From assembly GCA_037043015.1 (NCBI GenBank), contig CM073322.1, forward strand, positions 20,347,601-20,411,600: DNA of 64,000 bases, read 5' to 3'. This document shows, one piece after another, positions 1 to 64,000 of this stretch. This DNA is from Bryum argenteum (lineage: Eukaryota; Streptophyta; Bryopsida; Bryales; Bryaceae). The first letter of the stretch is position 1. Each line of letters starts with the position of its first letter. Under the pieces are notes generated by a model, which was not told where the DNA came from, did no database searches, and saw nothing but the letters and a program-made list of their open reading frames with translations. The translations under genes and the position numbers were made by a program.

Positions 1-700
1 CTTGTTTGTCATAGATAAATGTGCGAGTGAGACTTTGAATTCATAAAGAGTGGACAATAGAGGATTTGAAGTGAATTCTATTTAGTGATGAAACGAAAAT
101 ACATCGTTTCAATTTAGAGGGGGGACTTAATGTTGTGTTAATGACAAAAAAAACTTGGTTGATCGTGTGGTGAAGCAAATAGTGAAGCATGATGGAGTTT
201 AATGCTATGGAGTTGTATGATAGCAAGAGGTGTAAGTAATTAAAAAAACTGAATGTGCGTTTAAAATGCAAACGACTATATTTCAAACATGCATGGACAT
301 TTGTACTTGAGTTTAGAGAGATTAAAATACTTGAACCTTTGATAACGTCATTTTCCAGCATGACAATGCTTCCATACACAAAGCAAAGATTGTTCAAAAA
401 TCGTTCTTAAAGCAACCAATTATTGTTTTAGAGTGACCAACTCAATCCCCAAATCTTAATCCCACATAACATGTTTGGGCAATTCTCAAACATCGATTGA
501 ATTCCTTTCCAACTCCTCCTGTAGGTCTTTTGCAATTATGGGAGCGCGTGGAAAAGAGTTATAAGTTGATCACTACACCCAACAATGTGAGGGATTGTAT
601 GCTAACATGCCACATCCAATTGCGGCTATTTTGGCTACTCGTGCAAAGTGAAGACGATTTCGACCACTCTCTATATAGCGCCTCAAAAAATGAATATGTA
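1..700 (+). pseudogene. Decayed Tc1/mariner-like transposase
   Basis: Translated pieces on the plus strand follow a Tc1/mariner DDE transposase in order. Near position 100 reads ILFSDETKIHRFNLEGG (first catalytic Asp). A degenerate VKHDG segment follows near 165-185. Near 355-375 reads FQHDNASIHKAKIVQKSF (second Asp), and near 435-470 reads PTQSPNLNPT followed by a stop and H. The family has SPDLNPIEHLW there, so the catalytic Glu codon is now a stop; the Asp-to-Glu spacing would be 34 residues, as in Tc1 (DD34E). Near 535 an LWERVEKS segment resembles the next conserved block. The frame is broken several times, so the copy is dead. Its 5' part lies outside the window and I did not find terminal repeats. 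Confidence 0.75.
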
Positions 701-1159
701 CATAGTCAACTTTGGCACTAGCTTTGATCCTTCATACTCTCTCCATTGTCGAATACCCTCATTGACCTCATTTCTCGAAGTCGCTGTATTTTGTATTCGG
801 ATGTATGCACAATGTGATCCACACAACAACTGGAGCAATTCGAATTCAGTAGATGAAAAACAAGTGGGAACGGAACCAGGATTGCTTTGCTCATTGATAA
901 AGAAGTCCTCCGAAACACAACAGACGCCGTGTATGGCCCGATCGGCATTTTATGTGTCCATATCCGCAGCTCTCGAGATACGTAAGAATCTTAACTAAAG
1001 AAGGTATAAGAATGAGAATGACATCGAGCAAAATTTGAGAGGCCTGTAAGGGAAACCCCCATTGCTCCAAATCCTACGAAACAGTGGCAACGATGCCTGT
1101 CCTGAGGATCTTGCGGAGCTGATTGAGGAGGGGCAACTAACCGAATGATAGCTACTAGC
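700..1159. other. Intergenic stretch, no gene seen
   Basis: I see no recognisable coding segment here. The right edge holds the 3' flank of the isomerase gene, which ends on the minus strand at 1160. Confidence 0.5.
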
Positions 1160-2448
1160 TTACGCTGACACTCCTTCCGAACTCTTCATGCTAGCAACGA
1201 ACTCCGAGAAGTCGACAACCGACGTTTCTTCGCCGTCTTTTGTGCCCACCAAAATCTTATTTGCAACCTTGATGAACAGCCCGTTCTCAATCACTCCGGG
1301 AATCATGTTGATCTTGTTCTCTAGGTCGGCGGGGTCCTTCACGCCTTCGGGGAATCTCACGTCCACCACCATGTTGCCCTGCCACAAACCGATTCCACTC
1401 CATCACGAGACTGCACACACGGCGAAATGAGAAAGTGTTCAGAGAAGGTAGCTCACCAGGTCCGTGATGACGGGCCCATCCTTTCGAAGAGCAGAGCGAA
1501 TTTCGGGCTGCCCACCCAACGCAGCCAAAGCGCGCAGAACGGGAGCCAGGGCGAATGGCAGCACTTCCACGGGCACGGGGAATGATAGTCCCAGCGTCTT
1601 CACCACTTTGGTTTCGTCGACAAGAATCACACACTCCTTGGCGATCGAGTCCACCACCTTCTCCATCGTGTGCGCCGCTCCCCCGCCTTTGATCAGGTTC
1701 ATGCCAACATCCACCTGCGCTCACGACCTGGCATTGTCAGTACGGATACACACAACATGTCCAATCTAGACAAAAATTTCGAGGCTTCAAAACGTACTAC
1801 AAAGGTGGCTAGTTGCATAACTCTTACCACTTAAACTCCGAGTGTGTTACATGATTCTAATGGAACAATGACCTACAGTCAAAGCGCAAGAATTCTAGGG
1901 TTTGGAGAATGTCAAAAGCATAACTTGATGCAGGCAAACTAGGACGAGAGTGTTCAAGAGAATTGGACCTCGTCGGCGCCATCGAAGGCAAGGTCGATTT
2001 TGTTGACATCGTTCAAGTCGACGGTCTGAATACCAAACTGGCGAGCGAGGACCTTAGACTGGTAGCTAGTAGCCACGCCGACGATATCCTTGAGCTTGTT
2101 AGCCTTAATCAAGGCACCAAGCTCCTCGATGGCCATGGAAGACGTGCTGCCAGTGCCGAGTCCCACCACCATGCCAGACTTCACAAGCTCAATCGCCTTC
2201 TTCGCCACCGCGCGCTTCAAGCCATCTTGCGCCGCCGGGTCCTTGAGCGCCACCACGTGGGTGACGGCGACTCCAGCTCGCCGCCCAGACGAGGCAATTG
2301 GTGCTGCAGCGACGAAAGCCTTCGCATTCCCGAAGTGGGCCGACCTCAACGAAACCCGAGAAGCCGCGGCTGCTACTCCATTGCGAGCTACGCCTGTCCC
2401 CGCCGGCGACACTGCAGCGCGCTGTAGCATTGCAGAAGAAGACGCCAT
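1160..2448 (-). CDS. RPI: Ribose-5-phosphate isomerase A, plastid-targeted (3 exons)
   Basis: Interconverts ribose-5-phosphate and ribulose-5-phosphate in the Calvin cycle and pentose phosphate pathway. Exons on the minus strand are 2448-1969, 1714-1457 and 1378-1160, all with GT-AG borders, giving 318 aa. Residues 1-65 are rich in Ala, Ser and Arg and look like a chloroplast transit peptide. The phosphate loop GLGTGSTSS lies near 97-105. DGADE ends exon 1 at 156-160 and holds the two catalytic acidic residues known from RpiA. IKGGG at 168-172 carries the catalytic lysine, and Glu178 follows. KDGPVITDL and GNMVVDVRF flank the second junction and match the family end to end. The length fits plant plastid RPI. 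No break is seen. Confidence 0.95.
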
Positions 2449-3767
2449 GACCAGGAACTTGCTTGCTCACAGGAAAACAATTCTGGTACAACACTCCCCC
2501 CACAAGGTTCACCAATTCAACTCCCAAAACCCTCGCTTTTCGGACGATTCTTGTTCAAAAGAGATTGCAGCTGTGCACACGACTAGGAATTGAGCAAAAG
2601 GTAGAGAGAGGGCACTTGGGGAAAAAGCAGGAAGCGCAACCTGGCACGGGACGGGGCAAAGCAATGAGGTGAGGATTCTGCAAAAGGAGGGGTGGGATGG
2701 AGGAGGTGATGGGGTGAGCGGACGGTGCTAATCTCACCTTGGGTTTTTTGTGGATTTGTTTTTTGTTTATTCGAGTTTTTTAAATCGTCAAGGACTCCAG
2801 CGTGGCGCGGGCTACGTAAGTATGTAGGCAAATATCTCCTCCTCGGTTGTACCGCCTCGTCCTTTTCTCGTGTGTCGAGGACTTTGTTGCGTGAGCCTTT
2901 GATGTCTACCATCCGATGGTCGTCAATAATTCACTTATCGATTGAAGCACTCGTGACCCCTTCGGAAGTAAATAAGGTAGCAGCTTCCTTTTTCTTTTCT
3001 TTTGCATGCGCCTATTTCTGGTTCTTTTTCTTATCCTTCTTCATCGTATTCTATTATCACTTTCTTCTTTACCTCTTCTGCTACTTATTCATAACTCTCT
3101 TCGTTACCATGACAGAGGCTATTTTTCATCCAGGTGGGGTCTCACTTAAAAGAGTTTCGTCTCTTGTAATCTGCATTTTGGATCAATCTTAAGTTCAGAT
3201 TTTGTAAATTCAAAACATTCAAACACCCTTACAATCACAGTATGGTGGTATGTCTTTTTCAGTTGTCACATGCTTAGCCCACAGGCATGATCTTCGGCGA
3301 AATTTGACAACTTTGAGTGTTTAATTTGACAGCATTGGGTGTTAAAAAGTTAGACGAGTCGTACACCCTCCAATCGCATCAAGCCATCACTGTGAGTATG
3401 AAGAAGGTTAGGGTGTCCAACAATACACAAAGCTAACGATTCACAGCACTTCCGAAACAATAGAAATGCAAGAGTCAAATATTTGAGCAACTTCAGTGTT
3501 TCGACTTTCACAGTCCCCTGAATGTTTATGAACTCTACAACCTCGGCAAAGCAGGAAGCTTGCTCTCCAAGGCGACAATAATCTGAGGGTGCCATATTCT
3601 GAAATGATCATTCTATCAATGAACTAACAGAAGTAGAAGAATGCTTGCAATCTGAACATGTTCGCAAAAAGGAGACTGCTGAGCAATAGCTCTACCTCAT
3701 ATTGGAGCACATCCGTTTTCAGCTGCTTTCCTGATCAAGTGGTGGCAATCACCTCCTTCGAGATGGC
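2449..3767. other. Intergenic region between RPI and the rhomboid gene
   Basis: The first few hundred bases upstream of 2448 should hold the promoter and 5' UTR of RPI. The rest is pyrimidine-rich around 2980-3090 and AT-rich after that. Open frames here have no recognisable domain, and I call no gene. Confidence 0.5.
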
Positions 3768-4673
3768 TCACCATCGTCTGCGTACACTGATCCAGGCTAA
3801 GGCACCCACGAGCGCGCCACCCAAGTGGCCAGCATGCGCGGTCCGGGAGCCTTCATTGCGGGCTTGCCAAACATCAGACCCGATCAAGTAGACGCCGAAG
3901 AGAGCAGCCGGAACAGGAATGAACAAGTTCACCATGATGATCCGGGACGGGAAGAGCATGATGTGCAGCAACACGATGGCGTTCACAGCACCACTAGCGC
4001 CGAGCGCACTAGGCGTGTAGCGCGCATTGAAGCGAGACATAGGTATGTTCTCCAGCCACGGCACCACAAAGGCGCAGTACACGAGATGCCCCACGGAGCC
4101 CGCAATCGCGCCCGCCAGGTACAGGTTCAGCAGCCACCGGCCGCCGAAGAGCTGCGCAATCTCGGTGCCGAAGAAGTAGAGCCCGAGCATGTTCATAGCC
4201 AGATGATCAAACCGCGCTTGACTGAACGCCGAGGTCACGATCGTGTGCAATCGTCCGCTCATCACGGAGTTGATCGAAACCATGAAGTTGTTTGCCATGA
4301 AGCGGGGATCGCAAAACTGCCACATGCCGAATACGACTAGGTTCACCCCGATCAACCCCAACACCACGGTCGGCGCGCTCGGTCCACCATAGCCACCGCC
4401 GTATCCTCCATATCCACCCCCCGCGTAGCTTCTGCGAAACCCGAGCTTGCGCCGCACTGAGCTCGTCCATCTCGATAACGCTGATGAAGCGAGCTCGTGC
4501 TGGCCCGCCTGTATAAGCACAGGGCTCAGTGCAGGCCACCTCCTTGGTGTTGTAAAAGTGCGCAAGTGCTCATGGGGCCTCCAGAGTGACCTCCCGGTAG
4601 CTGGCAAGCTCCGAAGCGGGGAAGCCCCAGCTACCTGTCGGCCGACCTGCCTCAAAAGCGCAATAGAGAACAT
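3768..4673 (-). CDS. Rhomboid-family intramembrane serine protease, probably mitochondrial
   Basis: A single-exon 301-aa protein. Residues 1-80 are basic with few acidic residues (MFSIALLRQVGRQV...), like an organellar presequence. A Gly/Tyr-rich spacer follows at 84-97 (GGGYGGYGGGYGG). The rhomboid core then shows the expected motifs: HLAMN with His157 and Asn161 in TM2, LGASGAVN with nucleophile Ser227, and AHAGHLGGALVG with catalytic His283. About six hydrophobic segments span 102-297. This arrangement fits the plant mitochondrial rhomboid RBL12 / PARL-like group; placement in mitochondria rather than plastids is inferred from the leader. Rhomboids cleave membrane-spanning substrates within the bilayer. 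All catalytic residues are present, so it should be active. Confidence 0.9.
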   Translation of the reverse strand: MFSIALLRQVGRQVAGASPLRSLPATGRSLWRPHEHLRTFTTPRRWPALSPVLIQAGQHELASSALSRWTSSVRRKLGFRRSYAGGGYGGYGGGYGGPSAPTVVLGLIGVNLVVFGMWQFCDPRFMANNFMVSINSVMSGRLHTIVTSAFSQARFDHLAMNMLGLYFFGTEIAQLFGGRWLLNLYLAGAIAGSVGHLVYCAFVVPWLENIPMSRFNARYTPSALGASGAVNAIVLLHIMLFPSRIIMVNLFIPVPAALFGVYLIGSDVWQARNEGSRTAHAGHLGGALVGALAWISVRRRW

Positions 4674-6714
4674 GGCTCTTCACTTGTGCATATTCTATGA
4701 TATTATGCGGCTTGTCAGCCCGCCATCACCTCTACTGTCCTGGGACATCATTCATATGCTGCACTGCATGTTCAACAATTCCAAAGCACGTTAAGAAAGT
4801 GAGCACAGCAGGTCGTCGTCATGTCGTCGTTCATGTTCTATATGAGATGGTCGAGTTCAGAAGTAAATCTTGCCCGGATAAGAAGCAGATTGTGGTTTCG
4901 CTTACTGAGATCCCACTTCGTAACCACAAATTGAGCTCTTCTACTACAAGAAATAGAGCTTCAAAACAGGACAATTCCCAACTTGGCATGAATGACAATT
5001 TCCGAAGCCAATGATGAAACCTCGTGATACCTATCTAATTACCAACTTACACCAACGAGCGGGAAAAATCTGTCCAAGAACCCCCGCGATTTCTCTGTCA
5101 CTCAGAAATGTCGATGATAAACACTGCGGAGCCCCAGCTGCATTGACCTAAATTTTTTGCATTTGCATTTTCGCATTGACCTAAATTTGGAAATTTGCTT
5201 CTAGCACAGAACACAATCGCCTACAGAGCCTACGAGTAACCCTAAAAACTCACGACTTCATCATCTCAGTAGGGAAAAAGACGGATTCCTGTTGATCGCA
5301 TCGATGTAAAGAGCTCGTTTAGAACTCGCTAGGTCATAGCCGGTATCAATAGGGATTTGAAGAGCACTATGCTAAAGCTCAAGTTGCATGGAGAAGAGAA
5401 GCTTACATGGGATTTTCAGCTGCTAAGCAATCGACGCTCCAGTATGCAACAACCAGGTCTACGCTGATGAAGGAAGCAGGCGGCCACGGAAATCAATGAT
5501 GCACTCCCGACAACGTAAATTACTTCAGAGCAATGCGAGCTTCGATAGAACTGAAATCAACGCAATTGAAAGCAACAGAATTGGAGACCGAGGTTCTGCA
5601 GGAGACGTGGACGAAGCACTCGACCTGCTCCTCGTCAAACATTCATCTATGAAGTCAAGCTCTGTTCATCGATCGCCCTTTCACTGTCAACCCAAACAGC
5701 GCAGGGACGGTGGCGTGTTTCAATTTCAGCTGATTAGAATCGTCTCAGGTGCGACAGAGACTGGTCGGGTGCCAATCCGGTAAATCGTTACCGACCCCTG
5801 CAAGCGATCGAGAAGCAAGCTACGACGATTGAGTTACGATTGCTTCGGTTCAAGTTTGCTGGGCGTGGGCTAATTGAGGTCGCAAATGGCGACCGCAGCA
5901 AAGATGAAGGTGATCATGGAGGTAGACAATCTCCCGCGTACAGTATGGTTCATTAATTTGTCATCTATTCGAAAAAGATTTCTAGAATTGTAGATTGTGA
6001 CTGCCTTGTAGTGAATTGTAGTGGGTACCTTATCATCACGTTCATCTCTGTTCCTCGACGATATCCGCAATCGTAGGTTGCCCCCAAGTAATTTATGATG
6101 TTTTCAAGTCTCGGCAGCTCATGACAGAATTTAGTGCAGCAAAGGACTCATCACTTTACAGTCCAAAGTAGTGAAATGTATTTCTTAAGTTTCATCACCA
6201 GTAGATATACTTACTGTAGGAATATACACAAAATTCAGTGGCTCCTTCCGATGATCCTCCTTACCTTGAAGGCACAGTAGGATAATGAAAATGTGATCAA
6301 ACCTGACTCCATGGTGTCATGTCAATCGATACTCCCGAAATAAAATGCTTCAATTCTTTGTTATATACTACAAAACCTTCGTGTGTCATCTGGCTCCCCA
6401 AACTCGACACCTTAAAATGCACATTCCACCAAGAATTTCGACTGAGCAGATGTGATACAAGAAGTAAATTCCAAAGAACACAAATGTCGATGGGTACCTA
6501 TAGTTACATTGAACAAACTACGAAAATTTCACTATGTCACTAAGAAAAATGGCAGCACACTGCAATCTGCTTGAGCAACGGTACATTTTCGAAACGTTGC
6601 CTCTCGATTCGCGTGGAGATTCACGGCTTCTGCTGCCACTGGTCGCAGATTCTCCACGCCTGCAACAGAATGTGCTCGTCAACAGCCAATAGGCATCCGG
6701 CTGAGTTCTTTCCA
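4674..6714. other. Intergenic region, no gene supported
   Basis: It contains only short open frames without a domain I recognise. A short local duplication of a CATTGACCTAAATTT segment lies near 5144-5182. The left edge should hold the rhomboid promoter, and the right edge the 3' flank of the photolyase gene. Confidence 0.5.
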
Positions 6715-9700
6715 TCACTTAGATTTCGTGTAATCAGTCACTTTCCGCTGCCGTTTCCCGGCAGGCTCCTTCTTCGGGGAACTGGAGCCTTTCTTCCCCT
6801 GGTTTCGTGAAGCTTGCTTAGCAGGCCCGCCAGCAGGTGCGGTGCCAGGTTCAGGCTTCGCTGCCGGAAACTGGTCTTCAAGCCGGTCATGCAATCTATC
6901 CACTTCCTCCTTCATTGGATGATTCCCGGTTACTTTGTTGAGTGCGTACGCTTGCCCCATTCTCTCGCGACATTCTTTGTTGGCGATAGCATGGTCCACA
7001 ACTGTGATCACGACCATTCTGTCAGTCTCGACATCGAATTTACTCGCAAACCAGATTAGTGAGTTTTGAAAACAACGTACTTGGACGAGGATAATCGACT
7101 CCAATGATGCACTTTGCTTTCTGTTGGACTGCCAGCGGCGCCGTCCATGGTTCATAAATGTATTTCGCCGGCATGTCTGTCCACACACAACCCTTCAACG
7201 TCAGCAACTGAATACTCATGAAATAGGAAAGCTCTTCGGATTGCCACGCCCACCTTTCAAAACTGGAATAAAATGCTTCACGTACAGACCCTCGGGGTCG
7301 TACTTCTTGCCAAATGTAACGGGAGAGTAGATGCGGTGATACTGCATCCAGACAAAAATCACAGTTATGCTGCTGGCAATGATGTAGATCACTTCTTTTG
7401 ATGACTTATAAACACCAGAATGAAGTAAACAAACCTGATGGAAAAAAGCAGATGCAGATAGCCACATCCAGTTACCATTGTTGATGGACCAGTCGGAATC
7501 AATAAGAAGTCTGTCGAACACGTCGCGGCCTCTCTCCCAATACACAAACTGGACGACAGCATAGGAATGAGAAAGGACTAGAGAACCTGGAGAGTGACTT
7601 AACCGGTCAACAATGTAGGATTAATATCCAAAAAAAACCGCAAGAACAGTAACTACATGGGACTTGCGCCTACAGAAGTGCAAAATTCGAAATCGGAGGA
7701 TGGTCAGAAGAAGCACTACGAACCAGATCTCCTCGAGTTAAGTAGCATGCCACAGCGTGTCGAGCGAGGTGATGCATCCATCCCCACTTCCTCAACTGCA
7801 TGAACATATTCACGACGTTGAGCACAAAAGCAGATACATGCTTCACTCACAAATAGGTGTATAATCAATGAGCATCCAAAATGGGAAGACCTGAACCATG
7901 GCGGAATCAATCCAAGGATGTCCTGTTCGCCCATCTCGCCATGCTGACAAAAGCTCTTCATCATCTTTCCATGGTATCTGAATTATATCAAACAAGCTGA
8001 GTTATCGATCTAGACGAGAACAAACATTCAACCTCGAAAAGCTGAGTTAGAATTTAAACCTGTTTACATATGGGGTTTCCAACCATTCGATCAAAATTCG
8101 GGATTCCATAACCAGCCGTGTAGAAAAACTCACGCCATAGTAACTGCCAGACAGCACAAACAGAGGTGAATCACTGGCCATAACAAAATCTAGCCAACAT
8201 CAAAATCTAAAGTGCGCCGGTTACCTGTCCTTCCAGAGAGACGGGAGGCTTTGAGTACTTTTTGCTTCGCGAGTAAACATCTTGTATCCGATGATAAAAT
8301 AGTCGACATGATAGACAACCAAACTGCAGAAGACACTCACTATTAGTATTGTCATGAAAAGAGAGCTTTCTACAATCCACGCCTTACAAGGTCTAGCGAA
8401 CATACCTTTAAGTACGCTGACAAGACAGTGGTGGCCGGTTTAATAAATTGCGTGGGGTTCCCTTTCGGCTTCTCAAAATCGCACACCCATTTCTGCACAA
8501 CAGCTCAATTTGCATAAGGCCAAAACACTCGCTCAAAACAATCATGAAAAAGATGAATATCATGTCACGAAAGCGATCATGAATATGAAGGGACATCCTT
8601 ACCTCGTCAGCTAATGATTCTTCTAATCTTCGAAGTGCTTCAGTCTCGCCCCCTGGATGCGGAGAAAACTCCTGTAACATGAGCATTGATGATCCTCAAC
8701 ACTAACTGATGTCCAAAAAAGTGGTTTCCGATACCCAAGTACAGTGGCTAAAACAGAGTTACTCAGGAAACAAGTTTTAGAAACCTCATCCAAATTTGTG
8801 TAGCCCAAGTCTTCAAGAGTTGGAACCGCAACAAGATCTACGTCCTTTATTTCTTCCGAGGGGCTTGGTATCAGCAATGGAGCATCCAGTGGTGCTGGCG
8901 GTGTCCCGATCACTTTGCAAAAGGATTGATACGTAATAGGTGTGGTACCATTATTCTGATGTCCCAGCAAGCCAGTTTAGTACTAAGAAGAAATATTCCT
9001 CTTAAGTAGAGTGTAGAATAGCAAACATCCCATGTGTTACTGAAGAATGGTACCTTCAGTATCGTTTCAGCAGGATTGAATAAGGTGTGGCTAACAGGGG
9101 CGAAAACCTCAACACCGCTCTTAAGCGCTAGCTTCTGCAAAACCCAGACAAGTAATCAAAATGAGTCTGACTATCGAGGCAGAATCCGCAATGGCTTGCT
9201 TCCATTCGTGAAAGAAGAGTTAACCACATGAAAGAGCGAGACTGCACCTTAATTTGACCGTCACGATCTTGAGCGTATGGCTCCGTGTCGTACTCAAAGC
9301 ACAGCTCGTTGATCTGCCACTGTAAATCCAAGCCAACGACGTAGACGTCACAAAATGGCCTCAAAACATTCTCCCTCAATGAATCTGCATAAACTTGCTC
9401 ATATTGAAGTAACTTCACTCTTTTCAGTATGATTTAGCTCAACAATATTACCTACAACACTAATCCGAGTCAGAAGGTGATGAGTTGGTCTTATAATGGC
9501 TCGTTTACGACATGCAAAGAACTTATTATCTCAAATGACCATTTATGTTATCGTGATGCAATTAAGCATCACAAGCTTAATACGACAACTAGAGCTGTTT
9601 CATGATAGAATGAAGAATGTACCTTGCTTAAGAGAGTTGGAATGACATTAATGGGATTTCCATGCAAGAGAAGGAGACGGGAGCCATGCAGTCGAAGATT

Positions 9701-10157
9701 GGCATCCAGATTCTCCAATGACTGCAGTAAGAAACGAATGCGGTTCACGCCGGCCACCTTTGATCCAGGCGAGGGCATAGTTGGATCGGGCGCCAGAAAC
9801 CATGGATCCAACACAAAGACAGGGAACACATGGCTCGCACCTTCACGCACACAAGTCGCACTAAATCAGCAAGCTCCTAAAACCCTAAAACCTAAGCGCA
9901 TCATATGATAAATCTAAACCCCTAAACCCTGAACCTTGACACTCACTGAGCATACCTTGACAGGCACGCAGAAGGGCCGGATTGTCATGAAGCCGCAACC
10001 CTTTCCGGAACCATATTAAACTCTTCTTCTGCTGCTGCATTGATTCGCAATGCACGCTGCGATGATGCTTCCGAACCACGGGAAGAAACTTTGACGAGGG
10101 GAAACTCAACTTGCTGAAGAACGAGCTGGGACTCAACAGCCTGCTCTCCACTACCAT
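6715..10157 (-). CDS. UVR3: (6-4) DNA photolyase (UVR3 type), 15 exons
   Basis: Repairs UV-induced pyrimidine (6-4) pyrimidone photoproducts using blue light and FAD. Minus-strand exons: 10157-9956, 9840-9623, 9319-9248, 9134-9054, 8955-8785, 8671-8603, 8492-8406, 8323-8225, 8143-8060, 7977-7891, 7795-7724, 7548-7435, 7341-7254, 7176-7081, 7001-6715. All borders are GT-AG and phases agree; the product is 608 aa. The photolyase domain starts at [17 protein letters not shown] (about 46-62). The FAD domain carries GRTGHPWID and WMHHLARH; His399 and His403 are the pair needed for (6-4) repair. [10 protein letters not shown] and [16 protein letters not shown] also match plant UVR3. The first 40 residues are Ser/Arg-rich and may be an organellar leader; a later ATG at codon 40 could give a shorter form. 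The C-terminus is a Lys-rich tail of about 50 residues, possibly nuclear. The gene looks intact. Confidence 0.97.
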
Positions 10158-10832
10158 GAGCGATCAACCTCAAACCTGCTGCCAGTACGCTTCCGTCATT
10201 CAAAGATGCAGTTGAACCGTTACTCGTGTACTACCCAAAAATGCTGCAGTCAGCTGAATTGCTCCAGAACTACGATTATAGAAGTTGCAAGCAAGAGAAG
10301 TGAAGTGGGTGATATAGTCACCTGGCAGAGGAGCTGAAGTTAAATTCCAGTAGAGAGTTGGAAGTGAGTTGAAGATGAATTCCTGTAGGGAGTTGGAAGT
10401 GGGCAAGCTGCCAGGGATGAAAAAACGCTGGGGTGATCGAAGCAAGGAGCTGCAGGGGTGATCGAAGCAAGGAGCTGCAGGGGTGATCGAAGCAAGGAGC
10501 TGCAGGGGTGATCGATAAAAGGGAAGGAGCTGGGGAATGTGTTGAATGGGGAATTTGTTTCCTTGCGGCATTGTAGCAGCGGCCATAGCCAAGCAGCCAG
10601 CGGGAGAGCGAGTGAGGACGATGTGGCCTTTTGTGCGTCACAAGGCTGCTGTGACACTGCCTTCTATTTCAAGAAAGAAAAACATACTGTGTCACTCATT
10701 ACACGTGCTTTAACGTTATTACTGTTTAACTGGGGGCCTGTGAGAATGTGTGCAGATTTCTCCACAAGAAGATGCAAACAGCATGAATCTCCAAAGGTGT
10801 CCTTTTTGGTAATTCTCTCTACTTACTTTTTA
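10158..10832. promoter_or_regulatory. Presumed promoter/5' region of the photolyase gene
   Basis: This is the region upstream of the photolyase start codon. A CACGTG core (G-box, a common plant light-response element) lies near 10702, about 540 bases from the ATG; whether it works is unknown. The overlapping minus-strand open frames (10657-10200) are repetitive Leu/Ser/Pro strings made by the minisatellite and are not called as genes. Confidence 0.35.
10431..10515. repeat. 25-bp minisatellite, about 3.4 copies
   Basis: The unit GGGTGATCGAAGCAAGGAGC plus TGCAG repeats head to tail at 10431, 10456, 10481 and partly at 10506. The copies are essentially identical, so it is young or under homogenisation. 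It lies about 275 bp upstream of the photolyase start codon. Confidence 0.95.
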
Positions 10833-11307
10833 GGTCCCGTTCACACTATGCAAGTCGAGAGGTGGTCGCCCAAACTCCTCTCATTCTTGCCCGAGCGGTG
10901 GAGTAAAGAAGTCCATCAAAACTTATTATTATTGACCTTTGAGTAATTTTATTGAAAAAAAGTTTGGCCTCTCAACAAAAGTTTAGGTGTCCATTTTCAT
11001 CGTACCCAAACTCTTCATTGAGAGGCCAAACTGTTGGCGTCAAAGTTGTCAAGAAGTGTTGCAATGTAGGCACTTTGGGCACCTTTCACCTTTGGACTTT
11101 GGGCTCTTGTGTGAAGGCCAAACTGTTGCTATCTACCAATCAGATAATTGGATTTCCTTGATGTGCATAGTGTGCACCAAACATATTATTGAATTTCCTT
11201 GATCTCTCAACTAATGGGCATAGTGTGAATGATATGCATATTGTGCACCAATCTTATTATTGAATTTCCTTGACTTCTTAACTAATGGGCACAGTGTGAA
11301 CCGCCCC
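10833..11307. mobile_element. Possible non-autonomous DNA transposon (MITE-like)
   Basis: The left end reads GGTCCCGTTCACACTATGC. The reverse complement of the right end (11307 inward) reads GGGGCGGTTCACACTGTGC, an imperfect inverted repeat sharing GTTCACACT. No clear target-site duplication is seen, so the borders are tentative. Inside, a block of about 60 bp containing TTATTGAATTTCCTTGA and AATGGGCATAGTGTGAA is duplicated at about 11163-11230 and 11235-11305, and AGGCCAAACTGTTG occurs twice. Confidence 0.45.
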
Positions 11308-12590
11308 TCATTTGACTTCTAGGAAGGGAAAAATGACTGCATTTTCAATACAAGTTCCGGAGAGAAAAATGACTGCATTTTCAATAAAAGTTCAGGTTAA
11401 AATATTGCACATTATTGATCTTAAATGTTTAGTAGCATTTTGAGCTTTTGGACATATGACTATCTTTTTCAGACACAAAAATAAGGCATATAAATCACCA
11501 ATCTTCTGAATTTAGAAAGTAGGAAAATCATCCGCCACCAAGGTGTTGAATGTAAGGGTGTCGAAAATGAGGTTCAAGTGCACGAGTTGAACTTTCTTTT
11601 TATTTAATTAAATATAGAAATAAAGAAGTAAGTGTGTGCCATTTTTATAACGTTTGATCAATTTCATGTATATAAAATGTGCATCAATACAATCCATGTT
11701 TGTTTGTATTCTGTTATAATTCGAATTTAAATCTTGGTAGCACCTGTGACACAAGTTAGTCCCGATCTAGGATGCATTGAGTAATATCTACTTATGATTG
11801 AAATTGTGCACCTTATTGAAAGTTAGAAGGCAGATGCACACCAGAAAAAAACAAGCAAGCAACGGGCTAATTCACATCTTCAAAGCTGAACAGACATCTA
11901 TTATGCTTTAAAAAATAATGCAAAAAACAGAGGATTAACAAATAGGACAAAAGCGGTACTTTGTAACAACTGTACAAACAGAATCTGATGACAGAGAGCG
12001 TCATCCTCTTATGAAACCAGGTTCCATCACTATGTGAAGGCAGAATACTCAAAGACCCAGGACATGGAGCAAAAAGGGTATCATCTATAAATGATCATGG
12101 CAATTGTCGACACAATTTCTCCCAACATGATTCAACTGCACATGCAATGCTAAGAATGGCTAATCTGCAGGAGCAGCAAATATAGTGTGTGTTCTGGAAA
12201 CAGACAAATGATCGTAACTGCCGGGTACTGTACAGCGATAAGGCTTGGCTTCAACCAAGTGCTATCAACATTCCTTCCCCGTTGTCATTCAACATCCATG
12301 GAAAAAGCCTACCTACCTATGAAGTGTATCCAATCGTTCAAATACTAAAGAGTGAGGAGCCTGTACAGGTGCAGCTTCAGCTTGAGAAAAATAATAGTCA
12401 CGATAACTGCAGAGCTGCGATTGAAGAAAATCGGAGAACTTCATGTCCAGTAGCGTATCATGTTGGTGCTCATTGCTCAATATCCAGATCAGTAGACACC
12501 TGGGCTTGCACAATGACAAGCGAAAGGATATTATGGAGAGCGCGACACAACACTTTGCTTCAATCTGGATGTGTAAAAACGAAGAGGAAG
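11308..12590. other. Intergenic region between photolyase and PP2A genes
   Basis: AT-rich DNA. A 33-bp direct duplication with core AAAAATGACTGCATTTTCAA lies at about 11329-11395. The right part probably holds the PP2A subunit 3' UTR, since its stop codon is at 12591-12593 on the minus strand. No other gene is seen. Confidence 0.5.
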
Positions 12591-14316
12591 CTAAAACTCA
12601 AAATTAGCATCGTCCAACATTTCATCACTCCCATTGGAAACATCCTCACCATCCTCCTCCATCGACAAACGGATGTACTCCGTATGCGCAAAACGGTCCC
12701 ACTCGGTTAACGTTGGATCTTCCCTCTCCTGAAATCAAATCAAAAGAAGATGTTTTCAGCATTGGGATATCAGATGAACCAAAAAATGATTGACCGAAGA
12801 TGTTCAACGGAGCAAGTAGTAACGTCCATCCGACTGGTTGATAATAAATCAACTCACTTTTAAAACTAGCATTATTAAGAAAATACCTGTCTGATGAGAA
12901 ACGGATCTCGAGTCTCAAATGCCACAAATTTGTTGAGGTTGAAAAGTATGTTGAAAAAATTCCCAGAAAGCTTACAATTCTTCAAGTCCCGAAGAGTAAG
13001 TTGCCCATCCTTCTGCATTCCAGGAAGCATAATGACGTGAGTCTCAAAGTCGAGAAGTTTCCAGAATGAATGACTGAAACATGAAATATGTAACAACCAA
13101 CAATCTTCATGACTACAGATGTGGAACACCTCTGTCAGAGCGACACAACCGAATCACTTCTATCAACAAACACAACTTGAACATGCAAGAAGTCAACTCA
13201 AATCCATGCACGTCACCTTGGGACGAATCATATCACTCATTTGGCAAACAATGTCCTCGAACAAAACAGGCTCCTGTGCCATGCACTCCATTCGATGCAA
13301 CTGCTCTTCGTAGAAAAAGAGCATCTCATTCGCAGTAATCACACCATCACAGTCCAAGTCCACACACTTGAACCTGTTTCGACATTGATCAGACATCAGA
13401 ACAGATGAAGAAAAGTAAACATCACTGATGCATCTTTTGAGCCGAGAGAAACTACATTGCTACACTTGGCAAACTCACCAATAATCAAGACTGGTCTCTG
13501 ATGTCTTATCTTCTTCGGACAAGATAAACCAAACGAAGTCCTCGTACCCCATCTTTCCTTCAACTCTGCTTGTGAACCTTCTTGGCACCTATCGATATAA
13601 ACGTAAACGACGTTATTCGCTTAAAAGACGAGATAAAAGATGCTATGAGACAGCAAATTGAGTGACTGGAAAGAGTTTCAAGATCTTTCTGTCCTACAAA
13701 GCAGAAGAAAAATAATATCGTATGATCGATAATGGTCGGTGACATTAACAACGGAGGACCAGGTAAGTTCAATGCACACCTGAGAAAATATGCGCTCCAC
13801 AATACGATACGTCAGTGCATGATTACCATATCGCAGTAGGTCATCCTTGTCAATCAGGAAATCGTGATCGGAGTCCAACTCCCAGAATTTGCAGTAAACA
13901 ACGTAGAAGTGCTCGTAAGAGAAATACCTGTGCCCACCAAAACCATTATGTTAGACACCTGAATATAGACATAATACAATAGTGCATAATTCAGGTGATA
14001 CATTGCAGAACTGTACATTTTGAAAGCTACAGACGACGGCTATTCATTGGATGACCCGATTTAGGCACTCACTTTAACACTTTATTAATGTCCTCCTCCA
14101 CATCGACTTGTTGCAAGGCTGCAACTAAATTACTTCGCTTGATTTCTCTAAGCTGCAGCTGCCCGTTGCCAGCCTTATTACAATGATAAAAGATTCTAAA
14201 TATCACCGTTTCAGCTGCAAAAGACATAAAAACAACATACCACTAAAAGGTGAGCAACAGCGTGAAGGCAAAAATACAGAAGTCTCTAACAACTAAAGCA
14301 ACAGTATAGTCAAACA

Positions 14317-14363
<47 letters not shown>

Positions 14364-16671
14364 ACGAGAATCTTCTGGCAAGGTGTTCCATACCGTATCT
14401 ATCTTGAAACTCAGGAGTATCATGCAGAAACTCTAAACCATGATGAGTCAGCAAGAGCTCGCGTAACACGGGTCTGAAATCATCCTGATGACATTACAAC
14501 CCATGCATCAGTATATACATCCAAAAGATAAAATAAGCTTCTCTAACATCGCATTTCAGGCGCCCATAATATGTGGGACTGATGAACAGTTAATCAGTAG
14601 ATTCTGAAACATTGAAAACGTCCGACCTGCGTTACATAATTCTTATCGTGCTGCTTCAAAACCGAAAATATGCGAGTGGCACCATCGGCTGTCAGCATAT
14701 TCTGATCAAGCCAGTACTCTATTAATCTTTCCCTGCAACACACGAACGCCACATACCGTTTAATAACCTCAGACAGTTGACTTATTAGAAGTTGACCAAC
14801 TTGCATATACAGTGAATAAGCTACCATGCAAAGCGCTCAATACCTCTATTTTTAAAATTTCCATGAATAAAAAAGAGAAGTGATGGCTAAGCTTGCTACA
14901 ATCGCACATCAACGTTGAAAGAATGAGCGAATACTGACTTTGTAACCAGCCCAGTGTTGTTGACATCAAGCTTTTTGAACAACACGCTTGTGAAGAAGGA
15001 TGGCAACTTGCAGATCTCCTTCGTCACCGGCATGAATGCTGGAGTCAAAAGACAACAAGTGAACATGAACTCAGTGCTACCCTTCACAAAAGATTCCGAA
15101 CTAAGAGTAGAAGAATGATAAGAAAATACTAAATCCTGTCGTTTGAATGTTATGGTTGAAAACATACCAGAAAGTGGTAGACCATCGTCATGACCAGAAA
15201 ATATCTGGTGAACCAGATTCAGACATTCGTTATATGCTTCTTCTGATGCAGGTGGTCCTCTCGGAAAATAGAACTGCAGAACAACAAGTGGCACTATCAA
15301 TACACGAACGAACAGACGAACTTGGAAAAGAGCACTTTGACCAGCAAACACTTCGTGGGACCAGATTAGGTTTGCGCGCCTTCTACAATAGGCTTCTAGA
15401 AAATTTCTCAAAAGCGTGAATGTGCAGAATAATTCGGATAACTTAATCAGAGCTTCGAAAGGCAATCAAACAAAAGTACTCCACCGAACAACAAAGACCA
15501 TCATCCGTTACTGGATGACCCGAAGCATACAATCAACTTCTTCCTGTTAAAGAAGGTTGTATGTCGGTGTCGATGGCCAACCTGTTAGATACCTGAGGAA
15601 TCACTTCTCGACTCGTATCACTGCTTTTCCTTAAGGGAGAGCCAGAGATGGTGTGTCCACTCAATCGCCTTTGCGACCTCGGTGAAAGAGGGGAGCCGCG
15701 AGGTGACAATGGTGGAGTCGATCCTTCTTTAAAAGCCGCAGTTTGCAAGGATAACGATGAATAATTGGTAGGAATAGCTTGACTTCCAGATAATGTCTCT
15801 GTTGAATGAGCTTCTTGAAGAAGAGCCATGACCTGATGACAGCAAGTAGAAAAATTTGAAAATTAGAGTGATAAAAACGAAGAAAGACTAGAACATACGA
15901 AAAAAACATTCGAAAGTCTGTATACAGTTTAGGCTTAAAACTTTGCCCTGAATTCCCTCCTCACATCGACGTCAAACTTCTGAAGGAGGAACAAGAGACT
16001 CTTTTTTTAAGCTATAGATAAATTAGAGAGTAACCTGCTAGAAAAGAAAAGAAGCGGCAGCGCCTGACTGCCGTAAACCCCATAACCGGCTTATAAGCAA
16101 GAAGAGAAAAGTGAACTGAACAAACAAAAGAAAGTGGGAGACAGAAAGACATAACTTGTCGATAGTCTTCCACTGATCTAATTTAGAGAAGAGAACTGGG
16201 AGACAGAGGGACACAAATTGTCATGTCCTCCACTGTTCTAATTTAATGAAGAGTAAAAGAACGAAAGCCAAAGAAGGCCAACAAATATCGAGCACCGATT
16301 GTCCCCTAATTCTGTAAATTAGACACCCTGGGCATAGAAGAGGTAACTGAGCACTGTCGGGTAGTAGGCAACAAACAAGCTACTACGCCTGTTACCGCCA
16401 CCACCTAAAAGAACTGTTGATGCTGAGCCGAGGAGACAAATGAGACAAAAGATGAGACATGACACAGGTGGAAAGCACCAACTGTCAGGAAGAGTAGTGA
16501 TCGTCGTCTACGTACCACTCGCTGCGTGTCGGGCAGGGAAAGCCATTGCGAAAAAAGCTCCTCAAGTTGTTTCTCGGTAGATGGTTTGCCAGAAGGCGAT
16601 GGAAGGTCATTCGGTAGCTGCAACAAGTCCGGGTCTAAGATTGCCACGTCAATGGCCATTGGCGTCTCCAT
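12591..16671 (-). CDS. PP2A regulatory subunit B'' (EF-hand type), 12 coding exons
   Basis: Targeting/regulatory subunit of protein phosphatase 2A. Minus-strand exons: 16671-16516, 15832-15593, 15273-15168, 15038-14939, 14732-14627, 14484-14394, 14214-14073, 13927-13780, 13588-13479, 13373-13217, 13012-12887, 12728-12591. Borders are GT-AG and phases close, giving 539 aa. The N-terminus has [16 protein letters not shown] and [15 protein letters not shown], as in Arabidopsis B'' subunits, followed by a Ser/Pro-rich linker ([17 protein letters not shown]). Two calcium-binding loops are visible: [12 protein letters not shown] (332-343) and [12 protein letters not shown] (405-416). [20 protein letters not shown] and [16 protein letters not shown] are hallmark C-terminal blocks. 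The end is acidic ([16 protein letters not shown]). A possible 5' UTR donor near 17156 suggests a leader intron. The gene looks intact. Confidence 0.95.
14320..14362. repeat. 43-nt adenine run in a PP2A B'' intron
   Basis: An uninterrupted A run (T run on the coding strand) in the intron between coding exons 6 and 7. It could be a retroposon tail or plain microsatellite growth. No SINE body is recognisable beside it. Confidence 0.95.
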
Positions 16672-18000
16672 CGCTCATGTGAAGAGGTCAAACAGAGTCG
16701 GTATCCTCTCTCGATCGAGTTGAAGAAACGTCCACTGCTAGTAGAAATTCAATCAGAACGACCTCACTTACAGAAATTCAGAATTTCCTGAACTCCAATA
16801 CTCCGAAATCGTTCCACTCAATCCTTGTGTTGCAAAACCAACGCAAAAAATCTGAAACACTCCGTAAGCTGCATGCAAACACGAACCTTTTTCAGAAATC
16901 ACGCACAGAGACCGCAAAACATGAATTAACTCACACGACAACCGAGCAACGCAACGCCGAGCTCAACTATCACAAGACCTAAGCCATCATAAACATAAAA
17001 ACTTCCAACCTCTCTTCCTCATGCAGAACCAATCCAAAACCAATCCAAATAGCGCCTTTCAACGAAAAAAACCTAGAACACGGAACGAAACGTACAAAAT
17101 CGCAACCTTGAATCAGTCGTCTCACTAACAAACAAACCTCGAAACACGCAGACTAACCTGGCTGTCGAAGCACCAGCCGAAGATTGTGTGAAAACAAAAC
17201 AAGAAAAGGCTAGTGGAAGCAATTAACGCGGGCGGCAGACGGAGGATCGTGAGTCGGCGGCGGAGGAAGATAAAACTTCGCGGAGAGAGAGCAAGCGAGC
17301 GAAGAGAGGTGGGTAGGCGGGCGGGCGCGAAAATAGTACCAAAAGAATAAGAAGGAGAAGAAAGGGGTCCAGGGGGCCGCGGGTGCGGAATCCAAATCGA
17401 CCTGCCTGCCTTAAAGCGTCGTCAACAGCAGAAAAGAGGGGAGCGTCGTCGTCGTCGTCGTCGCCGTCGTGGTCACCGTCCCCGCTTCAAACCTCCCTCC
17501 GACCTGGCCTTACAATGGGGTTTGAAATGATCCCTTTCAAAGGCGAAGAATCCGGTAGTTCCCTTCACGGACCCTCACAAGAATCTCCAAGCACCCTGCT
17601 CCACCACCACAACAACAACAACCAGCCTCCTGCCTGCCCTCTGACACAAGTGCATTACTGTAGCAACAAGCCGGCCCTGGCTCTCAAGGGTCCTGGCTCA
17701 AGGAAGGGTCCTGGTCTGGCGCCGAAGCTTCCGCCGCTCCAGACCTTTTCACACTCGTACGCTGCCGCCCTTCCCGCGCCGGGCTGCCACGACTCCGCCG
17801 ATTCCGAGCCCTCGTGGCAGGCCTCCCGGGTTTGCTTATCTACAGGGCGTTATACCGGGGCTTGACTCGGAAGATTCGTCAAAGCTACACGAGCTCGTCT
17901 CCCCCTGCCAGTGGGCGGGCCAGGGGCTGCTACAGTGCCTCTCCCCCATCCATCCCCCTTATTTATAGATGTTCGTTACTAATTTGAATGCCCTCATTTC
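16672..18000. other. PP2A 5' flank and GC-rich low-complexity stretch
   Basis: 16672-17400 is the 5' region of the PP2A subunit, probably with a 5' UTR intron ending near 17156 on the minus strand. 17383-17865 has a plus-strand open frame of 160 codons rich in Ser, Pro, His and Asn with runs such as SSSSSSPSWSPSP. It has no domain and sits in a GC-rich, GTC-repeat stretch (about 17441-17467). I do not call it a gene. Confidence 0.45.
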
Positions 18001-18398
18001 AAATTTTGTAGGAACAATCATGTTGAGAGTTCATTGCGATCATTATTCCCATTTTGCCCTTTTCAAATTTTAAACTGGTCTTGCCTCCAGTCCTTCACTT
18101 TTTTGGGTTGATCCAGTTTTGTATGTTACAAGAACCTCATCTTCTTTCAAAGTTATCTCAAAAAAACAAAAAAAACAAATAATAATTCTGATAATAAATC
18201 ATATGTGTCATTTTTTCACTTACAGGAGAAAAATCATCTATGCATCTCATATATTTGTATTACCCTATGCATCTCATATACTTGTATTTCTATATTTAAA
18301 ATGTTAATCTACTTTGTTTAGATTTGAATTTGAATTTTCACAAGTTCTTTTCAACTATTGTGCTATATGCACAACAATTAAAAACTTGTCGTCTTGAT

Positions 18399-18490
18399 GA
18401 GGCAACTCTTTATTCAGTGTTGTTTACAAAGAGGCAACTCTTTATTGAGTGTTGTTTACAAAGAGGCAACTCTTTATATAGTGTTGTTTA
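18399..18490. repeat. 32-bp tandem repeat, 2.9 copies
   Basis: The unit begins GAGGCAACTCTTTATT and ends AGTGTTGTTTACAAA. Copies start at 18399, 18431 and 18463 and differ at only one to three positions. It lies in an AT-rich intergenic region. Confidence 0.9.
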
Positions 18491-19679
18491 GTATGAGTCA
18501 TTAAGGATATATAGTATACATGAGTTTTCATTCTGAAAAGTTTTTTTTTTCCCAATTGAAGGACTTTGTTGTCCTATGTGCTCAGTCTCACATCCTTTGT
18601 CTGTCAATCCCTTGTTCCCTCTCATGTCTCCATTCCCTCGTTTCCAATTCCCTAGTCCTTTGTTTCCTTGTTGGCAGTTCCACATTCTCCAACTACACTT
18701 CACAAATTCCATCCTTCCTTCCCAACTCTCCATCCCATATTCTCTTGTCTCCTCGTTCGCAGCTTATGATGTCATGTTCCTCATTCCTGGTCTCCTCTTA
18801 TCCTTATCTGATGTTAGTTGTTTCTAATCATAACCAAGTCTTGATACTTATTTAAAAACCACTTACGGAAACTCTTCGTGTCGTGTATACATTACCATCA
18901 AACATGAATACACTATTTTATATATCGATGTTTAGATGTATTTTGGTATATTATTCCAAAATAATTACATCAAGTGTCAGTCATGAGTTGTGTTTCATGT
19001 GTTTTATGGGTTATGATACTTGAGATCAAGTGAAAACATGCAAGTTGGCTTCTCTCCTATAATCAACGACCAAGTCACGAAAACAATACATGTGATTTGG
19101 CCATCCCATATATGCACCATATGACAGGTCGAAATAAACTCATCATCAAATCAAAAATAATATTGTACTAGTCCATCAACTCAATTGAAATAAACCTTCA
19201 TTAATTTGAATGCACCTTCTCAAGGAGAATTGAGGATGCTCTCTTTCATTTCGGAATTCTTCACATAGTATTGAAGCGATCACATCACCAAGTTGTGCCT
19301 ATGAAAACAAGAGGTCTTGCCTTAAAGTTCTTAAATAGAAACGTTGCATTAATAAATATTAACTTCTAGCAAGTGTTTTGGCTTGTTTTTATTATTGCAA
19401 GAGACAATTGGAGAGACCAAGGGTGAAAGGTAAATTAGCTCATTTCCTACCATTTCAAATCTAAGGTGAAAAAATCAATAGAAATAAGTAATAGGCCTAT
19501 TTTCAAGAAAATACAACTATTTAATCTTATATACTTCCCTCACAGTTAGAACATGAAGTTAGCTAAGACATGCAATTTAATCTATCTTCAAAATACAAAA
19601 ATTAATTCCGCTTAATATTTAAAATTCATGATAGATAATTTCACATGTCTCCATCATGCAAGAGATAATTCGGCCATCC
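18491..19679. other. AT-rich intergenic DNA, nothing recognised
   Basis: No coding segment or clear repeat was seen in this stretch. Confidence 0.45.
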
Positions 19680-20060
19680 TGAATAACTCCACGGTCGAAC
19701 AAGTGTTTTGACCTACCTTGGTGATGCAACACGTGATTTCCCATAATTTCACTGAGATGAGGAACTTGGCCTATCTTTATGATGAGATCAGGCATTCGAC
19801 CTACTTTCATAATACGACAAGTAATTTGGCCTACATCCACGATACAATAGGTCATTCGCCACACCTACACAATGCGATAGGTGATTCATCCGACCCTTGT
19901 TATGTGATAGGTGATGTGCTCTATCCTCATGATGCGATAGGTGATTTAGGTGATTCGTTTGGACCTTCGCGATACGCGATTTATCCTACCCTCGCAATGT
20001 GATAGGTGATTTATCCTACCTCGCGATGCGATAGGTGTTTTACCCCACTTTGTGATGCGA
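19680..20060. repeat. Degenerate ~30-bp satellite, block 1
   Basis: About a dozen diverged units share the core GATGCGATAGGTGATT with a variable CCTACC spacer (clear cases near 19879, 19907, 19934, 19999 and 20027). The units become more diverged leftward. The same core reappears at 21010-21145, so the two blocks were probably once continuous. Confidence 0.8.
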
Positions 20061-20064
20061 TAGG

Positions 20065-20305
20065 TTATCCTCTAAAAATCGAGGAAAACCGTTTGGTTTT
20101 TTGAGATTTCGGGCAACCCAATTTAAGAAGATAAATTGATATTTTTGCCTAAGATTTTTATTGGGTGCTCCCCATGCTCTTATGTGTATGTGGTAAAATT
20201 TGCAAAGCCAAATTCTAATATTAAAACCTTCATTTAGAAATTTTAGGTTTCAAGTCCAAACCGACAGTTTAAATTTAGCTTTTTTGAAGTATTCTTTTTT
20301 GGAAA
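20065..20305 (-). repeat. Dispersed repeat, copy 1 (inverted relative to 41.6 kb)
   Basis: The reverse complement matches 41590-41850. Shared landmarks in order are GAATTTGGCTTT, AAATTTACCACAT (small gaps), GGGAGCACCC, TAAAAATCTTAGGCAAAAAT and TTGCC.GAA. The match is diverged, with many small indels. No coding capacity or terminal repeat was recognised, so the class is unknown. Confidence 0.8.
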
Positions 20306-21009
20306 TATGTTCATTACCAAATTATTAATTGTCCAAATTCCAAATTCAAATTCCAAAGTGTCCAAAGTCAAAAGATTTACCAATTTTACAAAGGCAACCT
20401 CCAAAACTTTCAGGAAACAATCTTTACAATTTCTAGTAAATTTACAATTTTTTCTTTCAAAAATTGCCAAAATTTGGGATTTTGGAATTTTCTAAGATTT
20501 TTTTTTTCAAAATTCACATACTCATAAAGGCACCTACTCACTGTTCAGATTTTTCTTAAACTTAATACATCAAATGTGGTGCTTGTTTAACTATACAATT
20601 CTTTTTAAACCTTTTGCCATAAAATAATGTACTTAGAGGTCAAAAAGTGGAATGAGTCTCTAAAATTTCGCATGAGCGTACCCAATTTGATTACCTACAT
20701 GGAAAAAAATGAGGAATTTTTTTGGAGTAACAATCATCAAGTTGCTCTTGGCACCATTTAGAAAATGACTCTCGGACAGCGGCAAAAATAAATTGTTGGA
20801 CAAACTTTGATTGTAATGATTTCACAAATAGCAAACATCGAACGGTTGAAATTTTGCCCACGTTTTTGTATACTGTTAGGTACAAGATCTTACGGTTCGA
20901 ATTCTAAAACTAGAAAAAACAATTTTTCCATTTCCCCATTTCTCAACAGAGGTGAAAAATGGCACTTTTTGGTTTTGGGGGTTGAGGAAATGCTTGGATT
21001 TTTAGGGGT
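20306..21009. other. AT-rich sequence between the two satellite blocks
   Basis: Together with the preceding dispersed repeat it interrupts the ~30-bp satellite. It has very high A/T content and no coding segment. It may be the rest of the same inserted element. Confidence 0.4.
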
Positions 21010-21145
21010 TATTAGACCTACTCTCAGGACGCGATAGGTGTTTCGCCCTACCTTCAAGATGCAATAGGTGATTTTGACATGCATTCTTCATGCAACAAGT
21101 GATTCGGCCTTCGTCTACAATAGATGATTTAGCCTACCTCTATGA
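21010..21145. repeat. Degenerate ~30-bp satellite, block 2
   Basis: Units such as GACGCGATAGGTGTTT and GATGCAATAGGTGATT with CCTACC spacers match block 1 at 19680-20060 in the same orientation. Confidence 0.75.
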
Positions 21146-21674
21146 CTGAACATGCCTTGGAGGAAACCCCTGTTATTTTTTATGCATTTTTTGTGACATG
21201 CGCTTGTTTATATGTTAGATTTGATGTTGCAGCAAAGGTCTTTATGTTACGTTTGATACCGATGTTAACATAAAAACCTTTCCACGTCACAAAAAATTAT
21301 CATAAAAACACAGGTTTCTTACAGTCATGGGATTCGAAAAAAAAATTCGTTGTCATAATTTAGAATACAAGATGCCAATAATAGTTGGTGTATTAACTTA
21401 TTTCATCTTCTTGCGCAACATAACAAGTTGAAGTCACTTAACATTCAATAATTTATGTAATTTCATTCAAAGTGTCTATTTACATAAGTACATTCAATAC
21501 CAAGATAGGACTATCTATTCGACTCTTACTAGCATGTGATTTGTGTATATTTTAAATTGGTGATGGTACTTTTAGTATCTAATGAGGTATCCCCACGTAA
21601 TTAATCCAATCATGTCATATTGGCTTTCCATTCATAGAAAAGAATGTATTTTGTAGCTGATTGTGCATATACAT

Positions 21675-22850
<1,176 letters not shown>

Positions 22851-22864
22851 TTTTGCCCTCCTTC
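22851..22864 (-). other. Polypurine tract of the Ty3/gypsy element
   Basis: On the minus strand GAAGGAGGGCAAAA lies directly before the LTR start TGTTACCC. This is the expected position and composition of the plus-strand priming site. Confidence 0.75.
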
Positions 22865-22869
22865 GCAGA

Positions 22870-25800
22870 GTGCAATTCGTCCCCGAATTGCTGTGTCAAC
22901 TGCTCGAGGGGGCAGACCTCCTATTCGGTCTAGCTTGCTCCCGGGGAAGTTGTCGACTGCTGCGAGGGGGTTCTTCCCCATTGTGAATTCGCCAAAGTGC
23001 CTCGGCCACGGCTCGATGCATCAGAACGTGGTTGCCGCGGAAATTGAGTGCGTGGGTGTATACATCAAATACCGTTCCTCCTAACGTCCGGTTACAGGCC
23101 GGACATTGTCGTCCTTGTGTATCGGGGTCTGTGTAGTGTGCTGCTAGATGGGGGTGTTCGTGGAAGTACTTCAATACGAAGTGCATTGAATTCGAGGCCT
23201 CATCTCCGTCCTCGTCCGCGTCCTCGATGTTCCACCCCTCGTGTTCCTCCTGTTGGAGGATGACTTGCCTGTGTCGAGCCAAGGACTGAGGGGAAGGCCG
23301 CGTTCGCAATGGGGAAAACACCGGCAGAGGATTCGAGGGTGTCATGGGGGATTCGGCCCGCTTTGGCCACGGGTAAGTGCCATCCGCGTTTTGTCTCACC
23401 GGGGACTCGTATTGTACCGGGGGGGATAGAACTGGGAGGTGGTACTGCGGGGAGCTTACCGTGGCATGCGGCCGTGGTGATTGGTGCGGTGTCTGCTCGT
23501 GGTCTGTAAACCCCTCGGGTATATCTACTCTCTCCTCCCCTATCTGTGTTGAGAATGGTACATTCCTTCCCCGGAGACGGCGTCCATGTCCCTGTTCTTG
23601 GCTTGTGCGCGGGTGTCCTCCTCCTGCGCGTCGTAATCCTCCTCGTGGGTGCGTGTTCGGAGTTGTGTCAACTCCGGCTTGTCCTAAGGATGTGTCTCCT
23701 CCTCATCCTCCCCGAGGAAGGGCTCCCCTTGGCTGCCCTAGTTGTTGTCGGAGCTCTCCAGGTCCAGGGTGATGAGTGCATCGCTGGTGCACTGATCGAG
23801 AAACGAAGCAGGGGGTTCCTCGAACATGGGTGGTGTGGACCGCAACAGCTAGTATGCTGCGGTGGCTATCACTTTGGCCGCGTGGTTCGTCCACGCCATT
23901 TTGTTTGCCTCAAAATTCTCACGGGCATTGTCCACCTCCTGGCGCTGTCGGTGTATCGAGTCCACGTCCAAGGTGTTGGGTGCCGGGGCCGTGGACTTGA
24001 GAGCTAGTTCCTCGGTGAGTGCTTTACACTGCGCCACGAGTTTGGTAGTTTGGCGGTCAAGCCGCTCAATCCTTTCGCGATCTCTGGCACTCTGATCTTC
24101 GAAAGATTTGGATCTTTCCGTGGCAGCCTGTAATTCCAAATCCCTCGTGTTGAGCTAATTTTGCAGGGTTGTTACCTGCCCTTGAAGCTGCTCCGTGCGA
24201 AGCTGGACTTCCAGCTTATACGCCTCCAAGGTTTTGTGAGCCGCGGCCTAGGTGGTCTGCACGAGTTGGGCGGTGTGGTGTTTGTGCCCAGTTTCCCATT
24301 CATTGTATTTGGTCGTCGCGGTCTGCTGCTGTTGTTCTATGATGTGGAGGAAATTGTGGATGTCCTCTATGCAGGTCTCCATGGTTCGCTTATGTGCTTC
24401 GAATGCCGCGGTGCGAGGACCGAACTGTGTGGCCGTGGTGGTGCTGGCCACCTCCATGGGACCCCCTTCAGCGGCCCCGGCTTCCTCGGTGCGTGGTCGC
24501 TTGCCTCTGTGGGGCGGCGTGGTGCTTGGTTTTGCGGCCTCCGCTAGCTCCCGTTGTACCTCTAAGAATGTGCCCATGGTCCACGGGTGGTGATTTGCCT
24601 TGTGATAGTCTAAAAAGTGGCCGATGAACTGTGTGAGAAACGGGGCTATGGGGCTTTTGTATGCATCGCTGTGCACGTGCCGCTGGATCTGGCTCACCGC
24701 GTTGCCGTCCACGAGCTTGCCCCAATTGATCTTCTCTCCCCGACCCGCCATGACACACAATGCCTGTTGGTTCGGGTGTACTGTGTTGCAGTCGTTTCTA
24801 AAGAACACCTGACTGAGTATTCCCCGGATCCTACCAAACCATGGGTCGGGCATGTTGGGGTTGTTGCGTGTAATCTCATAGACATCGAACCTGCCATCCC
24901 CCTGTGCTGGGTACCTGTGGGTGTAAACCGTGGTGTCAGGCTGCGGCAAACTGCTGCTGTGCTGCGACCAGCTTGTCACCCCCGTGCCGTCCCATCCAAA
25001 AAATTGGTAAAGGTACCTCGGGGAATATCGTACGAGGACCCCTTCCACGACCCCGGCCACGTCCCTATTGCTGGGATCCTCCAGCTGCCTCTCCCGCATC
25101 GAGGTGATGAACGCGCGGCAGCGACCGAGGTCAATGTTCTCGCGGAGGTGATTGGCGTAGCGCAACAATTCCGCCTGTGTAAGCCACTCCATGTCTGGGT
25201 ACTTCTTCCACTCCGCGATCTGCCGGAGAATGTCCAAGGGTTTGGGATCCCGGGGAGCACCGCGCGCCATAGCTGCTGCGACCTGCAACGAGGTTTGGAC
25301 ACCGGAAAAAGCAGAGGTACAAATGGGCGAGGTGTGTGGGATCGCCGAGAAACAAAAAGCCCTGAATTGTGACGAAGGAGGTGAGAGAATGAGGTCGTGC
25401 CCCGGGGATCCCCACGGTATGTAAGCTCTCGCTGACTGCTTGGGGAGAGGAGTGGGAATGATAGAGCTGTCCGTGGCGGCGGCTCCTGTTAAAAGATAGA
25501 GTGATGATGCCTCGGGGGTCGATTTAGGTGATGATGCCTCGGGCGGATCCAGGGGGGTAATTATGGCATTGATTGGCCACTCCCCGAGACTGTGACCCCC
25601 TGGGTTTTTGCCATGGGTGACATGGATGTGGCTGATGTATGCGCATGGCATGGGTATTATCATGGCCGAGGCGGGGGAGACTCCTTGTGCGGCTAGGGCC
25701 CATGGATTGTCTACGTGGTTTCCTGCCGAGGCTTCCATGTGCTTCTGTCTTTCGGTGTCTGTGTTTACTTGCTCGTGCTTGTCCCCCCGGGTTCCTGCCT

Positions 25801-25930
25801 GGTACTCCCTGATGCCGGGGTAATTCTTTTCCTCGGGTTGTGTGTCCACGGTGTCCGTGGAAGGCGTCCTCGTGTTTGCTGGATCCCCGCTGTGTTCTTC
25901 CCCGTCACGTGCCTCGGCTGCCAATGTTGT
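22870..25930 (-). other. Accessory coding region of the Ty3/gypsy element, downstream of integrase
   Basis: About 3 kb between integrase and the polypurine tract, with coding-like sequence on the minus strand. The first part (about 25900-24250) has a block near 24830-24620 (LCVMAGRGEKINWGKLVDGN, then a hydrophobic segment) that resembles the 'putative plant transposon protein' domain found with plant retroelements. The middle (about 24140-23850) is rich in Glu, Arg and Gln with heptad-like spacing and looks like a coiled coil. The last part (about 23400-22900) has a CPAC...H...H pattern with HALNFRGNHVLMHRAVAEAL, which loosely recalls the zinc finger next to XS domains in plant SGS3/IDN2 proteins. 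Related elements are known to carry extra 3' ORFs. Function is unknown, and the region looks broken. Confidence 0.55.
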
Positions 25931-26007
25931 GTGTATGTCTTGTAGACTGAGGGCTGTCGTGAGTTGTGGCGTTATAGTATGGTATTGTTTTAGTTTTGCA
26001 GCGTTGA

Positions 26008-29000
26008 CTATCGTGGCGTGGGGTCATAATTTGTGTTGTTAACGAGAAGGACGGTATTGTTAGGCAGGGCTAATTGTACTGTATAGGGGCCATGCCATAT
26101 AGACTCAAATTTAGGTCTTTTGAGTTTAGGATCGCGGGGGCACCAGAGTACTTGGTCACCTTTCTGAAACAATTGTGGGGGCTGCATGCCTTGAAAGTGG
26201 CGGGTGGCCAGTGTTTGCTTGTGGAGGATGTGCGATGTTGCCAATGCTCGAAGTTCCTCAAGGTGGTGGAGATCTCCGATGCGGGCTGCGAGCACTCTGT
26301 GAGGAGTGTAATCCCTTGGCTGTAATGTTTGAAATGTCGGTACAATGTATTCCGTGGGTAGTAACGACTGAGTGCCATAAACCATTTCAAACGCGCTAGC
26401 GTTTGTGGCGGTTTTGATGGCTACGCGGTACGCCCAGAGTGCAGCTGGTAGGCAATCATCCCAATCTGCTTGGTTAGCGTGGGCGAATCTCTTCAACATA
26501 TTGATCAATATTTTGTTTGTCGATTCTGCTTGTCCATTTCCCTGGGGATAATAAACAGTGCTGGTTCGATGCTTGATAACATGGTTGTCGAGGAGGTCTT
26601 GGATGACGGTGTTCTCAAAATGTGTACCCTGATCTGATACTATTTCCAGGGGGCATCCAAACCTCGTGATTATGTTTTCGTAGATGAACGAGGCCGTGAC
26701 GACTGCGGTGTTAGTGCGCAGAGGCTTGGCCTCGACCCATTTCGTGGTATAATCCGTGGCCACGAGGATATACTTGTATCCTTGGCGTGTGACTGGTTTT
26801 ATCGGACCCACGAAGTCTAATCCCCACCGTTGAAATGGTCCCAAGGGTGGTATTGCCTTCATTGGTACTCTACCTTGGTGCTGAAAGTTTGTCGTGGATA
26901 TTTGGTAGGCGTGGCAATTCTTGACATAGGCAATGACGTCCTTGTGGATCGTTGGCCACCAGTATTTAGCGGAGAGGATCTATTTTACCGTGGTGTCGGG
27001 GCCCTAGTGGCCTCCCGCGGGTCCATCGTGGAGGTGCGCTATAATCTGCTGCTGCTGGTTAGCGGGTACGCACAACCGGATTTCCTGATCTGGTCCTCGT
27101 TTGTATAACCTTGCTTGGACCACGGTGTAGGGCAGTGTTGTCTGCACAAAACTAATCTTGCGGGTTCCTGTTATGCCCACGGGGGTATTGCCCGTGGTGA
27201 GATATCGGATGATATCGGCCCTCCAATCTGCCTTGTGTTCGTCGGAGTCTGTGGCTATTTGAGTAGCCTGCACATATGCCTCGTTGAAAGAGTCGTCTAT
27301 TCCTTCCGCAGTAGTGTTAGTATCCCTGCACAGGTAGTCGGCCATGATGTGTCTTTTCCCGGGGACGTATACCACCTCGAAGTCGTATTCGAGTAGTATC
27401 ATGATCCACCGGGCCACCCTCCCCGTGACCAAGGTTTGGTTAACAAGGTATGACAAGCTGTGGTGATCGACAATGAAACGGAATTTCTTCCCGAGAAGGT
27501 AATGTCTAAACTTTTTGACAGCGTAAATCATTGCCAGGGCCTCGCGTTCTGTGGTGGAGTAATTTCGCTCGGCTTGGTTGAGTAGTTGGCTAGCGTAAGC
27601 CACGGGTTGATCGTGTTTGTCATTTATGTTCTGTGCTAACATCACCCCCACGGCAATGTTGGACGCATCTGTGTGGACGTGGAACGGCTTAGACCAGTCT
27701 GGGGCAATGAGGATAGGTGCGTTTGAATAAGCATTTTTTATCTTCTCCAGTGCTGCTTGTGCCTCCGGCGTCCAGTCCCGTGGGTACGTATACTTGGCAT
27801 GGTTCAGTGCGGTGATCGGGGCGGTGATGTGTGCCAGTTTTTCGATGTAGATTCGGTTGAACTGTGCTAAGCCCGTGAGCTGTTGTACACCCTTTTGATT
27901 CAGTGGTGGTGTCATGTCCAAGATGTCCTTGATTTTCTCGGGGTCGGGGAGTTTGCCGTGCTTGCAGACAATGTACCCCAAGATGACCCTGGCAAAGTAC
28001 AGGAACATGCATTTGTCCGCGTTGAGACTTACCCCGTTGGTTCTGCATGCGTGGAAAATTTGCCTGAGGTGTGAGACGTGGTCCTTCATTTTGCCGTAGA
28101 CGGTTCCATCGTCCAGGTAAATTCGGAAGAATTGTTTAAGGTACGGTCTGAAAATTAATTCCATAACGCGTTGGAATGTCATGGGTGCGTTTTTGGCCCC
28201 AAATGGCATACGCTCGAATTAATAAGGTCCCCATTCCGTGGAAAAAGTTGTCTTTCCTTTATCTTGCTTGGCCATGGCTACTTGGTAATATCCCGAGAAA
28301 CAATCGAGGAACAAGTACATCTCATGTCCGGCAACCTCATCGATGATCTCCTCCATGTACGGTAATGGATAGTGATCCTTTTTTGTTGCTGCGTTGAGTT
28401 TTCGGAAATCTACGCAGATGCGCAACGTGCCGTTTTTCTTGGGGATAATAACCATGGGAGAGAGCCAAGGTGCTGCATCCACGCGGAAATGAACTTGGCG
28501 TGCAGAAGCTTGTCCAATTCAGCTTTGACCCGAGCGGCGTAATTCGGGTTTATCCTGTATCGTCGTTGCTGCACTGGGGTTGCACCGGGGACGAGGTCAA
28601 TGGTATGTTCGGCCAGGACATTGGGAATACCCTTCAGGTCCTCGTGGTTCCAGGCGAATATGTCTTTGTATTTGTGGAACAGGGCGATGGCCGCCTGCTT
28701 GATGGCTGGGGGCGCATCTGTGTTGATTTTGATGTATTTGGGCTCTTCTGTCGTTTCGAGGTTGACCAGCTGCACCCTCTCCTTGGCCCCGTGTGTCCAT
28801 CCTGTGATGGTCTCATGACACAATGCTTCCTTGGCAGGGACAGCATTTACCACCACGTCCCCGGCTATCTCGTGAGTGAAATGCTCGGGAATATCTAATT
28901 TTTCTTCTTGTACTAAACTGGCTAAATGAATCTCTGCCACGGGTATTAAGCTGGAGTAAACGTGGAGTACTAGAGCCTCCTGTTCGTTTGTGAATTCTTC

Positions 29001-29510
29001 TGGCCAATCGATCCCTGTGGAAGTCCGGATCTCACTTATCTTGGCACGAGTTAGGCAACTATCCACGGGTATAACCACGGTTCTCCCGTGGCATTGAATG
29101 TGAATGTGATTTTTGGTCCAGTCGTGGATTGCCTGCATGTCTCGTAACCAAGGTCTTCCTAAAATTACCGGAAAACCGTTGTTTTGGGGCATCTCGATTA
29201 CCACAAATGTTGCTGGTGTTGATACCCTGTGTATCGTAATCCCCACCATGGTGAGAATTCCCAGGGTGTGACGGGGGCGTCATTAGCCATGTGTAAAATA
29301 AAGCGGGCACTCCGGGGTTGTGGTAGTCCTAGTGCCTGTCGAACGTGGTTGCTCATTACATTCACGCGGGACCCCCCATCGACGAGGACATTGGTTAGTG
29401 TCTGTCCTCCTAATTGCACGTGGATTACTGCAGCGTCTGGGTCTATCGTGGCGGCGTTAACTTCCACGAACGTGGGGTCGGGTTTTGTTTCAACTACCAC
29501 AACCCTTTGT
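26008..29510 (-). other. pol region (protease, RT, RNase H, integrase) of the Ty3/gypsy element
   Basis: Protease: VLVDGGSRVNVMS near 29390. RT: LRICVDFRKLNAATKKDHYP near 28410, FLDCFSGYYQVAM near 28300, PFGAKNAPMTFQRV near 28190 and the catalytic IYLDDGTVYG near 28100. RNase H: HVHTDASNIAVGVML near 27670. Integrase: the HHCC-side HDGPAGGH near 27010, then [26 protein letters not shown] and [12 protein letters not shown] (the D, D, E residues) between 26780 and 26520. The parts are in Ty3/gypsy order. Fossil as it stands. Confidence 0.92.
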
Positions 29511-29639
29511 AGGTATTGTTGTAACTCAGGGCTGATTTGTACTAGTTTTGCCAGGGTGATGGTTACGTTGGTAGTGTCTAGAATTTGCTGTACGGTGTGA
29601 TCCGTGGCGCACCCTTGATCTGTAGGAGTGGTTTCCAGG

Positions 29640-30975
29640 TCCCTCTAGAGATCCGTCCTCATGTTATGTAGTCGTTCCCAGTGATGTTCCGGGAATGGCT
29701 TCCGGTGCTCCACCACATGGTTTGATGGAATTGCTTTTGACCGGGTAGTCACCGCGGCGGCTGAGATCATGGACGCATTTGTTTCTGGTCCGTGGACTTC
29801 AGTCAATGTTACCCCTCCTCTTCTATGGGCCGCAGGATTGGTGTTTGGATGCCCCGGGGGACTACTGTTTCGACTTTGGGTCCACTTCTGTTTGAATATG
29901 GGACACTGGCTTCGCCGATGGTCCAAACCCCCGCATTCTCAGCACGCGTTAGAGCGCCCAGGTTGAAACGCATCCACGTTAATCTCCTCGGGGTATACCG
30001 AGGCCGTGGTGTTCTTGGGTCGCCTGTGATCCTGGGACGGGGTGGCATTGGCAGAGTACCAACATCTCCCATGGTGTGTTTTTCCGCAGGTCTCACATAA
30101 CGGGGGTGCCATCCGAGCATCTTGTCGTGCCGAGGGTAATGGTAGTATGGGTGTCTGTGTTTTGTTTCAGCGCCATGAGTTCCCGGCTGATGTCATTGGC
30201 CGCGGAGAGAATGTCTGGCAGCGTTTTTACTCCACGGATAACAATACCCTGCTGTATCCATGGAAGTAAGCCCTTTTTAAACCATTCACAGATGCATTCC
30301 TCCTCGGGCTGTTGGCTAAGTTTGTCGGCCAACTGTTTAAATCTGTCATAAAACTTATCCACCGGCTCGTTTGTAGATTGCGTAATCGATCCCAATGCTC
30401 GGAGGACTTCCGAACTTGTTTTGAGTTTTCTAAACTTATGTAAAAAACTACGCTCCATATCTTCCCAACTGGCATTGCTGTGTTCGGATTCGAAGTCAAT
30501 GTACCAGTTAATATGATTTCCTTGGAGCGTGGTACCAAAAATGTTTTGTAGGTCCGTGGCATGAAAAATGCCGTTCGTACGTGCTATCACTTTAAACCTC
30601 CTGATGTGCCAGTCCGGATCCCCAGACTCGTCAAACACGGGGTAAGGTATCTTGGGTAACTTGGCCTGGGTGTCAAGGCTTCCGGGGTTGTGTGACACAG
30701 GAGGTATCCCTGCGGATATTGCTACTGGTGCCGGTGAGGGCATTCCCGAAGTGCTCGCACTGGCCGCGGCATTGTTCCCCCTGGGTATGGTTGCAGACCT
30801 TGCTGCTTCGGCTGGTTCTTCCACACTCCTGGGCGTGGAAGCAATAACCTCTGGAGCTACATTGCCTTGGATGTCCTGATATTTAAGGCTGAGCAATTCT
30901 AGCTTAGCACTCGTGGCCTCATTTTGAGCAGCTAGATCCGTCATCTGTTGCTTCATCCATTGCAGCAACTCTCTA
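29640..30975 (-). other. gag region of the Ty3/gypsy element
   Basis: The minus strand encodes a capsid-like segment typical of plant gag: LPKIPYPVFDESGDPDWHIR (about 30660-30600), then WEDMERSFLHKF and EPVDKFYDRFKQLADKL. A zinc-knuckle-like Cys/His stretch lies downstream near 29900. The gag and pol parts are not in one continuous frame as sequenced. Confidence 0.85.
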
Positions 30976-31127
30976 GTCTAGTCTTCTTGTTGCACGATTT
31001 CTTCCATATTTGCAACTGCATTTTCCACGGCTCTTTCCGCGGCATTTCTTCTTGGGGGCATCTTTTCTTCCCTACAGGCTCGTGGCCGGAGATCTCTTTC
31101 TTTCTCTTTTTCTACCTCAGCACTCCA

Positions 31128-31145
31128 TCCCCAGCATGGTCGCCA
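31128..31145 (-). other. Primer-binding site of the Ty3/gypsy element
   Basis: On the minus strand TGGCGACCATGCTGGGGA starts three bases inside the 5' LTR. It has the form of a complement to a tRNA 3' end (CCA partner TGG, then a T-stem). It resembles the TGGCGCCGTTGCCGGGGA site of Athila/Tat elements but differs in the middle, so the tRNA is uncertain. Confidence 0.7.
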
Positions 31146-31148
31146 AAA

Positions 31149-32185
<1,037 letters not shown>

Positions 32186-32190
32186 TACAT

Positions 32191-33724
32191 ATATCATCAT
32201 TTTTTTGGATCACCATATAGAAATTTTTCTTTCTTGGACCTAGATTATTAAGATGCTAACTTAAGAAGCCACTTGTTGATTACTCCATACTTCTAATTAA
32301 AATATTTATTATATTCATGAACAAATGAATTCCCGCGTACCAAAACAATAAACCTTACAATGTATACATGCATCATTATTTTGGTACTTGTTTTACATTA
32401 GAAAACTCAATCCACAAAGTTGCAATGCCTCATTTACCATTCACTTGCTTGCATTTTGGAATGCGTCAATTACGAAGCATTTGCGGCTTTAAGAGTTTCG
32501 TTGGCAGATTGGTATCAAATGATTATTTTAAGTTCAAAAAATTTACCCAAATGTGATAGTCACATGACTTAACTCTTCACTTTGTAAGGTTGAAACTATG
32601 ATATTATATATACCTTCCCAAGTGTAAACCATGAATACCATAGTCATCATCAAATCAACTTTCTTGTTGAAAGTAGTGATAAGAGATGTAGTAAAATAAG
32701 ATTTCTAACCTCCTCATTTATCTAAAATAATCTTTTTGTAGCTAACAACATATTCTTTATTATAGAATCCTATGAAATCAATCTATGAGAGCTACAATGT
32801 CCTTAGATAGTTTTTTTAACAACTTAATATTTTAAGAAACTCAAATATTATCTTCTATACAATCCAAAGAGTCTCAATTAGGGTTCAGTTCCAATGCATT
32901 ATGTGTTGGTAGTGGACAAATAACATGAAATTACTAGTGTAGTATGTGAAAGGCACCACAAGCCTTGGCTTGGTGGTTAGAGCTTAGGCCCATCAATGAG
33001 GAGGTGGTGGGTTCCATTCCCCATGTCGTTGTGGTGCTCACGACTATAGTCTACTCAACTATTTTTGGAGGTCCTTGAACCTTGTTGTATGGATATCTCA
33101 AAGTCTTTTGGAGGGATACTATGTCAAATATCCTGAAGGGACTTGTAACTAACTGGAGACTAGCGTGTCCACACTCGAGAGGGGGAAGTTGTATTGTTCC
33201 AATTTCCCCTTGTTCGGTGGCCATCGGGATATTAGCATTACGAATGGACATTTCATTTACGCCGGCCAGAGTTTCTATATTTCTATCTATCTTAATGACT
33301 TCAGAAAGTTCTCCTAGATTTCCCTTAGATTTCATAACTAGTTGAGGTAAGTAAGTTCGAAAAATATACATTGAGAAGGGTCAATGTCCCACAAAGTTTT
33401 CTCATTCTCCAAAAATGATTTCCTTGACCACTCATCGAATAGCAAGCACTACAACAATTATTGAGCACGTTACCTCTCACCGAGAGAGGAAAACCTCAAC
33501 ACTCCAGTGGAACGAGTTGGAGAACGTGGGATCGTCCGTTCCACTGCGACCGTGCTTGCGTGAGGGTCAGGGCATGCAAGTCTGCTGTGCTGCTGCATTG
33601 CTTGTGATTGCTTGCCGGTGCCATTGTCTAATTCTTGTTCTACTTGGAACGCGATCTCGTAGTTAAGACTTGTTGTAAACGATCGAATCCTTCGATTTGA
33701 GTCTTTTGTTTGCGACGTCTCACC
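32191..33724. other. Intergenic region upstream of RPN12
   Basis: AT-rich up to about 32940, then a SINE-like head, then sequence with a 106-codon minus-strand frame (33371-33051) that I do not recognise and do not call. The last 300 bases should hold the RPN12 promoter and 5' UTR. Confidence 0.45.
32951..33060 (+). mobile_element. tRNA-derived SINE head
   Basis: TGGCTTGGTGGTTAGAGC (32966-32983) matches a pol III A box, and GGTTCCATTCC (33010-33020) matches a B box, about 27 bases apart. The flanks do not fold as a complete tRNA, so a tRNA-derived SINE is more likely than a tRNA gene. The 3' end was not located. Confidence 0.6.
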
Positions 33725-36442
33725 ATGGAAGCAAAGATTGCGGACGTCACCCGATTGTTCCAGAAGTTTAAGGACGCCTACGCCAAAAACGATGTTGATA
33801 CCAGCGACACCATCCTTTCCCAGATCAAGGTTCTTCGCGACACATATGGCTCCTGCTAACTGACAGACTCTTCGAGTGGAGTGATTGTTTAGGGTTTCCT
33901 GGTGCGAATTAGGGTTTGTGTATTGCGCTCTCATCAAGAAGCTGACACAGAGATGACGGGGAGCGAAAGTTACCTTTTCTCAAATGTTTTATTCGATCGT
34001 GCAGGTGAAGTTGACAGAGTTGCCTGGTCTTCCACCATTGTTTAAATCATCGCCAACGGCTGTGCAAGAGCTCCTTCTCGCAAGTACGTGTAGCTTCTAC
34101 AAATGGCTTCTCAGCTCTCCAGTTTAATGTGCTGTATGATTATTGAATGCAGTTCAAATGCTCGTAATTCGAGGATAACGGGAGCCCGAGTAGTCTGCAA
34201 AGTACTTCATTTCCTAATTGTTGTACAGAGACGAGAACGTCATTTTGTGATCGTAGTCACCACATTTTACATTTTTTTGAGCGATTGGTTAAGTTCAGCT
34301 TCTTAACTAAATGAACCTTAGTACGTGACTGAGAGAGAGAGTTGGCATTATACCCACTACAGGCAAGAAAGCAGAGGTAGTTAGCATACGACATTTTATG
34401 GTTCTGACATTTCTTACACTAATACTTCGACATTTACCTTCTAAAGTGAGGTACCGCCGTGATTTTTATTTTTCTTACTTATGTCTGCATGTTCTTCAGG
34501 GGATATCTTCGAACATGCTGTCGTTCTCAGTGTTAAAATGGAGGATCAAGATGCTTTCGAGCGCCATTTTCTTCAGCTCAAGTCGTATTACACTGATACC
34601 AGGTACAGGGTCGGTAATTTCAGTCGCCTTTAGGGATGACCTCTTCGTGCTGAAGCCAAAATGCTTACACCATAAACATTTGGAGGTCAGATGTGAAATT
34701 CTTATTTTATGGTGTCGGTCACGCTTTCCTCTTTCACCGGTACGTGTTGTATGTATGTAATGAAACAATTCGATGTGGAAGCGCCCATTATTGGCCCTTT
34801 GGGCACTTAAGGTCTACTACATCAGATGTTGCATGTTACGGGACCAGAAATGTGTCTTTCATGATATTAACTCCGGCTCAAAGTAGTTCTGAATTACTGA
34901 TCGACGTAGGTGCTGTTTCGACAGCTCGATCATCCTCTCCATACTGACATTAGAATTCGCGGTTTGCCGAGGTTATGGTTGCTTCAATGGCACAGGTCTT
35001 GCTTGATTATGACCTGTAAATGCTTCTTTCTGGGTCGCAGCTTTAGGTCACTACCCTTAACATCTCCAAGTCCTCTTAAATATTTGAAGTGTGCATCTCT
35101 TTGCCCTTGCTGTTGTATTGTCTTCCATATCAGCTAGGTATATGAGAACGTTCTGTCGAATTGCAGAGGACTGATTCCTCCATCTGAGCAAGAGTACCCC
35201 ATTCTAGGTCTCAACTTGTTGCGACTGTTAGTTCAAAACAGAATTGCGGAGTTTCACACAGGTACATGTTCCTTTACCAGGCAGAACAGCAGCATTAGAG
35301 TTCAGTATATTCAAACGGCTTTAGGTTTTTGTGGTTACAGCGGCTCAATCAGAAGTTAGTCGATGTGGTCTCCTACTCATTGTATTTGGCTGTTGTGGAC
35401 GGGTCATACAGAGCTCGAGCTTCTACCACCTGCAGCTCATGATCATACATGCATAAAGCATGCCGTAGAGCTAGAGCAGTCATTCATGGAGGGTGCATAT
35501 AACCGTGTTCTCAGTGCACGTCAAGCTGTTCCACATGAAACTTATGTTTATTTCATGGATCTTCTTGCCAAGACTGTCAGGTATGACTAGCCTAATGCCT
35601 TTGTTTACGAATTTTTTGATTAGGACAGATATGAAATATATGTGGTAATCTGCAAGCCTGATCAAGCTCAGACTCTGCACAATTATGATGTTCTTGGTCT
35701 TAACCCTAAGTTTGAGGTTGTGAGGACTGAAGTTCGGTGAACTCATTACCTACCAACAGTCAGATGCAAGTGTTGATAGATTGATTTAGTGCACGTCTTT
35801 TCTTCGAAGTTCTTCAAACAGCAGCGTTTCCTTTCATTCGGAAGGTTTTGAATCTTGCGCATGGAGTTTTACTCCACGTTTCAGTTTCTCAACGATTTAT
35901 GTTTAGAACTGTCGTATGGGTCGTACGGTTTCGGGGATCCCAGCGTGAGAAACGAAATAGTTTTCCTTAAGATTACCAACGGCATTCTCTGTGAGAAATT
36001 TGTTGTAACGCCAGGTTGTTTTCATACACAGGGACGAGATCGCAGGCTGTAGCGAGAAGGCGTATGATTCTTTGACATTGGCAGATGCGAAGAAGATCTT
36101 GATGTTTTCATCAGATCAGGAGTTGCAGGCATATGTTCTTGATGTAAGTACTTGCAGGTGTCTGATTAGATCTTTTTTGAATTTTAATGGCCTTCATACT
36201 TTCTGCATCATTTACCACTTGAAATAGTGATTTGCGCTCAGTTTGCAATTCGAAGAAGGTATCAAGAAGCTGATCACGGGAACGTGGGATCTATTTCGCA
36301 GGATCATCCAGACTGGGAGATTCGTGGCACCAGGGTGTACTTTCAGAAAGCCAAAGAGCTCGCACCTTGCAAAGAGATTCCTTCTCTGCAGTTGATCAAT
36401 CAAACTCTCGGCTATGCTAGGGAGTTGGAGCGAATTGTTTAG
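33725..36442 (+). CDS. RPN12: 26S proteasome regulatory subunit RPN12 (non-ATPase subunit 8), 7 exons
   Basis: Lid component of the 19S regulatory particle. Exons: 33725-33829, 34005-34083, 34500-34602, 35167-35261, 35412-35580, 36032-36143, 36302-36442. All have GT-AG borders and consistent phases, giving 267 aa, the same length as I recall for Arabidopsis RPN12a. Diagnostic stretches include DIFEHAVVLSVKMEDQDAFE (exon 3), YPILGLNLLRLLVQNRIAEF (exon 4), IKHAVELEQSFMEGAYNRVL (exon 5) and KEIPSLQLINQTLGYARELE, ending ERIV (exon 7). The C-terminal part forms the PCI-type winged-helix region of the family. The first exon is the most diverged. Nothing suggests a break. Confidence 0.97.
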
Positions 36443-37811
36443 AATCAGATGAACTGCAAACTAATTCTCTTCTGAATTCCTCACATTAACCTGGATTACA
36501 AGTGTTTGTAAGGCAGAAGTTGCGTGTATTGACAAGTAGAACTTCATTTGTATATGTGACGGGTGGTTCTTCGCAGAATGCACTGCTAAATTTCTGAAGG
36601 CATTCGGTTGATATGGATGTCAACTTTGACATTCTGTCACACAAGCTAAAATTGCTACTGTCACCTTCCGCGCACATTCCTAATAGTGTTTCTTTTATCG
36701 TTTACGATTTTCTTCACGATTACAATTTTCTTTCAGTAATGCAGTGACAGCCAAACATCTTGAGCACAAAAACGAAATCTAGGCAAATCTAAGTTTGTAG
36801 AGAGCTCTGCACATTTAGCACAGATGAGTCTCAGACGACATTCTGGATACTCTACTTTTTTTTAACACTTGAATTAGTCGCTTGAGCAGTTTGGTAGATT
36901 AAGCGATTCAGAAACTCAACAAGAAATCAATTGAAAGAAGTAATCATCTTATCTAAATCAGAACTAGAAAATTAGAAAACAAATAAAGCGTAGTTTATAC
37001 AAAGATACATGGTGCATGAAATACTAATCCTGCCCCTAATTTTATACTTTACGAACACCATACATGTAACGGAGTGGATTGAACTGGAGTATGTCTCACA
37101 ATGAAGGTCTAGAAATCGTCACTTGTAGGTACGTATTAGTTTCTCAATAGAATAGCATCATGTACTTAATGCATACATTATAAGGTATCACTTTAGGGCA
37201 TCATTTTAGAAACACCTATATTTCCAATTTCAAAAATTCATAACTCATCGTAAAAAAATCCAAAAATAATGATTCCACTTCCAATAGCTCTCTACTAATC
37301 TTCTCCGTACACAAAATTGCACTGTTAAGCTGAAAATTGAGCCATTATTGGCCACCGTACACAATGAGCAAGAGCAACACCATGAGTCATGAGAATTAGG
37401 GCTCACACTGGATTCGGAATATGATGAGATAACGGATGAGATTCTGGCAATGGTCGGTAAGTCATGCAGCACTACCCAACTGAAGAATCCCAGCAGCCAC
37501 CTCAGCAGCCGGATGGATAGACTTGCCACTCTCCCTCACTTTCCCAACCCAAGCAGCCAACAGGGGTTTCGGCGACACACGCCACTTGCGCTCGCATCGA
37601 TCCATCGCTTGCATTTACGCTCCATCCCTCGCACTTCCTCCGTCAATCCGGTCGCCTCTTTCACGCCGCTCCCATTGACCTCTTCTGAGCCCAAAACGGG
37701 TCCGTATTCCTCCTGCCAGCTCTTATCTCGCTTTCTTCACTGCATTGATCGGATTGTAGAGCTCATTGTTGTTGTTTGTGGCAGTCTTTCTTGTGTAGGC
37801 ATTTCTTGGCA
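36443..37811. other. RPN12 3' flank, dispersed repeat and PSRP1 5' region
   Basis: 36443-36700 is probably RPN12 3' UTR. A dispersed repeat copy lies at 37145-37420. From about 37440 the sequence becomes richer in C and T, as in a 5' UTR. A possible leader-intron acceptor (TTTGTGGCAG) lies near 37774, shortly before the PSRP1 start codon. Confidence 0.45.
37145..37420 (+). repeat. Dispersed repeat R, copy 1 of 3
   Basis: It shares an ordered set of landmarks with copies at 48225-48560 and 49275-49530: ATGTAC..., TTTTAGAAACACCTATA, AAAAATTCATA, AGAGTCCAAAAAT.ATG (small changes), ATTCCAC and TTGAGCCATTATTG. The copies are diverged. The class is unknown. Confidence 0.75.
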
Positions 37812-39705
37812 ATGGCGACAACGATTTTGGCTACGGGCCAGGCGGCGACTGTGTGCTGCAGCAGCAGCGCAAGGGTGACGCAGAGTCCACGGGCGAGCTT
37901 GAGCTCCGCCTTCTTACGCCTCGAACCGACGGCCGCCGTCTCCAGCTTGAATTCCTCTTTCCAGGGTCAGTTTTCGAGCTTCCAAGCTCGCATTGGAGCG
38001 TCCAATGGCCGCGTTTCCATGGCTTGGGGCGGAACTCTTGCGAGCGTGAGGCTCATCATCCAAGGCAAGAATATGGAGGTAAATATGGCCTACTTTTTCG
38101 TTGATCGGTTTCAGGATGTGTCGCGATTCTGACTTGATGTGCCTTGGTGACAGTTAACGGATGCTATCAAGCAATACGTGGAAGAGAAAGTTGGTAATGC
38201 CGTGCACAACCAGAGTGCTCTTGTGAAGGAGGTTGATGTTCGCATGTCAGTTCGAGGTGGCGAAGTAGGCCGTGGTGGAAAGCTTCAGAGGTGTGAGGTG
38301 AGGAATTCATAATGAGATGGTTGCATTTTCCCCCTCTCCAACTTCCGATTGCGCGATTGACGTGTTCATTGCTGACATCAATTTATCGAGCGTTTCGCGC
38401 AGAAAAATCTAGCGTTCTTCTATTATGCAAATTGGAACAGTTCTGAATAGCATTTTAGGTTTTCTGATTGTTGTTCAGAGGTCCTTGATACATCGGTTGT
38501 AGCTATCTAATGCTTAGTTTAAGTTTCGCTATCAGGAATTAGTTGTGGCAATCGATGGATCTGTCAATATCAGTTTCCGGGAGCACATTACTGATGTTCT
38601 GTTAAAATTTGAACTAGTTTGAGGTGGACTTGTATAAACTAGGAATGGAATGTGCTTCAGTGAAGCCTCAATTTTGCCTGTACTACTTGAGAGATCTGCA
38701 CTCCAGGCTGCCTTCAGCTTTATAATGGATGTTGCTGATGTATGTGGATTGTGCATCTTATCAGGTCACTCTATATACCAAGAAGCATGGTGTTGTTAGG
38801 TCAGAGGAGGAGGCTGAAAGCATGTACGCTAGCATCGATAGGGTTTCTGATGTCATTTCTAGAAAGCTTCGTAAGATCAAGGAGAAGGATGGTGGCCACG
38901 GGCGACCCACGAAGTCGCGCCATTCACCCCGCATTTCAGAAGTTCTATCTGATGAAGTTGTAGACCTTCAGCCCATCCTTGAGAAGACACCTGATGACTT
39001 ACCCGACGAGGTATGCTCTCAACATTATGGTGTTTTGTATACAAAAGAAGCTTAGGCAGTTCGTCACTAGCGAGATTAGTGCCCTGAGGTCGGATTGCTC
39101 GTGATAGTTCGTCTACGTGAGACAGTTCTTTCCTTTGGACTTCTCAAAGGTAATCAATATTCTTGCAGGCTTCAAACTGTTATTATTAGAAATAGCTGCA
39201 GTGCCTGCATAAAAATTGTTTTTGAGCAGATATTTTACTAACAAATGCGCACAATCTAAATCACAAGGTGCTGGATAGTTCTAGATTATTTGGCTTTGTG
39301 TACTACGAGTATACTGTATCATGAGCTTATTTTGAAACGTAATCTTTTTGCAATATCTGATGCAGGTTGTTCGTACCAAGTACTTTGAAATGCGGCCAAT
39401 GAAACCTCTTGAAGCTCTTGAACAATTGGTCAATGTCGGCCATGACTTCTATGCCTTCCGCAATGTTGAAAGCGGTATGCTTCTTTTCCATCTCCGTGGA
39501 TAGGCTTAAGTCTTCGAAATGGTTCTGAAACAGTTGCGATGTGTTGAGCTCAATATTCCCATTTTCTTTGTTTTGCTTCATTAACGTAATCGGATGACTT
39601 GCAGGTGAAATCAACATCCTCTACAAGCGAACTCACGGCGGTTATGGAATAATTGTTCCTCGAAATGATGAGTCGTGGGAGGCTGGTAATGGAGCATCAC
39701 AGTAG
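37812..39705 (+). CDS. PSRP1: Plastid ribosome hibernation factor PSRP1 (long HPF type), 5 exons
   Basis: Binds and silences 70S ribosomes in the chloroplast; homologous to bacterial long-form HPF and cyanobacterial LrtA. Exons: 37812-38078, 38154-38297, 38765-39010, 39366-39474, 39605-39705; GT-AG borders, 288 aa. Residues 1-75 are Ser/Ala-rich, a likely transit peptide. The N-terminal domain starts at [20 protein letters not shown] (76-95) and continues through [18 protein letters not shown] to [18 protein letters not shown]. After an acidic linker, the C-terminal dimerisation domain begins at [20 protein letters not shown] (220 on) and includes [20 protein letters not shown] and GGYGIIVPR. 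The start ATG is the first one ahead of the transit peptide; there is no in-frame ATG just upstream. Intact. Confidence 0.95.
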
Positions 39706-40957
39706 GCTAGAACTTGAAAGTTTCACTGCCTTAAATTTAGACTTGTAGTGATCTGCTGTAAGCTTTGCCAAGGTGTAACGCCAAGACTTGAGTACTAGTT
39801 AACGTTGCGAGAATGTAGTATGAGGTTTAAATCTCTTGGGTACCAGTTATTCTTACATCGGATCGCACCTTGTGTTAAATCCCGAGGACACAAGCTACGA
39901 GAATGCAGTGTTCATCTTCAGACATTTGAATTCCTTCAGTCATCAAGTCGAACCCTTCCTGAATCTCAGGAGATTGCCAGGAGGTTGGGTTCCTGTAAAT
40001 CAAACTGTGCTGGATATATCACATGTCGGTGAGATGCACCTACATATGTGGACATCGACATTGTTGAGTAAATGTGCAGGTTTTAACGCATAGCTTCTTT
40101 CTGGACCGCCTGTGAAGTCTTTTAAAGGATAGGCCTAATGGTCCAAGAGCAGTGAATGGTCCAGAATGCTTGTCATCCTCAACATTTAGGATAAGAGTAG
40201 GTATTCTTAAGTGAATGGATTGTGAATGGAGTGATGCTCCCAATTCCGCATATTGGCTTCATTGAACGAAACATAGTGACCTCCCAACACTATGAGAAAA
40301 ATGGCGATCCACGTACAACATAATATTAATAGTGTTGCAAATAAGAGAGATAAGATTGTGGATTTGTAAGAAGTTTGCCACTAAAATTACTTGGTTAATA
40401 AGTTTGATAATTTGAGCCTATTGTTTAATTCTTTGAAATTCTGTTCATGTTGTGGTAGCATCAATGATTGTGATAGTCTCCAACCATGGTGTGTTGGAAT
40501 GAATGTAGCTAATCCTTAGAGAAAAATAGGTAAGGCTTGTTGAACCTACCATGTCTATCTCCATCTTGATCTTGTTTTTGAATGCTATGAGTGTGTAATT
40601 TTGACACAGTATGTATTAGTAAGATTTCATACTTGAGCATTTTTAGGGCGGAAGTGTCGTACCTTTATAAGGTTGCAATTCACTTATGTGCAGACTATAT
40701 GTTAGATTGATTTTTTGTATGTTAACTATTGTAGGAAAATTATTGAACAAAAGTAGAACAAAATAGAGTGTGTATGATATTGGTCATGATTGATTCTTCG
40801 TACATCTATTCTTCTGAAATTCAAGAAGAAGTCATACTTATTGTACCTTCAACTCAATACTCTAATTCGTTATTTACATGGATTTTGCTCGTGCGCTTTG
40901 AGAATTCACCCCTAAATGTATGCGTATATTGAGCAAATGAATGTACAACACTTGGAT
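39706..40957. other. PSRP1 3' flank and AT-rich intergenic DNA
   Basis: No gene was recognised. The first 200 bases are probably 3' UTR. Confidence 0.45.
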
Positions 40958-41208
40958 CCCCAATTCCGTTAAAATGGCGTTATGCCGCTGAAATGGCACA
41001 CCTAAACTTTCTGAACTTAGTTCAAAAACCATGTGATACAACAAAAGTTGAAGGTGATATTATGGAAAATGAGTGATACTGTATAGAAAGGAGTGATATT
41101 ATCAAAAAATTGTGATATTACATAATACAACATTCCATGTGAGCACATATGTAAGACTCGGTGTGACAAAATGGCACATGACACAGTGTCATTTTAACGG
41201 AATTGAAG
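40958..41208 (+). mobile_element. MITE family A, copy 1
   Basis: About 250 bp with inverted ends CCCCAATTCCGTTAAAATGG and, at the right, ATTTTAACGGAATTG. The internal sequence, rich in GTGATATTA-type subrepeats, matches the reverse complement of 54126-54379, so the two are inverted copies of one non-autonomous family. It carries no coding sequence. Confidence 0.85.
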
Positions 41209-41589
41209 TCTTGGCCAATGTGTGTCATAAATAGTATCTCCTTTAACCCCTACAACTCCTTGTGTGTTTTAGGGAGCTTGAATGATTTAGGGAGTTTGAA
41301 ACCTTGAAACAACAATTTTCTACCTCTATGTTCAATCGGGAGTGTAAATCAAATTCTTTTCCTTTTGAATGAACCAATTTCTTTTTTCTTTTTTAAAACT
41401 TCCCACCGTAAGGTCATGTACATAAGTCTACCGATCCAAAATTTTATTGTTGGATGTTTACCATTTGAGGTATCATAGCATCCAAGGTTTCCCTCCTAAG
41501 TTTTTGTGAGCACTGTGAAGATTGTTTTTGAAAACTTTGAGGGTTGCCCTTATAGAATTGGTATACTTTTTGACTTAAGTCACTTCCGG

Positions 41590-41850
41590 TATTAACATAT
41601 TTCAAAATCAATTTCAAAGAAATTACTTTTTAAATTTGCCCTTTCTACATTTGAAACTATAAAATTGTGGATGAAGGCTCTAAAATTGGAATTTGGCTTT
41701 TGTAAAATTTACCACATTCACCTTGCACTAAAGGGAGCACCCCGTAAAAATCTTAGGCAAAAATATTACTTTAAACCCCTTCATGTAAGTTGCCGAATGT
41801 CCAAAAAGTGGATCATCTTTGAAAATAGCTTTAGGGGTCAACATAGACTC
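41590..41850 (+). repeat. Dispersed repeat, copy 2 (inverted relative to 20.1 kb)
   Basis: It matches the reverse complement of 20065-20305 over its length. The best conserved part is GTAAAAATCTTAGGCAAAAA. Confidence 0.8.
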
Positions 41851-42836
41851 TTCATTAATTCCTAGACTTCTGTGGGGTGTTTTTGGCAGAAAAATCAAGG
41901 ATAAACTTGAATAGCTTATCATAGATGAAAAGAAGGATAAGGTATTCGGATCTCAATTGTACAAACTTGTGATAGACTTGTTGTGAATAATGTGGAGAAA
42001 AACTTGACTCATAGGATCTTATAGACTGTGAGATTGTAAGGTTTTAGTGCTCAAAACAAGTTACCAAGTACCATTATTTTCACTTTGAAATGAAATACTA
42101 CCAACATGAAATTCGCAATTAAAGAATCACTAACTAGTAAGTTGTTTATCTTCATCTCAAAGACTCTAGTGTATAAGAAAACTTCATCAAAAAAATATCT
42201 TGGCTCAAATAGTAGCCTTGCAATGGTGAAAACTCCCAAACATCTTAAGAAGGAAAATTAGTCCAAACAGACCCCTTGCACTTAAATCCATGCCTTATCT
42301 TTAATATATCTTTGGTCAGGTCAAAGTTTTTACGACTAAACTACACTATTAACAAAATCTATCCCAAAAAATAAAGTCTAAATCTAACATTGGATGAAGG
42401 AGATATAGCTCTTCAAACATCATTTATTATTTTACTTCCTTCCATCATAGAAATAACATTGCAATCCAATACCAAAGTTATAGAGATCAAAAATCTTCCA
42501 ACTACAAAGTTGTTAGAATGCATCTAAAGATCACACTTTAGAAAATTAAATTCATGTGAATCTATTTTTGATCTCATATAATTGGCTTGCAATGGTAACA
42601 CATGTCAAATGTTTGAATACCCAAAAACAAAAGCTACCTTCACTAAAATGCATGCCCTTTATTCATACTTTAATGTATGGGTTTGCAATTTTTACTACAC
42701 AAACTAGACTTAATCTAACCCAACCCAAGTGATTTTGTCCAATACGGAGTCCGAATGAAGAAGTTGGCTCTTCAGAGTATCTGCCCTTCATCCAAATTGC
42801 CGTTTTTCGTTTTTTGACACATGGAACATACGGGGG
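41851..42836. other. AT-rich intergenic DNA
   Basis: I recognise nothing here beyond low-complexity AT-rich sequence. Confidence 0.4.
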
Positions 42837-42840
42837 TTAA

Positions 42841-43202
42841 CCCTTAAACGCCCATGGGGTCTAAAACGGGTAGCCCAAAATTGGATCACAACATCTTTTG
42901 GACTTGGGCATCATGAATAGTGAACTTTTTGAACTTGGGCACCATAAATGGACCAATCAATGATGAGCTTGCAACCTCTTACAAGATTATGTACAGCCCC
43001 AACCTACCTACCACAATCCTTTCAAACCATAAAATCATACATACAAATTGTGATTTGAATTGTAAAATTTCACTTTTTGAATGCATCACAAGACGGTGAC
43101 CAGTTTGACATCAAAATATAAGTAAAAAGTTGATTACAATGAGAGCTACATAGCAGATTCTGTTGGAATCAAGCCCCTCGGGCTTGCTTGGGCGTTTAAG
43201 GG
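42841..43202. mobile_element. TTAA-flanked MITE, piggyBac-like ends, copy 1
   Basis: A 362-bp element flanked by TTAA on both sides (42837-42840, 43203-43206). The terminal inverted repeat is CCCTTAAACGCCCA at the left and its exact complement at the right. A subterminal hairpin AAGCCC-CTC-GGGCTT lies at 43171-43185. TTAA duplication plus ends beginning CCC are features of piggyBac-superfamily elements; the assignment is inference. It is non-coding. Confidence 0.75.
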
Positions 43203-43206
43203 TTAA

Positions 43207-44989
43207 ATAGAAACAAGCATACTATAGTGTCCTATTTTACATGGACTCTTTACCAAATACAGTAGGAGAACCTAAAGGCGGCCCCTCTCCTCATAAGCAT
43301 ACATGCTAGGTTCTTGCTCGTACGAAGATTTGATCACCCTATAATTTCCCTCAATGTACCCCATGTGTACATGCAGTAGGGTATCCAATTATAGGTTAAC
43401 CTATATTGGTCACTTCTAAAATTTATTGTAAGTGCTTCAAAATATCGAAAAAATTAGGGAAATTTCAGTCTTTTTGTTCTTGCTAATCACAGAAAATTTT
43501 GAAGGCACTCATTCCACCACTTCAAGTATAGTGAATTCAGTAAATGTACGTAAAAATAGGTGTTCATACCTTAGTGCCCATTTTACATGAAAATTTATGA
43601 AATATCTGGTGTGGTAGTTGGTACAGTAGTGGCATTAATACTGCCACTGCTCACTGGGACTGTTCCTCTGTGACTGTGCCCTTACATTCCTTTGTAAGGG
43701 AATGTGAAGGTCTTTTTAAATCGATCGCGGAAGCATCCTGCGAACGGGCACTGGCGGCTTTCCACAACCAACTCTTGAAAACGATCGATTCTCTAAGTCA
43801 CGGAAACCGTTTCACAACCAATTCCTGCATGCAATCTCAGCTTTGCAATTAACTAGTCTATCAAATCCAATCGCCAAACGGGCCAGGACTCGTGTGGCTT
43901 GCGTGACGACGTACCTTACTCTGCTGGGGCGGTGCTTGCATGTCCGCTGCTAGCAAGGTATACAACTCTTCACCCACTTTGTTGTCTTCTTCTCTGAATT
44001 GATACTCGTTTGCATTCTTGTTTGCAACGGAACCTAGAGTGTGAAGATCCAAGAGCTTTTGATTGTGCGGGTTTCTAAGATTTTGGGAATGTTAGTCTCT
44101 TTTCTAGTTATTCCTACATTAGAATGTATTTGCATTTGTTTTTTTCTTTGATCTAGTGTGAGTACATGTCACTGCGTGTGGTACGAGATTCTTTAGAAGA
44201 GCGAATATAGCTAATGCTGGTGTACATAAGCTAGTTTATCACTCTGGAGGATTGATAGTACGCTCGATCTTCCGCTGGTGGTATTGTAACCTTATCTCAG
44301 TACCTTGATGGAAGCCTCCACCTTTAATAGTTACCCTAATTAAACCCTAATTACTCCTAATTAGTACACACGAGATGAAGTCTGTCTGACTTCTCACATT
44401 GTTCATTGAAAGTGAACTATCACCAACTTATAATTGTATACAAATGTAGCAGAGATTCCTGTTTTAGAATCACAGATGGCCTGACATTTGTACTTCATGC
44501 TGACCAGTCATGCAATATGATGACTGCCCTTGCTGCTTTTAGGCATTGTGGGTCAGCTTACATTGCATCTGGACACTCACAACTTCGGCGTGAGTGTTTG
44601 ATGTGATGCGTAACAGTTGATGTAATGTAACAGAAAGTATATAGCATCTAAACTATCACAATCTGGTTGTCAATTCAGAAGCTGCTTTCACTGCTATCTG
44701 TGTTACTTACGTCGCTGTCGTTGTAATCGACCCTGACATGCGAGTCTTCCTCTGGTTTTTCGATCTATTTCTGCAGCTTGTTGTCAACTTGTTGTCAACT
44801 TGTCGTCAGAGCCTTCAAACTCGCCTCGTCTTCTTCTTCTTCTACTTCTGTGCATGGCCATTAATCAGTAAGTTGGTACGAAGCAGGATTCGTTATTCTC
44901 TGTTAAGAGTTGTTTTTTTTGGCTTGATGAGATGTTGCAGGAAGTAAGGGATAGGTTATGAAAGTGGTGAGGCTCGATTGACACGCATT
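43207..44989. other. Intergenic region upstream of the YGSN-motif gene
   Basis: Short frames near 43670 and 43861-44052 have no recognisable domain. A small repeat of TTGTTGTCAAC lies near 44778-44800. 44400-44980 is probably promoter and 5' UTR of the next gene, and a 5' UTR intron is possible. Confidence 0.4.
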
Positions 44990-47908
44990 ATGGCAAAACG
45001 GGAGGGAAGCTCCAATGGCACAACGACGGATGAGGTGCCGGAGAATGGCCATGCGCCTCAAGTGAAGGATCTAGGGTCCAAGGAAGAGAATGGCCATGAG
45101 CCTGAAGTAAAGGATCTAGGGTACAAGGAAATCGATGGTCGAACTAATCCAATTGAGGATTCAGATTCAGGTGCATGCTCAGGCTTACGAACTGATTCGA
45201 TAATGTCATTTTACAGTGGATTTTGCATGTAAATGTCAGAGATTACCTCAGTTTTTGAATACGTCGAGATTATTATTGGGACGTTACTTGAAGTCAGTCT
45301 GCAAGAGTCATGGATGCTTGAAGTCCACTTCGGTGTGGTGACTTAGGCTTCAGTGGCAAGATGAAAAACAATGCTCGCATTTGATGTGTGATGAAATCGA
45401 GTTGTTAGAATTGCTGGCCGGTTCGAGGTTGAGATTTAGGCTATTAAGTTTCTCTAGGTCTAGATGGTAACATGGATTCCTCGTTGAGAGCTGAGAGCTC
45501 TTTTCTTGCTAGTATTATCCAATTTGTAGCCACTTGGCATGCCGGATCTAATTCCCAACCCTAAGCACATTCATAATTTCTCTTTGGAGTGCATCAGTTT
45601 TTGATTCATTAACTACCTGTTTGATTTATCACAGTTTCTTTACTACTTTTTGGTATCATGCTGATCGAGCTTAGTGGTCATTGAATGACACCTACAGATG
45701 AAGATGGAGATGGGCAAGTTGTGAATGACATTGCAGGAGAGAGCATTGAGGATGATGGCCCGGAATTCAGCCATGTCTGGTATGCCTGTTATGGATCCAA
45801 CATGTATAGCCGTCGCTTCATGTGCTACATCAAAGGAGGCCAGGTACGCTTCAAAACATTAACAAGTCCAAGCACAAGCTTGATTTGTCGTTCTTTAAGT
45901 TCTGAAGAGCTTCAAGGACTCAAATATCATTCCTTGTTCATCAAGAGTACAAAATCCTTGTCAAGATACTAGATGTACTTTTGACAACATAGCCTTGAAA
46001 CCAAAGTACTTGGAGCGAGTTTATGACGAACCAAAGTACCTTGATTGTGCTTGTATCCAATGAGATACGAGTTCTGAAATGTCCGAGCATTGTGTAAAGA
46101 TCTTCATATATCATGCCTATTGAAACATTCGATACAAACTCAATGTCGTTGAAGTTACCAACAACAATGGGCACATCACATAGCAAACTCGAATTTCTGT
46201 AAGAAACACAGAATATTATGATTGCAACTTTTTTGGAAGGATATTATTTAGCTTTGAAAACTCATACATGTGAGATTAAATACCAATGCCATGAATGTAG
46301 AACACTTTCAGGTATTCACACTCTCTGGTTATTTTATTATAGTCTCGTTGGAATATTCCGTTGTTTTACACCCTTCAGTTGTTATGTAAGTTGGTGATGA
46401 AGACGAGTTGTAAGCGTGCTTCAATCTTTTTGAGCGATGATCTTTTTTCAATCCTGATATGATTGTTTACTTGTTGCAGATAGAAGGCATGTCACGGGCA
46501 TGTCACGGGTGTAGAGATGCAACACCTCCTGAGCTTTCAGAGTGGCGTACCATTCCGAACCGCCTGTTCTTTGGACACAAATTCACCAGAATGTGGGGCC
46601 ACGGTGGGGTGGCATTCCTTGACCCTGTTCCAGAACCTGATGTGCACACGCATGTGCGCATTTACAAAATCAAGTAAGCTTGCATGCTTTTGACACCAAT
46701 TGATCCAACAATACTAGTTCTGAGAACATGCACTCTTTTATTTCTGAGTATGGTTAATATGATCACCATGTTGTAGCCTTCATAAGAAGTAAGTATGAGT
46801 ATAAGAGTTATAATACTTCCACAATCCATGTTGCAGCCGTATTCTATAGGGAGTTTGAAATTCATCAGTTTTTTTGAATGTTTGATATGTTTCAGATCGG
46901 AACAATTCAATGACGTTATGAATCAAGAAAATCCAGGCACACCGGCCAAGACCTGGAAGATGAGCAAGCTTATCAATCTTTTGAAGAAGGAGCCTCACCA
47001 TAAGTTGGAACTTCTGAAGGTGACGTTAATTTCGATTTCTACTGAACATGAGTCTTGTAACCTAAAACTGCTGAATCAAAATATAATTTGCATCTCGGCA
47101 ATCGTTCAGGTTCTTGGGGAACTAGTTGTGCAGACATGGAGCTTCTAATTCTTAAAAGCATCTCCATCTTAGAATGTTCCACATTCCGTTGGATTCCTTA
47201 GCTTTGTGCATTTACCACTCTCATGTTGTCTCTCTAGAAGTAAAGTGCTTGTGGGAGAATTCGACGATCCTATACTGGAAACTATTGTGCTGTTAGAAGA
47301 ACGAATTTTGCATGGCTTCTCAGACTCATACATGCATTGCGATAGGCTCAGTTTCTATTGAGTCCATTCTTCATGCACTATTGCCGAAACTCAAATACTG
47401 TTCTGCATTGCAGGGTGCTTGGTATGGAAATCTGTTACTTCTCGGGGAAAAAGACGGTCTTCCAATCTTGACCTTCACGTAACACTCTCAACGCTATCTT
47501 GCTCATGACTCAACAACGTTTAGAAAGCCAATATTGTATGCATCATAGCTTCGAACGCTTAACGCTTTTGAAATTGTAGGCAATCTTGCTTGGAATTTAA
47601 AGAGCTAACTAAGACACATAGTTTGAATCTGTGATAAATATGCTTCTTATCGTGAAGTGTGCAGACAGTTAGATGGTTTCAGATTTCATTCATATGAGCA
47701 TGTTGGAGAACTTTCTGATGGTTGGGATGGTGTTGTTGGCTACAGGTGCTCAGAGTCTCATATGGAGTCATTTAGGAATGGCGAGGTTGCGCTTCAAACT
47801 CCATCGGCCTCATATCGGAATGTGATTGTGCGTGGGCTTGCAGATGAGCATGGTTTACCTGAGCAAGAAGCCCACGACTATGTCTCTTCATCCATACTTC
47901 CAAAGTAG
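44990..47908 (+). CDS. Gamma-glutamylcyclotransferase-like (YGSN-motif) protein, 6 exons
   Basis: Exons: 44990-45170, 45698-45843, 46480-46673, 46896-47019, 47414-47478, 47665-47908; GT-AG borders, phases close, 317 aa. The core begins at HVWYACYGSNMYSRRFMCYI (86-105); YGSN at 92-95 is the signature loop of the cyclotransferase fold. It continues with SRACHGCRDATPPELSEWRT, a GHGGVAFLDP strand, an SEQFNDVMNQEN helix, GAWYGNLLLLGEKDGLPILT and TPSASYRNVIVRGL. This whole block order matches a family I know from actinobacteria, often misnamed 'histone deacetylase'. The substrate is unknown. The N-terminal 85 residues are acidic and contain two nearly identical 15-residue repeats (ENGHxPxVKDLGxKE), encoded by a 45-bp tandem duplication at 45041-45130. 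The start codon could lie further upstream in an unseen exon. Confidence 0.8.
45041..45130. repeat. 45-bp in-frame tandem duplication
   Basis: Two adjacent 45-bp units starting GAGAATGGCCATG, inside exon 1 of the YGSN-motif gene, each coding 15 residues. They differ at only a few positions. Confidence 0.9.
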
Positions 47909-48224
47909 ATCCTAAAATTGTTGGGCACTAGCAGTGCCAGGTACTGTTACGAGTGCAGTTTTGTGGTTATTGACTAGATACATTCACTTCTCTTTAGAAC
48001 CATTTTACACCGACGTTGGGGAATTTTGTTCTGCGTTATCAATTAGCTAATGAAAAGCCACACCTACATAACAATACAGGAATTGAATCTTGAATTTCAT
48101 TTCTTTTTAAGAAAGAGATTTTTGGAAGCCAGAGGAAATAGCTTGTATACAGGCATGAGCTTATGTACGTGGGAAGGATAGGACTTTCGTGTTGTTGTAA
48201 TGGTGCAGTAGGCTCCTTCACACA

Positions 48225-48560
48225 ATGGTACATCATATAATAGCCCCTTCACCCAACAATAGCATGTACTCATAGCAAACATTATAGGGTGCTAAATTAG
48301 GGTTTTCAGAAACACCTATAAGACTGCTTTCAAAAATTCATAGTAGATTATAGAAGAGTCCAAAAATGATGAATCCACTACGATTATCCCGTTCCACTTT
48401 GCCCATGCCCGTGTGTGTTGTTAACTTCATTACGAGTTTCCCATTTTGAAATTTGAGCCATTATTGAGCACTCTCTCTTGTGCAAGGGACCCTGCTCATA
48501 TTCCATGCGGTACCAGAATTGGCGTGCAGTAGGCTGATTTTCCCATGAGGAAGATTCTAG
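48225..48560 (+). repeat. Dispersed repeat R, copy 2 of 3
   Basis: Carries AGAAACACCTATAAG, AAAAATTCATAG, AGAGTCCAAAAATGATGAAT and TTTGAGCCATTATTGAGCAC in the same order as copies 1 and 3. Confidence 0.75.
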
Positions 48561-49274
48561 CTCATTCTTAACCCATAAAAGTCCCTTGGGGATAGTATGT
48601 ACGCTGTTGTATGATTAGGATTTGCTACCAACAAGAAACTCTAAACTCGAATAGTAATAGCTCACTAGAACTGAATTAATTCAAATGTCAACTTCTTCTT
48701 TGAACTCAAACCCATTAAAGGTGTGCATGCACTCCAAATACAACCAAAATACACCGTATTCTACTGGTCGCCACGGCACACTCAGACCTTTAGGGGTTAA
48801 ATTTAAATCACATGCTCATTGGTTCACGAAACATCTATGTGCTCCAAGGCTTTTATTTTTAAAATATTCCTTGCTATTTTTGGGATTCTAGTTTTTGTAT
48901 CACTTGGTTACCTGTAACTTTGCTGATGCACACAACTTAAAGACGAAGCTTTTTGTGAAGGTTACAAAACAATGAGTAACTTTAGGTAGATTGCTCAATA
49001 ATAGCGTGAATTTCAATATGGCAATCTAAAGTGAAATCAACTCTTCGGGTGGCCTCGATATAGATGGCGGTAGATTGGACCAACTGAAGTCATTATTATT
49101 GGGCTCTTCTAAGATTTTCCATAATTGAAGATGGATTTGTAGGTATATCAAAAACGGTGCACGCTAGAAAGTTCACAGGAATGTTTCTCCATGAAAACCA
49201 CAATTTAACACTATTACGGTAAAGTGCTCCAAAATGGAACAGATCCAAAAATAGAACTCTAGGTTCAAAATGGC

Positions 49275-49530
49275 TTTGCAAACCAATAATACCATGTACA
49301 CACAACAAACATTTTAAGTTGCCATTTGTAGGGCTCTATTTTAGAAACACCTATAAGCTAAACTTTACATTTTTTATTGCAGATTGTAAAAGAGTCCAAA
49401 AATGCTGATTCCACATACTCTATCCTTCTACTTACTTTTCCCATGCAGAGAAGGTTCTTCACAAAAGATTCCCTTGTGTTGAATTTTGAACCATTTCTAA
49501 GCACCTTACCTTCTATGGTACTGCACTATT
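49275..49530 (+). repeat. Dispersed repeat R, copy 3 of 3
   Basis: Carries ATTTTAGAAACACCTATAAG, AAGAGTCCAAAAATGCTGAT and TTTTGAACCATTTCTAAGCA in register with copy 2 about 1 kb upstream, in the same orientation. Confidence 0.75.
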
Positions 49531-51097
49531 ATCGAGCAGGATAACCTTGTACTTTTTCTTTACACTTGTAAAAAACTGGATGACATTTGGCGAGCATGGG
49601 TGGAGATGCTTCTGCTCATCTGAGCAAGAAGGCATATGCGAGAAGAACACATGCACTATACCCCAAAAGCACCGTACTGCACTGTGCGCTTCCATTAAAT
49701 TAGGGTACTTTACAGTGCCCTCTGAGTCAGCTGTTTATCAATAATGATATTAGAATGAGTAAAAAATGTCAAGATATTGGAATAGAGTTCTTATAAACTA
49801 TCAAGAGGTAAATGTACAATGTCAAAGATTCATGTGCACCTTTTCAGATGTTATTATGGTGTTGGGGCAAAGAAAAAATCACCTACTCAAAAGTACAAGC
49901 ATTAACGTATTCTCTTTTGGTTCGAATTCCTCATTGGAATACAAAGAGATTTGGATGAAAGTAACCATAAATGTCAAGTTTTTTTTTATATATTTGGCAA
50001 CAATATATGAAACTAATATTATCTCAAGATATAAATAGAAGCTGGAACAAAATGAGTTGAAACTAAGAAGTGAAACATACACTATATACGTATCATGTGC
50101 AAAATTATAGAACATCCGACGAAAATTTGCACTAGTTTAGAATATCATCATTGATTGGGTACTCCATTTTGATATCAACAAAAAGAAATAGCTATTGTAC
50201 AAATGAAGTTCTTATCCAAGTTCAAAGATTTCAGTCATGAATGTGGAAAGTATGTAAAATATAAGGTGCCAAGTATTAATAAGCTTGCTCACTTGAGTAG
50301 ATTGTCATGTGCCCATGTAAGAAGATTAGTACAAGTACAATGAAGAGATGCATTCTTAAAACAAGAATGTGCTCTTCTTCACACAATGTCATATGAATGC
50401 CACAAAGCCATCCTTTACACAACTACACTGTGCACGTATTCCACCAACTTCACAACCTTGTCTTTATAATATATGGAACCATGTTCATTTCAAAAGTTTG
50501 GGTCCTTGTGGTAGAGGTGTGCGCAAAAACCACATGACCTTTCTTTGCACAACAACACGTGCGAATCCCACGCAATCCACCCCATTCGATATATGGAACA
50601 ACATAGTTACCTACATTAAGAATGTTAAATGTTTGATTGGGCTTCCTAAAGCTGTTTAACATGCAAGTGCTGAGGTATCAGATAATGCTACAATTTCCTC
50701 ACTAACTTGCATCATTATTTCTTTGTCTATCTTGAAGTGACTCCTATCGTCAATGAATCTATGTTGATAGAGGCTCTAGTAGAGAAATTTAATGCGGAGA
50801 TTTGACTGAGTCTAGGGAGTGGGAGTGCAATGAGTCACAAAGGAAGATGGGACTCCGCACTGCCGATTGGCCATGTATGGTCCCGAGTATTGCACTGCAT
50901 CACCTGCGAGCACTAGTAGTACTAGGTACCCCATGCTTGATCCCGGATTGTTTAAGATTTCTGGGCCATGCACCGCAATGGGTCGATGTGCGTCCCCATT
51001 CTCATCGTCCGGATTCTTGATATTCGAGACATGAAACCTGTGAACATATGTCATGGCTGATGAGCATCACTAGCCATTTCTTATTGTTTTCGATGTG

Positions 51098-51105
51098 TAT
51101 ATAAG
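51098..51105 (+). promoter_or_regulatory. TATA box of the secreted repeat-protein gene
   Basis: TATATAAG lies about 250 bases before the start codon, followed by a CT-rich leader. A leader intron ending at GTGCAG (51328-51333) is possible. Confidence 0.55.
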
Positions 51106-51349
51106 TGCACCACCCTTGCTCTCATTCCTCACTTCTTATCGGCTTATCGATCGACCACTCTCTTCTGCACCAGCTTCAGCTCTTGCTCTTTTCCTTCAGG
51201 TGCACGTCATGCAGTAATTCGTGTGACGATCGTTTTCGTGATACGTTGCTTCGTTTGGTTTGCGTGTATTCGTCAGTTTGTATTGATGTCCACATGCAGT
51301 TGTATCGATGTCTGATTGGTTGACGGGTGCAGGATCGGTGGACTTCATC

Positions 51350-52753
51350 ATGGCGAAGTGTGTGTTGGGATTGCTGCTGGGACTGGTGATGGCACTGGCG
51401 CTCCTGGCGACAGGGGCCACGGCGGTAAGCTGCAGGACTAACGGCGCGAGTCCATCGCAAGGCGATGCCAACAGTTGTGTTCAGTACATCCGTAATTTGG
51501 GCTCGTCCGACTGCGGGCAGACGAATTGCGGCGGTGACAGGTGCACCGTTATGTGCCGGGCGGGCGGCGCCCAGGTCAAGATCTGCGGAGACTGCAACAG
51601 AGACACCAGGTGCAGTAATGCCGGTGATGCTCTAAACAATGTGCTGGCTCAGTGCGTCGCTAATGTGGGCGGGACTGCGCGTGTCGCCGGATCTGAAGAT
51701 CGCGACGGGTTCACTTTTGTCATCGAAGGGGCTCCGCGCACACTCAACAAATACGATGTGAACTGCAAGACCAATGGCGAAGCTCCATCGCAGCGCGATG
51801 CTGACAGAGTCGTTCAGCACTTGCGGAAGCACGGCGAGGAGAAATGCAAGCAGACCACATGCCACCGTGATCAATGCACGGTGCTGCATCGAGATGGCGA
51901 CGCACAAGCCAAGATCTGCGGTGGGAAGTGCAACGATGGCCCCAAGTGCATTGTCGTCGGGGAAGCTCTGAATGAAGTATTGGCCCAGTGCGTAGCGAAT
52001 GTGGAGGGCAAGGCTCGCGTCGCTGGCGAAAGCGAAGCCGATGGGTACCGGTTCGTTCTCGAGAAGGCTGGTCGCATGGGAACCAGCCAAGAACCGAGGT
52101 GCAACACCAACGGCGACAGCCCGATGAAGCACGATGCCAAGAAGGCCGTCGATCATTTGAAGTCGCGCGGCAATGACATGTACAGACCGGAGAACTGCCG
52201 CTCAGATAAGTCACGTAAATGCTCCAACATGTACGAGACGGGCACCGCTCTTGTGGAGATTTGTGGGGACTGTGACAGGAGCATCAAGTACAGCACCGTA
52301 GCCGATGCGGTGAACGAGGTGATGAACCGGTGCGAAAGGGGCGATCGAGTCTCCGGCTTTATCGAAGCCGACGGGTTCGAAATTGGTCTTGTGCGCTCCA
52401 ATGTCGGCAGCCACGTTACTTGCACCACCGACAACCACGGTGTGCGCCTGGACGAAGCCAACGACGTCATTGAGCACCTCCAGTCGCTCGGCAATAGTGA
52501 GTGCAAACAGAACAACTGCAACGGTGACAAATGTACAACCGTGTACCAGAGGGGCAATGCCCGCGTGAGACTTTGCGGAAACTGCAACAAGAGCATCAAG
52601 TGCGCTTCAGCAGGTCATGCTCTGCTTGAGATGGTACCCAAGTGCACCAAGTGCGACAACGGAATGCCTGTAGTCTCCGGCAAGACCGAGGTGGAAGAAT
52701 TCACTGTCGAACTCGAAGGCGCCCGCAAGAACATCCTCATGATGGGCGAGTAA
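51350..52753 (+). CDS. Secreted protein with four cysteine-rich repeats
   Basis: Single coding exon, 467 aa. The ATG at 51350 is chosen because it begins a clear signal peptide (MAKCVLGLLLGLVMALALLA, cleavage likely near TGATA); an earlier in-frame ATG at 51308 lies in the leader and would bury it. The mature protein is four tandem units of about 105-115 residues beginning near 28, 137, 250 and 360. The shared pattern is C-TNG-P---DA----L, C-Q--C--D-CT, A---ICG-C, then AL-EVL-QC, a G-RVAG turn and DGF-F-LE. Units 1 and 4 keep 10 and 9 cysteines; units 2 and 3 have 8 and 6, so disulfides differ. No membrane anchor or kinase domain follows. I do not recognise the family. A small extracellular cysteine-rich defence or cell-wall fold is plausible but unproven. 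GC content is higher than the flanks. Confidence 0.85.
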   Translation: MAKCVLGLLLGLVMALALLATGATAVSCRTNGASPSQGDANSCVQYIRNLGSSDCGQTNCGGDRCTVMCRAGGAQVKICGDCNRDTRCSNAGDALNNVLAQCVANVGGTARVAGSEDRDGFTFVIEGAPRTLNKYDVNCKTNGEAPSQRDADRVVQHLRKHGEEKCKQTTCHRDQCTVLHRDGDAQAKICGGKCNDGPKCIVVGEALNEVLAQCVANVEGKARVAGESEADGYRFVLEKAGRMGTSQEPRCNTNGDSPMKHDAKKAVDHLKSRGNDMYRPENCRSDKSRKCSNMYETGTALVEICGDCDRSIKYSTVADAVNEVMNRCERGDRVSGFIEADGFEIGLVRSNVGSHVTCTTDNHGVRLDEANDVIEHLQSLGNSECKQNNCNGDKCTTVYQRGNARVRLCGNCNKSIKCASAGHALLEMVPKCTKCDNGMPVVSGKTEVEEFTVELEGARKNILMMGE

Positions 52754-54125
52754 AATCCTCGACGAAGATGAACCAAAGCAGCCGGTTTCATACTAGTTAG
52801 TATATACGGCATAGTTTTTTTTTTTTTTTCTATATAACCATGAACAAGTTTGTCCCGGATTGCATCATCCACTCGATGAGCATCGGACATAACTGTTCAT
52901 ATACTGTACATACTCTATCTGTGTTTTTCCTTTGTAGACCGAGTTGCTGTGTGTAAACTCTAGATCTGGTGCGAGATTACCTTACACTACTGAGTACAGG
53001 ATGGTGGTCCGGTTACCCAAAGAGGCTGTCGTTGTAGGTTGGTTCCATCCTCTGCTCTTATCGGTTGATGACAACCTTCACCTTGAGCACTTCTACCAAA
53101 AAAATGAGTACATAAATAAAAATCCAGATCTTTATATTATACATATATGTACTTGTCTTGATTCTCGATGGAATATTCTATTAAAGAACTTACAGTTTTG
53201 TTTTTTAGAATCAAATGTGATTGTAGAACAACAAAACAATTACTTACTAAAACCATCCTCTGTTATTTAAATCAGAAAGTCATCTTCAGGAAAACATAAA
53301 AGATCACCTATTCAGAGGTGATGATCTAAGATCGTATATCGGCCTTTGATAGTGTCGTACAGAGCCTCCACATTCCGTTATGAGAAAATTTGATGATAGC
53401 GCGCATGGTTGAAATTTTAAAATATACACTGCCCACCTCCTGTCCTATCTTGTAACATTTCACATCCCCCCAGTAAAGGCGCTTCTCAAAAGTAGCCGCA
53501 TAAACTGTTGCAATCACCGCATGTGTCATTTTTGCAAGGTATCATTCAAGCAGAGCCACATTCCTGCGGGCGCTGCGAGCAACCCCTCCCCATTCTCCGC
53601 GTAACCGCAGTATGCGACAAAAGCTCAAAGATTCGTCTAGATTTGTCCCTGCCACTTTGAATTAACTGCTCCCATCGTATCGCGCTAATACTTCGTTCCG
53701 AGAGGTGACTCGGGAGCTCCGGCGGGGAGTGGCCTCCTCTTCTTGGATGTTGCTCGCAAGTCTTGCTTTCTAGATGAAATTACTTACTCGCAAGCTATCT
53801 AATTGAGAGTATCAAAGTGGTTTAATCACCTTGCTGTGATTCAAGAGCAATGAAATGTAGGTCTCAAGATTGTCCGAAGCAACAGCCTGCTTGCTAGCTA
53901 GCACACATAGTCCCGTTTAAAAAAAGAACTCGATTTGGTAGTCGTAGGCTCGTAGCTTAGCAGAGGAGTGTATGGAAGATGGTGGCAGAGGCACTGAAGA
54001 AGATGATCAGATTGAGCAAAGTATCATAACACCTAAGTAAGAAGAGCCGGAGAGAATTGTGTACAAGTTTTACAATAGACTTGGAGGTTTGTAATCGTAG
54101 GTTCTAGTACCTAAATTATATATAA
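52754..54125. other. 3' flank and intergenic DNA
   Basis: The first few hundred bases are probably 3' UTR of the secreted-protein gene. The rest has no recognisable coding or repeat structure. Confidence 0.4.
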
Positions 54126-54379
54126 CCCCAATTCCGTTAAAATGGCACTATGCTATGTGCCATTTTGTCACACTAGATCTTACATTTGTGCTCATATAAA
54201 ATGGTATATTCTGTAATATCACAATTTTTTTTTGTAATATCACTTCTTTATATACATTGTCACTCATTTTCCCTAATATCACCTTAAAATTCTGTTATAT
54301 CACATGGTTTTTGAACTACGGTTGAGAAAGTTGAGGTGTGCCATTTTACCGGAATAATGCCATTTTAACGGAATTGGGG
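54126..54379 (-). mobile_element. MITE family A, copy 2
   Basis: 254 bp with perfect ends CCCCAATTCCGTTAAAATGGCA and TGCCATTTTAACGGAATTGGGG. Its reverse complement matches 40958-41208 along its length. The flanks are AT-rich (TATATAA, ATATATG), so the target duplication cannot be fixed. Confidence 0.88.
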
Positions 54380-54588
54380 ATATATGTATGTGTATATCAA
54401 GTCTTAAGAACCAATATCCTAGACATGTAGTTGGATTTACCCCTCTTTTTATGAGAATTATACAGATGAGTGAATCCAGTTTTTGCAAATTGTATTCAAC
54501 TTGAATACAAGGAGATTCTATAGAATGAGAGTAGGTGAACACAGTTCAATAGCCCAAGTAGAGGGTGAGAAACATCTCCGCTCCTTAA

Positions 54589-54823
54589 CCCTTAAACGTC
54601 AGACCCAGCCCGAGGGGTTGGGTTTTTTTTTTTAGAGAATCTTGCTCATAACTTACACTCCATCATACCAAATGAAATTTTTAGAATTCCAAACTGAGTA
54701 CCTTAAAGAGATCTATACTTTCTTAGAATAGAGCTCAAGCAAATTAAAAATAGAAAAATGCTAAAAATGGAGTTTAAAAGAGATTTTGGGTGTGGTATCA
54801 GGAAAGCATATGACGTTTAAGCG
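54589..54823. mobile_element. TTAA-flanked MITE, piggyBac-like ends, copy 2
   Basis: 235 bp flanked by TTAA (54585-54588, 54824-54827). The left end is CCCTTAAACGTCA; the right end complement is CGCTTAAACGTCA (12 of 13 match). A subterminal palindromic stretch CCCAGCCCGAGGGGTTGGG (54604-54622) corresponds to the GC-rich hairpin in the 42.8-kb element. Non-coding. Confidence 0.72.
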
Positions 54824-54827
54824 TTAA

Positions 54828-56399
54828 CTTTAAGTTTTGTACAAGTCAAGTGAAGTTACTTGAAAGCTATTTTCCAGAAGCTTCGTACTTGTGACTGACA
54901 CAGAAGCAAAAGCTCTATGCAGCAAATGGATTTTGTGAAGTTTCAAACAGTTTCTCGACGTTTTAAATTTTTTTTTATTCAGCGTGTGACATATGGCGGG
55001 CGTGGGTGGAGATGCTTAATATATTCATTATTATAATGTACTCCATCTGAGTCAGCCCTTTGTCAGGACAGGCCTCTATAATATTATTATATTTCCCCAT
55101 GCTCCTTAACTTATCCAACTTGCTCTTCAGTGAGAGTTATGGAGCCTTCAAAGAAATCCTACACTTTAATTTATTGGGCCCTGTCCCTTTGGGAAGGGCC
55201 TATTGGATCGAGTCGCGAAATGGGGTTAACCACTTCACTAAATATCCCCTTTTCACACTGCAGAGTGTAAATGGGCCCAACGTAACCTTAACCTAACCCT
55301 AGCTCAACCCTGCCGTTGGAGGTTGTTGTTGGGCTGCGGAGCTCCCCCTCTCTTCTCTGTCGTGACGAGGGTGTTAGTCGTTGCTGTTGCTTTGTTGGGG
55401 AGTGTCACCATGTCCCGTGTCTGGGTTTTATCGATGCTTCACTTGGGCACTTGGGCACTTGGAAAGTAGAAACCTCACGGAAGAAAGGTATGGCAGTTTC
55501 CGAGCGCCTCACGAAGGAGTGTGTGTATACCCGGCCGGCTTTGTGTCCCAGGATTGTCTCTAACATTGCTCTCAGTCTGTATTCTCACCCTCCATGTCGT
55601 CCCTGCGGTGAGTCTTGCAATTCCCTTGTCAGTTTCGTCCTCCCTCCGACTAGTGTATTTGCTGTAATCTACTTCGTCTGGCCTTGCGTTGCTTCGTACG
55701 CCGAATGGGTCGCGAGGAGGATCCCGATCATCCTCCTGACCGTCACGGCCACCGCCACCGCCATTCGCTCCATGTTGACGACGATGCTCTTCTTGCTGGC
55801 CGCGCTGCGCGCTCCTCCGATCCCCCCACGCACTCTCGCATGCCTTCCGCTGCTGGACGCGGCCGTTCTCCTCCTTTCCCCTCCAACATCTCCATTTCTC
55901 CTTCGGTGTGTGCAATTTTCTCTTGTCTTGCCGCCATTACCCACCCCTTTCTCCCTTCATTGGGCCCCGTTTGCTTTCCGTTCGTGAATGAATTACCCTC
56001 CTTGGTCCCTTGCTCGCTCCCTGTTTCCGTCACGCTTCCTTGTCTTTCAGCGCTTTATCACAACCACACCATCAGAAACTCGCCTGGTTTTATACCGGCA
56101 AGCTTGCCGTATACTATGTGTCGAGTTCATTCAATCCTGGGTTTATCTATGCTTCAAAGGACACGATTACCCTTATTACTACACGGTCGTCGATTATTGA
56201 TATCATATATCCGGAGTCTTTGCATATGTAGTACACAGCCTACCTTGCCTTTCGTTCGCCTTTTTATTTATTGCGGGATGTAGCTTGCCAATCATTCCTT
56301 GAGATTGTAGGGTTTTTGGCGGAATCGGTGAGTTTTAGGGTTTCCTATAGCTCGGTTCCCAATGCCGGCGTTTAAGTCAAGAGCACTCACGTCTGAAAT
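54828..56399. other. Intergenic region with an unassigned long frame
   Basis: A plus-strand open frame of 223 codons (55316-55987) and overlapping frames on both strands lie in a C/T-rich, GC-higher stretch. The translation is hydrophobic and Pro/Leu-rich with no motif I know, and several frames are open at once, which is usual for such composition. I do not call a gene. Confidence 0.4.
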
Positions 56400-57245
56400 G
56401 TGGTGATGTCGCCTTTTGAGACGAGGACAAGAGCGACGGAGAGAGGAGGCGAAGTGATCGTAAAAAGCAAAGGCGAAACTCCCGAGAGGAAGGCCCACAA
56501 ACATGAGAAGGAGAAGGTCTCGAGAGTGAGCTCCGGAAGACCAAGGGCGAAAAGAAGAGAGCGCACGGAAGAGCAAGCGCTCTAGTGAGGATGAGACTTC
56601 GACTGACGAGACCAAAGCGCGATTACGAAAAGAAGAGGCGTTTGCTCAAGGCGGCCAAAAATTACTCAAACGTAAGGTCTTAGCCTTCTTTTAGCTTGAC
56701 GCCTGGGGATCACGAATTGGACTCTTAGTATGGGAATCCTTAAATAGTAGGTGAGCGTATCTACCATGTTCTTGTGTACGGTCCCTCAAATTTCATTATT
56801 CATCATTCATTCATTTGTTGACGCTTTGCGAGCACAAGCCTAAATCGAAGGTTGTCCCTATGGAGCCCGCACCTCCTGGATTGAAGGTAAATCGGACTAT
56901 CACTTGTAATGTAGTCGCCCCTACCTTGCTCGCTCTCTCTCTCTTTCTCTCATATGTTGGATATCGAGGTATACGGTAGGCATCTCGCAGACTTTCTCAA
57001 GCACGTATCGTTTGCGGTCGACGACATTTCAAAGTGGAAGATTACTTTGCAAAAAGCATTGAGTTCGCAATGTGGTCAAGGAGGAGAAAGGTCTATTCTT
57101 CTCCAACTTGAGCTCGGAGGAAACGCGCAAATTATTTGCTGCCTTCGTTGAGGTTTGGAACGCGGGCAAATTGAGCGCCAAGTACTATCAGGGCATCGAA
57201 GCTGCTCCACGAACAGCCCATAAGTGGGGGTATCAAACTGGATAG
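56400..57245 (+). pseudogene. SCI1-like (style cell-cycle inhibitor 1) gene remnant
   Basis: The C-terminal block of plant SCI1 proteins is recognisable. EDYFAKSIEFAMW ends at about 57077; after a one-base shift comes KEEKGLFFSNLSSEETRKLF, then AAFVEVWNAGKLSAKYYQGI and EAAPRTAHKWG, to a stop at 57243-57245. The family reads WLKEEK across the shift, so one base has been lost there. Upstream, 56400-56700 is Lys/Arg/Glu-rich with a frame containing SSEDETSTDETKARLRKEEA that stops at a possible donor near 56674, like the charged N-terminal half of SCI1. 56832-56888 encodes KPKSKVVPMEPAPPGLK before another donor-like site. Introns are retained, so this is a piece of a genomic locus rather than a cDNA copy. 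Confidence 0.6.
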
Positions 57246-57589
57246 TCACGAAAACGCTCTTCTTGGTGAGGTTCTATCTCCTTCAGCTTGTCAGGTATTT
57301 TCTTTGGATGTTATGTAGTTTCCCATTGTTAAGATCACCACTTCTTTCAGCTGTTGTTGCAACGTAAGCACAACCCCCACTTCTAATATAGATTATTGGC
57401 GCTCGCAAAGTGTTGTCATTGAGCTTGTTAATTCTTTGAGAGCACGGTTGTACACTTGATGCATACAGAATATATTATTGGAAGGCATTGCTCTTTCGTA
57501 GATAGAGTTTCTCCCTTTCGTGTGGATAGATGCGGCGCTAGTGACGATTCTCATTGCAAGTGATACACTCGTTAATTGTGCTCCTAAAT

Positions 57590-58061
57590 TTGTGCGAGCT
57601 CAACTTGTCTCCAAGGAGTCGATACGTGTTGCGATTCTTTGGCATGAGATGTGGCATGAAGCTCTTGAGGAAGCCAACGATTATATTTTGGAGAAAGGAA
57701 TGTTGAGGCAATGTTCAACTGTTTGCAACCTTTGCATAATCTACTTGAACGAGAGGGGCCGATGATCGTGAAGGAACAACAATTCGTCCCGTAATTTTGG
57801 TCGTGAACTTGCAGAGGCTAATGAATCTTTGTATGAAGTATCGACGCACGAGCAAGGAGGCGGAACCGACTCGGGTAATTTAGCTACATTTGTCTCATAC
57901 TCTCTGTTCCCGGTCATTTCACTAAGAACTCTCTCGTGAGTTTCCCACCACGCACCGTATTTTCCTAACGTGTGAAATACCATCCAGGCTTGAGATCTTT
58001 ACTATCACGTCTTCAAGCGCATCAACAAGCAACTTCCGAGCTTGACAACCCTAGAGCTACG
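57590..58061 (+). pseudogene. TOR kinase FRB-domain fragment
   Basis: 57602-57690 encodes [20 protein letters not shown], the first helix of the FKBP-rapamycin-binding domain of TOR kinase. Later segments match in other frames: KEQQF, GRELAEANES and RRTSKEAEPTR, up to a donor at 57875. After an intron, 57988-58061 encodes DLYYHVFKRINKQLPSLTTL plus ELR, again followed by a donor. The family Trp before DLYYHV is a TGA here, and the first exon shifts frame at least once. Only this piece of a kinase of about 2,400 residues is seen, so it is a dead fragment. It lies on the same strand as the SCI1 and kinesin remnants on either side. Confidence 0.8.
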
Positions 58062-58559
58062 GTATGTCCTCTAATCTTTCTCGCTTCTGAGATCGCTTTG
58101 TGTGTAGTACAACATTGTTCGAGACGATGCATTTTGAACATTGATCTATACCCGTCTCAGTAATGTGCTACTATGATCCTCTTAACGCTTGTTCGACATC
58201 CAATACTTACTACTATATTTCCTACTCGATGCAACTTGCTTGGCGGGCGATCTGTATCTCCCGGAGCGGGAACCCACCCCGACTGACGAGCGGAGGATTC
58301 ACCGAGGAGGACTTGAGAAGGTTCTTTGAGTACTTCTACCGTCTTTGTCGGTATTATTCTTTGTCAAGGTCAAGAAGTCCACAAGTACCTATTCCTGCCT
58401 TACACCCGTTTCTGTTCTGATACCTGCCTTTCACTCACTTCTGTTTTGATTCCTCCCTTTGACGCATTTTTGTTTAGATTTATGCCTTGGATTGTGATTC
58501 ATGCGCTGGGATGGCGATTCATATGCTTGGATTTTGAATCATATGCTGGGGTGGTGATT

Positions 58560-58860
58560 GCAGGCAACAAGTTGAAGGACTTCAGGACCGCAGTGGACTC
58601 GGACCCGAAGTGCGATCGAGGCAGATCGGAAAGTCAAGCACGACGTGGAGTTCGCCAAGCAGTTCCGCACCATCGGATTCTGAATGAGTAGATGTGTGTG
58701 TCTGTGTGTGTGGATGGGCACATAAGTGTGCTGGGTTGGTGTGGTGCAGGTGACGACAAGTTCGCCACCGACGAACAAGAAGGTGTGCAGGGGCATCATG
58801 AAGAAGCTGCCGGAGACATTCGAAGAAGCGGAATGTGGAGGTAAGCAAGGAGCCACTGGC
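58560..58860 (+). other. Coding-like segments of unknown origin
   Basis: Between the TOR and kinesin remnants, intron-like borders flank short coding-like stretches: KLKDFRTAVDSDPKCD followed in another frame by KVKHDVEFAKQFRTIGF, and TSSPPTNKKVCRGIMKKL. I do not recognise the source protein. They may be another decayed gene piece. Confidence 0.35.
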
Positions 58861-58989
58861 TGTGAACCACGAAACTTAAAATGGACATGCTAAGCATGAT
58901 GTGGTGATCCCTGTTGCCCGCCCAAGCTTTGTCGGTAGAGGCTCGGAAAGTAGCTTCCTACGATCATATGGTCAAATGCTTCTGAAGCG

Positions 58990-61870
58990 CATCTTGATTG
59001 CTCGACGTGATTGGAAGGAGGTTGAAGTCAAAAATGTCCATGATGTAGTTCAGCTACTAATCCAAGTAAGTGACCTGTGCTCGATTCATTAATCACCATC
59101 TTGAAATTCTTACCGTTCATTTGCTTCGCTTGTGTGCGCGCATCCTGACGTTCGTGGTTCGTCACTTCCGGGAGTCGAGAACAGAAAGTAGCGGTGACAA
59201 ACATGAATAGGGAGAGTAGTAGATCACACAGCGTATTCGCCTGCACTATTGAAAGCAAGGTATGTCAGCGTTAGGCTTAATGCAACGAGCAAATTTTTTC
59301 TCTAGCCATCTGAGATTTTTAACACAAATTTCTGTTTAATGACGCTTAGTTTTGGGCCTGTGTAGTGGGAAAAAGAGGCTTTGACAAACACCGGTTGGCC
59401 GCTTGAACCTGGTCGATCTTGCCGGATCCGAAAGGTCCGGTTTCATTGACTACTGACAATCTGAGTAGCCTTTCCTTTTAGGTTGTAGCCGAATTAGATT
59501 CTCGTTAGTGCCTCCCAGCACCGATCGGGGATGTTGTCATTCACGCATGAGTCTCTTCGGGGTCAAGGTGATCGTTTGAAAGAAGCCGCGAACATCAACA
59601 AGTCTCTCTCGACTCTCGGTGCGAAATCATTCCCTTTGCTCTGAAAAGTCTATTACCCGAGTTCGGGTAAATCACTAGCTTTCAATGCGGTGATGGACAT
59701 GTGGAATAGGATCGCTCCTTATTGCCGGAGATGTCCTCATTTCAATGTGTATCTCGCAGTTGGTCATCATGATTATGGTTGATGTTGCCAATGGGAAACA
59801 ACGGCATGTGCCTTATCGTGATTCCGAGCTCACCTTTCTTCTCCAGTATCTCTTTAATACTAGATTTATCTTGTCTTTGGCCCTCAAACAAGATAATGTC
59901 AGTGTCAATTCGGGTGGATTGGGGTCTCATAAATTTCGAGATCTTCTCCGATGGTTGTTTTGACACTGCGAGATTCTTTAGGAGGTAACTCTAAGACAAC
60001 AGATTATAGCCACAATCGACCCCTCAAATAGGTATCTTTCATAATTCAGACCTCAATGAAGAGTTTCTACTAGAAAGCGCGGACCATTTTCTCAACTTAC
60101 GGTCACTAAGCTCAAAATTCGTTCATTGTTCTCGATACATTGTTGGCTTCATCTACTACCTTACGTGTACAAAAGTCGACTAATGTGCTCTCCATGCGAA
60201 ACGCATTGGAGACAGTGAAAGCACACTCAAATTTGCGCAACGAGCGAAGTTTATTCACAACAATGTAAGCATCTCGCCATGTATTTCATTTGTGGTGATT
60301 CCATCGAGAAGCATGAGGGGATACCGTTTGTAACCGTGTATCCCGATGACTTCAGGCTCATATTAATGAGGATTCTTCTCGAGACGTGACCGCACTCGTC
60401 GTGAAATCCAAAGAATTGAAGGTGAGAACATTCTTCCCTTGCCTTCGGATATCGGACGGGTTTCCATGCGAGATTCTATATATGTTCATTTCTTAATTCG
60501 AATGCCTTAATCATGATAACAGAAGAGATCAACCACTTGAAGTGCCACAATGTGTCGGCTATGATACCAATGGAAGGTGATGCCAACAACTTAGGTTCTA
60601 TGATTGCCACTCCTGGAATCAACGCAAGCAACCTACTTCATAAGGTATGTGAGGAGCCTTCTTGTCTTGACTCGGTGTTGAAGACCGATATGCTCTGCTC
60701 CCTTCAGTCATGAATGCTCAAGATTGTGTCATCATTTCGTGTTTGTAGATTAGGGCGTGGGAGGCTACGCTCTACCGCGTTGAGAAGGGAACAACAGCAC
60801 AAGTTGCGGCTAAGCGATATATGGGTGAAATTGACCACTTCAAACTCGGTAAATCAATTTTCTTTTGCACAAATTTGTATTTTCCTTTTGTTCTTTGCAT
60901 TCTTTGGTAGCTCGACTATTCGAGGTAATAGCTAGACATATTTTTCAAAAAAATTACTACGCTTACTCGGGACGATTTTCCATGCCTAGTAGTCGGTCTC
61001 CTTTCTTGATGTTGACTCTCTTGTCACGGTACAACAACGTGATCGAATACCCAGTGGTAAGATGATTCTTCGCCGAGAGACGAAAAATTCGCAGATTAGA
61101 AGCGGTGGTAATCAAAAGCTTCCTGCGGGCGAGTATCTCATCGAAGAAAACAAGCGGTTGGCGAAGAGCTCGAACTTGTCGGAGCACGGATCGATCGTAA
61201 TCCGAGCTCACCCGTTTCGCCATGGACAATATTCGACTTATGGAACAAGTCCGAGGGTATGTGACTACTCTAACTTACCCGACACCAATCTTAATTTCTC
61301 TTACGAAAACAAACAGACTACGTGATTTCTACTCTCTAAACTTTCTATGAACTATGGTCGATTTCAAGAATTCTATGAGCATGGAGAGCGTATGACTATG
61401 ATGGAAGATATCGCAAATCTTCGGGATCGGTATACATCTCGCCGTCCTCGAGACCGGGAAATGGTGTTATTCCACCGATGGGGATGATCTTAATTTAGTA
61501 ATACCGAATGTTTTAATAATCTAATTTCGATGTTGATGCGAACGACAAAATTGTTGGAGATGACGGAAACCAAGCTCGCTACCGGAGCAGGAGCGCATGC
61601 CCTCTCGAGTGCACAAAGTGTGTGTCGAAGTTTTCACTTTCGGAAAGTTCAAAAATTGCCAAGTTTTATCCGGTGTATGTTTTTAGTCTCGGGCACCGTC
61701 TCTGAAAGCCGACCGATAATGCGCTTGGGTTTTGTGGCCGCCAAGATGTCCGAAGTTGGGTGCTCACTTGCTCGTTTGCGGGCCGACAAGTATCGCAAGG
61801 AACTCGAGATCTGCTTTGAACGATTTGAGCACTTGCTTAGAGATCAACGCAAGTTTGACGACGTAAGACA
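58990..61870 (+). pseudogene. Kinesin-12 (phragmoplast-type) gene remnant
   Basis: Motor and stalk pieces of a plant KIN12 appear in order with introns: VKNVHDVVQLLIQ (to 59065); VAVTNMNRESSRSHSVFACT (to 59259); WEKEALTN then, one base out of frame, RLNLVDLAGSERS (59366-59440); GDRLKEAANINKSLSTLG (about 59567-59620); VIMIMVDVANGKQRHVPYRD plus SELTFLLQ (to about 59848); ESTLKFAQRAKFIHNN (about 60216-60265); EEINHLKCHNVSAM (about 60525); EYLIEENKRL then EELELV.ARIDRNP (about 61130-61200); RFQEFYEHGERMTMMEDIAN (about 61360); RKELEICFERFEHLLRDQRK (about 61795). The P-loop part of the motor is missing and frames shift repeatedly, so it is not functional. KIN12 proteins act at the phragmoplast in plant cytokinesis. 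Confidence 0.82.
60906..60966 (+). repeat. Direct repeat within the kinesin remnant, copy 1
   Basis: About 60 bp starting GGTAGCTCGACTATTC and ending TTACTACGCTTAC, repeated at 62588-62647 with only small indels. Confidence 0.92.
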
Positions 61871-62587
61871 ACCTTCGTATTTGAGATGGAGTCTCGCATT
61901 CTGTTAGCCTTTAGGGCATGAAAGTGGGGTCGCTAGTCCGAGGCTTATATTCACGATATACAATTATCTTGCGATCAAGTGGAGCAATTGAAGTCGCAAG
62001 TGGCGCGAGCTTTGAGTGCACGCTGTCGGAGCAAAGAAGCAAGATCGGACTTCCTGAAGGTAATACTTTATTGAGGAAGAAATTTACGAGCGATTTCGGC
62101 GTTCCACGCCCGCAAGATTATGATACTAGTTCCGTTACGATTTACATCCCACTACTCGTCGCCGACTTCGCATTACGTTACGGGCTCAACCCATAGGACG
62201 GTTCGAGAACTGGAGCTCGAGAGGTCGGTACATTTGCAAATCATTGAAGATCTGAAGCTCGGCTTTTGCAACAAAGAGTTGATTCTTTATCTTCTCGCTT
62301 GGCCGTTTGTCTATGTGGTCCGGAAGTTTTTCACATCTATTATTTTACTAGATCCCACATCTTTGAAGTACAACTACTTGTAGATAACGTACGCCCTAGA
62401 GCTGTACGTTCGAACCCAGGACGAGCATTGTTGACAGTGTTGACGTCAGAAACCCTCGCCTGGCCGCTATGATAGGCACTCTTGAATGCGGGTGTACTTT
62501 CTGATTTGCTCGTTTCTCACGTCTAGAAATTCTTGTTTGGTTTCTGAAGATTGTAAGTCAATCTGTGCAGAAGGAAAGCGAGGAGCT
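61871..62587 (+). other. Probable further kinesin-12 stalk remnant
   Basis: Short Glu/Leu/Arg-rich frames such as VRELELERSVHLQIIEDLKL (about 62195-62255) and KESEELVARLFR (about 62571-62606) look like coiled-coil pieces with degenerate intron borders. They are too short to assign firmly. Confidence 0.45.
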
Positions 62588-62647
62588 GGTAGCTCGACTA
62601 TTCAGGTAATAGCTAGACATATTTTTCAACAAAATTACTACGCTTAC
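62588..62647 (+). repeat. Direct repeat within the kinesin remnant, copy 2
   Basis: Here the repeat continues an open stretch after an acceptor (GTGCAG, then KESEELVARLFR) and runs across what looks like the exon end into the intron. This suggests a local duplication of a kinesin exon border. Confidence 0.9.
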
Positions 62648-62979
62648 ATTAATGAATCAGTGCAATTAACATCTTGTTAATGAGAAATTTGATACGTATT
62701 TTAGAAGAGGGGTCAGCAATAAATGCTGCCCTGTACTTGTTTGAGTGTGCATGCATCTTTGTAATTTTTATGTATTTGTACCATGGTCTTTTTAAAACCA
62801 AAATGAAGTAAAACGTACTCAATGGTAGCTGCTTTGTCATAATGATTTGTGATATTTTACTGCCGTTGATTTTGTTTACCCATCTGAAATTAGTTTTACA
62901 GAGGTAAAAGTGGATGTAAGAGTGAGAGTATAAGTACCTTTAGCTTGGAGGAGAGAGCAGCCTCTTGTTTAGTTTTCAC
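62648..62979. other. AT-rich spacer
   Basis: No coding or repeat structure was recognised before the minisatellite begins. Confidence 0.4.
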
Positions 62980-63260
62980 TTGTAAGATTTAGTTCTCAAT
63001 TCCTTTGTAAGTGCTGATCTTGTACTGACTTGTAAGTGTTTGTTCTGAAATTTTATGTGAGTGCTGAAATTGTGCTAACTTGTAAGTTTTTGTCTTGAAA
63101 TCTTATGTTAGTATTGAAATTGTACTAACTTCTAGGTTTTTGTTCTGAAATCTTGTGTTCTTCTTTGAAATTGTACTAACTTGAAAGTTTGAGTTTTGAA
63201 AGTTAATGTGGTCTTGAATCTTCTCTTGACTTGTAATTTTCAATTCAAGTCTCGGGTTAG
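62980..63260. repeat. 50-bp minisatellite, about five diverged copies
   Basis: The unit is close to ACTTGTAAGTTTTTGTTCTG followed by AAATCTTATGTGAGTGCTGA and AATTGTACTA. The clearest copies run from about 63026 to 63180; the outer copies are more diverged. Confidence 0.85.
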
Positions 63261-63432
63261 TCTTTGTAATTTGTTCTAGTTTGCGAGTTCTTTGTGTAAA
63301 AATTTTTATGTTTGTTTTTTGGTTTGTTTTTGTCATTTGTTTTGATAAATTGTGTTTTTTGAGTGAGAAAATGGCCATGGTTGCGAATAACAAGGGCAAG
63401 GGAAGAGGCCCCCAAGTCCTAGGTTGGTGTTG

Positions 63433-64000
63433 ATGTTTGACATCCAACCCAAAATGTTGGATGGTGCTTTCGAAGGAAAGGTCTTGAACAGGTACGGTAC
63501 ATTTGACATTCCAGGCAGTAGGTATAAGTTTATTCATGTAGATTTGGTAGATCGTGAGGGATATTGCACTATAACCCTGACTGCTGCGGACTCATATGCT
63601 GACAAATTCACCTCGAAGCTCATTCCTGGGCTGTTTTTGAGAGTGTCAAATTTTAGTGTGAATAATAAGCATGGTACGTTCGAGCACGGGGACTCTTCTT
63701 ACTCTCTTAGAGTAGGATCTATAACTTCAGTGGAAGTTATTGATGCTTTTGACATCCCCATTTCTTTCCTTCCCACCCACTCCATCAAACAATTCCTTGC
63801 TCGGAAGTGTTTGAATGAAGTGGGAACTCTTGAATTGGTTGTTGTGGCTGTCATTGGAAGAAGCAAGAAGAACTTCATACTTACAGTGGCTGATTCCAAG
63901 GAGAGTGTCCACTCTTTCGTCTTTTATGTGGAATTTTTCGCAGAATACACTTTCCTTGCTGAAAAGTGTACGCGTGGGGAGGTGGCCACATTTTTGATCA
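63433..64000 (+). CDS. RPA70-like OB-fold protein, partial (runs off the window)
   Basis: A frame open for 189 codons from ATG 63433 to the window edge. It starts MFDIQPKMLDGAFEGKVLNR, then GTFDIPGSRYKFIHVDLVDR, a short TLTAADSYADKF segment, then GLFLRVSNFSVNNK and YSLRVGSITSVEVID. This is the order of strands in the DNA-binding OB folds of replication protein A large subunit (VDLVD-EG, ADKF, G-VY-ISN-, Y-L). A second OB-like half (GTLELVVVAVIGRSKKNFIL and TVADSKES) follows, as in the paired DBD-A/DBD-B domains. It may be a host RPA1 paralogue or an RPA carried by a Helitron. The usual N-terminal domain is absent: upstream in this frame is a stop at 63388, and ATG 63371 is in another frame. 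Start uncertain. Confidence 0.6.
   Translation, partial: MFDIQPKMLDGAFEGKVLNRYGTFDIPGSRYKFIHVDLVDREGYCTITLTAADSYADKFTSKLIPGLFLRVSNFSVNNKHGTFEHGDSSYSLRVGSITSVEVIDAFDIPISFLPTHSIKQFLARKCLNEVGTLELVVVAVIGRSKKNFILTVADSKESVHSFVFYVEFFAEYTFLAEKCTRGEVATFLI

Follow-up and report, generated by a model that had tools for sequence, protein, structure and literature searches.

Pieces of six host genes carried by a Helentron-like rolling-circle transposon in the moss Bryum argenteum

Results and Discussion

Gene segments and donor loci

The window, that is the whole stretch of DNA analysed here, comprises 64,000 nucleotides of Bryum argenteum contig CM073322.1 (C2; positions 20,347,601 to 20,411,600), and towards its right end lies a chain of eight segments from six genes, AGO, SCI1-like, TOR, SHMT, ABCA and kinesin, all in sense orientation on the plus strand. 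Mapping to the moss's own genome places their donors at six separate places on three contigs, with segment-donor identities of 90.1 to 98.2%, far beyond chance. An earlier note had recognised three host-gene pieces on this strand (SCI1, TOR FRB and kinesin-12), and the mapping bears this out, extends three genes to six, and confirms both the single orientation and the retained introns. That note would have counted a shared intact locus, with the pieces side by side, against capture; the donor loci were located in the same genome, and no such arrangement was encountered because they lie at six separate places. All six donors possess open exons and the expected domains, SCI1 excepted. A foreign origin of the fragments, suggested by introns near 100 bases, was rejected in light of the 90-98% donors in the same genome.

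Reading from the left, the element's own 5' end (55172..55419), with its subterminal repeat GGGCCCTGT, was delimited by genome alignment and can be aligned over the whole or most of its length, at 83-96%, at 23 other places in the genome. It is followed by a 21-base remnant of the repeat upstream of AGO (55420..55440), the left edge of the older cargo, which was placed by eye against AGO and the siblings C7:8.36 and C3:6.03, is too short for BLAST and falls within a repetitive motif. The next segment (55441..57291; 93.5% to C7:1073901-1075788) covers an upstream region and exons with introns of a gene that we call SCI1-like, as the earlier note does; neither the segment nor its donor gene has a Pfam match. 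The TOR segment (57291..58260; 94.6% to C7:2498028-2498994) holds FRB exons (PF08771, E 1.7e-9) and introns, has mTOR as its PDB sequence match, and derives from a donor carrying FRB, FAT and PI3-kinase domains. Next come the 3' exons of SHMT with an intron (58261..58680; 90.1% to C6:5551169-5551563, donor PF00464), where the BLAST match begins at 58284 and the first 23 bases were placed by eye, an AGO exon segment (58683..58854; 91.3% to C5:16059493-16059664, donor ArgoN and ArgoL1), and an exon segment of an ABCA transporter (58850..59018; 98.2% to C5:19581542-19581710, donor ABC_tran and R1_ABCA1). The longest segment, from kinesin (59014..62588; 93.4% to C7:14586985-14590576), spans the motor end (PF00225) and stalk with introns; its motor pieces are spread over several frames (best E 5.2e-7 and 2.4e-6) and its nearest PDB sequence match is KIF15, so that the TOR and kinesin identities first read from the letters both stand. 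A further 63 bases (62585..62647; 98.4% to donor L015 3395-3457) repeat a stretch of the same kinesin intron whose first copy lies at 60905-60966. The resulting 62-base direct repeat had been considered as a transposon end and was rejected as such, being this second intron copy. Beyond the cargo, on the plus strand, are a 50-base tandem repeat (62978..63201) and, 3' of it, an RPA-like open frame (63391..64000) that runs off the window.

The element and its second copy

The chain lies within an element of 17.3 kb, from 55172 to 72489 in window coordinates, the part inside the window being 55172..64000 on the plus strand. Its extent was set by common termini and by end-to-end alignment with a second copy on contig C5 (55171-72495 aligned, 96.9% identity); the left edge is accurate to about one base, and the right end lies 8.5 kb beyond the window, at C2:20420089. 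Moreover, the two copies share their termini and cargo junctions, while their surrounding sequence contexts do not align. Pattern searches of the genome recovered 27 ends of each kind, five-prime and three-prime, from which 23 pairs could be matched by position; the reversed patterns used as a control gave 0 of either.

These observations bear on two explanations in which no mobile element joined the pieces. The retained introns, the fragmentary genes and the apparent frameshifts would fit a segmental duplication in decay, or pseudogenes accumulating where recombination is low, but such an origin is made very improbable by the complete second copy, which has matching edges and junctions on another contig, by transposon termini with a transposase, and by donors at six places. 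Likewise, the joining of six unrelated genes, together with CAG/CTG differences that suggest an imperfect consensus in the region, could point to an assembly chimera, an equally implausible account given that two loci whose flanks differ have these junctions in common and that the family has 23 position-paired members. The fragment chain is thus the cargo of a 17-kb rolling-circle transposon that has since been copied to another chromosome, and the suggestion in the earlier note of a Helitron or other capture element is supported by the termini, the second copy, the transposase matches and the donors.

Termini and transposase-side domains

The element ends read T[A/G]TTGGGCCCTGT ... ACAGGGCCC-hairpin-CTTGT, inserted at T|T, and are common to the 22 five-prime and 22 three-prime ends compared. 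The base just beyond the 3' end is a T in 20 of 22 elements, and the 5' ends show T-T[A/G]TT in 20/22, the remaining two lying within T runs, as expected of the TT-dinucleotide insertion of Helentrons. Also as in Helentrons, there are subterminal inverted repeats of 9 bases (GGGCCCTGT / ACAGGGCCC) and a hairpin (GTGTC-TATC-GACAC). Compared with a Pack-type TIR transposon these repeats are subterminal and unequally placed, and the flanks have no evident duplication beyond the T, as judged from occupied sites. The element ends do not have the 5' TC, the 3' CTRR with hairpin or the A/T insertion of canonical Helitrons; of the ends that had been anticipated, the 3' hairpin is present, whereas the termini themselves, with CTTGT and T|T, are closer to those of Helentrons.

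To the right of the cargo, Pfam matches follow in the order OTU, Rep, Pif1-type helicase and endonuclease, several of them below cut-offs, and this predicted order is a Helentron-like layout. The OTU match in the window's copy scores 22.3 bits against a cut-off of 23.3. The Rep match is found 4.3 kb beyond the window's right end, at C2:20415897, and is below the cut-off here (E 5.6e-4 and 1.2e-4); in the C5 copy it is above it (E 3.6e-10), giving the Rep (HUH) domain expected of a Helentron. The Pif1-type helicase (PF05970), likewise a Helentron feature, is above the cut-off in two frames (E 6.6e-10 and 1.5e-8), and just 3' of it is an endonuclease match (PF03372, E 3.3e-4, 20.9 bits against 24.5) in interrupted frames. 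The earlier note had expected Rep and helicase on this side. Both copies have the Rep motif GGYPHDH, and canonical Helitron copies in the same genome have RGLPHAH. Neither copy has the S that stands between G and P in the Helentron signature, and because of this we call the element Helentron-like rather than a Helentron in the strict sense. The RPA-like frame has OB-fold matches below the Pfam cut-off (DUF223, E 0.016; tRNA_anti-codon, E 0.023) and no PDB sequence match, so that its name, weak from the frame alone, is supported by its position within the element.

Helentrons as described in PMC4067079 combine Rep and helicase with subterminal inverted repeats, a 3' hairpin and a TT target, all of which resemble the present element, and also have an endonuclease domain after the helicase and accessory genes of OTU and RPA-like type, for which the sub-threshold matches here are candidates; the subterminal repeats are 12-15 bases in mite families as opposed to 9 here, and the Rep motif here lacks the S signature. 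Our element shares rolling-circle proteins and the capture of many intron-bearing gene fragments with the canonical Helitrons of plants such as maize (PMC13317346), but differs in its termini, its T|T target and its Rep motif. The FoHeli elements of Fusarium, in the Helitron2 group, have similar non-canonical Helitron2/Helentron-type termini, but according to PMC5148889 no RPA-like genes or endonuclease were found in fungal elements, and gene capture was not considered important there.

Capture of host-gene pieces

How rolling-circle transposons capture host genes, by end-bypass or as filler DNA, is still debated (PMC6544945). In the present element the SCI1-TOR-SHMT block sits within AGO sequence, which resumes after SHMT, and in siblings C7:8.36 and C3:6.03 the cargo starts with AGO at base 249-250. 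Neighbouring segments overlap by 5 bases at the AGO-ABCA junction, 5 at ABCA-kinesin and 4 at kinesin-kinesin, where the sequence jumps back within the kinesin donor by about 1.7 kb; at AGO-SCI1 and SCI1-TOR about one base is common, which is of little meaning, and TOR-SHMT and SHMT-AGO have no clear base overlap. From the nesting in AGO and the back-jump we infer internal template switching. The cargo has about 250 bases of the element's own 5' end on one side and the RPA-like gene on the other. It would have arisen when an internal break, or copying that stalled within the element, was filled by a switch to templates from host genes, with 4 to 5 matching bases used at some of the junctions; newer pieces would have been inserted inside older cargo, and the mosaic would thereafter have moved as one unit.

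The same element type might instead have gained its cargo by repeated read-through past its 3' terminus into flanking genes, an end-bypass mode that is reported as confirmed for canonical Helitrons (PMC5148889). We regard this as improbable, since the cargo is placed towards the 5' end, flanked by the element's own sequence and by the RPA-like gene, newer pieces lie within AGO sequence, a back-jump occurs within one donor, and the donors are spread over three contigs. It is highly probable, in our judgement, that we are dealing with one copy of a Helentron-like rolling-circle family that captures host-gene pieces by internal template switching. The insect Hel1 family and its filler-DNA model are similar in their internal, stepwise captures with end junctions of 2-13 bases (PMC6544945), but the stretches there are much shorter, whereas here they reach up to 3.6 kb, are nested and include a donor back-jump.

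Donor matches are all sense in the window's element and in 8 fetched siblings, and no Pfam family was found on the antisense strand in 3 of the 8. Siblings also carry offset stretches from these donors, which could reflect inheritance with loss, not repeated capture. Independent TOR captures, considered from a 98-base overlap between elements at 88.9%, were given up, since most of the differences fall at CTG.

The family thus offers a legible capture record, with same-genome donors, short-match junctions, a donor back-jump and nested pieces. Gene capture by Helentrons has been described: a Culex element contains two histone fragments and a Phytophthora proto-Helentron a single gene fragment, and few Helentron matches were reported from land plants (PMC4067079). 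Here one element carries pieces of six host genes, with others in siblings, which would widen multi-gene capture to include Helentron-like elements of a land plant. Literature on Helentrons in mosses was scarce among the matches listed, which is weak evidence of absence.

Changes at CAG and CTG sites

The earlier note had called all pieces broken. They are indeed truncated at the junctions, but the damage to reading frames within them falls mainly on CAG/CTG and may be something other than real mutation. In the window's copy 191 of 271 CAG/CTG (CWG) sites are changed as compared with 19/175 GAC/GTC (GWC) sites, and in five siblings the corresponding counts are 36/83 and 10/72, 52/83 and 18/72, 5/24 and 3/29, 9/20 and 2/13, and 6/15 and 1/15. 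This excess in all six elements, and the same change at 94 of the 176 sites altered in both copies, would suit a genuine mutational process directed at CWG sites, with no sequencing error involved. It would have to act on CWG-methylated repeats by non-deaminating rewrites to CG-containing or shifted sequence, unlike RIP, breaking captured genes on the way; were it real, it would be a repeat-defence mutator. However, the common changes are context-bound rewrites (e.g. GCTG to TTTG, TCAGA to TCGGA) and not C to T, 219 of the 412 altered calls create a new CG, and the other 82 of the 176 sites differ between the copies. We consider such a process unlikely, and from the pattern of the changes most internal breaks are probably sequencing artefacts over CAG/CTG-methylated DNA. 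Methylation differences likely reduce basecalling accuracy in plants (PMC9749173, which does not mention CHG, CAG or CTG), and in assemblies of this sort genes and transposons can look decayed through an artefact linked to CAG/CTG. The artefact reading supposes nanopore data; an assembly made from other data, which is possible, would speak against it. An apparently older cargo half (33.4 against 12.4 substitutions per kb in the transposase half) was withdrawn after CAG/CTG and CG surroundings were masked, with 8/2,909 against 7/6,053 sites remaining; over the masked alignment, the two copies differ at 15 of 8,962 sites.

Element structure and classification

The window covers C2:20347601-20411600 in a genome of 258.8 Mb and 25 contigs. 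A genome search with window 56397-62650 as query found a full second copy on contig C5 at 95%. After extension, the C2 copy in the window and the C5 copy aligned from window 55171 to 72495 at 96.9%, and the extended alignment showed no collinear match between them outside this interval. The element (window 55172 to 72489, crossing the right edge) has the 5' end T[A/G]TTGGGCCCTGT and the 3' end ACAGGGCCC-TTT-GTGTC-TATC-GACAC-CTTGT, followed by T in 20 of 22 compared elements and by A in two, including the C5 copy. A genome pattern search allowing up to three mismatches gave 27 five-prime and 27 three-prime ends, and no hits to the reversed end patterns; pairing by position and strand yielded 23 elements spanning 4.1 to 19.6 kb, leaving four ends of each kind unpaired. 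The 8.5 kb right half is nearly whole or mostly present at ≥96% in six copies, the C2 element among them. Two family members (C10:2144817-2164432 and C4:7772536-7790724) have ends 18-20 kb apart with about 1.4 kb of right half matched, reflecting either large cargo or nested insertions.

On the plus strand at 55-64 kb of the window, Pfam identifies the FRB domain of TOR and parts of a kinesin motor divided among frames; by sequence, the PDB matches are mTOR and KIF15. For the RPA-like frame at 63391, the OB-fold matches are all sub-threshold, and a PDB sequence search gave no match. Beyond the window the right half matches OTU, DUF6570, Helitron_like_N, PIF1 and Exo_endo_phos, in that order; in the C2 copy all but PIF1 and the related AAA_19 fall below their cut-offs, and in the C5 copy the Rep match is above its own. 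The layout, ends and TT target are similar to those of Helentrons (PMC4067079, PMC5148889), but the Rep motif, GGYPHDH, lacks the Helentron S signature, and we therefore call the element Helentron-like rather than a Helentron. The best eight of 110 Helitron_like_N matches in the whole genome (L001-L008) have RGLPHAH, the canonical motif, and Helitrons of the canonical type are thus present alongside the Helentron-like family. The earlier note had proposed a Helitron or other capture element; the second copy, paired ends, transposase-type matches and cargo donors at separate loci support capture, with the type now narrowed to Helentron-like.

Cargo, donors and junctions

The three gene fragments first noticed (SCI1-like, TOR and kinesin) are present, together with AGO, SHMT and ABCA. 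From left to right the cargo comprises a 21-base AGO remnant, then SCI1-like (donor C7:1.07 Mb), TOR (C7:2.50 Mb), SHMT (C6:5.55 Mb), AGO (C5:16.06 Mb), ABCA (C5:19.58 Mb) and kinesin (C7:14.59 Mb) segments, all six sense, and finally 63 bases of repeated kinesin intron; the segments are the same in the C5 copy. The expected domains were found at the kinesin, ABCA, TOR, SHMT and AGO donors, and a domain search of the SCI1-like donor found none. AGO genes form a family, with an 87% match at a second place (L032), so the AGO donor may be a paralogue.

AGO matches occur in seven of eight sibling cargoes, starting in the upstream repeat motif in five of those seven, and a longer AGO fragment begins at base 249-250 of the element in siblings C7:8.36 and C3:6.03. 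In the C2 element AGO ends after 21 bases, is followed by SCI1-TOR-SHMT, and then resumes. Junctions overlap by 5 bases (AGO-ABCA), 5 (ABCA-kinesin), 4 (kinesin-kinesin, a jump back of about 1.7 kb within one donor) and about 1 base each (AGO-SCI1 and SCI1-TOR); the TOR-SHMT and SHMT-AGO junctions showed no clear overlap. Of the capture models set out in PMC6544945, filler DNA or template switching fits better than end-bypass, since the cargo is internal and nested.

Every match to the six donor stretches is in sense orientation, both in the element and in the eight siblings with fetched cargo (some partial), and a Pfam scan of the antisense strand in three of those eight found nothing. Sense frames of five of the eight (one partial) contain SHMT, FAT and PI3-kinase (TOR), FAD_binding_2, SUV3, NDK, Thi4 and ABC_tran, with Succ_DH_flav_C below cut-off, indicating that the family also carries further genes. 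Siblings hold offset stretches of common donors (SHMT 855-1261, 878-1531 and 1501-1895; TOR 1-558 with 2370-3696, and 1501-2467; ABCA 1580-1871 and 1501-1669), for which inheritance with loss and return to one donor are both possible. Over a 90-base ABCA overlap the element and C4:11.72 are identical, sharing one difference from the donor. A separate TOR capture (donor 2130-2940, 83-89%) occurs in a different element type, a repeat family (L019, L021, L022, L023 and L025, at C3:17.04, C10:16.51, C1:6.01, C7:1.56 and C8:4.68 Mb) whose members share an abrupt left border, ACTAGGG...CTACTCTCCGC, some 220 bases ahead of the TOR stretch.

Changes at CAG/CTG and age

Comparing the SCI1, TOR, SHMT and kinesin segments of the C2 copy with their donors, we found 191 of 271 CAG/CTG changed, against 19 of 175 GAC/GTC; 357 of 538 differing columns lie in or adjoin CAG/CTG, which make up 1,374 of 6,946 columns. 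Rather than C to T, the common changes are rewrites bound to their context, and CpG observed/expected exceeds that of the donor in all four segments of both copies. At 33 of 269 CAG/CTG sites neither copy has a change and at 60 only one does; both do at the remaining 176, where the change is identical at 94 and different at 82. CAG/CTG are changed at 21-63% in five siblings (GAC/GTC 7-25%), and are enriched for change in all 10 pairs of the canonical Helitron copies L004-L008 (five, not independent); the L001-L002 and L021-L022 pairs showed no such enrichment. Judged from these sequence patterns, the anomaly is probably basecalling error over CHG-methylated DNA. The gene fragments had been described as all broken; with changes so concentrated at CAG/CTG, their decay is in doubt.

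Among the 4,437 sites that lie over 4 bases away from any CAG/CTG, the two copies share a difference from the donors at 78; 12 differences are unique to C2 and 29 to C5, and at two sites all three differ. Shared differences are more frequent in AGO and SHMT (22/284) than in the other four genes (56/4,153; Fisher p 1.3e-9), and these two segments consequently look older, if the true donors have been found. When the surroundings of CAG/CTG and CG in either copy are masked, 8 differences between C2 and C5 remain over 2,909 cargo sites and 7 over 6,053 right-half sites, a lower bound because the mask preferentially removes changed sites; this low divergence suggests recent duplication.

Other features of the window

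A MITE-like 35-base inverted repeat (54117-54388, 91% complementary, spacing 202 bases) lies about 0.8 kb left of the element's start. An open frame of 488 codons (51287-52750), with a signal-like start and then three cysteine-rich repeats, matched no Pfam family at E 0.1 or below. On the minus strand, a Gypsy-like LTR element (21843-32000, family named by eye) contains long perfect (GT)n runs of 204.5 and 134.5 units in its two LTRs, and 6700-9900 holds a gene with introns near 100 bases that by eye is photolyase- or cryptochrome-like.
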